42,389 nt of DNA from a virus. The stretch is from positions 1 through 42,389 of IMG/VR virus record IMGVR_UViG_3300032053_000163, one strand, 5' to 3'. The translations under genes were made by a program, and so were the position numbers. The notes beneath the pieces are model-generated. The model worked only from the letters and a program-made list of their open reading frames with translations. It was not told the origin of the DNA and did no database searches. Below, piece by piece: positions 1-42,389 of this stretch (the first letter of the stretch is position 1; every line of letters begins with the position of its first letter).

Positions 1-1
1 G

Positions 2-85
2 CATATTGAAGTGGTGAAAGTGTTGAAAGATCACATAAAGAAAAAGAAAATAAATGAAGCGATAAAACATCTTTCTCCAAAATCT
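2..85 (+). repeat. Long inverted repeat, left copy (ankyrin end plus tag)
   Basis: This stretch encodes the end of an ankyrin repeat, a KDHIKKKK linker and the tag INEAIKHLSPKS. It is nearly identical, with about four mismatches, to the reverse complement of 42144-42227. Two paralogous ankyrin genes therefore enter the window from both edges in opposite orientation. Confidence 0.85.
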
Positions 86-1759
86 GAAGAAGAAATTATT
101 GATTCATTTAAAAATATGGAGCCACAAGAAAAATTAAAAACGGGTATTTTGAATAATTTTCCAGAATTAGTAGAAGAAGCTATTAAAGATGGTGTTGATG
201 TAAATCAAAGAATTATTACAACACCTGAAAGTATATATAATGGAGTTATAGATAATACGCCATTAGGATTAGCTATGAGTTATGCTTTATCACCAATAGT
301 TAAAATATTATTAGATGCTGGAGCTAAAATAACTCCAGATATTTATGATACTGCAAAATTTTATGCTAAAGAAATAAAAATGTTTGATAATAATGAAATA
401 CTTAGATTAATTAATGATAAAAAATATGATATTCAAAGAACTATTGTCAATGAGTCTATAAAACATCTTTCTCCAAGATCAGAAGATGAAATATCAACTA
501 TGCTAAGTAAAATGATGCCTAGAGAAAAAATTGATTATGGACTAAAAGTAGATGATGTAAATTTAATAATAAACGCTATAGATGAAGATGAAAGTGAAGC
601 AGGTTGGTGGTTACTCCGTGTAGCAATTGCGTATTCAGATAATAAATTGATAAATAGAATACTTAAAATTAAAAATCTTTGGAAAGATGATGAAAAATTT
701 TTAATAGCACCTACTCTTCAAATGGTTAGAGATATGAAACAAGTTGATCTTATGAATAAATTATTAAAAAGAGATGAAGTAATCAATACATTAACTGATT
801 CAGAATATGAAAAATTTGAAAATTGGTTACATAAAAAACGTATAGATAAACTAAGAGGAGATGAAATTCTTGGAGATAGACAATATGAAAATTTATTACT
901 TAAAGGCGAAATTAATGAAGCTATCAATTTAGAAAAAATAAAAACTCTTGTTTCAAAGATATCTGATAGAAATTCATTTTTACAAAAAGTTGTATCTAAA
1001 TTTAACATAACAACTAATCCGAATATAAAAAATTATTTAAGTATTATATTAGTTGTATTGGTTTTAAGTTCTCCATTTTTTCATAAACAGATTATTGAAA
1101 AAGAAAAAGTTACAAAAATAGCATCAGAACTTGTTAAAAAAAATAAGATAACTCTTGTTGATATTAAACAGTTAACTATGGGAACAACCTCATTAGCTTC
1201 TACAATTCCGCCAACTATAATTAAAAATGCCATTAATATTGAAATTGCAAAAATATCTCCATCTTCTAAAGAATTAATTAAAAATCATGAAAAATTAAAA
1301 TTAAATGCCTATGCAATCGGCGATGGAATGATTACAATAGGATATGGTCATGCTGAACCCGCAAAAGCTTCTGTATTTAATGTAGGTGATCATATTACTC
1401 AAGCACAAGCATTAAAATTATTTGAAGATGATATAAAAGAAACTGAAAATGGCATTAAGCGTTTATTCAAACAATGGAAAAATGAAGGGTTACAAATAAA
1501 AATTACACAAGGTATGTTTGATTCAATGATTTCTATGGGATATAATATAGGAATTTATGGATTAAGAAAAACTAAATTTATACAATATCTTAAAAAATCA
1601 GATTATATTAATGCAGCTAAAAAAATTAAAACTACAAATATAGCAGCTAAAGTAAAAAATAAACAAGGAGATACAATATTTGTGAAAATGCCAGGACTAA
1701 TAGATAGAAGACAATTAGAACATAATTTATTTGTAAAAGGAATATATAAAATAAAATAA
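2..1759 (+). CDS. Ankyrin-repeat / membrane / GH24 lysozyme fusion (5' end outside window)
   Basis: The frame is open to the window edge and begins inside an ankyrin repeat (HIEVVKVL), so the real start lies upstream. Numbering from the GTG at 11: a shared tag at residues 14-25 (INE-AIKHLSPKS), an ankyrin-like stretch near 60-105 (NTPLGLAMSYA, VKILLDAGA), a second tag at 145-156 (VNE-SIKHLSPRS), a hydrophobic segment at about 342-358 and a C-terminal GH24 lysozyme domain. GH24 enzymes cleave the peptidoglycan MurNAc-GlcNAc bond. The candidate catalytic Glu is E427 and the Thr of TIGYGH is T442. The Asp two residues before T4 D20's counterpart position is absent: Ile occupies the D20 position and Asp (D438) follows two residues later. 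The lysozyme could be an endolysin or a virion lysozyme; the tags favour a virion role. The 3' end carries a promoter-like box for the next gene. Confidence 0.85.
   Translation, partial: HIEVVKVLKDHIKKKKINEAIKHLSPKSEEEIIDSFKNMEPQEKLKTGILNNFPELVEEAIKDGVDVNQRIITTPESIYNGVIDNTPLGLAMSYALSPIVKILLDAGAKITPDIYDTAKFYAKEIKMFDNNEILRLINDKKYDIQRTIVNESIKHLSPRSEDEISTMLSKMMPREKIDYGLKVDDVNLIINAIDEDESEAGWWLLRVAIAYSDNKLINRILKIKNLWKDDEKFLIAPTLQMVRDMKQVDLMNKLLKRDEVINTLTDSEYEKFENWLHKKRIDKLRGDEILGDRQYENLLLKGEINEAINLEKIKTLVSKISDRNSFLQKVVSKFNITTNPNIKNYLSIILVVLVLSSPFFHKQIIEKEKVTKIASELVKKNKITLVDIKQLTMGTTSLASTIPPTIIKNAINIEIAKISPSSKELIKNHEKLKLNAYAIGDGMITIGYGHAEPAKASVFNVGDHITQAQALKLFEDDIKETENGIKRLFKQWKNEGLQIKITQGMFDSMISMGYNIGIYGLRKTKFIQYLKKSDYINAAKKIKTTNIAAKVKNKQGDTIFVKMPGLIDRRQLEHNLFVKGIYKIK
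1740..1755 (+). promoter_or_regulatory. Late-promoter-like box GAATATATAAAATAAA
   Basis: The 16-mer GAATATATAAAATAAA lies 13 nt before the ATG at 1769. The same 16-mer occurs on the minus strand at 11591-11606 and 27672-27687. It resembles the T4 late promoter TATAAATA read by gp55. It overlaps the last codons of the lysozyme gene. Confidence 0.5.
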
Positions 1760-1768
1760 ATATACAAT

Positions 1769-2770
1769 ATGGCTGTAGATTATTTTAACAATCAAAGTAA
1801 TGATTATATTAATCCTGCTCTTCCTGTATGCCCGGGTGTTGCAGATGGTAATGGTACATTTGAATTTATTCCTAAAAGATCTTTAGGAGTTATTTCAGGT
1901 GGTGATATAATGGCATCTATAGATTTTACAGATTTTTCACAAACAGTTACAGGTTGGACAAAAGAAAGAAAAACTATTCAACCTGGTGAAGTAGTATTTA
2001 TTCAAGGTTTAAGTAAAGGTATTTCTTATAGGAGTTTAGTATTTCCAATAACTCAAATAGATGTAAGTTCAGATTCTGGATATTATATTCATGTAGATAT
2101 GTCTATAGGATATTATAAGAATTTTAGATATACTGTTACAAATGTTTCAACAAATGGAGATTTTGATAGTGGAATTGATATAGGAAATGCGTTAGATATT
2201 GCTTTAGGAGATTTAAATATAAGTGTTAATGCTGCATCTTATTTAGCTATTGATGTTAGTCAACGTTTTGTATTTATTGGTAGTCTTGCAGGATATGATT
2301 TTGATGTAACAAATTTTCAATATATATTAAATTCTAGTACACATCTTATTACAAGTGATCCTTTACAAGAAGTTGTAGCATCTAAATATCCTAATAGTGG
2401 AATGCTTGGATATGTATTAAAGGTTATATTTCCTTCTATTTCCACAGTTGCTTCAGCAGAATATTTAAACCTAAAACATATTCCTACAACATTAACTTAT
2501 TATGAAGCAAGTACCGGAAGTGGTTTCGTAGAATACACAAAAACAGTAGACGCAGGAAATAATATTTCAACTGATGAAATAATGAGTGCTGGAGATTTTC
2601 TTAATTATATTGATGTAAACGAGTTATGGGAAAAGGTAGGACAATTAAAAGTTTGGTTTAGCGCTGAAGATCCCGAATCAAATTCAAATACAACAAATTT
2701 ACTTACAGGATTTTATTTGTATAATTCTGAAACTTTTCCGATAATGATAGAATATATGGTAATGATATGA
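1769..2770 (+). CDS. Probable virion structural protein, 333 aa
   Basis: I do not recognise the family. The protein is rich in Ser, Thr, Asn, Gly and aromatic residues, has predicted beta character throughout, few charges, and no signal peptide or membrane segment. This composition is typical of phage surface or fibre proteins. It has no shared tag. A late-promoter-like box sits just upstream, and its stop overlaps the next start as ATGA, so it is probably cotranslated with the 2767 gene. A virion role is inferred from composition and operon context only. Confidence 0.6.
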   Translation: MAVDYFNNQSNDYINPALPVCPGVADGNGTFEFIPKRSLGVISGGDIMASIDFTDFSQTVTGWTKERKTIQPGEVVFIQGLSKGISYRSLVFPITQIDVSSDSGYYIHVDMSIGYYKNFRYTVTNVSTNGDFDSGIDIGNALDIALGDLNISVNAASYLAIDVSQRFVFIGSLAGYDFDVTNFQYILNSSTHLITSDPLQEVVASKYPNSGMLGYVLKVIFPSISTVASAEYLNLKHIPTTLTYYEASTGSGFVEYTKTVDAGNNISTDEIMSAGDFLNYIDVNELWEKVGQLKVWFSAEDPESNSNTTNLLTGFYLYNSETFPIMIEYMVMI

Positions 2771-4071
2771 AATTAAAACGTAAAAAAATAATTAAAGAAG
2801 AATTACATGAAGGATATGGGAGTGGATTTAGTTTTACAGGGGGTACGCGTGGATCACTTAGTAGAGGTGGATTTGGTGGAGCTAGTAATCTTGGGGGCCC
2901 AAATATGATGTATACCTATGAAATTAAACCTCTTAATCATACATTAGAACCAAAACCTTCGGATACTTTAGGACAAAAAGAACAATTGTTTATAGGTTGT
3001 AAAGTTACTGGAACTCCAATAGCTTCAGCTAGAACAGTTACTAAAACCAATAATACTATAAATGCTAATGCTAAAATTAACATAGGAGATTTTGAACCAG
3101 ATGGTATAGAAATAGATCTTACTAAAGATAGTAAAAAAATAGATAAAAAAGTAACTGGAATTCTTCAATCAACAAAATTAGCTGCAGATGGTGTTATTAA
3201 ATACTATGTAGTATTTGATGAAGCTACAGCAACACCAGTTAAAATAGAACCTACATCAATAAAATTAATAGTTGAAGAACCTATTAAATATTTTGCTGAT
3301 GCTACAACAGATACGCCAAGTCAAAGAAGAATTAAAATGGAAAGAATGGCAAAAAATCGTAAATTAGTTTCTGAATCCTTTCAAGAATTTCAAAAAAAAA
3401 TAGAAGAAGGTATAGCAGATAAATATGGAGAAAAAATGGGTCTTATAGATAATAAAGAAATTGAATTTAATAGAAAATTTAATAAAGAACAAATAACTCA
3501 AACAGGCGTTGAATTAGTAGGAATTTTAACTAAATCTATGATAACTAATAAAGATTTTACAGTACCTATTAATGTTTATAAAAATCCAAAAACATTAAAG
3601 AATTTTGGTATTGGAGTAAGAGGGGTTATAACTAAAAATGGTGATTTATATTTAGCAGATAATGCTAATGCTATTCATTATGATATTACTGAGTTATTAG
3701 AAGAAAAAAATATAATTCCTAAAGATACTGCAAGAGGATGGGAAGATATGAGAATAGTAAATTTTATTACAGTACAAAGAGTAGCTAAATTTAACGTAAT
3801 AGCAATAGGCGAATCTTATAAATTAGAAAAAATCTTAGGTGATAATGGAGAAAGAGAAGAATCAATAAAAATAAGAAATACACAAATATCTAAATTTATT
3901 CCATTCTTAAACGCTGCTGCAAAAAATTTTCCTCAATATAAATTTCCCCATGAACAAACAATGCGAGTATTAAGACAGATGGTTTCTCCAGAAGAAAGAA
4001 GAAAGATATTTGCATCAATGGAAGAATCTATAAGATATGAAAAAACAAGTAGTAAAAGAATCTATAGTTAA
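2767..4071 (+). CDS. Phage protein with Gly-rich N-terminus, 434 aa
   Basis: The start overlaps the previous stop (ATGA). Residues 1-15 are a basic leader ending in ELHE-G, which fits an (I/L)xE prohead-protease site. A Gly/Ser-rich low-complexity segment follows at about 16-45 (GGFGGASNLGGPNMMY), then a small beta domain at about 70-175, a charged alpha-helical region around 180-245, and a mixed C-terminal domain. I cannot assign a function. The leader and the neighbours suggest a head-associated protein. Its last 35 nt overlap the start of the 4037 gene in another frame. Confidence 0.6.
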   Translation: MKLKRKKIIKEELHEGYGSGFSFTGGTRGSLSRGGFGGASNLGGPNMMYTYEIKPLNHTLEPKPSDTLGQKEQLFIGCKVTGTPIASARTVTKTNNTINANAKINIGDFEPDGIEIDLTKDSKKIDKKVTGILQSTKLAADGVIKYYVVFDEATATPVKIEPTSIKLIVEEPIKYFADATTDTPSQRRIKMERMAKNRKLVSESFQEFQKKIEEGIADKYGEKMGLIDNKEIEFNRKFNKEQITQTGVELVGILTKSMITNKDFTVPINVYKNPKTLKNFGIGVRGVITKNGDLYLADNANAIHYDITELLEEKNIIPKDTARGWEDMRIVNFITVQRVAKFNVIAIGESYKLEKILGDNGEREESIKIRNTQISKFIPFLNAAAKNFPQYKFPHEQTMRVLRQMVSPEERRKIFASMEESIRYEKTSSKRIYS

Positions 4072-5179
4072 CGAAAGTATAAAACATCTTTCTCCACGTT
4101 CTGATGAAGAAGTGTGGAAATATTATCTTGATTTAATACAAACATCAGGGCAATCTCTTAAAAATATTGATGAATGGAAAAATCCAGAATCTTTTAAACA
4201 AGTTTCAAAAGCAATAAAAGCTCCGTTATCAGATATGTATATAATACCTGAAGAAGAGGAACATTATGATACATTAGCAGAATTATTTTATACTTTAGTA
4301 GATGGAGAAAAACCTATTTGGATAAAAGTTGATGAAAGCGATAATAATGAAATGCCTAATGGTGATTGGCAATGTTTTCCATCAAAAAAATTGGCTCGTT
4401 GGATTAGTGCTGATATGTATGGAGTTAGTGCATGGATATTCAGTAGAAAGTTTTTTAAGAATTTTAAAATAAATGAAGGATTTGATAGTCCTGGCACTAA
4501 AGCAAAATATGGTAATGTTTTTTCAAAAGAAGATTTAATAGACATGTCTTATCCACAACGTTGGAAAAATTTATTTCAACATGGTTCTTATCATGGAAAA
4601 GATTCTGGAGATTTGAATACGATAATTAATGACGCGTTATACAAAAGACATAGAGATATATTAGGTACTATAGAAATGTTATATAGAAGTTTAATACACA
4701 AACTTCCTGAATTTAAAGATTTTGAAATATATGATACTACTAATTCTAATGAAATGCGTTTAATACAAGAAAAAACTATGATAGATAATGTAACTAATGA
4801 AACTTATAATGTTAGATTAAGTTTAAATATAAAAGTTCATAAAAAACATGATAAAGATTTAGGATATCAAAAAGGAAAAATACGCATGTTTTTTTCTCCT
4901 GATTTAACATCTAATAAAGCGCCTAATTGGGATATAGCTCAACAGCGAATTCCTAAAAATATAAAATCTCTATCTCTGGATTTAGATGATGAACCTAATG
5001 AAGAAAAATTAGAAAGATCTTTACAAGGATTTCCTGATAAAGAAGATTATCAGTTATGTAGAGATTTAACAATTTCTTATAAAAATTTAACTTTAAAATC
5101 TTTTTTACAAACAATATCCGAGTTAAAAGAAGCTATAAGATTAGCTAATAAATACTTTAAAGAAAAATATGGAATATGA
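4037..5179 (+). CDS. Tagged protein of unknown function, 380 aa
   Basis: The N-terminus is a short leader followed by IVNE-SIKHLSPRSDEE (I10 to about E25), the clearest single copy of the shared tag on the plus strand. The rest is soluble and mixed alpha/beta; residues around 200-300 alternate charged and hydrophobic positions as in beta strands. No catalytic motif was seen. The start lies inside the 3' end of the preceding gene, so translation is probably coupled. This is the last gene of the left plus-strand block and it is followed directly by a terminator. If the tag marks packaged proteins, this one would be injected with the DNA. Confidence 0.7.
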   Translation: MKKQVVKESIVNESIKHLSPRSDEEVWKYYLDLIQTSGQSLKNIDEWKNPESFKQVSKAIKAPLSDMYIIPEEEEHYDTLAELFYTLVDGEKPIWIKVDESDNNEMPNGDWQCFPSKKLARWISADMYGVSAWIFSRKFFKNFKINEGFDSPGTKAKYGNVFSKEDLIDMSYPQRWKNLFQHGSYHGKDSGDLNTIINDALYKRHRDILGTIEMLYRSLIHKLPEFKDFEIYDTTNSNEMRLIQEKTMIDNVTNETYNVRLSLNIKVHKKHDKDLGYQKGKIRMFFSPDLTSNKAPNWDIAQQRIPKNIKSLSLDLDDEPNEEKLERSLQGFPDKEDYQLCRDLTISYKNLTLKSFLQTISELKEAIRLANKYFKEKYGI

Positions 5180-5348
5180 AAAAAGAGGCATTAAGCCTCT
5201 TTCTTAAAGCATTATAAAATAATAATGATGAACCGCTCATCATATTTGAAATATGTTTTGCTTTTCTTTCTTCAAGCGATTTTGATGTCATTCCATAATA
5301 TTTTTTATTAGAGGGAGATGTCGCACAATAGATTATTCTATTAAACAT
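5157..5348 (-). pseudogene. GIY-YIG homing endonuclease remnant, 63 aa
   Basis: The frame starts with IIYCATSPSNKKYYGMTSK, which fits the start of a GIY-YIG nuclease (IYxxTxxxxxKxYYGxT), then SLEERKAKH with the conserved Arg and His region. It stops after about 63 codons, having run into the terminator hairpin. Full enzymes usually have 200 or more residues, so the 3' part, including the catalytic Glu and any NUMOD repeats, is lost. Its ATG begins right after the stop of the glycosyltransferase gene. It is probably a decayed mobile endonuclease. Confidence 0.65.
5178..5203. terminator. Bidirectional terminator between convergent blocks
   Basis: A perfect 8-bp stem AAAGAGGC / GCCTCTTT with loop ATTAA is flanked by A and T runs on both strands. 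It lies at the end of the plus-strand gene stopping at 5179 and inside the 3' end of the minus-strand GIY-YIG remnant. Confidence 0.8.
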
Positions 5349-5349
5349 A

Positions 5350-6156
5350 TTACCAAGGTAAAGTAAAATTATGAATTTTTACATCAAGTTTTTTAACAAA
5401 CACGTTGTTATCGGGCACATTAAATAACATTATAGCATTATCTCCTTCTTTCCAATTCTCCCATCTTTCTACAGCTCTATCTATAAGTTCTTTTGAAAAA
5501 TGATCTTTAGCACTCCAATTCTCTAATTTTTTACGAATATCTTTTCTACACCAAGCCGCATGTGCCATGCGTATGACTTCATTAGGAAAGAGGTATGTTC
5601 CTATATTCATAGGGTTCAAGATTCTTCTAGTAGGATCTGTAGGACCCGGAGCGGGTCCGTTGAACGTATATGTAAAATAAGTAGAACAAATTCCGGGAAC
5701 AAATGGTCTAAAAGGATAAACTAAATAATGATCAAAATCTCGATAATAATTTACGTAACTCCAATAAGTAATTGGCCACCCTTTTTCATTTATTTGTCTC
5801 TTAGCTTCTCTAAATTGATCAGCGTCATAAAACTCGTCCGCGTCGGCTGAAATAACGTGAGAATATCCTTTTTCTCTCATTAAGTTTATTCCCATATTTC
5901 TTTTATCAGTTTCTTGTTCTCTAGAAGGTTTATTATAATCAGGTTTAAATTCTATTAATTCATCTACTAATCCTATAGTTTTAAGTCGTTGAAGTTCTTC
6001 CATATCAGCATTATCCATAGGATTTCCCCAATATGATTTTTTTTGCCATATACAAACTACCCAATCTAATTGATCTCTTATTTCTGTTATTAAAGATTCT
6101 AATAATTCTGACGCGTCAAATGAATTTATATTATATGCCAAATTTCTAATTTTCAT
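5350..6156 (-). CDS. GT-A type glycosyltransferase, 268 aa
   Basis: The protein has the look of a family-2-like glycosyltransferase with a GT-A fold. An N-terminal Rossmann-like region is followed by KRNMGINLMREKGYSH and VISADADEFY, in which D105-A-D107 is the metal and nucleotide-sugar binding DxD motif. There is no membrane segment. Phages use such enzymes to glycosylate DNA bases or virion proteins, or to alter host surface glycans; nothing here decides which. Remnants of two homing endonucleases flank it, a GIY-YIG one downstream and an HNH one upstream whose frame overlaps this start. Confidence 0.75.
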   Translation of the reverse strand: MKIRNLAYNINSFDASELLESLITEIRDQLDWVVCIWQKKSYWGNPMDNADMEELQRLKTIGLVDELIEFKPDYNKPSREQETDKRNMGINLMREKGYSHVISADADEFYDADQFREAKRQINEKGWPITYWSYVNYYRDFDHYLVYPFRPFVPGICSTYFTYTFNGPAPGPTDPTRRILNPMNIGTYLFPNEVIRMAHAAWCRKDIRKKLENWSAKDHFSKELIDRAVERWENWKEGDNAIMLFNVPDNNVFVKKLDVKIHNFTLPW

Positions 6157-6506
6157 ATTTATATTTAATTATTTTACTTATTATATGTCTATCTATATTT
6201 AATATTTTTTCCATTTTTCGATAACTAACATTATCTTTTATTAAGTTATTAATTTCTTTAAGTAAATCTGAATTATCTAAAAATTGTTGAAATTTATTAA
6301 TTTTAATTTTTTAATTTATGATAAATATAATGTTCTTTTACTGTTAATAGAACTAAATTATTTTCTTCATTTGTTCCATTTAAACATTTTGGAATAATAT
6401 GGTGATTTTCATAATAAATATAATTTTTATCATCTCTGTTAATTTTAATTCTATTTTCAGATTTTGCTTTCTGAATTATAGATTCATATATTTTTTGATG
6501 ATCCAT
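6146..6506 (-). pseudogene. Broken HNH homing endonuclease (HNH part plus shifted HTH tail)
   Basis: Codons from 6506 to 6303 encode 67 residues with YYENHHIIPKCLNGTNEENN and a following KEHYIYHKL. These are closely similar to the intact HNH enzyme at 17900 (YYENHHVIPKCLDGSDEKEN, KEHFLCHKL). The frame stops just after HKL. In the +1 frame a further 50 or so codons, to a stop at 6146-6148, encode a helix-turn-helix-like tail (EINNLIKDNVSYRKMEKI, then NIDRHIISKII). The middle and the frame were lost, leaving a fossil. The ATG overlaps the stop of the upstream gene as TAATG. Confidence 0.7.
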
Positions 6507-6739
6507 TAATTTGTTTTATTTTTTTTATTACTAAAAAAATTAATTATATTTTTTCTACGTTTTCTTGATTTTTTATTCATTTCTTTAATTTCTTTATTTA
6601 ATTTATGTATATATAAAAAATATAAAAAAATTGTAATAAGTATTCCTAATATTGCAAAATATAAAAAATAATATTCTAGTATTGAATGTTGTTGATGATT
6701 AATAAAAAATTCTTTTATTGTTAACCAAAATCTTAACAT
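6506..6739 (-). CDS. Small single-span membrane protein, 77 aa
   Basis: One strong hydrophobic segment (about residues 22-45, YYFLYFAILGILITIFLYFL) is followed by a very basic tail rich in Lys, Arg and Asn, so the C-terminus is probably cytoplasmic. No family is recognised. The stop overlaps the start of the HNH remnant by one base (TAATG). Confidence 0.5.
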   Translation of the reverse strand: MLRFWLTIKEFFINHQQHSILEYYFLYFAILGILITIFLYFLYIHKLNKEIKEMNKKSRKRRKNIINFFSNKKNKTN

Positions 6740-6763
6740 AATAGTTTATACTATATATTTTCA

Positions 6764-6981
6764 TTATACTTTTTTAAAATTTGTCTTTAATCCAACAAAT
6801 AGTTCATAATTTATTTTTTCATGACTTTGATAATCTTTTAAAATTTTAATAGTAGAAAGTTTAAAAGGCGCTCTTTTTAATTGTTCTTTAAGAGTATCGA
6901 TGTGTAGAAGATATATGTGAGTATGCCGCTTATCCAATTAGCAACACCAGGTATCATATTAGATGTCTTTGCGAATATCAT
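6764..6981 (-). pseudogene. Small gene split between two frames (possible frameshift)
   Basis: Frame A starts at 6981, overlapping the previous stop as ATGA, and encodes 34 residues (MIFAKTSNMIPGVANWISG, then a hydrophobic end), stopping at 6877. A second frame, open from 6937 to 6764, encodes a protein-like stretch without its own ATG (HIDTLKEQLKRAPFKLSTIK and on to KTNFKKV). Together they look like one small gene of about 70 residues with a frameshift. Either it is broken, frame A alone is the gene, or there is programmed frameshifting. Confidence 0.4.
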
Positions 6982-7166
6982 GATTTTAATTTATATGTTA
7001 ATACTTCAGTTCTAACAATCAATTTTGTTATTTCAGGTTCTACTGGAAAACAATCGTTACAGTACCTCTTTATTTCAAAATGCTGAGGTGAATGACATTC
7101 ACATTTTATAGGGTAGTGTCTTTCCATATTTTTATTAAACGTAATTATATTCTTTATATTTTTCAT
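6978..7166 (-). CDS. Small Cys-containing protein, 62 aa
   Basis: The protein has cysteines and histidines spaced as CECHSPQHF and, 12 residues on, YCNDCF, which could bind a metal ion. There is no membrane segment and no recognised family. Its stop overlaps the next ATG (ATGA). The gene is supported by tight packing and an A-rich upstream region. Confidence 0.45.
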   Translation of the reverse strand: MKNIKNIITFNKNMERHYPIKCECHSPQHFEIKRYCNDCFPVEPEITKLIVRTEVLTYKLKS

Positions 7167-7230
7167 TTTTTGATTTTATTCTATTCCAAAGCGTTGTATA
7201 TTTTATTCCAGTTTCTATAGACGCTTGACG

Positions 7231-7920
7231 CTAAAAATTTAAATCATCAAATAGAATAGGAATTTTTGATTTGAATTCTGTTAACAAAGGAAGAGATAAT
7301 TCTTTCATTTGCGGATGCGCAGCAGGTGAACATCTCATTTTAAAAAAGTGTCTCCATTCACGTAAGTTAAATTTTACGTTTATTTCAGTCTTCAATGAAT
7401 TAGGAAGAACAGCTCGTGCTTGTTGCGCTTGCCATCCCAAATTAATTAATTCATTATAATATGTTTCACAATTATATAGTGTTGATAACCAAAAATAAGT
7501 GGTGTCTGAAATGATTAAATTATTATGATCAGATTCTAATTGAATTCTATTTAATGAATGTTCTGGTACATCAATTACCCATGGAGGAATAATATAAGTT
7601 ATCTGTCCATCAAACTTATCCTTTGAATAATTACAATATCGCGTACTTTCCTGCGCATAACTTGCAAGTCTATGTCTAACGATTTCATGAGAAACTCCGC
7701 GATCACATGTAAATTTAATAATAATATCAGCAAATTCTATCATCGCTTCATGTCCTTTTTTAATAAGTGTTTCTACCATTTTATCGGCTGAATCTTCAGT
7801 TATCTTATCTTCAGATTTATAACAAGTTCTTGCGACTTTTTCAAGTGTTTTTAACATTTTTCTAACTTCTCCTTTTTCGAGATCAGTTATTATTTCATAA
7901 GACGGTTTTATTAATTTCAT
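7231..7920 (-). CDS. thyX: Flavin-dependent thymidylate synthase ThyX
   Basis: ThyX makes dTMP from dUMP using methylene-tetrahydrofolate, FAD and NADPH. The ThyX signature is present as RHRLASYAQESTRY (residues 82-95; consensus RHRxxSxxxxSxRY), and the 229-residue length is normal. C-terminal QARAVLPNSLKTE and WRHFFKMRCSPAAHPQM fit the substrate-binding region. The gene complements the dTMP kinase at 20932-21600 in supplying dTTP for phage DNA. It ends in TAG, showing that TAG is a stop codon in this genome. No Shine-Dalgarno is seen; the upstream region is A/T only. Confidence 0.95.
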   Translation of the reverse strand: MKLIKPSYEIITDLEKGEVRKMLKTLEKVARTCYKSEDKITEDSADKMVETLIKKGHEAMIEFADIIIKFTCDRGVSHEIVRHRLASYAQESTRYCNYSKDKFDGQITYIIPPWVIDVPEHSLNRIQLESDHNNLIISDTTYFWLSTLYNCETYYNELINLGWQAQQARAVLPNSLKTEINVKFNLREWRHFFKMRCSPAAHPQMKELSLPLLTEFKSKIPILFDDLNF

Positions 7921-7931
7921 TATATTTATTT

Positions 7932-8012
7932 TTATGATTTCTTATATCCAAATAAATAAGGTAATGTACCCGCAATTAGTCCTATTATGATCGATTTTAA
8001 GTATTGTTTCAT
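7932..8012 (-). CDS. Tiny membrane peptide, 26 aa
   Basis: An ATG at 8012 opens a 26-codon frame whose product begins MKQYLKSIIIGLIAG and ends YLFGYKKS: one short hydrophobic span and a basic tail. It fills the gap between the tape-measure gene and thyX. No family is recognised; it is supported only by position and sensible composition. Confidence 0.4.
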   Translation of the reverse strand: MKQYLKSIIIGLIAGTLPYLFGYKKS

Positions 8013-8059
8013 ATAATAATATTTAAATATTATATAGACTAAAATAAAATAGTTTTAAA

Positions 8060-10873
8060 TTACTGTATTACTCCAGCCATACTTTCACCTGATGCAAATT
8101 TAAATTGAAAAGGTTTATTTTTAAATGAGTTAGATATTTGATCACCTATCAATTGAGCTAATTTTCTCATTTCATCTTCAGAAAATTTAACTTCTGTTTG
8201 TGTTACTGATGTTCCTGTTGTATTAGCTGCAATTGTATTGGGTGTAGATGTTATTCCTACAGAACCATAACGTTTTTGATATTCACCAGCAACAATAGCA
8301 GCTCTAGTTAAATTAGTTACGTCTAATGATTTAAGATTAGTTGATAATAATCCAATATTTGTTGCTAAAACTCCCATTGAATTAGCCATTTTATCTAATC
8401 CTTCTTGATTACTTACTAATTCACTAATAGCAATACTTAAATCACCAAATTTTCCTATTCCAAGATTTTTTATCCATAAATTATCGGGTAACTTATCTGA
8501 CAACGTTGAAGTAAATGTTGCAAAAGCTGCAGCTACTTTTGTAGCAGTTTCTTTTAAATTATATGTTTTAGGTTTAGCATTAGTACCAGTTCCATCCATA
8601 ACAACTTGACCTTCAGCATTAAGTACTGGCATATTTCCAGTTACACTCATTTCACTAAATGAGTTCATCATTGTACTAAAATCAATTAATGGCTGCATTA
8701 TACTATCTTCACCACCACCTATTCCTCTTCTTAATCTTCTTAATTTTCGTTTTTGCGCTAAACTATCATCAGTCTTTGTTATTGCTGTTATAAAGGATGA
8801 TAATGCAAAACCTATATTTGCTGCAACATCAGTAACATTAACAGCATCACTTTTATTCATTGATACTTTTGTTCTATACATTTTTTCATGAGTATCTGGA
8901 TCAATTCCTATATATTCATTAGTAAATGTTACTTTTCCTATTTTTCCTTTTGATTCAAAGGCTCTTAATCCTTCACCAAATTTAGAAATACTTTCAGCAA
9001 TAGAACCAATCATTCTCATTGCTCTTTTTGTTTGTTTAAATTCTTTAAAATCTATTTTACCTCTTACAGCCGCTTCTCCTGGTTTAGCAATTTTACCAGC
9101 AAATCCTGCGCTAATGCCTTTTGTAACTCCAACTATTACAGAACTAGTTGCTATTGCAATAGTATTACTTATTTGTTCTCCAGTAATTCCTTTAGTTACT
9201 TCAGCTACAGTTTTAATAGCTTTAGCCATAGTTATTAAAGCAAATGATACGCCTATTGCAACAGCTGCTCCAAGACCTACTAAAAGAGCTACAGCTGGAA
9301 TTCCTAAGATAGCCATTAAAACTGCACCAGCTACAATGATTATACCCATTGCTCCGAGACCTGGCCCAATTCCTGCAAACAATTGTCCGAATTTACTACG
9401 TTTCTTTTCTTCTTGTGATTTAACAGTTCCATCGGCATTAAGCGTTGTAACAGTTTTGGTAGCGCTTGTATCAGACATAGCAGTTATAGCTTTTGCAGTA
9501 GTGGCAAACATAAATACAGCAATAGATAATAATGCAATAGCTCCTGCTATAAACATTGCTACAATAGCACCCTTTTTAACTTGTTTTTCTGCTAATCCAA
9601 GAATTCCAAATCCAATAGCAAAAGCTATTATTGTTCCCATTATAATTTTTGCGCCTAAAGCAGCTGTTTCTTTATTTGATTCTTTATTTTCATTTCTTGC
9701 GCCTACGCCTAAAATCCTTGGTACTAATGCAACTGTTAAAGCAAATATTACCATAGCTCCAGATAATGCCATCATTCCAATAGCCATATCAACTGCTACA
9801 CTAGTACCTTTTTTAATATGAGGTTCAAGTTTACCCATTAGTATATAAAGAAACGCAAATCCTATAATTCCTCCAATTATAATTGCTACTCCATAAATAG
9901 CTGTAGTTTTATTTGTTTCTCTGTTTTCATTTCTTGCGCCTACTCCTAAAATACGTGGAATTAAAGCAACAGCCACAGCAAATAACACCATACCGCCTGC
10001 TAAATATAAAATTCCTTCACCCATACCTTTTGCTATATCAGTACCTTTTGTAATTTTATCATTAAATTTTCCTAAACCCCAAAAAGCTAATGAAATTAAA
10101 AGTAAAGAACCTGCAATAATTGCTACGCCATACGCTGCCGTAATAGCATTATCACCTTGGTTTTTAGCTCTTTGCCCCACGCCCAAAATACGTGGAATTA
10201 AAGCAACTGCTATTGCAAATAATACCATACCACCCGCTAAATACATAATAGATTTGCCCATCTTATCCATTACTTCCGTACCTGCTTCAATGCTATCTTT
10301 AGCTTTACCTACAGTCCAAAAAATGCCAAATATAACAGCTAATGTAGCGCCAAATGCTATCGCTGCCATAGCAGGATTAACTGCTAATATTCTACCAATA
10401 ACATATAACGCAAATACAAATCCTATCATAGATAAAGCTAATAATCCTAAAAATTTAGGTATTGCTGTAGCTATTCTTGTAATACTTTTACTTAAATCTT
10501 TAAGAGCTTCAGATCCTTTTTTAACTTTTTCTTCATTTTTTCCAACATATATTGCAAATTTAACAAGCTCTTTTAAAGAACTCAGCGTTCCTTGAAGAGC
10601 CATTTTATTAAAAATATTAAATTTAACTTCAGATAAAGTTTTAAGAGCTACTGCTAATTCTCTAATATTTGAGGAAGCTCTTTTATAATCAAGTTTTGGA
10701 TTTATTAATTGCTTAATAACTGAAGATATATCTCCTTTAGCAGTTTTGCCTGTTTCTGGTGCAGTACCTGTAGTAGCTCCAGGAGCAGTAGGAGTTGGTG
10801 GTGCTAACTTTTTATCCATCTCACTAAGGACGCCAAGAATTTTATAAAGTATTTGATTGCCAGTTTCTGCCAT
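8060..10873 (-). CDS. Probable tail tape measure protein, 937 aa
   Basis: Residues 1-110 are soluble, with a Pro/Thr/Ala-rich linker near 25-45. Residues about 135-560 hold many hydrophobic helices, including three tandem copies of a 79-residue unit with the core ALIPRILGVG; a fourth, weaker unit precedes them. Residues about 570-900 are soluble and helix-rich, and the end is KPFQFKFASGESMAGVIQ. Length, Ala/Gly-rich hydrophobic blocks and position near the gp26-like baseplate hub gene fit a tail tape measure, which sets tail length and enters the cell envelope at ejection. No direct similarity to T4 gp29 is claimed; another injected or membrane protein is possible. An HExxH gene lies just upstream, 8 nt away. 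Confidence 0.6.
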   Translation of the reverse strand: MAETGNQILYKILGVLSEMDKKLAPPTPTAPGATTGTAPETGKTAKGDISSVIKQLINPKLDYKRASSNIRELAVALKTLSEVKFNIFNKMALQGTLSSLKELVKFAIYVGKNEEKVKKGSEALKDLSKSITRIATAIPKFLGLLALSMIGFVFALYVIGRILAVNPAMAAIAFGATLAVIFGIFWTVGKAKDSIEAGTEVMDKMGKSIMYLAGGMVLFAIAVALIPRILGVGQRAKNQGDNAITAAYGVAIIAGSLLLISLAFWGLGKFNDKITKGTDIAKGMGEGILYLAGGMVLFAVAVALIPRILGVGARNENRETNKTTAIYGVAIIIGGIIGFAFLYILMGKLEPHIKKGTSVAVDMAIGMMALSGAMVIFALTVALVPRILGVGARNENKESNKETAALGAKIIMGTIIAFAIGFGILGLAEKQVKKGAIVAMFIAGAIALLSIAVFMFATTAKAITAMSDTSATKTVTTLNADGTVKSQEEKKRSKFGQLFAGIGPGLGAMGIIIVAGAVLMAILGIPAVALLVGLGAAVAIGVSFALITMAKAIKTVAEVTKGITGEQISNTIAIATSSVIVGVTKGISAGFAGKIAKPGEAAVRGKIDFKEFKQTKRAMRMIGSIAESISKFGEGLRAFESKGKIGKVTFTNEYIGIDPDTHEKMYRTKVSMNKSDAVNVTDVAANIGFALSSFITAITKTDDSLAQKRKLRRLRRGIGGGEDSIMQPLIDFSTMMNSFSEMSVTGNMPVLNAEGQVVMDGTGTNAKPKTYNLKETATKVAAAFATFTSTLSDKLPDNLWIKNLGIGKFGDLSIAISELVSNQEGLDKMANSMGVLATNIGLLSTNLKSLDVTNLTRAAIVAGEYQKRYGSVGITSTPNTIAANTTGTSVTQTEVKFSEDEMRKLAQLIGDQISNSFKNKPFQFKFASGESMAGVIQ
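9551..10261 (-). repeat. Three tandem 237-bp repeats in the tape-measure gene
   Basis: Units run 10261-10025, 10024-9788 and 9787-9551. The first two share long identical stretches, such as AAAATACGTGGAATTAAAGC on the plus strand; the third is more diverged. The period is exactly 237 bp (79 codons) in both steps. Confidence 0.85.
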
Positions 10874-10881
10874 TTAGTATC

Positions 10882-11583
10882 TTATTTATTTTTAATACGA
10901 TCTTTTTTAATATGCCATATTTGTGATATTTTTCTAATAAATCTTTTTTTCGTATCAGCGCTTAATTTATTATATTCTAATCCTTGAGCACGTTGAAATA
11001 AAGATAAAATTTCTTTAAATGGGCGTATTTCATTATTTGAGTACCATTCAATATCATTTGTCATTCCTGCTATTATTGCGCTAATTTCTTCATTTGATTC
11101 TCTAGAATAATTATTAGATGCTTTACCTTCTGAAATATAATCGTTATAAGCATGACGTAATTCATGAATAAATGAAGAATCTATTTTAGTAATAAAATGT
11201 TTATTAGAATAATTTTTTTGATTTCCGAATATTGAACCACTATGATCTATACCTACCATATCAGATAATTCGATAACGCCTATAGGACAATTTGTTTTAT
11301 TTATATTTGTATATCTATATTCTTTATATTCAGGAAGGTTTAATTCTTCAAAATCTGATGGGCCAATAAATACAGCGCCATCACTCCAATGAAATCTACT
11401 GTTAATAATAATACAAATTTTATCTTTTATAAATTTTTTGAGTATATTGAAATCATTAATATCAAGAAAATCACAAAGATAATATATAACATCTTTTTTA
11501 AGATTTTTATTTATCATTAATTTTGTAATTTTTTCAAATTCATCTTGAATCTCATATTCTTCATTTATGAATTTAGCTCTCAT
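10882..11583 (-). CDS. Putative zinc metallopeptidase (HExxH) with capsid-type leader
   Basis: I chose the ATG at 11583 rather than one two codons upstream because the product then begins MRAKFINE, matching MRAKFVNE and MRAKLVNE at 37577 and 39778. Near the middle is HELRHAYNDY, a zincin HExxH motif, followed about 20 residues on by RESNEE, which could supply the third metal ligand. The substrate is unknown; virion maturation or cleavage of host proteins after injection are both possible. The leader FINE fits an (I/L)xE prohead-protease site. A late-promoter-like box lies just upstream. Confidence 0.65.
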   Translation of the reverse strand: MRAKFINEEYEIQDEFEKITKLMINKNLKKDVIYYLCDFLDINDFNILKKFIKDKICIIINSRFHWSDGAVFIGPSDFEELNLPEYKEYRYTNINKTNCPIGVIELSDMVGIDHSGSIFGNQKNYSNKHFITKIDSSFIHELRHAYNDYISEGKASNNYSRESNEEISAIIAGMTNDIEWYSNNEIRPFKEILSLFQRAQGLEYNKLSADTKKRFIRKISQIWHIKKDRIKNK

Positions 11584-11590
11584 ATACATT

Positions 11591-11606
11591 TTTATTTTAT
11601 ATATTC
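11591..11606 (-). promoter_or_regulatory. Late-promoter-like box
   Basis: The minus strand reads GAATATATAAAATAAA, identical to the boxes at 1740 and 27672, and stands 7 nt before the ATG at 11583-11589. It would drive the HExxH and tape-measure genes. The remaining intergenic DNA up to 11690 is A/T only and holds TATATAA at about 11672, possibly for the divergent endonuclease. Confidence 0.5.
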
Positions 11607-11690
11607 TTAAAAATAAAAAAACAACAAGATGGATTAAATCTTTTTTCCTTTATATAATAATATAATATAAATATATAAGATTAAAAAGAT

Positions 11691-13346
11691 ATGCATTACC
11701 TACTTTATAAAATAACAAATATAAAAACAAAGAAATTTCTTATAGGAAAATATATTGGAACATCTAAAAATATAAAGCTTTCATACTCAAGTAATAAATT
11801 TTTAATATCTGATATAAAAAATATAGGATATGAATTTTTTAAAAAAGAAATTATAAAAGAATTCTCTAATAAGGAAGATTTAAAGAATACATTTAAAAAA
11901 TTAGTTGATGAAAATTTCAAGCAAAATGAAAATACATATAATTATAAATATATAATGAGTCCGAGTGGCGCAAAAAATATATCTATAGGCCGTCATATTA
12001 AAGAATCTGAAAAATTAAAAATAATTTATCCTAATTTTAAATATACTATAACTAGAGATAGAAAAATTTATTATAAAATTTTAAATTACTGTAAACATGG
12101 GGATTTAATAATAGAAATTTCAAAATTTAATAAAATTTATAATGATAATAATGAATTTTATTGTGACGAATGTTTTAGAGAAAATATAAATAATTTTAAT
12201 TTAAATGAAAATGAGATTATAGAGAATTTACTAAAATTAAAAAATATTTTAAGTACTGCTAGAACATATTCTAAACAATATATTTTAAAAACATACCCCT
12301 CTGTATATAAATCTATATTAGTTTGGACAAAACAATTTGAAAATATAGAATTTAATGAACGTGTAGTTTTAGCTAAAAATTTATTAAAGAATAAACCCAA
12401 ATGTGTTTGTTGTGAAAATTCTGTATATTTTGGAACTAATAGTTCTTATACAAAATATTGTTATGAGCACTTAAATCATCACCCCACCGCATATCAACAA
12501 AAAGAAATATGTGAATTTATTAAACATTTATATACAGACATAATAATAGAAAATTATAAAATAGAAAATCAAGAAATAGATATTTTTATTCCTAAACTAA
12601 ACTTAGGATTTGAATTTAATGGATTATACTGGCATTCCGATGTATTTAAAAAACCTACATATCATTATAATAAATGGAAATATTGTTATGATTACAATAT
12701 TAAATTAATATCTATTTAGGAAGATGATTGGAATTATAAACAAGCTATAGTTAAATCCATAATTAAAAATCAATTAGGATTATCAGAAAATAAAATATAT
12801 GCAAGAAAATGTATAATAAAAGAAATTAAACAAAAAGAAAAAAGTATTTTTTTAAATAATAACCATCTACAAACCGATACAAGAAGTAGTATAAATTTAG
12901 GATTGTTTTATAACGATAAATTAGTATCTATTATGACATTTGGAAAAAAACGAATAATTTTAAAATTAAAATCTATGAATAATGAATATGAATTATTAAG
13001 ATTTTGTAATAAATTAAATACATCAGTTATAGGTGGGGCTAGTAAACTATTTAAATATTTTGTTGATAATTTCTATCCTGAAAATATAATTAGTTACGCA
13101 TCTTGTGATATATCATCTGGAAATTTATATGAAAAATTAAAGTTTATGAAACAAAAACACACAGGCTTAAATTATTGGTGGGCTAGTGATAGACGTTATC
13201 ATAGAAGTAATTTTATGAAATATAAACTTGTTGAAGAAGGTGCAGATCCAACTAAAACAGCTGAAGAAATATTGAGAAATAAAAAATATTTAAAAATATA
13301 TGGATCCGGAAATTTAAAATATGAATGGAAGAAGGAGAGTCTATAA
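11691..13346 (+). pseudogene. GIY-YIG plus Vsr-like homing endonuclease interrupted by an amber codon
   Basis: One frame of 551 sense codons runs from 11691 to 13346 with a single internal TAG at 12717-12719. The N-terminus resembles a GIY-YIG domain (YLLYKITN, FLIGK, YEFFKKEIIKEF, then a YN...SPSG). A Cys cluster (KCVCCENSVYFG, KYC) and a Vsr-like PD-(D/E)xK domain follow (EIDIFIPKLNLGFEFNGLYW, then HSD). The homologue at 27673 reads IHIWEDLW where this reads ISI-stop-EDDW, so TAG replaces a Trp TGG codon by one base change. The downstream part stays well conserved (HRSNFMKYKLVEEGADPTK), so the mutation looks recent. It lies on the opposite strand to its neighbours and is free-standing between the HExxH and baseplate hub genes. 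Confidence 0.8.
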
Positions 13347-13362
13347 TGATTATTTTAATTCT

Positions 13363-13611
13363 TTAGAATTTAGGTGGAGTAAATGATGGCATTTTAAAAC
13401 TACTCATGCTTGGCATAGTAGATTGTTGTAATTTTTGTTGTCGTTCAGAATCTCTTTGTTGTTTCTCGTATTGTTTATTTTCTTGATCAACAAAATTTTC
13501 ATATTCTTTAAGTATATTTTCTATTGAATAGAATTCTAATTCTCTTAATCGAATAGGATCAATATGTAATTTATGTGCAAAAATAAATTCAATCTTAGAC
13601 CAATTGTCCAA
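13363..13611 (-). CDS. Small baseplate-hub companion protein, 82 aa
   Basis: It begins inside the 3' end of the gp26-like gene (overlap 17 nt). The core DPIRLRELEFYSIENILKEY is followed by a charged helix (YENFVDQENKQYEKQQRD) and a Pro/Met-rich tail. In T4-like phages the gp26-type gene is often followed by a short partner such as gp51, with a similar helix rich in Glu, Gln and Lys. I infer a role in hub assembly from position and composition; direct similarity to gp51 is not shown. Confidence 0.5.
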   Translation of the reverse strand: MDNWSKIEFIFAHKLHIDPIRLRELEFYSIENILKEYENFVDQENKQYEKQQRDSERQQKLQQSTMPSMSSFKMPSFTPPKF

Positions 13612-14554
13612 ATGGATCTGAAATAAGGAAAAGAGATTTAATCCCGCCTTGAAAGTTTAATGGAGCTACTTGCTCCACACCTCCTTCATCGGTATAGCGA
13701 ATAATTGGGTTAATTGTATCACTAAATATTTTTTTAATATGAACTAATAAAGAAACTGTGGTAACATCCCATTTATTAGAATCTTCAACAAAACTTAAAT
13801 ATGTATCATCATTTAAACCTCTCCATTGGGTAATAACAAAAGGAGCAAAATTTAAATAATCTTCGTCAAAAAATTCTTGCATTCTTTGTTTACGAATAAC
13901 ATACTGTTTAACCCACTGAGTTACTCCTACACTTGGAATATTTAATTTAAGATTTTTTCCTGATTTAAATTTAAGAACAAAACATCTTTCATCTTCATTA
14001 TAATATTTCATTATTTCAGGAGCAAAAGATACATAATGAACCATTTCTTTTCTTACATCTACTTTTTTTGTATCAGAAACTTTAACTTGAAGTTTATTTT
14101 CTCCATTGGGAAAAGTTAATTCTTGAATAGCTAAAAGTAAATAAAATCTATCTACTTCTTTAATATCTTTCCAAGAAAGAATTGGGCCTGAATCAGTAGA
14201 TTCTTTTTGTTCAACTTTAATTGTTACGCATCTTTCAATAACATAATTTAACATATCATCTAATGCTGAAAGATCCTCTTCTGCTAAAGTAGACCAGTGT
14301 CTTATCTCAGCACCTGTAGCAGAACGAATAGCTATTACTGTATTCTTTGGATAAAATAATCCTTGTGTTGGAAAATCAGTTATTGGAAGCGGTATCCAGC
14401 CTAATTGATTTGCTAATGGAAGAGATTTCTCCCAAGGTTTTTTTACATCTTTTACTTCTGTTAACTTAGCGCCTACAGGTTTATCTTTAGGTACTTCTTC
14501 ATTTTCTACAAAGCTTTTTAATATTTCTTCACGCTTTTCTAATGATTCATCCAT
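13595..14554 (-). CDS. Baseplate hub protein, T4 gp26-like
   Basis: The start is the ATG at 14554 (product MDESLEKREEIL); the longer frame begins with TTG. The middle follows the T4-type baseplate hub pattern: DFPTQGLFYPKNTVIAIRSA, an acidic helix (LSALDDMLNYVIERCV), then WKDIKEVDRFYLLLAIQEL before a beta segment. This family (gp26 and relatives) helps build the central hub on which the tail tube starts. The small companion gene downstream and the tape measure nearby support the call. The 319-residue length exceeds T4 gp26 by about 100 residues. Confidence 0.7.
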   Translation of the reverse strand: MDESLEKREEILKSFVENEEVPKDKPVGAKLTEVKDVKKPWEKSLPLANQLGWIPLPITDFPTQGLFYPKNTVIAIRSATGAEIRHWSTLAEEDLSALDDMLNYVIERCVTIKVEQKESTDSGPILSWKDIKEVDRFYLLLAIQELTFPNGENKLQVKVSDTKKVDVRKEMVHYVSFAPEIMKYYNEDERCFVLKFKSGKNLKLNIPSVGVTQWVKQYVIRKQRMQEFFDEDYLNFAPFVITQWRGLNDDTYLSFVEDSNKWDVTTVSLLVHIKKIFSDTINPIIRYTDEGGVEQVAPLNFQGGIKSLFLISDPFGQLV

Positions 14555-14587
14555 AATTATAGTTTTATTGTATATATTATTAATTCG

Positions 14588-14613
14588 CAAAAAGAGGACT
14601 ATGAGTTCTCTTT
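14588..14613 (-). terminator. Rho-independent terminator
   Basis: Read on the minus strand, AAAGAGAAC, loop TCATA and GTCCTCTTT form a 9-bp stem with one G-T pair and a T run after it. It overlaps the stop codon of the 14612-15766 gene and separates it from the hub gene. Confidence 0.7.
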
Positions 14614-15766
14614 ATATTCTATCAAAATTTAATTGTTCATTAGGTTTTATTGGAATACCAAATTTGTCTATTTTACCAATTATTTTTTTTTCTTCAAGAT
14701 TTGGGATAGATTGAACATCTACTACTTCTACACCATTTAAGATGTAACTACCATATTGTGGTTTTGATAGTGTTTGAATAGGTTCTGATACATCTAGATT
14801 AAGTGAAACATCAGTAATATTGGATTCCTTATCTTTTTCTTTATCTATATTCTTGATTATCTGAATAATTTTATCACCAGTAGATTCTTTATGAAATTCT
14901 TTCAAATTCTTAACTGGTTTTATCTTCTTTCCTTTTAATTTTAGAGGGTTTACGAATCGTTTTTGTTTTTCCGGAACCTTTACTTCCTCGATTAGTAGAG
15001 GTTCCTGTTCTTTTTTTAATTCGGCCACCGTTTCAACTTGTTGTTTGGGTGGTCGCCCCTTCTTAGGTTCAATTTCTGTTACTATTTTTGAAGATTTAAA
15101 TTCACTTAAATCTATAGTATTTGAATTTTCGATTTCTTTAATATCTTCATTTATTTCTTCTATAGATTTTGTAAATTTTGGTTCAAATTTTTGTTCATTT
15201 TTTTCGGGTAGTTCATTTGATATTTCTGGTTTTAAAATATTTTCATCTATTTTTTTAGTTTTATTATTATCAACTTGTTCTTTTTCTTCGGTAGCAAGTT
15301 TAATGTTTTGCGCAACTAAGGCTGTCATTCCTAACGCAACTATAGGTAAAAGAGCTCCAGATATCCAAGAAATAATTACTTGATACATTTCTGGAGAAGA
15401 TGCTTGAATTCCAAATAATATAGATTTTTGCCAATATTGCCAATCAGTGCTTCCTGAGCCTATCATGAATTTGAAACTTGCATATACATTCGCTGTTACT
15501 TGTAATGCTGTTAAAAGAAACATTAAAGCCCAAGGCAAGAATTTATCTTTATTTTTAGTAAGAAGAATCGAAAAAAGGACGCTGGCTTGTCCAATTTCAT
15601 AAGTTAATCCAAGTAATATTGCAAGTCCTAAATTGTTTGCTAAACTAAAAAAAGTAATACTATGTAAAGTACTTACAAACCCTACACATAAATATAATAT
15701 TCCAAATGTAAGTATTAATCCCCAATATAAACCTTTATTAGTTATTTTAAAATTTTTTAAATTCAT
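14612..15766 (-). CDS. Multi-span membrane protein with charged tail, 384 aa
   Basis: Four hydrophobic segments lie in the first 160 residues (around 13-35, 42-66, 78-98 and 126-155). A long hydrophilic tail follows, rich in Lys and Glu, with KKGRPPKQQ at about 235-245, an AT-hook-like core (GRP) that can bind A/T-rich DNA. No family is recognised. A membrane anchor with a DNA-binding tail could tether phage DNA or replication or packaging machinery to the membrane; that is inference. A late-promoter-like box stands just before the start and a terminator follows. Confidence 0.55.
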   Translation of the reverse strand: MNLKNFKITNKGLYWGLILTFGILYLCVGFVSTLHSITFFSLANNLGLAILLGLTYEIGQASVLFSILLTKNKDKFLPWALMFLLTALQVTANVYASFKFMIGSGSTDWQYWQKSILFGIQASSPEMYQVIISWISGALLPIVALGMTALVAQNIKLATEEKEQVDNNKTKKIDENILKPEISNELPEKNEQKFEPKFTKSIEEINEDIKEIENSNTIDLSEFKSSKIVTEIEPKKGRPPKQQVETVAELKKEQEPLLIEEVKVPEKQKRFVNPLKLKGKKIKPVKNLKEFHKESTGDKIIQIIKNIDKEKDKESNITDVSLNLDVSEPIQTLSKPQYGSYILNGVEVVDVQSIPNLEEKKIIGKIDKFGIPIKPNEQLNFDRI

Positions 15767-15774
15767 AATAATAA

Positions 15775-15790
15775 TTTTATTTATATATTC
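15775..15790 (-). promoter_or_regulatory. Late-promoter-like box
   Basis: The minus strand reads GAATATATAAATAAAA, containing the exact T4 late consensus TATAAATA, 8 nt before the ATG at 15766. The identical 16-mer precedes the portal gene at 25065-25080. Confidence 0.6.
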
Positions 15791-15865
15791 TATTTAATAA
15801 ATCTATGTTTTTTTCCATTTAAGCTTATAATTAATAATTAAACATATGTTTATTATTTTATGCTA

Positions 15866-16204
15866 TTATTTTTTAACTTCTTCGACACCTTTAACTACTA
15901 CAGTTGTATTTGATTTGATTTTTTCAACAGCACGTTGAACAGCACTGGCTCTTTCATCTGAAGATTTGGCACGTTGATTAGCAAGTTTTAATTCAAAATT
16001 AAGTTTTTTAATACTATCTTGTGTAACTTCTCTATAGTCTACATACTGTTTTTTTAAAGAATCTATTTGATGAATATATTGTTTTGTACTCATACTCAAC
16101 GAAATATTTCTATTACAGCTTTGCATACTTTTAAACACTAATAGAAATAAAAGTGCTAGTGCAAGCCATTTGAGATTACGATTAAAAAATTCTTGTGGTG
16201 TCAT
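15866..16204 (-). CDS. Membrane-anchored coiled-coil protein, 112 aa (inner spanin candidate)
   Basis: One N-terminal hydrophobic segment (LKWLALALLFLLVF, about residues 11-24) is followed by a long, charged, probably coiled-coil helix to the end. That architecture matches inner-membrane spanins, which act in the last step of lysis, but it also fits other phage membrane proteins. No outer-membrane lipoprotein partner is visible beside it. A box AATATATAAAGTAAAA precedes the start. Confidence 0.45.
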   Translation of the reverse strand: MTPQEFFNRNLKWLALALLFLLVFKSMQSCNRNISLSMSTKQYIHQIDSLKKQYVDYREVTQDSIKKLNFELKLANQRAKSSDERASAVQRAVEKIKSNTTVVVKGVEEVKK

Positions 16205-16252
16205 ATTTTTACTTTATATATTTTATTATTTGATCTAATATTATAATAATTA

Positions 16253-16280
16253 AAAAGACCTAAGTTTTACTAGGTCTTTA
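16253..16280 (-). terminator. Rho-independent terminator
   Basis: A perfect 9-bp stem, AAAGACCTA and TAGGTCTTT, with an 8-nt loop lies 5 nt after the stop of the 16286-16975 gene. A T run follows on the minus strand. Confidence 0.8.
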
Positions 16281-16285
16281 AAAAT

Positions 16286-16975
16286 TTATTTGATATCTTT
16301 TTTTGATGTTTCGATTTCTCCTACAGGTGGTTCTATTTCAGTAGATTCTACTTTCATAGACACACCATCTACTATAACATTACTTTCATTAGGCCCAAGT
16401 TCTCTTTCGTAATAAAATCCTTGTTCAGCACTGGCCCAACGCTCTTGAAGATATTGTAATTCTTTAAGTTCTTTTCTTGCTTCTTCAATTTTAGTTCCTA
16501 CAACAATACCTATCTTAGCATATTTTTCTGCTTGAGCTTCAAATTCTTTTGCAAGTTCAATTCCAGTTCCTCCTGGATTTGCTAACATAAAAGCACAAAA
16601 TTCTAAAGCTTGATATGTAAATTGTAAAGGTGTATTTGCATCAGCACCGCCCATACCTTTTTTAATCTCATCTTCCATTTTAATTATACCCATCCATTCT
16701 GTTTTAGACCAAAACGCATATTTTTTTAAAAAATCTAAAAGATATAAACCAACATCATTAGCAGCAAAGATACCTTGTTCACTTATTACCCATCGTTTTT
16801 CATCAAATGCTTTTAGCGCAATTGAAAAAGCATTTTTATATTCTTCTATTTCTTCAGGAGAAGGTCCTTTTTTCTTTTCTTCTTCAGGATTATCTAGCGC
16901 GGGTTGTTTTTTAACAACTTCTAATGGAGATTCTTGTAATTCTTCTAAGCTAGTTTCTTTTTCTATTCTTCCCAT
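16286..16975 (-). CDS. Unrecognised soluble protein, 229 aa
   Basis: The first 45 residues are charged and disordered-looking (EEKKKGPSPEEIEEYKNAF). A helical domain follows (EKRWVISEQGIFAANDVGLY, FAFMLANPGG-like segments) and the C-terminus is acidic with a small beta part. There are no catalytic motifs, membrane spans or shared tag. It is transcribed alone or after the RecB-like gene and ended by its own terminator. Confidence 0.5.
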   Translation of the reverse strand: MGRIEKETSLEELQESPLEVVKKQPALDNPEEEKKKGPSPEEIEEYKNAFSIALKAFDEKRWVISEQGIFAANDVGLYLLDFLKKYAFWSKTEWMGIIKMEDEIKKGMGGADANTPLQFTYQALEFCAFMLANPGGTGIELAKEFEAQAEKYAKIGIVVGTKIEEARKELKELQYLQERWASAEQGFYYERELGPNESNVIVDGVSMKVESTEIEPPVGEIETSKKDIK

Positions 16976-17034
16976 ATTATATTTTTAAATATTATATAAA
17001 TATATAAATAAAAAGTTTTATTGAACCAAACCTG

Positions 17035-17811
17035 TTAAGTTAAAAGATATTCTTGAGAATATTTAATATGATATTCTTTAACTAATTCACTAAACTTTTG
17101 TTCATATTTTTCAAGTTCTGCGCCAGATAAAATTATTTCTTGTAATATATCAGATTGTTTATCAATACATAGAATTGATGCTTTATTTATTATTACTTTT
17201 TTTTCTTTGTACATTTCTCGTAAACAATTTGAATATGCTCCTAATTGATAAAAATATTTTAGTTCTTTTGTACTACCTTTTTTAATTTTTCCATTTGAAG
17301 ATTTAAAATCAGTAATAGATAATCCAAATAATTTATCTTTATAAAAAATATCTAATTTTCCTCGATAAAACAAAGAAGAAGAATAAACAGGTAATTCTAT
17401 TGCTAATAGATTAAAATACTGATCAATATATGCAGAATAATAGAATTTATAAAACAAATTTCTTCCCTCATCTATTTTATCAATAGGTATATTATCAGAA
17501 GATAAAGTTCTAAGACTTTCTATTTGAGTATATTTAAGAGCTTCAGCAATATCTTTAGATTGTGAATATTTAGTTATAAAATTCTCTAAAAAAAAAAAAT
17601 GCATCGATGTTCCTCGTTGTCCAGCAGAATTCATTATTTGTTCTACTTTTTCTTTTCCCATAGCTAAAACCCATTGCTCATATTCTGGGTCAGGCAACAT
17701 TTCTGTTATAATTGTAGATACACTAGGAACTTTAATTTTATAAAAACAAGAAGGTAATCCTCTATCGTCCTTTTTCCATTGTATATTTTCTTTATTAAAT
17801 GATCCTATCAT
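17035..17811 (-). CDS. RecB-like PD-(D/E)xK exonuclease, 258 aa
   Basis: The core of a RecB/MGME1-type nuclease is visible: VPSVSTIITEMLPDP at the start, GTSMH at 67-71, E139, D154 in YRGKLDIFY, D168-x-K170 in SITDFKSSNGK, and YQLGAY (Q189) at 188-193. These are the usual metal and DNA-contact positions in order. Such enzymes process DNA ends in recombination, repair or host DNA degradation. A TATAAATA-containing A/T stretch lies just before the start. The exact role is not shown by context. Confidence 0.8.
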   Translation of the reverse strand: MIGSFNKENIQWKKDDRGLPSCFYKIKVPSVSTIITEMLPDPEYEQWVLAMGKEKVEQIMNSAGQRGTSMHFFFLENFITKYSQSKDIAEALKYTQIESLRTLSSDNIPIDKIDEGRNLFYKFYYSAYIDQYFNLLAIELPVYSSSLFYRGKLDIFYKDKLFGLSITDFKSSNGKIKKGSTKELKYFYQLGAYSNCLREMYKEKKVIINKASILCIDKQSDILQEIILSGAELEKYEQKFSELVKEYHIKYSQEYLLT

Positions 17812-17899
17812 GTATATTTATTTATTTATATACTTTAAAAATAAAAAGTTTTAAATAGTTATAAAGTTCTCAAAAAATATAAATATATAAATAAAAGTT

Positions 17900-18751
17900 A
17901 TGGATTATCAAAAACAATATACTATAATTATTAGACACGCCATTTTACAAAATAGAATTAAACATAATGGAATATATTATGAAAATCATCATGTAATTCC
18001 TAAATGTTTAGATGGTAGTGATGAAAAAGAAAATTTAATTTTATTAACATTTAAAGAACATTTTTTGTGTCATAAATTATTAACTTATATTTACCCGCAT
18101 GATAGAAAAATTGCGTGTGCTTATCATAAAATGGCCTTTAGTAAAAAAAATAAATGCCATATTTCTGCAAGAAATTATGTTTATGCAAAAGAATTAATTA
18201 GTTTAATTCCAATGTCTGAAGAAACTAAAGAAAAAATAAAAATATCAAACACTGGGCGAATTCATTCTGAAGAATCTAAAGCAAAAATGAGTAAAAAGTT
18301 AAAAGGAAAACTTGCATCAAATAAAGGTAAAAAAATGTCCGAAGAACAAAAATTAAAATTAAGTTTATCACATAAAGGAAAACCGAGAATAATTTCTATT
18401 GAAACACGTAAAAAAATGCGTGAAAGCGCAAAGAAAAAACCTCATGTTTCAATAGAAACACGTAAAAAAATGAGTGAAAAAAGACAAGGAAAATTAAATC
18501 CTATGGCAGGTAAATTAGGTATAAATAATCCAAATTTTGGTTCTATACGATCTGAAGAAACAAGAAAAAAAATATCAACTTCAAATAAAAATAAACAACG
18601 AACTATAGAACAAAAAGAAAAATATAGATTAATGAACCTAGGAAGAAATCATTCTAAAGAAACTAAAGAAAAAATAAGATCTTCTTGTTTAGGAAAAGTT
18701 CGCGGGTCATATAAAAAACGGGTTAGATCAAATTTGAAAGCCACGGAATAA
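17900..18751 (+). CDS. HNH homing endonuclease with NUMOD3 repeats, 283 aa
   Basis: The N-terminal HNH domain has YYENHHVIPKCLDGSDEKEN and the later KEHFLCHKLL. From about residue 105 onward are repeated NUMOD3-type DNA-binding units (SEETKEKIKIS, SIETRKKMRESAK, SIETRKKMSEKRQGK, SKETKEKIRSS). It is free-standing, opposite in strand to its neighbours, and overlaps the 3' end of the 18723 gene by 29 bp. A box TATATAAATAAAA precedes its ATG. It looks intact and active, unlike its relative at 6303-6506. Confidence 0.85.
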   Translation: MDYQKQYTIIIRHAILQNRIKHNGIYYENHHVIPKCLDGSDEKENLILLTFKEHFLCHKLLTYIYPHDRKIACAYHKMAFSKKNKCHISARNYVYAKELISLIPMSEETKEKIKISNTGRIHSEESKAKMSKKLKGKLASNKGKKMSEEQKLKLSLSHKGKPRIISIETRKKMRESAKKKPHVSIETRKKMSEKRQGKLNPMAGKLGINNPNFGSIRSEETRKKISTSNKNKQRTIEQKEKYRLMNLGRNHSKETKEKIRSSCLGKVRGSYKKRVRSNLKATE

Positions 18752-19208
18752 TAAATTTGACTATAATAAATATTGAAATTCCTAATTTAATAATAAATTT
18801 CAATAACCACTTTAAACTGAATTTATTCCAGCGAAAAGAATAAACTATTAAATAACTTAAAGTTGGATTGTGTTGATCATCTTCAAATTGATTAAATTCG
18901 CAATTAATACATTCAGCAAAACCGAGATCTTCATCAAGATATTTATGAAGAGGATTTAATATTTCCATTAACTTAATTCTTTTTATAGTTTCTGGTAAAA
19001 CAGCATCAGAATCTTCAAGTGAAATTGTCAAATAAACATCACATAATTTAGTTTTAGCTAATTTCCATTTATTAAAATTAGAATTAGGATTAGCTTGTTC
19101 TTTTTTTATTACATGACACCAATCTCTATAATTTTCAATGTCTCTATAAACTTTAACAATTGCCCAATTTCTTGGTTTTATAAAATCATACCACTTCATA
19201 TGTGCCAT
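18723..19208 (-). CDS. Protein with C-terminal membrane anchor, 161 aa
   Basis: A soluble region with many Trp, Tyr and Cys residues (FAECINCEFNQFEDD) is followed by a hydrophobic C-terminal segment (LLKFIIKLGISIFIIVKFII, about 133-152). No family is recognised. The start may be the ATG at 19208 or, three codons on, that at 19199; both overlap the preceding gene. It overlaps the convergent HNH gene at its 3' end. Confidence 0.5.
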   Translation of the reverse strand: MAHMKWYDFIKPRNWAIVKVYRDIENYRDWCHVIKKEQANPNSNFNKWKLAKTKLCDVYLTISLEDSDAVLPETIKRIKLMEILNPLHKYLDEDLGFAECINCEFNQFEDDQHNPTLSYLIVYSFRWNKFSLKWLLKFIIKLGISIFIIVKFIIPWLSNLI

Positions 19209-19428
19209 TTTTAGAATTCCAATTAGGATGATCTATTAACCATTTTTTAGCCATTCCTCTTTTAAATAATTGAACAACTACATCCTTACATGGAGATTTA
19301 GTATTATAACATTCAACAATATTTTCTTTAATATAATTTAAACAAAACTTAAGATATTCATTTGTATTTTCTTGATGAGAATGTTTAATAATTAATTTTT
19401 TATAAAAATTTTCTGTAGTTTTTTTCAT
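19186..19428 (-). CDS. Small soluble protein, 80 aa
   Basis: The protein is unrecognised, with Lys-rich helices, three Cys and no membrane segment. Its ATG overlaps the stop of the 38-aa gene upstream (ATGA), and its end overlaps the next start, so it is part of a tight cluster downstream of the ECF-like sigma gene. Confidence 0.5.
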   Translation of the reverse strand: MKKTTENFYKKLIIKHSHQENTNEYLKFCLNYIKENIVECYNTKSPCKDVVVQLFKRGMAKKWLIDHPNWNSKNGTYEVV

Positions 19429-19541
19429 TTTTTATATGTTATATTTTTAAACATAAGTATTCTCACATCCCAACAAAATTTAAGCCATACTAAAAATGCT
19501 ATAAAAAATGCACCACCCCATATTATCCAAAATTCTATCAT
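19425..19541 (-). CDS. Tiny membrane protein, 38 aa
   Basis: The frame begins MIEFWIIWGGAFFIAFLVWL, one strong membrane span, and ends in a basic tail. Its ATG overlaps the sigma-gene stop by one base (TAATG) and its own stop overlaps the next ATG (ATGA), which is good evidence that it is translated as part of the cluster. Confidence 0.6.
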   Translation of the reverse strand: MIEFWIIWGGAFFIAFLVWLKFCWDVRILMFKNITYKK

Positions 19542-20167
19542 TAATAAATTTCTTTTTCAAAGTAAGATTCAACTAATTCTGGATATTTTTTTGTTAAAGT
19601 ATCAGCTACGTCTCTTCTAGCTTTTCTTAATCTTGTTTTAACTGTTGAAAGGTTCCATGATAAATGATTAGCTATATCATTTAATTGTTTTTGATTTAAT
19701 TCTCTTTCGATCATTACTGTTCTGTATGGTTCATTCAATTCTTGAATAAGTGAAATTGATGCATCATAAAGCATTTGTGTTAATTCTTCATCTTTTGGTC
19801 CTATAGATTCTATATTCATATTAAAAATAGGAGAATATGATTGAAGAACTTTAGAATGATTTTGTGTCATTTTATCATGTGATAAATGTCTATTTTTATT
19901 TCTTAAAATTCCAAGAGCTTCATTTTTTGCAATTGCATATGCCCATGTTGAAAAATTATATTTTGGATTATATTGTTCTATTTTTACCCATATAATATTA
20001 AATGTTTGTGCTATAACTTCTTGACTTGTATCTCTGTCTTTAACATATTTATACGCAAATGAAAGAAGACCGGGTTTTAATCTATTAATTAGTTCTGAAA
20101 ATGTTTTATTATTTTTGTTTTTTATAAAATTTAATGCTATGGTTTGTATACTTGTTTGTTTTCCCAT
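19541..20167 (-). CDS. ECF-like RNA polymerase sigma factor, 208 aa
   Basis: The size and layout fit a sigma-70 family ECF factor. Region 2 is at about residues 20-95 (LLSFAYKYVKDRDTSQEVI, NFSTWAYAIAKNEALGILRN), matching the core-binding and -10 melting helices. Region 4 is at about 140-195 (LNEPYRTVMIERELNQ, then LSWNLSTVKTRLRKARRD), a helix-turn-helix for the -35 element. It probably directs host RNA polymerase to a class of phage promoters. A second, gp55-like sigma is at 29474-29824. A string of small genes follows with overlapping start and stop codons. Confidence 0.85.
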   Translation of the reverse strand: MGKQTSIQTIALNFIKNKNNKTFSELINRLKPGLLSFAYKYVKDRDTSQEVIAQTFNIIWVKIEQYNPKYNFSTWAYAIAKNEALGILRNKNRHLSHDKMTQNHSKVLQSYSPIFNMNIESIGPKDEELTQMLYDASISLIQELNEPYRTVMIERELNQKQLNDIANHLSWNLSTVKTRLRKARRDVADTLTKKYPELVESYFEKEIY

Positions 20168-20229
20168 AATAAAATTTAATTTAAGTTTAGATTATGTTTT
20201 CTAGTAAATTTTACTTAACGTTTTGTATA

Positions 20230-20544
20230 TCAATCTATAATTTGTTGTTCAACAAAATTATTAATATTTTTCATTAAATTTTCTACTCTAACAAATGGAA
20301 ATTGTCCAATAGCACTAACTATTTGCGTAAGAGTTTGATGATCCATAACTTCAACATCGATAGCTTGAATAAGACCAGCTATTTCATTAAATGGTCTATC
20401 ACCTATAGCTTGTAAAATAGCCTTTTTAAAATCAGGTTTTATACGATATGTTGGCACATATGCATTAGTTTCAATTTTTTGTGTTTGATCAACTGCTGGT
20501 GATGTAGGTTGATTTGGAGTTGGATTTGTATCAGGTTTGTTCAT
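20230..20544 (-). CDS. Small protein with Pro-rich N-terminus, 104 aa
   Basis: A disordered Pro/Thr/Asn-rich N-terminus (residues 1-27) is followed by a compact helical domain with GDRPFNEIAGLIQAID and IGQFPFVRVENLMK, two similar half-repeats. No family is recognised. A TATATAAAATAA box lies about 50 nt before the start in an A/T-rich intergenic stretch. Confidence 0.55.
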   Translation of the reverse strand: MNKPDTNPTPNQPTSPAVDQTQKIETNAYVPTYRIKPDFKKAILQAIGDRPFNEIAGLIQAIDVEVMDHQTLTQIVSAIGQFPFVRVENLMKNINNFVEQQIID

Positions 20545-20701
20545 AATTAAAGTTATTTTAGTTAATTTTGGTTATTTTTAATTTATTATTTTATATATCA
20601 TAGTACTTAAAAGGTTTCATTTTATAAATATTTTATTACCATTTTAGATATAATATAATATAAAAATGTTAAAAAGATTAGTTAAAAAAGTTAAATATTT
20701 G

Positions 20702-20935
20702 TTATATTTTCAATTCATATCCTACATGTTTCAAATGTGATAACCAATCATCTACATCTGTTTTAATAATCATAGAATCATGTAATATTTCTCCTGTTTT
20801 AGTCTTGTATTCTAAAACATAAACAATCCAATCATCTGTAATATTTGTAACAAATTTAATTGAATGAGAAGACCGCTTTTTTGATAATGAATATAATTCT
20901 TTATATGATATAAAATCTTTAATATTATTTTTCAT
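20702..20935 (-). CDS. Small soluble protein, 77 aa
   Basis: An unrecognised small alpha/beta protein (ITDDWIVYVLEYKTKTGEIL). Its ATG overlaps the stop of the dTMP kinase gene (ATGA), so it is probably cotranslated with it. The 157 bp beyond, 20545-20701, hold only A/T-rich sequence and a promoter-like box. Confidence 0.55.
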   Translation of the reverse strand: MKNNIKDFISYKELYSLSKKRSSHSIKFVTNITDDWIVYVLEYKTKTGEILHDSMIIKTDVDDWLSHLKHVGYELKI

Positions 20936-21600
20936 ATTAATGCTCTTGATAAATATAATTTATATTTTTCAAATATTTGTTCTGGCGTATCAATTGAACA
21001 TGAAATAATTATATAATTTTGATAATTTTTAAGAGCTAAATAATTATCTCTAACCTTTAATTGAAAATCTATATTTGATTCATGGATATCTTTTTTTCCA
21101 TTAAGATAATGTCTATCATCACCCTTTCTGTGTTCACTTAAACGTTCTTTAATAGATTCTATTGGAACATCAAAATATACGGTTAAATCAGGATATGGCA
21201 ATTCTAAAAACCCAAATTCTAATTCATTAATCCAATCTCTCATTATTTGAGATTGAATTTCTGTGTTATGTTTAGCGCCCTGATAAGCCATATTACAAAA
21301 AACATATCGATCTAAAAGAACGACATCATTTTCTTCTAATTGTTTATTAAGTGTTGGAAGATATAAAAATCTATCCATAGCATAAATATTAGCTACAAAA
21401 ATAGGATTAACTTCATTAATATCACCATATTCTCCTCTTAAATATGCTGAAATAATTTTTCCAAATATATTATGATCGTACATTGGAAAATGAAGATAAA
21501 CATATTTTAACTTATGTTCTTCAAAATATTTTTTAACTAGTTGACATTGAGTTGTTTTACCACCACCATCTAATGAACTTAGTGTTATTAATTTTCCCAT
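20932..21600 (-). CDS. tmk: Thymidylate kinase
   Basis: The enzyme phosphorylates dTMP to dTDP using ATP. The N-terminus has the P-loop SLDGGGKTTQ (residues 9-18). The DR(Y/H) motif occurs in VVLLDRYVFCNMAYQGAKH, and KERLSEHRKGDDRHY fits the lid region. The 222-residue length is normal. With ThyX at 7.2 kb it forms a dTTP supply path. The next gene overlaps its stop. Confidence 0.92.
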   Translation of the reverse strand: MGKLITLSSLDGGGKTTQCQLVKKYFEEHKLKYVYLHFPMYDHNIFGKIISAYLRGEYGDINEVNPIFVANIYAMDRFLYLPTLNKQLEENDVVLLDRYVFCNMAYQGAKHNTEIQSQIMRDWINELEFGFLELPYPDLTVYFDVPIESIKERLSEHRKGDDRHYLNGKKDIHESNIDFQLKVRDNYLALKNYQNYIIISCSIDTPEQIFEKYKLYLSRALI

Positions 21601-21612
21601 GTTTTTGCTATA

Positions 21613-21891
21613 TTAAGAAAAATACGATAATATATCTAAAATGAATTCTATTAAAAATGTTACGCCCATTCCTATACAAACATATCCTAAAAAATTCCAA
21701 TTTGCATTTATTAGTGTTTTTAATCCATATCCAAAAACAAATGATTTTATAAATATTACTAATAAACTAACTAAAGAATTTATTATACTGTTTGCAGGTA
21801 TTATATTACTTGGATTGTGATTAGTTTCAGGATTTTGTTGATTATTTTTGAATTCATTTAACCTCTCACTTAATGATTCATTTTGTATCAT
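21613..21891 (-). CDS. Small membrane protein, 92 aa
   Basis: A hydrophilic N-terminus of about 35 residues (ESLSERLNEFKNNQQNPE) is followed by two membrane spans (about 36-55 and 64-86). Start overlaps the upstream stop (ATGA). No family is recognised; a holin-like role is possible but unsupported. Confidence 0.5.
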   Translation of the reverse strand: MIQNESLSERLNEFKNNQQNPETNHNPSNIIPANSIINSLVSLLVIFIKSFVFGYGLKTLINANWNFLGYVCIGMGVTFLIEFILDILSYFS

Positions 21892-22571
21892 TTTTTCTTA
21901 GTTTTAAGATCTATTTTTTTGACTTCAGGTTTTTCGTTTTCTTTTTTATGTTCGGGTTTTTCACTAGCAATTTCTTTATCTTCATGTTCTCCAGATTCAG
22001 GTTTTACAGTTGATTTAGTACCAATAGTTGTATGTTTTGTAGAATTTTCATCCGGTTTTACTATAGATTTTTCGCCTTCTTGTTTTCCAAATGATGGTGA
22101 AGATTTATTAGTATCAAGAGTATTTTTAGTTTTATTAACTTCACCAGTTTTTTCAACTCCTTTAGTATCGACAGTTCTTACTTCACCAAACATCCCAGGT
22201 TTAAAATCTTTTACTGAATCAAGATCTGTCTGTAAATCATATCCAGGTTCAAATTTTGCATCACCTATTTTCATTTCAACTTTAACTTCAACTTGAGCTT
22301 TATGATATTCTTTTTTTAACCATTGATATGCTTTCTGATTTACTTCAGGAATAATTAATCCTTCTTGATTAGGAAGTTGTCCACCTTTACCAGCACTACC
22401 CTGAGTTTTAGTATTAAACCCACCTTTATCTTCTCTAGGAGTATTTTGTTTTTGACTAATAAATCCAGTTTTTTCTTCTTTTTCTTCTTCGTCTTCTTCA
22501 TCTTCTTCAGAGCCAAAGCCTTCATTAAGTTTTTTTAAATACTCATTAATATTAAAGTAACCTGCTTTCAT
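21888..22571 (-). CDS. Highly charged low-complexity protein, 227 aa (capsid-interior candidate)
   Basis: The N-terminus reads MKAGYFNINEYLKKLNEGFG and contains two possible (I/L)xE protease sites (INE, LNE). A run of Glu and Asp follows (residues 22-33), then a long region rich in Lys, Glu, Thr, Gly and Pro with little hydrophobic content. It lies downstream of the portal, where T4 has acidic prohead core genes (67, 68). I infer a prohead core or internal head protein; sequence similarity to them is not shown. Confidence 0.5.
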   Translation of the reverse strand: MKAGYFNINEYLKKLNEGFGSEEDEEDEEEKEEKTGFISQKQNTPREDKGGFNTKTQGSAGKGGQLPNQEGLIIPEVNQKAYQWLKKEYHKAQVEVKVEMKIGDAKFEPGYDLQTDLDSVKDFKPGMFGEVRTVDTKGVEKTGEVNKTKNTLDTNKSSPSFGKQEGEKSIVKPDENSTKHTTIGTKSTVKPESGEHEDKEIASEKPEHKKENEKPEVKKIDLKTKKK

Positions 22572-22579
22572 ATCTATTT

Positions 22580-22596
22580 TTTATTTTATATATCAC
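22580..22596 (-). promoter_or_regulatory. Late-promoter-like box
   Basis: The minus strand reads GTGATATATAAAATAAA, 8 nt before the ATG at 22571. It matches the recurrent TATATAAAATAAA core. Confidence 0.45.
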
Positions 22597-22629
22597 TTTT
22601 ATTATATATTCTTATGACTATTGTTATTT

Positions 22630-22839
22630 TTACTTATTTCTATTTATTTTATTATTAAATGATACAATTATTTTAGTAACAAAACATATTATAAATATTA
22701 TAATAATATAAATTCCCGATATTACAGCTAAATATGTAAAAACATTAGGCCTATCAAATTTATCATCAATAAATATTGAAACTATCAAAATAAATAATGC
22801 TATAATTAATCTTAATAATTTATTTCTAAAAAAATTCAT
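22630..22839 (-). CDS. Small two-span membrane protein, 69 aa
   Basis: Two hydrophobic spans (about 8-23 and 34-60) with a short polar turn between (DDKFDRPN) and a basic C-terminus. No family is recognised. It lies in a run of tiny membrane genes just after the portal. Confidence 0.45.
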   Translation of the reverse strand: MNFFRNKLLRLIIALFILIVSIFIDDKFDRPNVFTYLAVISGIYIIIIFIICFVTKIIVSFNNKINRNK

Positions 22840-22844
22840 TTAGT

Positions 22845-23123
22845 TTATTTAACCTTTTTAGCTTTAGATTTTTCTAATGTAACTATTACAGGTTTATCCT
22901 TTTTAAATATTTTTTCTAGTCCAAAAAGCTTCCAAAAAATATAATAAGCAAGTAAAAAAAATATCCATATTCCTAATACTACTTGTAACCCAGGAAGAGA
23001 ATCTGTATTTCCATAAGCAATAAACATAACAATAATGTTTACGATTTGCATCCAATTGATCTTGAGCCAAGGAATTACTGTTAACTTCCACCAAGCTTTA
23101 ATTTTTTCCCATAAATTTTTCAT
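22845..23123 (-). CDS. Small two-span membrane protein, 92 aa
   Basis: An amphipathic Trp-rich start (LWEKIKAWWKLTVIPWLKIN) is followed by two spans (about 27-40 and 47-66) and a very basic tail ending in KSKAKKVK. The layout would suit a holin or a membrane anchor, but no family is recognised. Confidence 0.5.
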   Translation of the reverse strand: MKNLWEKIKAWWKLTVIPWLKINWMQIVNIIVMFIAYGNTDSLPGLQVVLGIWIFFLLAYYIFWKLFGLEKIFKKDKPVIVTLEKSKAKKVK

Positions 23124-23140
23124 AATTTTTACATTTTATT

Positions 23141-23230
23141 TTATTTATCTCTATTCCAAATAAGCATTATTATAAGAATTAATGCTATTCCACCAATGAG
23201 TATTGCAGTTTTTAATAATATTGGATCCAT
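23141..23230 (-). CDS. Tiny membrane peptide, 29 aa
   Basis: An ATG at 23230, 18 nt after the portal stop, opens a frame encoding MDPILLKTAILIGGIALILI and a short charged end (NRDK). One membrane span is evident. It is too short for ordinary gene callers, but spacing on both sides and composition support it. Confidence 0.5.
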   Translation of the reverse strand: MDPILLKTAILIGGIALILIIMLIWNRDK

Positions 23231-23248
23231 AATATTTATTTATTTAAT

Positions 23249-25054
23249 TTATATTCCTAATGTTGTTGCTCCACCTTCTTCTTTATTAGTTTCTGGTTCT
23301 GCAGCAGGTTCTGCAACAGGTTCTTCAGTAGCGCCACCACCTAAATCTAAAGCTCCTGCACCACCTATATCACTACCTCCTGCGCCACCAAATCCTCCAA
23401 AGTCTCCACCAGCTCCACTCTCAGTTTGTCCACCTGCTTCAATACCCATACGTTTATAAGCAGCTATTATTCTATCCATTTGAGATTTTCTTTCTTTCTT
23501 ATATTTCTCATTAAGTTTAAGATCTTCATCAGGCATTTGCATATATTTTTCAACTGCAAATTTAGGATCGAAATAAGCTTCTTCTCCAATAGTTCCATCT
23601 GGTAATACAGTTGGTTGTTTAACGCCCATAAGATTTGAAACTGTTTCAGCGCCTTTAGCTGCAATTTCTCTTTCTTTTGCCACTGTAAATAAGTTCTCTT
23701 CAACAAAAGTTAAACCTACGGCTCCTTTTAATGCTTTATCTTTTGCAAATTCAGGATGTTTTAAGCAAAATTGAATCCAAGTAGGTTTTAATAATACCTC
23801 TTGAAGAATAGAACGAATACGATTTATAAAATACATAAATCTAATTTCTTCTCTTGCAATTGCATCTCCACCTGAACCCCAACTAACTTGTTGTTCACTC
23901 TCACTACTAAATCTACTATTTGGAACTTTTGTTTCAATAATAAATCTTTTCCAAAAATAATTTAACGCCTTTGTATCAGATAAGTCATAACCTTCTGGAG
24001 CAAATGATTCAATTTTAACTTCTCCGCCATCACCTTTAGATGGAAAAATATATTGTTTAGCAAATGAAAAGTTTGGAGTTCCATTGATTGATACTTCACC
24101 ACTATGATAATCTATTGTAACATCTTCTTTCCACATTGCTCTTAATTCAGAAAGTCTTGTTCTTGCTTTAACTTCTGATTGAGTGCCAATTGGAACAATA
24201 ATTCTCATTCTATATTGAGAGTTAATAACATTCCAAATAATACGGGTATTTTCCATTGTGCGAAGCATATTGAATGCTCTTACAAGTCTTTCAACATATG
24301 ATAATCTTGAAATAAAATTTCCTCTTGCCCAAGAAATATAGATTAAGTTACCATCAAGTAATTCTCTTTGTTTCTCAGCATCGCCTCTAAATTGAATCCA
24401 TACTCTAAAATCATTTTGTTCTTCATCTTTTCTCATTTCTGGTTCAAGAGTAACAGGATCTAATTCTTTAAATCCTAAAATATTCTTAGCATTTTCTGCG
24501 CCTTCACCATCATAGATTATTTCAAATGCAAGAAATCCGTCAATTAAGAATTTTTTAGCATAATGCCAGCCATCATGCCCTTGATTAAATCCAAATGCAT
24601 AATATACTTTTTTAAATGATTCATTAAGGTCATCTACAATTTCTTTAGCTTTTTCAGCTTTAAGAACTGCTTTAAGATTTTTTGTATTGGGATATGCAAA
24701 GAAATTTGCATCATCTAAAATAATTGTTTCATCAGCTATAACTTCTATAACATGTTCAATTTCACCATTCATTGCAAAACGACGTAAAAAATCCCTCCGT
24801 GTAGCATATTCACGATCAAAAAATGCTATGAATTCTTTTTGGCCAATATCCATTCCTGAAGCCAATTGATGCTGTCCATAAAGACTATACATCGAATCTT
24901 CAGTCATTTCGGTAATCCCTATTGACTTGCTTTGCTTGATCACGTGATCATTGTGGCGCATCCCAATAAGGGACATATACCTGATATTCCTTTGTATGTT
25001 ATCTAAGAATGATAAACTTCGGGTATCGAGATTTTTAACAGAAAAGCCGCTCAT
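23249..25054 (-). CDS. Portal vertex protein, T4 gp20-like
   Basis: The 601-residue protein follows the T4 gp20 pattern: an early EFIAFFDREYATRRDFLRRF, then EIEHVIEVIADETIILDD, FNQGHDGWHYAKKFLIDGFL, ELDPVTLEP, a long alpha/beta core (RTMENTRIIWNVINSQYRMR) and KVPNSRFS leading into the crown. The C-terminal 50 residues are Gly/Ala/Glu-rich and disordered. The portal is a dodecamer at one head vertex that nucleates prohead assembly, is the DNA gate, and docks terminase and neck. A TATAAATA box precedes it inside the end of the GIY-YIG gene. Confidence 0.9.
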   Translation of the reverse strand: MSGFSVKNLDTRSLSFLDNIQRNIRYMSLIGMRHNDHVIKQSKSIGITEMTEDSMYSLYGQHQLASGMDIGQKEFIAFFDREYATRRDFLRRFAMNGEIEHVIEVIADETIILDDANFFAYPNTKNLKAVLKAEKAKEIVDDLNESFKKVYYAFGFNQGHDGWHYAKKFLIDGFLAFEIIYDGEGAENAKNILGFKELDPVTLEPEMRKDEEQNDFRVWIQFRGDAEKQRELLDGNLIYISWARGNFISRLSYVERLVRAFNMLRTMENTRIIWNVINSQYRMRIIVPIGTQSEVKARTRLSELRAMWKEDVTIDYHSGEVSINGTPNFSFAKQYIFPSKGDGGEVKIESFAPEGYDLSDTKALNYFWKRFIIETKVPNSRFSSESEQQVSWGSGGDAIAREEIRFMYFINRIRSILQEVLLKPTWIQFCLKHPEFAKDKALKGAVGLTFVEENLFTVAKEREIAAKGAETVSNLMGVKQPTVLPDGTIGEEAYFDPKFAVEKYMQMPDEDLKLNEKYKKERKSQMDRIIAAYKRMGIEAGGQTESGAGGDFGGFGGAGGSDIGGAGALDLGGGATEEPVAEPAAEPETNKEEGGATTLGI

Positions 25055-25059
25055 GAATT

Positions 25060-25806
25060 TTATATTTTATTTATATATTCCAATTTAAATTTGCAATTGT
25101 CACCATGCCATCTTTTAAAGCTTCCTGGTTCAAACTCTCTATTACAATATACACAATGTTTTTTAGGTACTTTTAATTGTCCTAAAGCTATTTTTAATCT
25201 TACTTCTTCTGGACGAGGGTTTCTTTTCTTGCCTTTTTGAGCTAAAGACATGTTTAATTTAGATTGTTCTGAACAAGGTCCTGTTTTTTTTCCAGTTTGA
25301 GTTTTAGTTATTTTCAATTTAGTTTCTTCTGTGTGAAATTTAACTCCACCGCCATGATTTAATTTTAATTTTAATTTTGTTTCATTAGAAATAGGCGGTC
25401 GTTTTTTTGCAGAAAGTTTCATTTTTAATTTAGTTTCTTCAGAAGCTTTTTTTCCAAGTTGTTTTTTTCTTATTTTTTCTTTTGTTTCTTCTGAACAACA
25501 ACACATTATTCCTAATCCACCTGTTGGACTAATATTATATCCGCCTTCAGTTACTAAAGTTTTATATTTTTCAATATACTTTTTCTGCGCTAGAAAAGCT
25601 TCTTTTTTAGATGGAAAAAATTCAAGTATTTCACGCTTAAAATTATCTTGACCATATTTTTTAATAGCAAGAGTAAGTAAATCTCCACTTCCTACGTAAT
25701 TAAATGTTTTATAACAATTTAAATCATTAGTACCATGATCTCCTACATATTGCTTTTCATTAACTAAATCTGTAGTCAGATAAACAAAATTAAATTTCTT
25801 CTCCAT
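25060..25806 (-). CDS. GIY-YIG homing endonuclease with NUMOD3 repeats, 248 aa
   Basis: The N-terminal GIY-YIG domain shows FVYLTTDLVNEKQYVGDHG, YVGSGDLLTLAIKKYGQDNF, and YNISPTGGLG at the end of the nuclease core. NUMOD3 units follow (SEETKEKIRKKQLGKKAS, TEETKLKITKTQTGKK), then a CVYCNREFEPGSFKRWHGDN zinc-ribbon-like end. It lies directly upstream of the portal gene, stopping 5 nt before it, and its final codons contain the portal's promoter-like box. It appears intact. Confidence 0.85.
   Translation of the reverse strand: MEKKFNFVYLTTDLVNEKQYVGDHGTNDLNCYKTFNYVGSGDLLTLAIKKYGQDNFKREILEFFPSKKEAFLAQKKYIEKYKTLVTEGGYNISPTGGLGIMCCCSEETKEKIRKKQLGKKASEETKLKMKLSAKKRPPISNETKLKLKLNHGGGVKFHTEETKLKITKTQTGKKTGPCSEQSKLNMSLAQKGKKRNPRPEEVRLKIALGQLKVPKKHCVYCNREFEPGSFKRWHGDNCKFKLEYINKI
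25065..25080 (-). promoter_or_regulatory. Late-promoter-like box before the portal gene
   Basis: The minus strand reads GAATATATAAATAAAA, with the exact T4 late core TATAAATA, 10 nt before the portal ATG. It overlaps the last codons of the endonuclease gene and is identical to the box at 15775-15790. Confidence 0.6.
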
Positions 25807-25964
25807 ATAATATTATATATAGGCGCGTACGCAAAGATTTTATTATAATTAAAAATTTGTTAAAATAATAATGAATTTCCTTTAAAGCGTCAATTATTTG
25901 TATTATATTTACATCATAATTACTGATTATTCGATGAGTATTAATTTTTTAAAATATAAAAATT

Positions 25965-26168
25965 ATGGATAAAAATAAAAAGAATAAAGAAGGAATCACA
26001 AATCTTATAACCTTTACGGGTGTTTGTTTGATAATAATAGGTATAGTAGCAGGACTAATTAATATTGACGATAATTGGTCAAAAGCATTCTTCTGTTGCT
26101 TAATAGGTACTGTTATGACATTTATAGGTAATTACATGACTAATGGTTACATTAAGTTTTTTAATTAA
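25965..26168 (+). CDS. Small two-span membrane protein, 67 aa, on the opposite strand
   Basis: A charged start (MDKNKKNKEGITN) is followed by two membrane spans (about 14-31 and 40-58). It is a lone plus-strand gene between minus-strand genes. The 158 bp upstream are noncoding and less uniformly A/T than other gaps, with TATTTGTA at about 25893, similar to the Bacteroidota -7 element TAnnTTTG, so it may have its own host-type promoter and be expressed early. A superinfection or membrane-modifying role would fit such a gene but is not shown. Confidence 0.5.
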   Translation: MDKNKKNKEGITNLITFTGVCLIIIGIVAGLINIDDNWSKAFFCCLIGTVMTFIGNYMTNGYIKFFN

Positions 26169-26174
26169 AAAAGT

Positions 26175-26852
26175 TTACTTTGAGCGATAATACATAGTGT
26201 GTATTTGTTTCATATTCATTTTTCTAAAAGCATCACGTGGTTCGTAAAAAGGTATATAAGCGAATTCTTCGAATTCTATCATTCTTAACTGTTTAACTTT
26301 TTTCATATCATATTTTCTATAGCCATAATTAAAATTCTCATGTTGTCTTTTACTAAAAGCTTTAATCATCTCTTGGCTTTTATACATTAATGATCTTTCA
26401 AGAAATCGCTTATTAATAGCTATTTGTCTATTCTCAGTTTTTTCTTCAACTCTTTCAAAAAACTCTTTATACACTGTATAATATTCTTTAAAGAATTTTA
26501 ATCTTTCCATATTTGGAAGCATATTCATATTAATACCTGACATATGAGTTGGATTAGCTGATGTACAAAACATCAAAGGAGCATAATCAATAAATTGTTT
26601 TTTAGTTTTTAAATCTACTATTTCTAATAACTCTAGTGGTATATAATAAAATGTGTAAATCATCCCAGGAACTGGCCTACCAAAATTGAATTGATTTATA
26701 AGTGATTCTTGATTAGTGGAATTATATTCTATCATCTTGGCATCACCTTTTAGATTTAATACAAGATAATTATAATATAATCTTTCATATGCAATATCTT
26801 TAATATTGTTAATATGACTAAGCTGTTCATATAAAAATTCAGGTGATTCCAT
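26175..26852 (-). CDS. Conserved-looking phage protein next to gp4, 225 aa
   Basis: The gene overlaps the 3' end of the gp4-like gene by 14 nt. After an N-terminal helix come FNFGRPVPGMIYTFYYIPL, a segment FIDYAPLMFC and MSGINMNMLPNMERL, then charged helices and an aromatic C-terminus (YIPFYEPRDAF). In T4 the position after gene 4 holds baseplate wedge gene 53, but I see no clear resemblance to gp53. Its role is probably in virion assembly, judged by position only. Confidence 0.5.
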   Translation of the reverse strand: MESPEFLYEQLSHINNIKDIAYERLYYNYLVLNLKGDAKMIEYNSTNQESLINQFNFGRPVPGMIYTFYYIPLELLEIVDLKTKKQFIDYAPLMFCTSANPTHMSGINMNMLPNMERLKFFKEYYTVYKEFFERVEEKTENRQIAINKRFLERSLMYKSQEMIKAFSKRQHENFNYGYRKYDMKKVKQLRMIEFEEFAYIPFYEPRDAFRKMNMKQIHTMYYRSK

Positions 26853-27453
26853 TTGATAAAAATCTTCCCATCTTTTTTTGTATTACATCTTCAGTAAAAA
26901 CGTAAAATTTAGCACCACTTTTTTCTGCAAAAGCAGTCATTGCTTTCCATTTAGCTTCATTTATTAAATAATTTTTAGCCCTATTTACAAAAATTCGCTG
27001 TTCTTTAAGTGGAGCATTATTATTAGGAGGAACAGGCTTTTTAAGTTGTTCAGATGGCTTTATTTCAATAAACCATTTTTCAATATTATCATCAGATTTT
27101 TTAATTTCAAGCCAAAAATCAACGTTGTAATATTTTACTTCCCAGTTTACAGGATTGTTTGGATCTAATCTGTATTTTTTACATTCTTCTAATTTAGAAA
27201 CTCTATCATAATAAGGGATTCTTATAGGCTCTGAACTCCAATGAATTATGGAAGGTGAAGAATCAGCCCAACGACAAAATGTTAATTCCCATGAACTTCG
27301 ATATATTACAAGATTAGGATCACCGATATATTTTTCGGAGTGTTGAACTTTATAATATCCTTGATGTGTAGTTCCCTTTTTAAGGTTTCCTTCAGCAGTT
27401 AATTGTGGTCTTTGAGGTTTATGCCACAATTTATAGTTTCGGTTATAACTCAT
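26839..27453 (-). CDS. Head completion nuclease, T4 gp4-like
   Basis: I take the ATG at 27453 (product MSYNRNYKLWHKPQ) as start; the longer frame upstream is leftover endonuclease sequence. The T4 gp4 pattern is clear: KYIGDPNLVIYRSSWELTFC, RWADSSPSIIHWSSEPIRIP, then VDFWLEI and WFIEIKPSEQ with the metal-binding Asp and Glu-x-Lys of a PD-(D/E)xK fold, and AKWKAMTAFAEKSGAKFYV. In T4, gp4 acts with gp2 and gp50 to finish the filled head before tail joining. It is about 55 residues longer than T4 gp4, mostly in the loop before the Asp. Confidence 0.88.
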   Translation of the reverse strand: MSYNRNYKLWHKPQRPQLTAEGNLKKGTTHQGYYKVQHSEKYIGDPNLVIYRSSWELTFCRWADSSPSIIHWSSEPIRIPYYDRVSKLEECKKYRLDPNNPVNWEVKYYNVDFWLEIKKSDDNIEKWFIEIKPSEQLKKPVPPNNNAPLKEQRIFVNRAKNYLINEAKWKAMTAFAEKSGAKFYVFTEDVIQKKMGRFLSNGIT

Positions 27454-27663
27454 TTTTTCTTTTTCTATTTTTAGCAGCATCAGACATTTTTTTCTAGTTT
27501 CTAAAGAAAAACACACAGGTTTATTTAAATTCCATGCAGATTTTCCTTTTCTAGATTTACTTATTTTTTCTTTTGTTTCACCTGATTTTGTTCTTCCTAA
27601 ATTTTTATTTTTATTTCCTTGTTTATAATTTTGCTTAGCTTCATCTGTATGTTTTCGTCCTAT
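27454..27663 (-). pseudogene. NUMOD3 remnant of a homing endonuclease
   Basis: The frame reads GRKHTDEAKQNYKQG, GRTKSGETKEKISKSRKGKS and FSLETRKK, the repeat style of NUMOD3 endonucleases. After ETRKK the correct reading (MSDAAKNRKRK) is in another frame, consistent with loss of one A from a run of A. No nuclease domain remains; the region upstream is taken by the Vsr-like gene. The stretch runs into the gp4 start. Confidence 0.7.
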
Positions 27664-27671
27664 TTATGAGA

Positions 27672-27687
27672 TTTATTTTATATATTC
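27672..27687 (-). promoter_or_regulatory. Late-promoter-like box at the end of the Vsr-like gene
   Basis: The minus strand reads GAATATATAAAATAAA, overlapping the last codons (WEYIK-stop) of the endonuclease gene. The next intact gene, gp4-like, starts 219 nt downstream beyond the NUMOD3 remnant. Confidence 0.45.
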
Positions 27688-29340
27688 CCAAACAGCATTT
27701 CCGCAATCATAAATACGAAGAGCTTTAACATCTTCATCCATTATTTGAAATTCTGTTTTATTTGGGTCATAACCTTTTTTGATTAATTCACTTTTTCTAT
27801 AAGTATATCTATGAAATCTGTGATTATCTATTAAATACCAATAATTAGGTTTAGTATATCCTCTTAATTTAAATCCAGCATATTTATATACTTCTCCTTC
27901 TCCCCAACTTAAATCTGCATATGAAATATAGTTTCCGGGATACTTATTTAAAACGTGATTAAATAATTTTGAAAATCCACCAATAATATTATATTCTAAT
28001 TTAGAACAAATACGTAATAACTCATAAGAATTTTTATTTCCTAAAATTTTTCTTTTTGATAAACTAATAACATAAAGCAATTCATTATCGTAAAAAAGCC
28101 CAGCATTATAAAAACACGATTTATTAAAGCCCTGGATATGATTAACATTTAAAAATTCTTTAACTATATTAGTATCTATAGTTTTAATTTTACATTTTCT
28201 AGCTCCAATTTTTATTTTTGTTATTCCTAATAAATTTTTTATTTTATCGTAAATGATTTCTCTTTTATCATACCACAAATCTTCCCAAATATGAATAACT
28301 TTATATCCAGCCTTTTTAAATTCATTAGATTTGATTTGATGATAATTTTTTCCTTTATATATATCGCTATGCCAATATATGCCATTAAATTCAAACACAA
28401 GTTTTTTGTTTTCTATTAAAATATCTGCTTCAAATTTTGGTATTATTGTTTTTACATTTTGCTTACATTGTTCATATTTAGATATAAAATTAAATAATTC
28501 ATATTCTTGTGATGATTGAAAATAGTTAATTGGAGGATTACAAGTTGTACAAAGTGTATTTTTATGTTTTAATCTTGAATTTAATAATAACGTTGATATT
28601 TGATATTCATGATCATTTTTGCATCTGCATGTTAACATCGAAAAATCATCATATAATAAAATTTCATCAGTTATTCTTGCTTGTATTTTTTCTCTTATTT
28701 TAAATTTTCGTCTTTCTTTAAATAACGGGTAATGGTTTGGATCACAACCATATTTTTTTAAATTAGTTTGTTTTCTTTTTTCTATAGATCTATTTTTATT
28801 TTTTTCATCTGCAAAAAATAAAAATGAACCTTGTTTAGCACGTTCATATGTATTTTCATTTATTTCAAAAGGATTTGATACACCATATTTTATATTTAAA
28901 GTATTTTTAGCTTTATTTATGGCTCTAGTTGTTAACGTTTTATATTCTCCTGTTTTTTTAAAATTAGTTTGTTTTCTTTTTTCTATAATATTAATTTTAT
29001 CTTTTTTGTATGCATCTGAAATTTTTTCACTTAATTTAATTCTTAATTCTTTATTTTTAAATACTTCAATATTTGAATTTTTGATTTTATTTTTAATCTC
29101 TATATTTGAGGAAGGGTGTTCAACTCCATATTTTTTTAAGGATGTTTTTTTTCTTTTTTCTTTTGCTTTTTTAGAACCTAGTGGAGAAATAGACCCATTT
29201 TTATTAAATAATGTTTGTTGAGTTTTATTAATAATAAATGCTATATCTTGTTTTTTACATCTATTTGAACAATATAAGGATCGTAAACCAATAATTTTAT
29301 TACAGATTTTACATGTATTTTGAATAATATTATTATTCAA
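27673..29340 (-). CDS. Vsr-like (PD-(D/E)xK) homing endonuclease, 555 aa
   Basis: An N-terminal zinc-finger-like part (CKICNKIIGLRSLYCSNRC) and DNA-binding repeats (KYGVEHPSSN, KYGVSNPFE, KYGCDPNHYP) lead to the Vsr-like nuclease: KFEADILIENKKLVFEFNG, IYWHSDIYKGKNYHQIKS and KVIHIWEDLWYDKREI. A C-terminal domain ends in HRYTYRKSELIKKGYDPNKT. Its homologue at 11691 is broken. The start used is TTG at 29340; there is no ATG for a long way in, and the frame stays open about 40 codons upstream to a TAG, so the true start is uncertain. It sits between the gp55-like and gp4-like genes. Confidence 0.85.
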   Translation of the reverse strand: MNNNIIQNTCKICNKIIGLRSLYCSNRCKKQDIAFIINKTQQTLFNKNGSISPLGSKKAKEKRKKTSLKKYGVEHPSSNIEIKNKIKNSNIEVFKNKELRIKLSEKISDAYKKDKINIIEKRKQTNFKKTGEYKTLTTRAINKAKNTLNIKYGVSNPFEINENTYERAKQGSFLFFADEKNKNRSIEKRKQTNLKKYGCDPNHYPLFKERRKFKIREKIQARITDEILLYDDFSMLTCRCKNDHEYQISTLLLNSRLKHKNTLCTTCNPPINYFQSSQEYELFNFISKYEQCKQNVKTIIPKFEADILIENKKLVFEFNGIYWHSDIYKGKNYHQIKSNEFKKAGYKVIHIWEDLWYDKREIIYDKIKNLLGITKIKIGARKCKIKTIDTNIVKEFLNVNHIQGFNKSCFYNAGLFYDNELLYVISLSKRKILGNKNSYELLRICSKLEYNIIGGFSKLFNHVLNKYPGNYISYADLSWGEGEVYKYAGFKLRGYTKPNYWYLIDNHRFHRYTYRKSELIKKGYDPNKTEFQIMDEDVKALRIYDCGNAVWEYIK

Positions 29341-29473
29341 ATAATAACAAATAGCATCATTAAAATTTATAGGTTTTAAATTATTTTTTTGAATATGTAG
29401 TTCTACTTCTTCAAGAATATTGGGTGCTACATTTATATATTGCTATTAGCAAATAGTTTTTTAATAATTAAAG

Positions 29474-29824
29474 TTAGATATTGTAAATTTTATTATTAGA
29501 TATAGATATTCTTTTTGATTTTGGACAATTGCCATAAATTTTACGCCAACCTTTTGCAAAACCATTTTTAATAATTTGCGTAAAATATGCAAATGCATTT
29601 TGTGATTTTATAGGGTCATAACCTCTCCAATATAAATAACAATCCATAACTGCAAAAGAAATACAGTCCTCTCTATCTTCAGAATAAACGTAAGTTAATT
29701 TTGTTGAAAATTTTTTTGCCATCAATTGAAACATTTCTAAAGCTTCTGGTGTCAATTTATCTGTTGATTTAGATTTGATTATTTCATTTCGAAGGTCACC
29801 ATTTTTTACATAATGAGTTTTCAT
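29474..29824 (-). CDS. Late sigma factor, T4 gp55-like, 116 aa
   Basis: The layout fits the gp55 family: YVKNGDLRNEIIKSKSTD near the start, then EALEMFQLMAKKFS, EDREDCISFAVMDCYLYW, and the hallmark KSQNAFAYFTQIIKNGFAKG (T4: NPHAYITQACFNAFVQ). It is shorter than T4 gp55 (185 aa) and ends soon after the region-2-like helices, as in a minimal sigma. In T4 it directs RNA polymerase to late promoters TATAAATA with gp33 and the sliding clamp. Boxes of that type are frequent in this window. The Vsr-like endonuclease lies just downstream. Confidence 0.7.
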   Translation of the reverse strand: MKTHYVKNGDLRNEIIKSKSTDKLTPEALEMFQLMAKKFSTKLTYVYSEDREDCISFAVMDCYLYWRGYDPIKSQNAFAYFTQIIKNGFAKGWRKIYGNCPKSKRISISNNKIYNI

Positions 29825-29906
29825 TTAAAAATTAATTAATTTTTATTTTTTATACATGAAAATATAACAAGTTTTATATTATTCACATATTTGATAAATA
29901 TTTATT

Positions 29907-30335
29907 TTATTTTTCAATGGGTACTATTTGAATATTATATTCTATACCAGATTCGACATTATCAAAAGGTATTAATTGAAATTCTAAGCCATTCATATAT
30001 TTAATGAATTCATCTTTTGTTAATGATTTATCATTAGATAAATATTTAACATACGAGTTACGCATAGCATTTTGACTTGTTAATATAGCATTTTGAGTTG
30101 ATAATATTTCTTTTTTTTGTTCCTTTATATCTTTAACAACAACAAACAAAGAATCAATTATTATTTTTTGTTTTAATTGTTCAACTTTTAGATCTTTAAC
30201 GTCATCTTTGATGTTTATATTTTCAAACGTTTTTCTTTCAGCTTTTACTCCTAAAGTCCAAACAAAAGATCCAATGGCTACAACAGTCATGAAATAACCC
30301 CAATATAGTTTTATAAATTCTAAAAATTTTCTCAT
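29907..30335 (-). CDS. Membrane-anchored coiled-coil protein, 142 aa
   Basis: One N-terminal span (about residues 9-28, YWGYFMTVVAIGSFVWTLGV) is followed by a charged, probably coiled-coil region (KDDVKDLKVEQLKQKIII) and a small C-terminal part. It could be an inner spanin or a structural anchor; no family is recognised. It follows the tagged ankyrin-like gene immediately. Confidence 0.45.
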   Translation of the reverse strand: MRKFLEFIKLYWGYFMTVVAIGSFVWTLGVKAERKTFENINIKDDVKDLKVEQLKQKIIIDSLFVVVKDIKEQKKEILSTQNAILTSQNAMRNSYVKYLSNDKSLTKDEFIKYMNGLEFQLIPFDNVESGIEYNIQIVPIEK

Positions 30336-30336
30336 A

Positions 30337-31344
30337 TTAATTTTTATATTTTGTAGTTATAATGTTTAATAAATTACCAGCTTCATCTTTAACTGAATTA
30401 AATTTTAAAATATGTTGATAATCATTATGAGCTTGAAAAGTGTCTTCTCTATCATCTATATAATTGATTACTATATGATCGTTTACATCATATTTTTGAA
30501 GCATTTTAATTAATCTTCCAACAGTAATAGTATCTTTATATAATTCATCTGTAAAAGGCTTAATGAATTTTTCATCCATTTTCGCTATTTTCATTAGTTT
30601 TATAGCAGCTTTTACTTTTTTAATATGTGGTGAATGTAAATATTCTTTTTCAGTTTCTGGTCTTTTCCATCTTTCTCTTTCTTCTTTTGTTTTTGGAGAT
30701 ACATATGAAGGATTTTTATGATTAGTTTGTGGTAATTGACTTATATCATAATTAGTAAAAGCCATTTTAATTATCTCAGTACCTTCTCCAGGATTTTTAG
30801 AAATTAATCCCCAATTAGTTATATAATTCTCTAATAAATCTTCAGCTATATCATTTGCAGTACAAAATTTGTATTTAAGAAAAAGCGCTACTGTTCTAGG
30901 ATGATTATAATATATAGACCATAATAAAGCTTTATATAAATGCTCTCTATTTCTAAAAGAATGCCACTTTTCTTTTGATACTGGACTTATAGTTGGTAAT
31001 AGTTTTGCTGACCACTTATCTATATTGAGATTATTTGTAGCTGCATCTTCAAGAATTTTTTCTGCATTTTCAGGATCTTGTTTAATAAGATAATTTAAGC
31101 CTTCTTCAAAATCATTTTTTAAAAATGTAGGAATTATTTGTCTATATTCTTGGCTATAATTATCTTCGATTTTTCCACTTTTTAAAGCAATAAGTATATA
31201 TTTTGGATTATTACTTTTAACACCATGTTTTAGTAATTGATCTGGCTCAAAATTACCAGCCTCAACAGCTTTATCTATCTCATCATTTGATTTAGGCGCA
31301 AGATGTTTAATCGCCTCATTGAGATTTTCAGCGACTATTTTCAT
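30337..31344 (-). CDS. Tagged ankyrin-like protein, 335 aa
   Basis: It begins MKIVAENLNE-AIKHLAPKS, the shared tag at residues 8-19, with LNE-A a good match to the (I/L)xE prohead-protease site. The next 170 residues form helical pairs reminiscent of degenerate ankyrin repeats (LLKHGVKSNNPKYILIALKS, KALLWSIYYNHPRTVALFLK). The C-terminal third has a beta-like region (VGRLIKMLQKYDVNDHIVIN). No catalytic site is seen. The tag suggests packaging in the head and ankyrin folds usually bind proteins, so a host-interaction factor delivered with the DNA is possible. Confidence 0.65.
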   Translation of the reverse strand: MKIVAENLNEAIKHLAPKSNDEIDKAVEAGNFEPDQLLKHGVKSNNPKYILIALKSGKIEDNYSQEYRQIIPTFLKNDFEEGLNYLIKQDPENAEKILEDAATNNLNIDKWSAKLLPTISPVSKEKWHSFRNREHLYKALLWSIYYNHPRTVALFLKYKFCTANDIAEDLLENYITNWGLISKNPGEGTEIIKMAFTNYDISQLPQTNHKNPSYVSPKTKEERERWKRPETEKEYLHSPHIKKVKAAIKLMKIAKMDEKFIKPFTDELYKDTITVGRLIKMLQKYDVNDHIVINYIDDREDTFQAHNDYQHILKFNSVKDEAGNLLNIITTKYKN

Positions 31345-31347
31345 TTT

Positions 31348-31995
31348 TTATTCTGATAATGTTTGGATAGAGCTTTTTGGATAAGACTGTAATTCTTGAA
31401 TATTACCATTTTCTCTAATAACTCTTACAGAATCAGCATCACCAATTGTATGTTCAAAATCACTAATATTTACAAGAATATCTTCTAACAATGTTCCATC
31501 ATCTTCGTTTATAATAAAACCTGGAACATAGTTATCTGGATTTGCAAAGGCATTAATATCTTCAAATAATCTTATTTGAGACTTGTTCATGAATGCTGAA
31601 TTACCTTCTACCATAACTTTAATAGGTTGTTCCAGAGAAGCATTAGCCCATTCACTATATTTAACATAACACTCTGTAAGTTTTACCGGAATATTTCCCA
31701 TATAAATACCACACCTAACTAATTGTTCAAATAACAGTTTTTGAGTTTTATCATCAAATTTCATATGAGGCTCAGTAGTAATATCAGGAGATTTTTTATT
31801 TTCTTTGACCTTTTTTGGATCTACATATTTTGTATCTCCTTGAATTTGCACTATTATTTTACCGTCAATTTGCCCAATAACAAATCCTTTTTCCCCATCA
31901 ATTCTTACGGTATCACCAATTTGACATTCATCTAAATAATTATCTTCTTGTAGACTTTCATTTAATTCTAGATCTTTATCAATTTTTGTTATCAT
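31348..31995 (-). CDS. Protein with SH3/KOW-like N-terminal domain, 215 aa
   Basis: The start MITKIDKDLELNE-SLQED contains an LNE-S site like those of the tagged proteins, but without IKHLSP. Residues about 27-62 resemble a small SH3/KOW barrel (GDTVRIDGEKGFVIGQIDG). The rest is mixed and unrecognised (KSQIRLFEDINAFANPDNY). It lies 4 nt after the stop of the 715-aa gene, so the two are likely cotranslated; a virion role is inferred. Confidence 0.5.
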   Translation of the reverse strand: MITKIDKDLELNESLQEDNYLDECQIGDTVRIDGEKGFVIGQIDGKIIVQIQGDTKYVDPKKVKENKKSPDITTEPHMKFDDKTQKLLFEQLVRCGIYMGNIPVKLTECYVKYSEWANASLEQPIKVMVEGNSAFMNKSQIRLFEDINAFANPDNYVPGFIINEDDGTLLEDILVNISDFEHTIGDADSVRVIRENGNIQELQSYPKSSIQTLSE

Positions 31996-31999
31996 ATTC

Positions 32000-34147
32000 T
32001 TATTGTTTTTTTACTTTTTTAAGAACTAATCTAGTTTTTGTTTTTGGTTTTCCTGGTTCTTTTGTTTTTGCATCTCCTGGTTCTGATACAGGTTCTGATA
32101 AATCATTTGGATTTTTGTCTTTCTTAAAATTAGTACGTTCTAAATCACGAGTAGGAGGTTCTACACCTTCTTCTTTTCTCTTTTCTTCTTCAGGATTTAC
32201 TTCTTCAGGTTGTTGTTCTAATTCGGCATCTTTTTCTCCATTAGCGCTTAAGTTAAGTTCATCCTTACCTTCTTTTGGTTTTTCTTCAACATTTCCTAAT
32301 TCACCGGGTTTTTCTTCATTTTCTTCTCCATCTTCACTCTCAATATCCTTTTCAGCATCCATTACATCAGCTTTAGCTTCAATTTCATCAGCTCCTAAGT
32401 TAACTTCATCATCTTCAATAGATGGTGCATCACTCAATAATTCTGCTTGATCATCGTCGAATGTCACGGCAGATGAAGGACTTTCAGCTGAAGGTAAATT
32501 AGACATACCTACTTCAGTTCCAAATGCATCACCCTCAGCTCCTGATTGACCTTCACCACCCTGTTCACCTTTTGATGATAAAGCTCCAGTAGGAATAACT
32601 ACAGTATGAGTTTTATTAGATTGATCATCTTGAACTGTAATAATTAAATTTTCAGAAACATTAGTATATTGCTCAACTTCATTAAGATAGTTTTTATAAT
32701 CATTTTTAACTTCATCTAATTCTTCAATAAGAGCGTTAATAACGGTTTGAACTACACTACCATTTTTTTCTGAAAAATCTTCAATTTTTCTTTCTAATAT
32801 ATTAATATATTCTAAATATTCTTGTTTTGCTATATTTATTTCAGATAAGATTTTTTCTTTATTTGGAAGAATTTCTTCAAACGTTTTAGAAACATCAAAT
32901 CTCATATGTTCCATCATAATTTTTTCAGCCTGAATAGGATTTATTTGACGATAAAATGTAGATTTATTATTTATAGGATCAAATGTTGTAATATAAATAT
33001 TATCTCTTAATTTAAATACATCTGCTGCATAATTTTCATTTTCTTTAAGATAAACTCTTTTAACAAAATCTAATTCAGCTATTTCATTAAAATTTTCTCT
33101 TAATATATTAACAATATTAAAAAATTCAGTATTTCCACCCCACATAGCAGTTTGTGCAGATTCATTAATTTGCTGTTGAGTAAAAATACCACTATTGATA
33201 TATGTTTCTGTTTCATTTAAAACAGCATTGTCATTACCAACATATACTTTAATATCTTTTTTAGATATTTCAATATTAGGATAATTGATTATTTCACAAA
33301 GATTTTTAAAATTTTCATCTATTTTTTTAATTTCATCTTTTTTAATTTTATTGATATAATTAGCTTTTTTAATATAATATGTTCCTTTAACATTAAACAT
33401 CACTTCATTTTCACCTAAATACATAATAGGAGAGAAAAGTCTATCTTCAATATCACATTCTGCATTGGCATATTCTAATTGAAGTTCAGTAGCGTCTAAT
33501 ACAAGTAAATTAAGAATGTCTCTAACAAAAGGATCATAACTGAATTTAACTAAAGATTCTTTTAACATGCTTTTAGTTTGCATAGTTTTATTAGTTAAAT
33601 AAGCTTCAACTAAATCTTCAATAAATGGAAGTAAATAATTACTTCTTGTAGATTTCATTATCTCGAGAATTTTAGTTATTTCAATATCATTCTTATAGTT
33701 TTTTACTCTATTTGTAACAGCTTCTAATTCAGTATTAACAGCTGATAAATAATTAAAATTTGACATCGCAGAAACAAAACTTTCATAAAGTAATATCTCT
33801 GGAGTGTTATCTAATTTTTCTCTAAAATCTTCTAATATTAAAGCAAGAGTATCATGATATTTAGCTTCTTTTTCAATTAACGTATTAACAGCTTTTCTTA
33901 CTCCTAAATATTTTAATACATAAAGACGCTTTTGATTTGATAGCCATTCGTTAATTACTTTATCTTCAGGATATTTTGCTAATTCCTCAAATAAATTTTC
34001 TAGTGCGACACGTTCTATTTCCACACGAACGTCTGATGTTACTCCATTATAAATAGCAGAAGAAATAACACTAATGGTTGTTTCACACAATGTCTGTACA
34101 CTTGCTATTTGAGTTTTAGATTTTAAATTTGATAATTTTTCTAACAT
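32000..34147 (-). CDS. Large virion-type protein with acidic tail, 715 aa
   Basis: The first 490 residues are largely helical (EIERVALENLFEELAKYPED, FVSAMSNFNYLSAVNTELE) with some beta. The last 190 residues are low-complexity, rich in Glu, Asp, Lys and Pro (EEVNPEEEKRKEEGVEPP), ending in a basic stretch KTRLVLKKVKKQ. No family is recognised. It lies between the gp15-like gene and tagged genes. Length and composition suggest a structural or internal virion protein. An A/T-rich promoter-like stretch (AAATATATAATAAAAA) lies upstream. Confidence 0.55.
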   Translation of the reverse strand: MLEKLSNLKSKTQIASVQTLCETTISVISSAIYNGVTSDVRVEIERVALENLFEELAKYPEDKVINEWLSNQKRLYVLKYLGVRKAVNTLIEKEAKYHDTLALILEDFREKLDNTPEILLYESFVSAMSNFNYLSAVNTELEAVTNRVKNYKNDIEITKILEIMKSTRSNYLLPFIEDLVEAYLTNKTMQTKSMLKESLVKFSYDPFVRDILNLLVLDATELQLEYANAECDIEDRLFSPIMYLGENEVMFNVKGTYYIKKANYINKIKKDEIKKIDENFKNLCEIINYPNIEISKKDIKVYVGNDNAVLNETETYINSGIFTQQQINESAQTAMWGGNTEFFNIVNILRENFNEIAELDFVKRVYLKENENYAADVFKLRDNIYITTFDPINNKSTFYRQINPIQAEKIMMEHMRFDVSKTFEEILPNKEKILSEINIAKQEYLEYINILERKIEDFSEKNGSVVQTVINALIEELDEVKNDYKNYLNEVEQYTNVSENLIITVQDDQSNKTHTVVIPTGALSSKGEQGGEGQSGAEGDAFGTEVGMSNLPSAESPSSAVTFDDDQAELLSDAPSIEDDEVNLGADEIEAKADVMDAEKDIESEDGEENEEKPGELGNVEEKPKEGKDELNLSANGEKDAELEQQPEEVNPEEEKRKEEGVEPPTRDLERTNFKKDKNPNDLSEPVSEPGDAKTKEPGKPKTKTRLVLKKVKKQ

Positions 34148-34234
34148 GATTGAAAATTATTTTGTTTTTTATAATTTAATTTAGAGATATTATTTTTATT
34201 ATATATTTATTAATATTAGATTTTTTTATCCTTT

Positions 34235-35575
34235 TTATATAATTCTGATACATCTTACTACATCAAATACATCATTATTCACAGAATTTGCTATATGTAT
34301 ATCTATTAATTTATAATCTACTGTCCCAGGAAAGAAAACCGACCCATCTAAAGTAACCGGGTTATTTATATCTATTTTATATCCCTTGAGATTGATTTTT
34401 ATTGATGAGTCTCCTGAATATGTAATAATATCATCATCATCTATCATTTCTAAAACAATATTTATTGATGTATCAGCTTGTGGCGCAATAAAATAACCTT
34501 CATCTATTATATTAAAAGAATTAGGAGTAATTAAACGAGTATATATATCAGGTAATATTCTTACAATAGGTTGTCTTAAAATAGAAGTACTAGAATCTTC
34601 TGACCATATAATAGTTGGATGTTGATATGCTGTAAAAGTTTCTGGAATATTCCAAACATAATACTCATTATTAGGAACTCCTAATTCAATTACATTAGTA
34701 ATATTGGTTCCAGTATTTAACCAATATGCATTTATTTTATTAATTATTGCATTTTCATGTGTATAATCCCACTCTATCATTAATGGAGATCCTTTTGGAA
34801 CAACTAAAGGACTAGCTTCAATACCATCAGTAGGCGTGGTTATATGAATAATTCCATCATTTTTTTGAGCTGGTCTATCAATAATACGATATCCAAGACC
34901 GCTCATGTTATTGTTAGCATTAGTTTCAGTGGTAGGATCAAATACAGGTTGATAAGTTTCAACTTGTAATGTAAAATTTATTTTTACTCTTGTAGTATTT
35001 TGAGTTTCAAATGAATATTGAATATTTTTTGTTAATGTAATATCTTCAGGAAAACCTACAGTACAGCCAACTCTCATTCCTTTGAAATAAACATAAAAAG
35101 TAACTGTTTTATAGAATACTTCACGAATTGCTTGTTCAACTTTTAATCCTGTTATCTGCGTATCTAACCAAAGTTCACAATCAATATTCATATTCAATGG
35201 AATAGAATAAAGAAAAGAACGATATGTTTGTAGTTGTCCATTAATGTCTTTAAGATAAAGACCTTGAATATATCTTGATGTAATACGTTGAGCATCAATA
35301 ACAGAGCCCACATAAGTTATAACACCTCTTGGAAAGAAATCAAAGTTACCATCAGCTGGTCTTGGGGCTTCGCAGTCTCCATAATGAGTAAAGAAATCTT
35401 GCATAAATCTTTCATCACCTGACATATTATAATACCAAGGAACTGTGATAGTTTCTATTTGATCAGTACTCCAAACTTGTTCATAAGTAATCTTATTATT
35501 GAGAATATTAAGTAATCCCGCGATTACGCTCCTACTTAAGATAGACTCGTTATTATAACGCTGATATAAAGCCAT
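34235..35575 (-). CDS. Tail terminator / sheath stabiliser candidate, T4 gp15-like with extra domains
   Basis: Residues 1-220 follow the order seen in T4 gp15: an early helix (LLNILNNKITYEQVW), a loop with WYYNMSGDERFMQDFFTHYG, YRSFLYSIPLNMNIDCELWL, a helix TGLKVEQAIREVFYKTVTFY corresponding to the gp15 QIVEQILPYF segment, then VGFPEDITLTKNI and a strand ending VETYQPVFDP. Residues about 250-350 look like an Ig-like domain (KGSPLMIEWDY, NNEYYVWNIPETF), and about 100 more residues follow. gp15 caps the tail tube and stabilises the sheath. The match is by pattern only and could be wrong. Confidence 0.5.
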   Translation of the reverse strand: MALYQRYNNESILSRSVIAGLLNILNNKITYEQVWSTDQIETITVPWYYNMSGDERFMQDFFTHYGDCEAPRPADGNFDFFPRGVITYVGSVIDAQRITSRYIQGLYLKDINGQLQTYRSFLYSIPLNMNIDCELWLDTQITGLKVEQAIREVFYKTVTFYVYFKGMRVGCTVGFPEDITLTKNIQYSFETQNTTRVKINFTLQVETYQPVFDPTTETNANNNMSGLGYRIIDRPAQKNDGIIHITTPTDGIEASPLVVPKGSPLMIEWDYTHENAIINKINAYWLNTGTNITNVIELGVPNNEYYVWNIPETFTAYQHPTIIWSEDSSTSILRQPIVRILPDIYTRLITPNSFNIIDEGYFIAPQADTSINIVLEMIDDDDIITYSGDSSIKINLKGYKIDINNPVTLDGSVFFPGTVDYKLIDIHIANSVNNDVFDVVRCIRII

Positions 35576-36539
35576 TTAATTTATTATAATTTTTATTTAT
35601 AACTACAATATATTTAAAACCATTAACGATAGTAGTTTTCTTTTTTATTTTTATATTTTCGTCTAGTTTTAAAGTCCAAGAACTTTTTATTTCAATTATA
35701 AGATTTAAAGATGGAATATAAAAATCAGGATGATAAACTTTATTCTTTCCATTAATTATATATTTTATTGATGGCCCACGTTTAATATCGGAGTATTTAC
35801 TAAAATATTTTTCTAAAAAATCTAATTCATATGAACCTTGATACCAAATATTTGTATCTCTAAATTTATGAATTTCTAATTTAGTTTTTTGTCCTTTTTC
35901 ATATATTTCTTTATTTTGAGCAGGATTTTCCACTCCATATTTTTCTAAACAGGTTTGTTTAGTTTTTTCTTGTATTTTTTTAGATTGTAAAGGATATTCA
36001 ACTCCATATTTTTTTAACATAGTTTGTTTTCCTTTTTCAATATTATGATAATTTTCATCACCATATTTTTGTAATTTTGTTTGTTTATTTTTTAATTGAT
36101 TATTATAATTTTCATCATCATATTTTTCTTTTTTTGTCATTTTTATTTGGTCTATAACATCTTCTCTTTGCCAATTATATTCAACACCATATTTTTCTAG
36201 CCTGTTTTGTTTTGTTTTTTCATGAATTTCTTTTCTTTCCCATTGATTTTTTACACCATAGATTTGTATTAATGATATTGATCGAATATTATAAGCATTT
36301 AAATCTATATGTTTTCTACAACATCCTAATTTATATCCATAATTAAAATTTAAAAATTCTGTTTTTTGACCACAAATTTTACATATTCCTTCATCGTCTT
36401 CTTTTAGCCACTTATCATAATATTGTTTAAAATTGTGTATTTTGTTTACATGATAACTTAAAGTTTTTTTATATACAAATGTTTTTTTACATTCTTCACA
36501 TACAAATAAACCTTCAATATTTTTTCTAAATTCGTTCAT
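35553..36539 (-). CDS. Zinc-finger PD-(D/E)xK homing endonuclease, 328 aa
   Basis: It opens with a C2H2-like finger (CEECKKTFVYKKTLSYHVNK) and a CKICGQ Cys pair, followed by five or so DNA-binding repeats of the type LEKYGVENPAQNKEIYEK. The C-terminal nuclease has YQGSYELDFLEKY, then HPDFYIPSLNLIIEIKSSW with the Asp and Glu-x-Lys of a PD-(D/E)xK site. It overlaps the start of the gp15-like gene by 23 nt, and its own ATG overlaps the upstream stop as TAATG. It appears intact. Confidence 0.85.
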   Translation of the reverse strand: MNEFRKNIEGLFVCEECKKTFVYKKTLSYHVNKIHNFKQYYDKWLKEDDEGICKICGQKTEFLNFNYGYKLGCCRKHIDLNAYNIRSISLIQIYGVKNQWERKEIHEKTKQNRLEKYGVEYNWQREDVIDQIKMTKKEKYDDENYNNQLKNKQTKLQKYGDENYHNIEKGKQTMLKKYGVEYPLQSKKIQEKTKQTCLEKYGVENPAQNKEIYEKGQKTKLEIHKFRDTNIWYQGSYELDFLEKYFSKYSDIKRGPSIKYIINGKNKVYHPDFYIPSLNLIIEIKSSWTLKLDENIKIKKKTTIVNGFKYIVVINKNYNKLNGFISAL

Positions 36540-36769
36540 TATCCTACATATGAATTTATTTTATCACTCATGACATTGAATAATTCACTGGTAGACTTAA
36601 TCATTCCACTAGTGTATTCAGGAATAATTACTTCGCTAAATAATGCAGCTTTATTTTCATCAGAAATTTTTACACTTTCTGCATCTATGTATGCTTGAAA
36701 ATCATTTCTTAAAGTATCTTCTGAATATTGACCTTCTTGCTCATATAATTTTTCACGAACTAATTTCAT
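36539..36769 (-). CDS. Small protein with capsid-type leader, 76 aa
   Basis: It begins MKLVREKLYE-QEGQ, a basic leader ending in LYE, which fits the (I/L)xE protease rule. The rest is a small acidic helical protein (NDFQAYIDAESVKISDENKA, FSEVIIPEYTSGMIK). No family is recognised. The endonuclease gene downstream overlaps its stop. Confidence 0.5.
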   Translation of the reverse strand: MKLVREKLYEQEGQYSEDTLRNDFQAYIDAESVKISDENKAALFSEVIIPEYTSGMIKSTSELFNVMSDKINSYVG

Positions 36770-36785
36770 AATATATTTTTTTATT

Positions 36786-37577
36786 TTAACTAAAAAACTT
36801 AATAAGCTCTTGTATCATTTTATCATCTAATAGTCCTTTATAATTAAACCTACCGTCACCACTCCAATTACCTTCTAATTGATTATAATCATCTGGCATT
36901 AAACAAGTATCTTTCCATCCAGGTTTTCCTACTGTACCAGTTTTATCAACAGCAATAAATGTATACCCACTATCTGATTCTACGCTTGTATCAAATCCTA
37001 ATTTATGCAATTTTGACATAAACACTCTAGCATAATCTAATATATCATCTTCACGTTCTTCATTTGTTCTATCTTCATCATCTTCATCTTCATCATGCCA
37101 ATCATCGTCATCATTACTACTTTGATTAGCATTTTCTCCTGCAGAGTATATATCAGTTCCAATTTCATGTACCATTTCTATTACTGAATCTGCAATGAAA
37201 TCTACATTCCATACATCATATGTTTGCGATCTACTGGCATCTTCATCTATATCGCCATTTTTACTAGAAAGATTTCCTTCACCTTTTATAGTTTTATTTT
37301 TTAAATTAACATTAACAGTTATTTCAACCCATGGATGTCTTTCTTCATTATCTTCCCAATCAACATTATATTCTTGTTTCACAAATACTTCTCCATCTCC
37401 TCCATCATCATATTCAACATCAACATTATAATTTTGGCCGTATCCTTGTAGTCCATCTTCAATAAGTTTACATAATCTGTCTAATGATTGTAATTCATCC
37501 CATTTAGCTTGTTGTTTAGAAGATAATTTTTTTCCCGGCATATGTTTAATACCTTCATTGACAAATTTTGCTCTCAT
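36786..37577 (-). CDS. Tagged acidic protein, 263 aa
   Basis: It starts MRAKFVNE-GIKHMPGKK, a variant of the shared tag. A mixed domain follows (GYGQNYNVDVEYDDGGDGEV), then a strongly acidic linker around residues 150-175 (Asp/Glu-rich) and a small C-terminal domain (YARVFMSKLHKLGFDTSVES). The function is unknown. The leader is almost identical to that of the 39410 gene and of the HExxH protein, although the bodies differ. It lies 19 nt after the helicase in the same orientation region. Confidence 0.65.
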   Translation of the reverse strand: MRAKFVNEGIKHMPGKKLSSKQQAKWDELQSLDRLCKLIEDGLQGYGQNYNVDVEYDDGGDGEVFVKQEYNVDWEDNEERHPWVEITVNVNLKNKTIKGEGNLSSKNGDIDEDASRSQTYDVWNVDFIADSVIEMVHEIGTDIYSAGENANQSSNDDDDWHDEDEDDEDRTNEEREDDILDYARVFMSKLHKLGFDTSVESDSGYTFIAVDKTGTVGKPGWKDTCLMPDDYNQLEGNWSGDGRFNYKGLLDDKMIQELIKFFS

Positions 37578-37596
37578 TATATTGAATTTATTTTAT

Positions 37597-39351
37597 TTAT
37601 TCATTAACTATTTTTAGTCTTTGGATAAATTCAACTGGGAAAGCTTTTCTATTATTATGAATTAAATCAGCAAGAGCAGCATCTAGAATATATGTTACAG
37701 CCCAATCAGTTTCAGACCTTACAGATCTTCCTGTTCCTTGTAATATGTTGATAATCGCACGCCATCGATACCAATCGCCGTCTATTTTTAGTTTAGTTGC
37801 TACAAATTTATCACTTAAAGATAAATAAGGAACTTTAGCAAATATTTGAAATCTACTCCATTCATCTTTTAAGTCTAATCCCTCTAATAAAGATGGTCCC
37901 ATAAGTATTTTAGATTTATCTCTTTTTAATTGTTCTAATACTTCTCTTTTTTCTATAGTTCCATTATATGGAAGTATTCTTTTATGGCTTTGTTTAGAAA
38001 TATTTGCATATATTTTTTCAGCTAAATTGTAAGATGCTGTATGAATAATTCCATTTTCATGTTTATGATCATTTAGTATTTTATCAATAGTTTCATACAT
38101 CCAAGGAAGATTAGCTTCTATTTGACCATACGTCATTCTTCTTTTATTGTAAAAATAAATTGGAGACTTTGTAAAATCAAAATTAGAATCCATCTTGATA
38201 TATTTTGCATTCTTTAGTGCTATACTTTTCATGTATTTAGAGGGATCTGCAAATGTCGCAGACATTAGCACTGTAAACCCTGTCCAATTATGAAAGTATT
38301 TATGCATCATATAAGATTCTTCTAAACAATTAAATGTAAGTTCTTCTTCTCCTGTTGGATTTTTTACTATATTTCTCGTAGAAGTAGAATTTATAATTTC
38401 ATTGAAATCTTCTATTTTACAATGTAAATCTTTTAACCAATCACAAAGTCTTAATGCTTCTCTCCATTCTCTTGGAGGATCATCGTGTGGATAATCTTCT
38501 TTAACTCTATTTTTAAGTTTATCCCAAGAAGCTCTATACATTTCAAAAGTTTCTTCAATATGCATTAAAATTTCAAGTAAATCATCTTGATTTTCAGTTT
38601 TATATAATTGTGCTATATAATTTTTAGCATCATAATAATCTTTTTTATGATCACGAACTTTGTAAGTATCAAAGAAATCTGTAAGTTTTTCTAATTTTTC
38701 TAATGCCTTTTTATCAAATCTTGGTGAATAATGATTTTGAACAATATCTAAAATTTTATGGCCTTCATCACATATAGTAAAATCTCTTGGTTCAAATAAT
38801 GGATATTCTATATGTTGATTCACATAGTTCATCATTATTAACCAATAAGCATAATTTAAAAGAGCTGTTGGTGATTCCGAAGCTTTATCTCTTGCTACAA
38901 AATAAGGGCATTGACCATAACAAGACATTCTTTTTGGAGCTTTATTTCTAACACGGCAAGTTCCTAAAGAATGTTTTTCCATATTATCAATACAAAGATA
39001 ATTGTCAACACCTTTTACAGATCCCCAAGTTATATTGAAGTTTTTAAAATCTTTTTCATATTGTTCTTGAAGTGAAATATCAGAAGCAAGAATAAATCCC
39101 TTTTTATCATTTTGATTCAATATATATGATACAGCCATAGCAATTAAAGATTTTCCAGATCCAACTGGAGCATCTAAAATTACAGTTTTAACACCATTTC
39201 TTTGTGCTTCTATGATTTCTATTATGGTTTCTTTTTGTCCTTTTCGCCATGAGAAAATTTCAGGAAGGAAAGTTGTTTGAAATTCTTGAAGTTGGTTTTC
39301 AATTACTTGTCTTAGTTCATCAGGTGATTTTGGCGATAGATGTTTTATCAT
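37597..39351 (-). CDS. DinG/XPD-type superfamily 2 DNA helicase with shared tag, 584 aa
   Basis: Visible motifs: Walker A GSGKS (64-68, in LDAPVGSGKSLI), four cysteines C120, C132, C144 and C148 spaced like the XPD/DinG iron-sulphur cluster, motif II DEGH (195-198), LLEGLDLKD, and motif VI ILQGTGRSVRSETDW. The family unwinds DNA 5' to 3'. The protein starts MIKHLSPKSPDELRQVIE, that is, the shared tag with no leader or NE site. This suggests that it is a virion-packaged helicase or that the tag is a docking element. The box TAGAAATATAAAGAAA lies just upstream and a terminator isolates it from the 39410 gene. Confidence 0.88.
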   Translation of the reverse strand: MIKHLSPKSPDELRQVIENQLQEFQTTFLPEIFSWRKGQKETIIEIIEAQRNGVKTVILDAPVGSGKSLIAMAVSYILNQNDKKGFILASDISLQEQYEKDFKNFNITWGSVKGVDNYLCIDNMEKHSLGTCRVRNKAPKRMSCYGQCPYFVARDKASESPTALLNYAYWLIMMNYVNQHIEYPLFEPRDFTICDEGHKILDIVQNHYSPRFDKKALEKLEKLTDFFDTYKVRDHKKDYYDAKNYIAQLYKTENQDDLLEILMHIEETFEMYRASWDKLKNRVKEDYPHDDPPREWREALRLCDWLKDLHCKIEDFNEIINSTSTRNIVKNPTGEEELTFNCLEESYMMHKYFHNWTGFTVLMSATFADPSKYMKSIALKNAKYIKMDSNFDFTKSPIYFYNKRRMTYGQIEANLPWMYETIDKILNDHKHENGIIHTASYNLAEKIYANISKQSHKRILPYNGTIEKREVLEQLKRDKSKILMGPSLLEGLDLKDEWSRFQIFAKVPYLSLSDKFVATKLKIDGDWYRWRAIINILQGTGRSVRSETDWAVTYILDAALADLIHNNRKAFPVEFIQRLKIVNE

Positions 39352-39374
39352 AAATTTCTTTATATTTCTATAAA

Positions 39375-39409
39375 GAAAAAAGGCTTAAGTTTTAATTGTT
39401 AAGCCTTTA
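39375..39409 (-). terminator. Rho-independent terminator
   Basis: A perfect 10-bp stem, AAAGGCTTAA (39379-39388) and TTAAGCCTTT (39399-39408), with a 10-nt loop lies directly after the stop of the 39410 gene. A T run follows on the minus strand. Confidence 0.85.
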
Positions 39410-39778
39410 TTAAAAAGAATCCCCTGGATCATAATCCATCCAGCATTCTATAATTTCTATAGCTTCTTCTATTGTACTTACTTCTTCAGAATCTGATTGA
39501 GGATGTTGCCCATCTTCATACTGTGCTTCAAAAGGTAAATCATTATCCGGGTTAAGTCCTATTCCATAATAATTTCCTTTATGCGATATTCCAGCTGTAA
39601 AATATTCTGGATCATCATTATTAATAGTTAATCTTTTTTTATGCTGTTTTGCAAAATTTTTCATAGCAATAGTAATAGCAGCTATTCTTTCTTTAAGTGG
39701 ACCTCTATTTTTTTCTAATTCTTCTTCAGATCTTGGAGGCATATGCTTTATTGCCTCATTTACAAGTTTTGCTCTCAT
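39410..39778 (-). CDS. Tagged small protein, 122 aa
   Basis: It starts MRAKLVNE-AIKHMPPRSEEE, a full copy of the shared tag with leader. The body is a small alpha/beta domain (AAITIAMKNFAKQHKKRLTI, then GISHKGNYYGIGLNPDND) with an acidic C-terminus. No family is recognised. Its start overlaps the stop of the 39775 gene (ATGA) and a strong terminator follows, so it ends the right-hand tagged cluster's transcript. Confidence 0.65.
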   Translation of the reverse strand: MRAKLVNEAIKHMPPRSEEELEKNRGPLKERIAAITIAMKNFAKQHKKRLTINNDDPEYFTAGISHKGNYYGIGLNPDNDLPFEAQYEDGQHPQSDSEEVSTIEEAIEIIECWMDYDPGDSF

Positions 39779-40173
39779 TTAAAAATAAAATTATAGTTTT
39801 TGTTTGCTACATCTTTTAATTTTTGTGTCAATTCTGGTGTTAAATCTTCTTGTAATTTTCCGGCGTATTCTGCCATTTCTTCCCAACAATCTTCTCTTTT
39901 TCCATTATCATCTCTTACAGCAGGACTATCAAAATATTCATAATCATCTTTTGTATTAAATAATTGTTCTAAATTCCAAAAAAATCTATCTTCGCTATTT
40001 ATACCTAATTGATGAAATAAATATCGCCAATTTTTATGAGCTGTATGATGCCAATTATACGCAACAGTCATAAAACCATTATCTAAAATAGATTGTGCTA
40101 CTCCTGCTAAATAATCTATTTTAATTTGTCTTATTTCTTCAGGCGTTTTAGGAGATAAATGCTTTATAGCCAT
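39775..40173 (-). CDS. Tagged small protein, 132 aa
   Basis: It starts MAIKHLSPKTPEEIRQIK. After Met removal the N-terminus would be AIKHLSPK, exactly the N-terminus expected when the leader-bearing relatives are cut after NE. The body is helical with many aromatic and His residues (YNWHHTAHKNWRYLFHQLGI). No family is recognised. Both ends overlap neighbouring genes (TAATG and ATGA), so the cluster is translationally coupled. Confidence 0.65.
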   Translation of the reverse strand: MAIKHLSPKTPEEIRQIKIDYLAGVAQSILDNGFMTVAYNWHHTAHKNWRYLFHQLGINSEDRFFWNLEQLFNTKDDYEYFDSPAVRDDNGKREDCWEEMAEYAGKLQEDLTPELTQKLKDVANKNYNFIFK

Positions 40174-40445
40174 TATTTTTCATGATAAATTTTCTTAAAA
40201 TCTTCAGGAGATAATGATGAAGTCATTCCTATATTTGGCCCATTTATTATTTTAACCGTTAAATATACCGGATATCTCTTATCAGTTATACTTTCTTTAA
40301 CATTTATTATTCTTGCTTCATTTTTTCCATCAAAATATGATTTAGAAATATCTATATCATATCCAAGGTTTTTAAGTTTACGTTGCAATTTAAATTGTTG
40401 AATATAACTTGTTAAACTTTCATTTACTAAATTAGTCATAACCAA
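40173..40445 (-). CDS. Small protein with capsid-type leader, 90 aa
   Basis: The product begins MVMTNLVNE-SLTSYIQQF; the second Met may be the true start. LVNE-S matches the leader and cut site of the tagged proteins, although IKHLSP is absent. The rest is a small basic alpha/beta protein (RKLKNLGYDIDISKSYFDG, YPVYLTVKIINGPNIG). The function is unknown. Its stop overlaps the next ATG (TAATG). Confidence 0.55.
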   Translation of the reverse strand: MVMTNLVNESLTSYIQQFKLQRKLKNLGYDIDISKSYFDGKNEARIINVKESITDKRYPVYLTVKIINGPNIGMTSSLSPEDFKKIYHEK

Positions 40446-40449
40446 TAAA

Positions 40450-40887
40450 TTATATTATATCTTTTACATATATTTTTTGTAGTTTTGGATTACCTTTTAT
40501 TTTGAATAAAAATAAATCGCCATCTTGTAATTCTGCCATTGGAATGCCTATAATATTTTCATCTGGATTTTGTTTAACTGAAAACTTGAATGGTTCTCTA
40601 TCTGGCTCAACTTTCAATAATTCATTTTTTAATTGAAGTTTTATTTGTTCTTCTCCATCTTCATCACGAATAATATCGTTTTCGTCATCCATGTCTGATA
40701 CGTCTATTTTATCAAAAATTTCAGTATCTATTTCATCAGGATTTATTTCATCTTCTATATCAACATCTTCTATTTTTGGAATATCTTCATCTTCTAATAA
40801 ATAAATATCTCTCATTTTTTCTAATTCATTATCTCGCATTGAGAAATCTTTTAAAGATTCTTCTACTAAAATAAGTTTTTTACTCAT
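40450..40887 (-). CDS. Acidic protein with capsid-type leader, 145 aa
   Basis: I choose the ATG at 40887 (product MSKKLILVEE-SLKDFSMR) because the longer frame begins with TTG. VEE-S again resembles a prohead-protease site. The middle is very acidic (EDVDIEDEINPDEIDTEI) and the C-terminus is a small beta-like domain (GIPMAELQDGDLFLFKIKGN). No family is recognised. It heads a tight run of four small genes ending at the 39.4-kb terminator. Confidence 0.55.
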   Translation of the reverse strand: MSKKLILVEESLKDFSMRDNELEKMRDIYLLEDEDIPKIEDVDIEDEINPDEIDTEIFDKIDVSDMDDENDIIRDEDGEEQIKLQLKNELLKVEPDREPFKFSVKQNPDENIIGIPMAELQDGDLFLFKIKGNPKLQKIYVKDII

Positions 40888-40949
40888 AATCTTGTTTATT
40901 TTATTTATCTTTGACAAATATAATATTTTTTCTTTATATTGTATACTTT

Positions 40950-42389
40950 TTATAATAATGTTTGTGCATGTTCTATTTGATGTATAAAATCATCAATATC
41001 AGAAAATGAGTTAAAATATCTCCACTTCCACTTCTTTGAAAGAGGATAATATGTTTGTGTTACACTTATTTTAAGTTTATCATCTTTTTCTTTCCACACA
41101 TAAAACTTTGCATTTTTATTTAATAGATCAAAATTAAATCTATCATTTTCTAGATATGAAATATCATTAAATTTTCTAGTTTCAATGATATACTCTCTTG
41201 CTTGTTTAAGTGTATTTTGATTATACTCATCTATTTCATCTGAAAGTCTGGGACTCAAATGTTTTATTGATTCTGTGTATAATTGTGGATAAAATTTTTC
41301 ATCATCATATTCTTCTGACTCAGTATGCATTTTTTCTACAATAATAAGGATATCTTTTTTAAATTTTTCGTATTCAGTTTCTACAACATCTCCTAATAGA
41401 TAATCTAATTGATAGTCTAATCTATCTCCCATTTCTTTTCTATTTACAGTAAATGTTCCTTCATCGTGGCCTATTTCTGCGCTATCTTTATATTTTGCAT
41501 CAAATGTATAATCTGCTTTATTAAATCCACTTCTTACGCTTCGCGCAGATGTATGAAATAAAACAATATTTATTGTAAGCACAACAGGTTCTTCGTCTTC
41601 TATATTTGGAAGATCTTCTACTTCATCTGATAAATAAATGTTTTGAGAAAGTGTAATCTCATAATTAGTTTCAGAATTTATTTTGTAATTTACTTTAAAC
41701 GCAGCTTCTCTAAGAGGATCAAATACTCTTTTTATTTTTTCGATAATATATGCAGGAAAATGTTCTTTATATTCACTTCCAAATTCTTGCGCTAAATATT
41801 CTTGATCTACTAAATGTCCTTCTTTATCATAAATTTCATCTTGTAACCAACCAATATAATATCGTTCTGCGAATTGAAGTTTAGATAATGAGTTTCTTCC
41901 TTTTAAAGCTTCTCTTATTTCAGATTTTTTGGTTTTTAAAGATTTGTAAATTCCTGCTACTCGTTGTTCAAAAGTATCATGCGGTGATTTTCTATATACA
42001 TCATTTAAATATTGTATACATTTCAATATGTCAGCTTTTTCTTTTATTCCTTGTATTATTAAATTGATTTTTCTATAGTTACATCCTTCTCTTACTTTAT
42101 CTTCAGAAGAAAGTTTTTCATAATATTGTTGTAATTCATCATCAGATTTTGGAGAAAGATGTTTTATTGCTTCATTTATTTTCTTTTTCTTTATGTGATC
42201 TTTCAACACCTTCACCATTTCAACATGATCATTTCCACTTGCCCATTGTAAAGCATAATCATCTCTTGCGTGCACATCTGCACCAGCAACAAGCAACACC
42301 TTCACCATTTCAACATGCCCATTTTGGCTTGCCCATCGTAAAGCTAAATCATCTCTTGCGTGCACATCTGTACCAGCAGCAAGCAACAC
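40950..42389 (-). CDS. Ankyrin-repeat protein with two shared tags (5' end outside window)
   Basis: The frame is open to the window edge. The visible part holds two near-identical 30-residue ankyrin repeats (GADVHARDDYALQWASG, HVEMVKVLLVAGA), a KDHIKKKK linker, tag 1 (INE-AIKHLSPKSDDE), about 270 residues of unrecognised soluble sequence with beta character, and tag 2 (YTE-SIKHLSPRLSDE) leading a C-terminal domain of about 90 residues. It is the counterpart of the left-edge gene, which has the same ankyrin, linker and tag arrangement. The ankyrin DNA is visibly richer in G and C than the rest, suggesting separate origin. If the tags are protease sites, the product would be cut into an ankyrin part and two others. 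Confidence 0.8.
   Translation of the reverse strand: MLLAAGTDVHARDDLALRWASQNGHVEMVKVLLVAGADVHARDDYALQWASGNDHVEMVKVLKDHIKKKKINEAIKHLSPKSDDELQQYYEKLSSEDKVREGCNYRKINLIIQGIKEKADILKCIQYLNDVYRKSPHDTFEQRVAGIYKSLKTKKSEIREALKGRNSLSKLQFAERYYIGWLQDEIYDKEGHLVDQEYLAQEFGSEYKEHFPAYIIEKIKRVFDPLREAAFKVNYKINSETNYEITLSQNIYLSDEVEDLPNIEDEEPVVLTINIVLFHTSARSVRSGFNKADYTFDAKYKDSAEIGHDEGTFTVNRKEMGDRLDYQLDYLLGDVVETEYEKFKKDILIIVEKMHTESEEYDDEKFYPQLYTESIKHLSPRLSDEIDEYNQNTLKQAREYIIETRKFNDISYLENDRFNFDLLNKNAKFYVWKEKDDKLKISVTQTYYPLSKKWKWRYFNSFSDIDDFIHQIEHAQTLL
42138..42389 (-). repeat. Tandem 90-bp ankyrin-coding repeats
   Basis: The plus-strand phrase CACCTTCACCATTTCAACATG recurs at a 90-bp spacing (ATG at 42225 and 42315), as does ATCATCTCTTGCGTGCACAT. 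The unit of 30 codons is shorter than the usual 33-residue ankyrin repeat. The array continues beyond the window edge. Confidence 0.8.
42144..42227 (-). repeat. Long inverted repeat, right copy (ankyrin end plus tag)
   Basis: Reverse complement of this stretch is almost identical to 2-85, covering HVEMVKVLKDHIKKKK and INEAIKHLSPKS. The two paralogous genes diverge just after the tag. Confidence 0.85.

Follow-up and report, generated by a model that had tools for sequence, protein, structure and literature searches.

Why should proteins with unrelated bodies, encoded in one viral locus, carry the same short peptide? We analysed a stretch of 42,389 nt (the window), which, judging by its T4 gp20-like portal gene, is a piece of the genome of an uncultured megaphage that is a relative of the Lak/LR756500 group. 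It contains exactly ten tags of the form IKH(L/M)x(P/G) in the open frames of eight ORFs, the count given in the preliminary description. In 1000 residue shuffles of the 53 ORFs of the window, the mean number of matches was 0.014 and the maximum was 1, and a chance origin of the tag was rejected. The feature had been placed in positions 30337-42389; it is wider, since the tags at 62, 458 and 4079 fall outside this region (Table 1). Family assignments bear out the claim that the bodies are unrelated: they include a helicase (PF13307), a phage lysozyme (PF00959), ankyrin proteins, and proteins without any family. The codons for the same residues do differ between copies, HLSP being encoded, e.g., by CATCTTTCTCCA, CATCTATCGCCA, CATTTATCTCCT and CATTTGAGTCCC.

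Table 1. Leaders, tags and related features of the window; slashes stand at predicted cut sites
Feature	Positions	Strand	ORF	Remarks
Tag IKHLSPKS	62..85	+	2-1759	After ...KKKINE/A; ankyrin-like segments, C-terminal lysozyme
Second tag IKHLSPRS	458..481	+	2-1759	After ...TIVNE/S; predicted polyprotein junction
Leader MKKQVVKESIVNE	4037..4075	+		13 residues; removal predicted
Tag IKHLSPRS	4079..4102	+	4037-5179	
Leader-only protein MYMRAKFINE/EYEIQ	10882..11589	-		HELRH segment in body; no tag
Acidic protein near portal gene	21888..22571	-		
Portal gene	23249..25054	-		
Leader MKIVAENLNE	31315..31344	-		10 residues
Tag IKHLAPKS	31288..31311	-	30337-31344	
Leader-only protein MKLVREKLYE/QEGQ	36539..36769	-		No tag
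Leader MRAKFVNE	37554..37577	-		8 residues
Divergent tag IKHMPGKK	37527..37550	-	36786-37577	
Leaderless tag IKHLSPKS	39325..39348	-	37597-39351	Helicase; starts MIKHLSPKS
Leader MRAKLVNE	39755..39778	-		8 residues
Tag IKHMPPRS	39728..39751	-	39410-39778	
Leaderless tag IKHLSPKT	40144..40167	-	39775-40173	MA-IKHLSPKT
Leader-like protein MTNLVNE/SLTSY	40173..40439	-		No tag
Tag IKHLSPKS	42144..42167	-	40950-42389 (right edge)	After ankyrin repeats and ...KKKINE/A
Second tag IKHLSPRL	41244..41267	-	40950-42389 (right edge)	After ...QLYTE/S

The preliminary description had read NE and IKH as one signal, with the tag behind a short leader ending in T4-type (I/L/V)xE. Such leaders are present overall, but two of the eight proteins (those starting at 39351 and 40173) have none, and four tags are internal to long ORFs, where other domains precede them. 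MTNLVNE, listed before as a leader, belongs to the neighbouring ORF, where it precedes SLTSY and not IKH; it is thus a leader without a tag. Indeed, leaders without tags and tags without leaders both occur, and sister phages retain the leader and replace the tag: in the same place where the window lineage has IKHLxP(R/K)S, sister lineages have F(T/S)ExSDPIxDMGIG or NFERGxDPxxxMGIG. In the IKH set extended beyond the window, all 55 tags sit at a predicted cut or at the start Met. One residue separates the predicted cut from IKH in 39 cases; the other 16 tags are leaderless, with IKH following the start Met directly or after one residue. No leaderless DPIxDMGIG tag was seen in the sister lineages. 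There are bodies with IKH in one phage whose homologues in another phage have DPIxDMGIG instead. A single 405-kb phage encodes at least 54 proteins with an N-terminal tag, and for most tagged bodies no Pfam or PHROG family gives a match.

The leader set, for which Glu at P1 was the selection criterion, comprises 59 leaders of 10 residues and 35 of 8 residues, and P3 is hydrophobic in all of them. The modal 10-residue leader is MKLVREHINE (59 cases), where E6 and E10 are invariant, V4 is found in 56 of 59, and position 8 is hydrophobic. The T4 IPII/IPIII leader MKTYQEFIAE (10 residues) was used as a control. The phage leaders (MRAKFVNE, MKLVREHINE; 8 or 10 residues) agree with it in length and at key positions, which supports the earlier equation of these leaders, with their (I/L/V)xE ends, with those of T4 internal proteins. 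In the T4 leader, residues 4 and 7 are mainly involved in targeting, whereas 8 and 10 control processing (PMC9026906). The cut leader is well supported by sequence comparison as a T4-type element, and we infer that leadered proteins are loaded into the head. AlphaFold modelling of a tagged ankyrin protein (pLDDT 86) gives residues 1-13, that is, the leader plus IKHL, values below 50 ahead of the folded body; a model of a two-module protein made without an alignment (pLDDT 29) was unusable. The late-promoter-like sequence TATATAAAATAAA is found upstream of 11 of 31 leadered IKH genes, 1 of 15 leaderless ones, and 22% of others. These figures are suggestive only.

The sister phage G018 (405 kb), which carries a sister tag, encodes both a gp21-like protease and a capsid protein whose predicted site matches; the protease (S77) is absent from the window, a 42-kb fragment. 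The scaffold-fused protease gene of G018 was found by a profile built from megaphage proteases, and its product has the motifs GELDHP and SSR, the counterparts in T4 gp21 being GELNHP and SSR. The G018 capsid protein has a likely cleavage site HALNE/AAMGG (HALNE/(A/S) in close relatives). It resembles both the leader ends and the T4 gp23 site SFLTE/AEIGG (residues 65/66), with which it was paired by eye. A search of the contigs with the PF03420 (gp21) profile was uninformative, as it gave no match anywhere, controls included. The window and the IKH contigs searched, all of them fragments, contain neither the protease nor a gp21-adjacent capsid gene, and the only capsid candidate among them is a capsid-like 297-aa ORF in G010. 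Close to its portal gene the window encodes an acidic protein whose orthologues retain an LxE site near residue 17; this protein is a candidate prohead core component.

Candidate cut sites are also found inside the multi-tag ORFs, which consist of tandem small modules without known function or of ankyrin modules. Hydrophobic-x-Glu stands immediately before the internal tag in all 11 genuine IKH cases, against a background of 2.5%, and in 61 of 65 DPIxDMGIG cases, with at least two more showing a one-residue shift. The sequence farther upstream of these junctions is variable. The median internal module has 106 residues, compared to 111 for single tagged proteins, and 31 of the 65 internal modules have a standalone tagged homologue. 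Bodies that meet the protease would be expected to be depleted in hydrophobic-x-Glu; the depletion inside tagged bodies is slight at most and not decisive.

Neither tag is described in the literature searched, and neither tag peptide had a match in the phage collection. The DPIxDMGIG pattern had no match in the four megaphage genomes searched, one of which is a Lak genome. Among bacterial genome contigs there were 26 matches to the tag pattern; those shown resemble chance, one of them, near an ORF start (L050), being borderline.

The leader and the exchangeable tag suggest a large modular system loading proteins into the virus head. Through their leaders, internal head proteins would enter the prohead, and a gp21-like protease is predicted to cut these leaders off after hydrophobic-x-Glu. 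The same protease would separate, at like sites, the strings of proteins encoded in single ORFs. The predicted cut would leave the lineage-specific tag at the new N-terminus or at most one residue from it, these termini being (A/S/G)-IKHLxP(R/K)S here, K-F(T/S)ExSDPIxDMGIG in the sister lineage and NFERGxDPxxxMGIG in the third one. One phage-encoded partner would then read the tag, probably inside the head, so that the proteins are stored or ejected; this is the weakest link of the scheme. On balance, we consider it probable that T4-type leaders are cut by a gp21-like protease and that the surviving tag is a docking signal, because it survives leader removal, occurs on bodies that are unrelated and number in the dozens, is conserved in its peptide sequence, and is replaced as a whole set from one sister phage to another. 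A tentative proposal is that the tag might be a phage-specific zip code, with one receptor storing or ejecting the whole cargo set in order. If so, tag replacement between sister megaphages would mean a receptor and dozens of tags changing together, and each lineage would have a private cargo channel.

Two of the IKH-tagged proteins are enzymes of recognisable function that lack a leader: the helicase and an RNA ligase. Residues 1-16 of the helicase form an extension that its orthologues in four relatives do not have, and every detected orthologue of both enzymes is untagged. This points to a role of the tag outside the head, in addition to or in place of one inside it. One possibility, in our view rather unlikely, is that the tag works inside the host cell, taking newly made or injected proteins to a place or partner, with the leader as an optional extra ticket to the head. 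Both enzymes plausibly act in the cell, and the tag would outlast injection. However, with no leaderless tag found in sister lineages, the tag appears tied to head cargo, and the helicase orthologues lack it. The same absence, and the fact that nearly every tag other than the leaderless ones directly follows a hydrophobic-x-Glu site, would fit an exosite or downstream element that guides the prohead protease and has no role afterwards. This is unlikely, as 16 of the 55 IKH tags have no cut site, and the capsid protein and leader-only proteins have a like site without a tag.

Cleavage at hydrophobic-x-Glu by some other protease, e.g. for secretion or toxin activation, the leader not being a capsid-targeting one, is very unlikely: none of the results favours it in particular, the leader agrees with that of T4 in length and at key residues, and the sister-phage capsid protein has the same predicted site. 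It is also very unlikely that the tag is not a signal and is either the first segment of one spreading domain or a relic of DNA copying (gene-start duplication). True paralogues with ankyrin bodies do occur among the tagged proteins, and codon agreement in the IKH tag exceeds expectation at P, R and S. On the other hand, most bodies have nothing in common and give no Pfam match; codon agreement among DPIxDMGIG copies is near the genome expectation at most positions; homologous bodies bear different tags; and no common upstream DNA is evident by eye. An intrinsic domain of each protein and a DNA-level repeat were likewise rejected as explanations. The tag is, by its codons, conserved at the peptide level.

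If the scheme proposed above is right, sequence alone is enough to pick out 50 to 80 head-cargo modules of a single phage, the majority lacking known relatives, and these modules make up a list of candidate injected anti-defence and takeover proteins. The T4 capsid-targeting system would gain a second, exchangeable signal, and internal proteins would be made as strings that are cleaved afterwards. In practice, portable leader-plus-tag pairs would also serve as a tool to fill large phage heads with proteins.

The tagging system would be a new form of the T4 internal-protein system. As in T4 IPI, IPII, IPIII and Alt, which are cut by gp21, a short N-terminal leader ends in hydrophobic-x-Glu; the sister phage has a gp21-like protease and, with a predicted site that matches, a gp23-like capsid protein; and the bodies are fast-changing and mostly without known function. 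Unlike T4 with its four internal proteins, a single phage has dozens of tagged ones, a second conserved tag stands behind the cut, cargo is fused into strings, sister phages have different tags, and the protease is fused to a scaffold-like region. The SPN3US/phiKZ-type phages (protease gp245) are also giant, with many internal proteins and a Glu-specific prohead protease, but the available part of the source describes A-X-E sites, not I/L/V-x-E, and propeptides mostly of 111-254 residues, and mentions no shared tag (PMC10052503). Polyvalent proteins of phages and plasmids likewise have several modules per polypeptide, are predicted to be injected and are partly processed; however, their enzymatic domains are varied and processing is credited to their own peptidase domains (PMC5512222). 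The multi-tag ORFs lack this combination of disparate enzymatic domains with an own peptidase in the chain, and have instead small modules, predicted prohead-protease sites, and the same tag after each. The Prevotella Lak / LR756500-type megaphages share a related portal (39-42% identity) and fused protease/scaffold and capsid genes.

A six-frame listing of every IKH in the window gave ten copies of IKH(L/M)x(P/G), all in open frames and spread over eight ORFs, as the preliminary description had stated; shuffled window proteins contain 0.014 matches on average. The tagged bodies are indeed unrelated: a DEAD-type helicase and a phage lysozyme are among them, along with ankyrin repeats and proteins that belong to no family.

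Viral scans for the tag DNA located contigs with 3 to 17 genuine IKH tags each (G006, G007, G008, G009, G012, G013) and one contig with a single genuine tag (G010). In bacterial genomes, 26 pattern matches were chance-like in follow-up, one of them being borderline, and in the phage collection neither IKH nor the second tag peptide described below was matched. The closest portal relatives of the window have no match to the IKH pattern; its place is occupied by a second tag, F(T/S)ExSDPIxDMGIG, which follows leaders like MKLVREHINE or MRAQFVFE. In contig G002 it is present on most genes of a run spanning ~22 kb. A scan for this tag found 101 stretches and the 405-kb sister phage contig G018, with 78 second tags in total and 54 genes tagged near the N-terminus. 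A third form, NFERGxDPxxxMGIG, is present in contigs G005, G032 and G035.

In a tree from nine shared genes the window adjoins the second-tag phages, and the third-tag contig G005 has the longest branch. The mean shared-gene identity between window-type and second-tag contigs resembles that among second-tag contigs. With G005 as root, IKH would most simply have replaced an ancestral DPxxxMGIG-like tag. In the IKH-lineage contig G008 (L085) one protein, at 2979-3407 (-), has the sister tag (MRAKFIYEKFTDESDPIEDMGIGLGKA) beside an IKH-tagged gene; it may be left over from the exchange of one tag for the other, or may have been imported recently.

Homologous bodies bear different tags: IKH-tagged G009 12601-13023 matches G018 323519-324460 (DPIxDMGIG), G012 6518-7303 matches G018 145622-146773 across the same divide, and ankyrin proteins match likewise. 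Codon agreement between second-tag copies is close to the prediction from genome codon usage at most positions, whereas IKH copies agree more than that at P, R and S. Selection is thus on the peptide, as proposed before, although the IKH tags also have a degree of common descent.

The window, a 42,389-base IMG/VR virus record, is a fragment. Most of the contigs recovered alongside its portal share 77-83% identity with that portal in the best segment, L015 reaching 92% and L016 64%. With Prevotella Lak phages and LR756500 the portal has 39-42% identity. The window is hence a piece of an uncultured megaphage; the portal kinship makes a Bacteroidetes host plausible. Numerous ORFs resembling homing endonucleases break up its structural region, and likewise in relatives. 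A conserved 715-residue protein near the portal, without a family and with an acidic C-terminal part, has 60-69% identity in most relatives and is possibly a core or scaffold protein.

Selected features of the window (cut sites are predicted)
Position	Feature
2-1759	ankyrin-like part followed by two tagged modules, each behind a cut site
right-edge ORF	same build as 2-1759
10882-11589	leader without tag
36539-36769	leader without tag
5157-5348, 6303-6506, 11691-12719, 17900-18751, 25060-25806, 27673-29340, 35553-36539	GIY-YIG/HNH-type homing endonuclease-like ORFs (by eye)
32000-34147 (-)	conserved 715-residue protein

Leader and tag had been described as one signal but are two separable elements. 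Window proteins 39351 (M-IKHL) and 40173 (MA-IKHL) are tagged without a leader, 16 of 55 IKH tags overall lack one, and further leader-only proteins occur in nearly every contig examined. No leaderless tags were found among the second-tag cases classed. In 55/55 cases exactly one residue separates IKH from the predicted cut, the start Met or the residue exposed by Met removal (MA-, MS-), so the place of the tag is the mature N-terminus. The alignment of the helicase 37597-39351 with its G018 orthologue (76% identity) begins at residue 17 against residue 3, and three more contigs have untagged orthologues that align with it too; the tagged G009 RNA ligase (PF09511) is 60% identical to an untagged protein of contig G003. 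In both, the tag is an add-on.

Many ORFs contain several tags; G018 73584-75773, for example, has five. Automatic classing gave 14 internal IKH hits, of which three proved false, two arising by chance and one from a mis-called start. Hydrophobic-x-Glu, with a background frequency of 2.5%, immediately precedes all 11 genuine ones and 61 of 65 internal second tags, at least two more fitting once the tag is allowed to shift by one residue; beyond that site the upstream sequence is highly variable. The median length of internal modules is 106 residues, compared with 111 for single tagged proteins, and 31 of the 65 have a single tagged homologue. The two-element build, site rule, fused strings and tag exchange are established at the sequence level.

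In an AlphaFold model of one tagged ankyrin protein (seven sequences, pLDDT 86), residues 1-13, leader plus IKHL, are below 50 and a helix begins at residue 18; this exposed tail would fit a cleavable, readable signal. The leadered proteins are likely packaged and cleaved. The existence of leaderless tags argues that the tag is more than a cleavage aid, and it gives scope for a function in the cell. Docking or ejection is a candidate role of the tag.

In the window and its relatives, many leadered genes have, no more than ~45 bases upstream, a TATATAAAATAAA-like element reminiscent of the T4 late promoter. It also precedes the portal, and is rare before leaderless tagged genes. A leadered (MKKLVPESIEE) MoxR-like AAA ATPase adjoins a VWA/metallopeptidase-like protein (DUF2201) in G003 (45229-48597) and G002 (44366-47960); in G018 (45465-47117) the start of the leadered ATPase is present. 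In the 635-735 kb megaphages LR756503 and LR745206 (L108, L109) many proteins start with MK(H/Y)I-x-x-(F/Y)-x-x-(F/Y)-x-E; these starts resemble a further extensive set of capsid-targeting leaders, here lacking a second tag. The scaffold-like region fused to their prohead protease (genes L114, L115) consists of many YSEYIAENLDKNI repeats, each with a T4-type IAE site.

A gp21-like protease is encoded by the sister phage G018; it is fused to a scaffold-like region and matches the GELxHP and SSR motifs of T4 gp21. The same phage encodes a gp23-like capsid protein with a matching predicted site, HALNE↓AAMGG (arrow, cut), retained as HALNE↓(A/S) in close relatives. It was matched by eye with T4 SFLTE65↓AEIGG; at this point the automatic alignment was shifted. 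Thus leaders, internal junctions and capsid protein have one kind of predicted site in common. The modal leaders are M-(R/K)-A-K-F-(I/V)-N-E, of 8 residues, and M-K-L-V-R-E-H-I-N-E, of 10. The latter equals in length the start of T4 IPII and IPIII, MKTYQEFIAE↓A, and shares with it M1, K2, E6, I8 and E10; in the T4 leader, residues 4 and 7 act mainly in targeting, and 8 and 10 control processing (PMC9026906).
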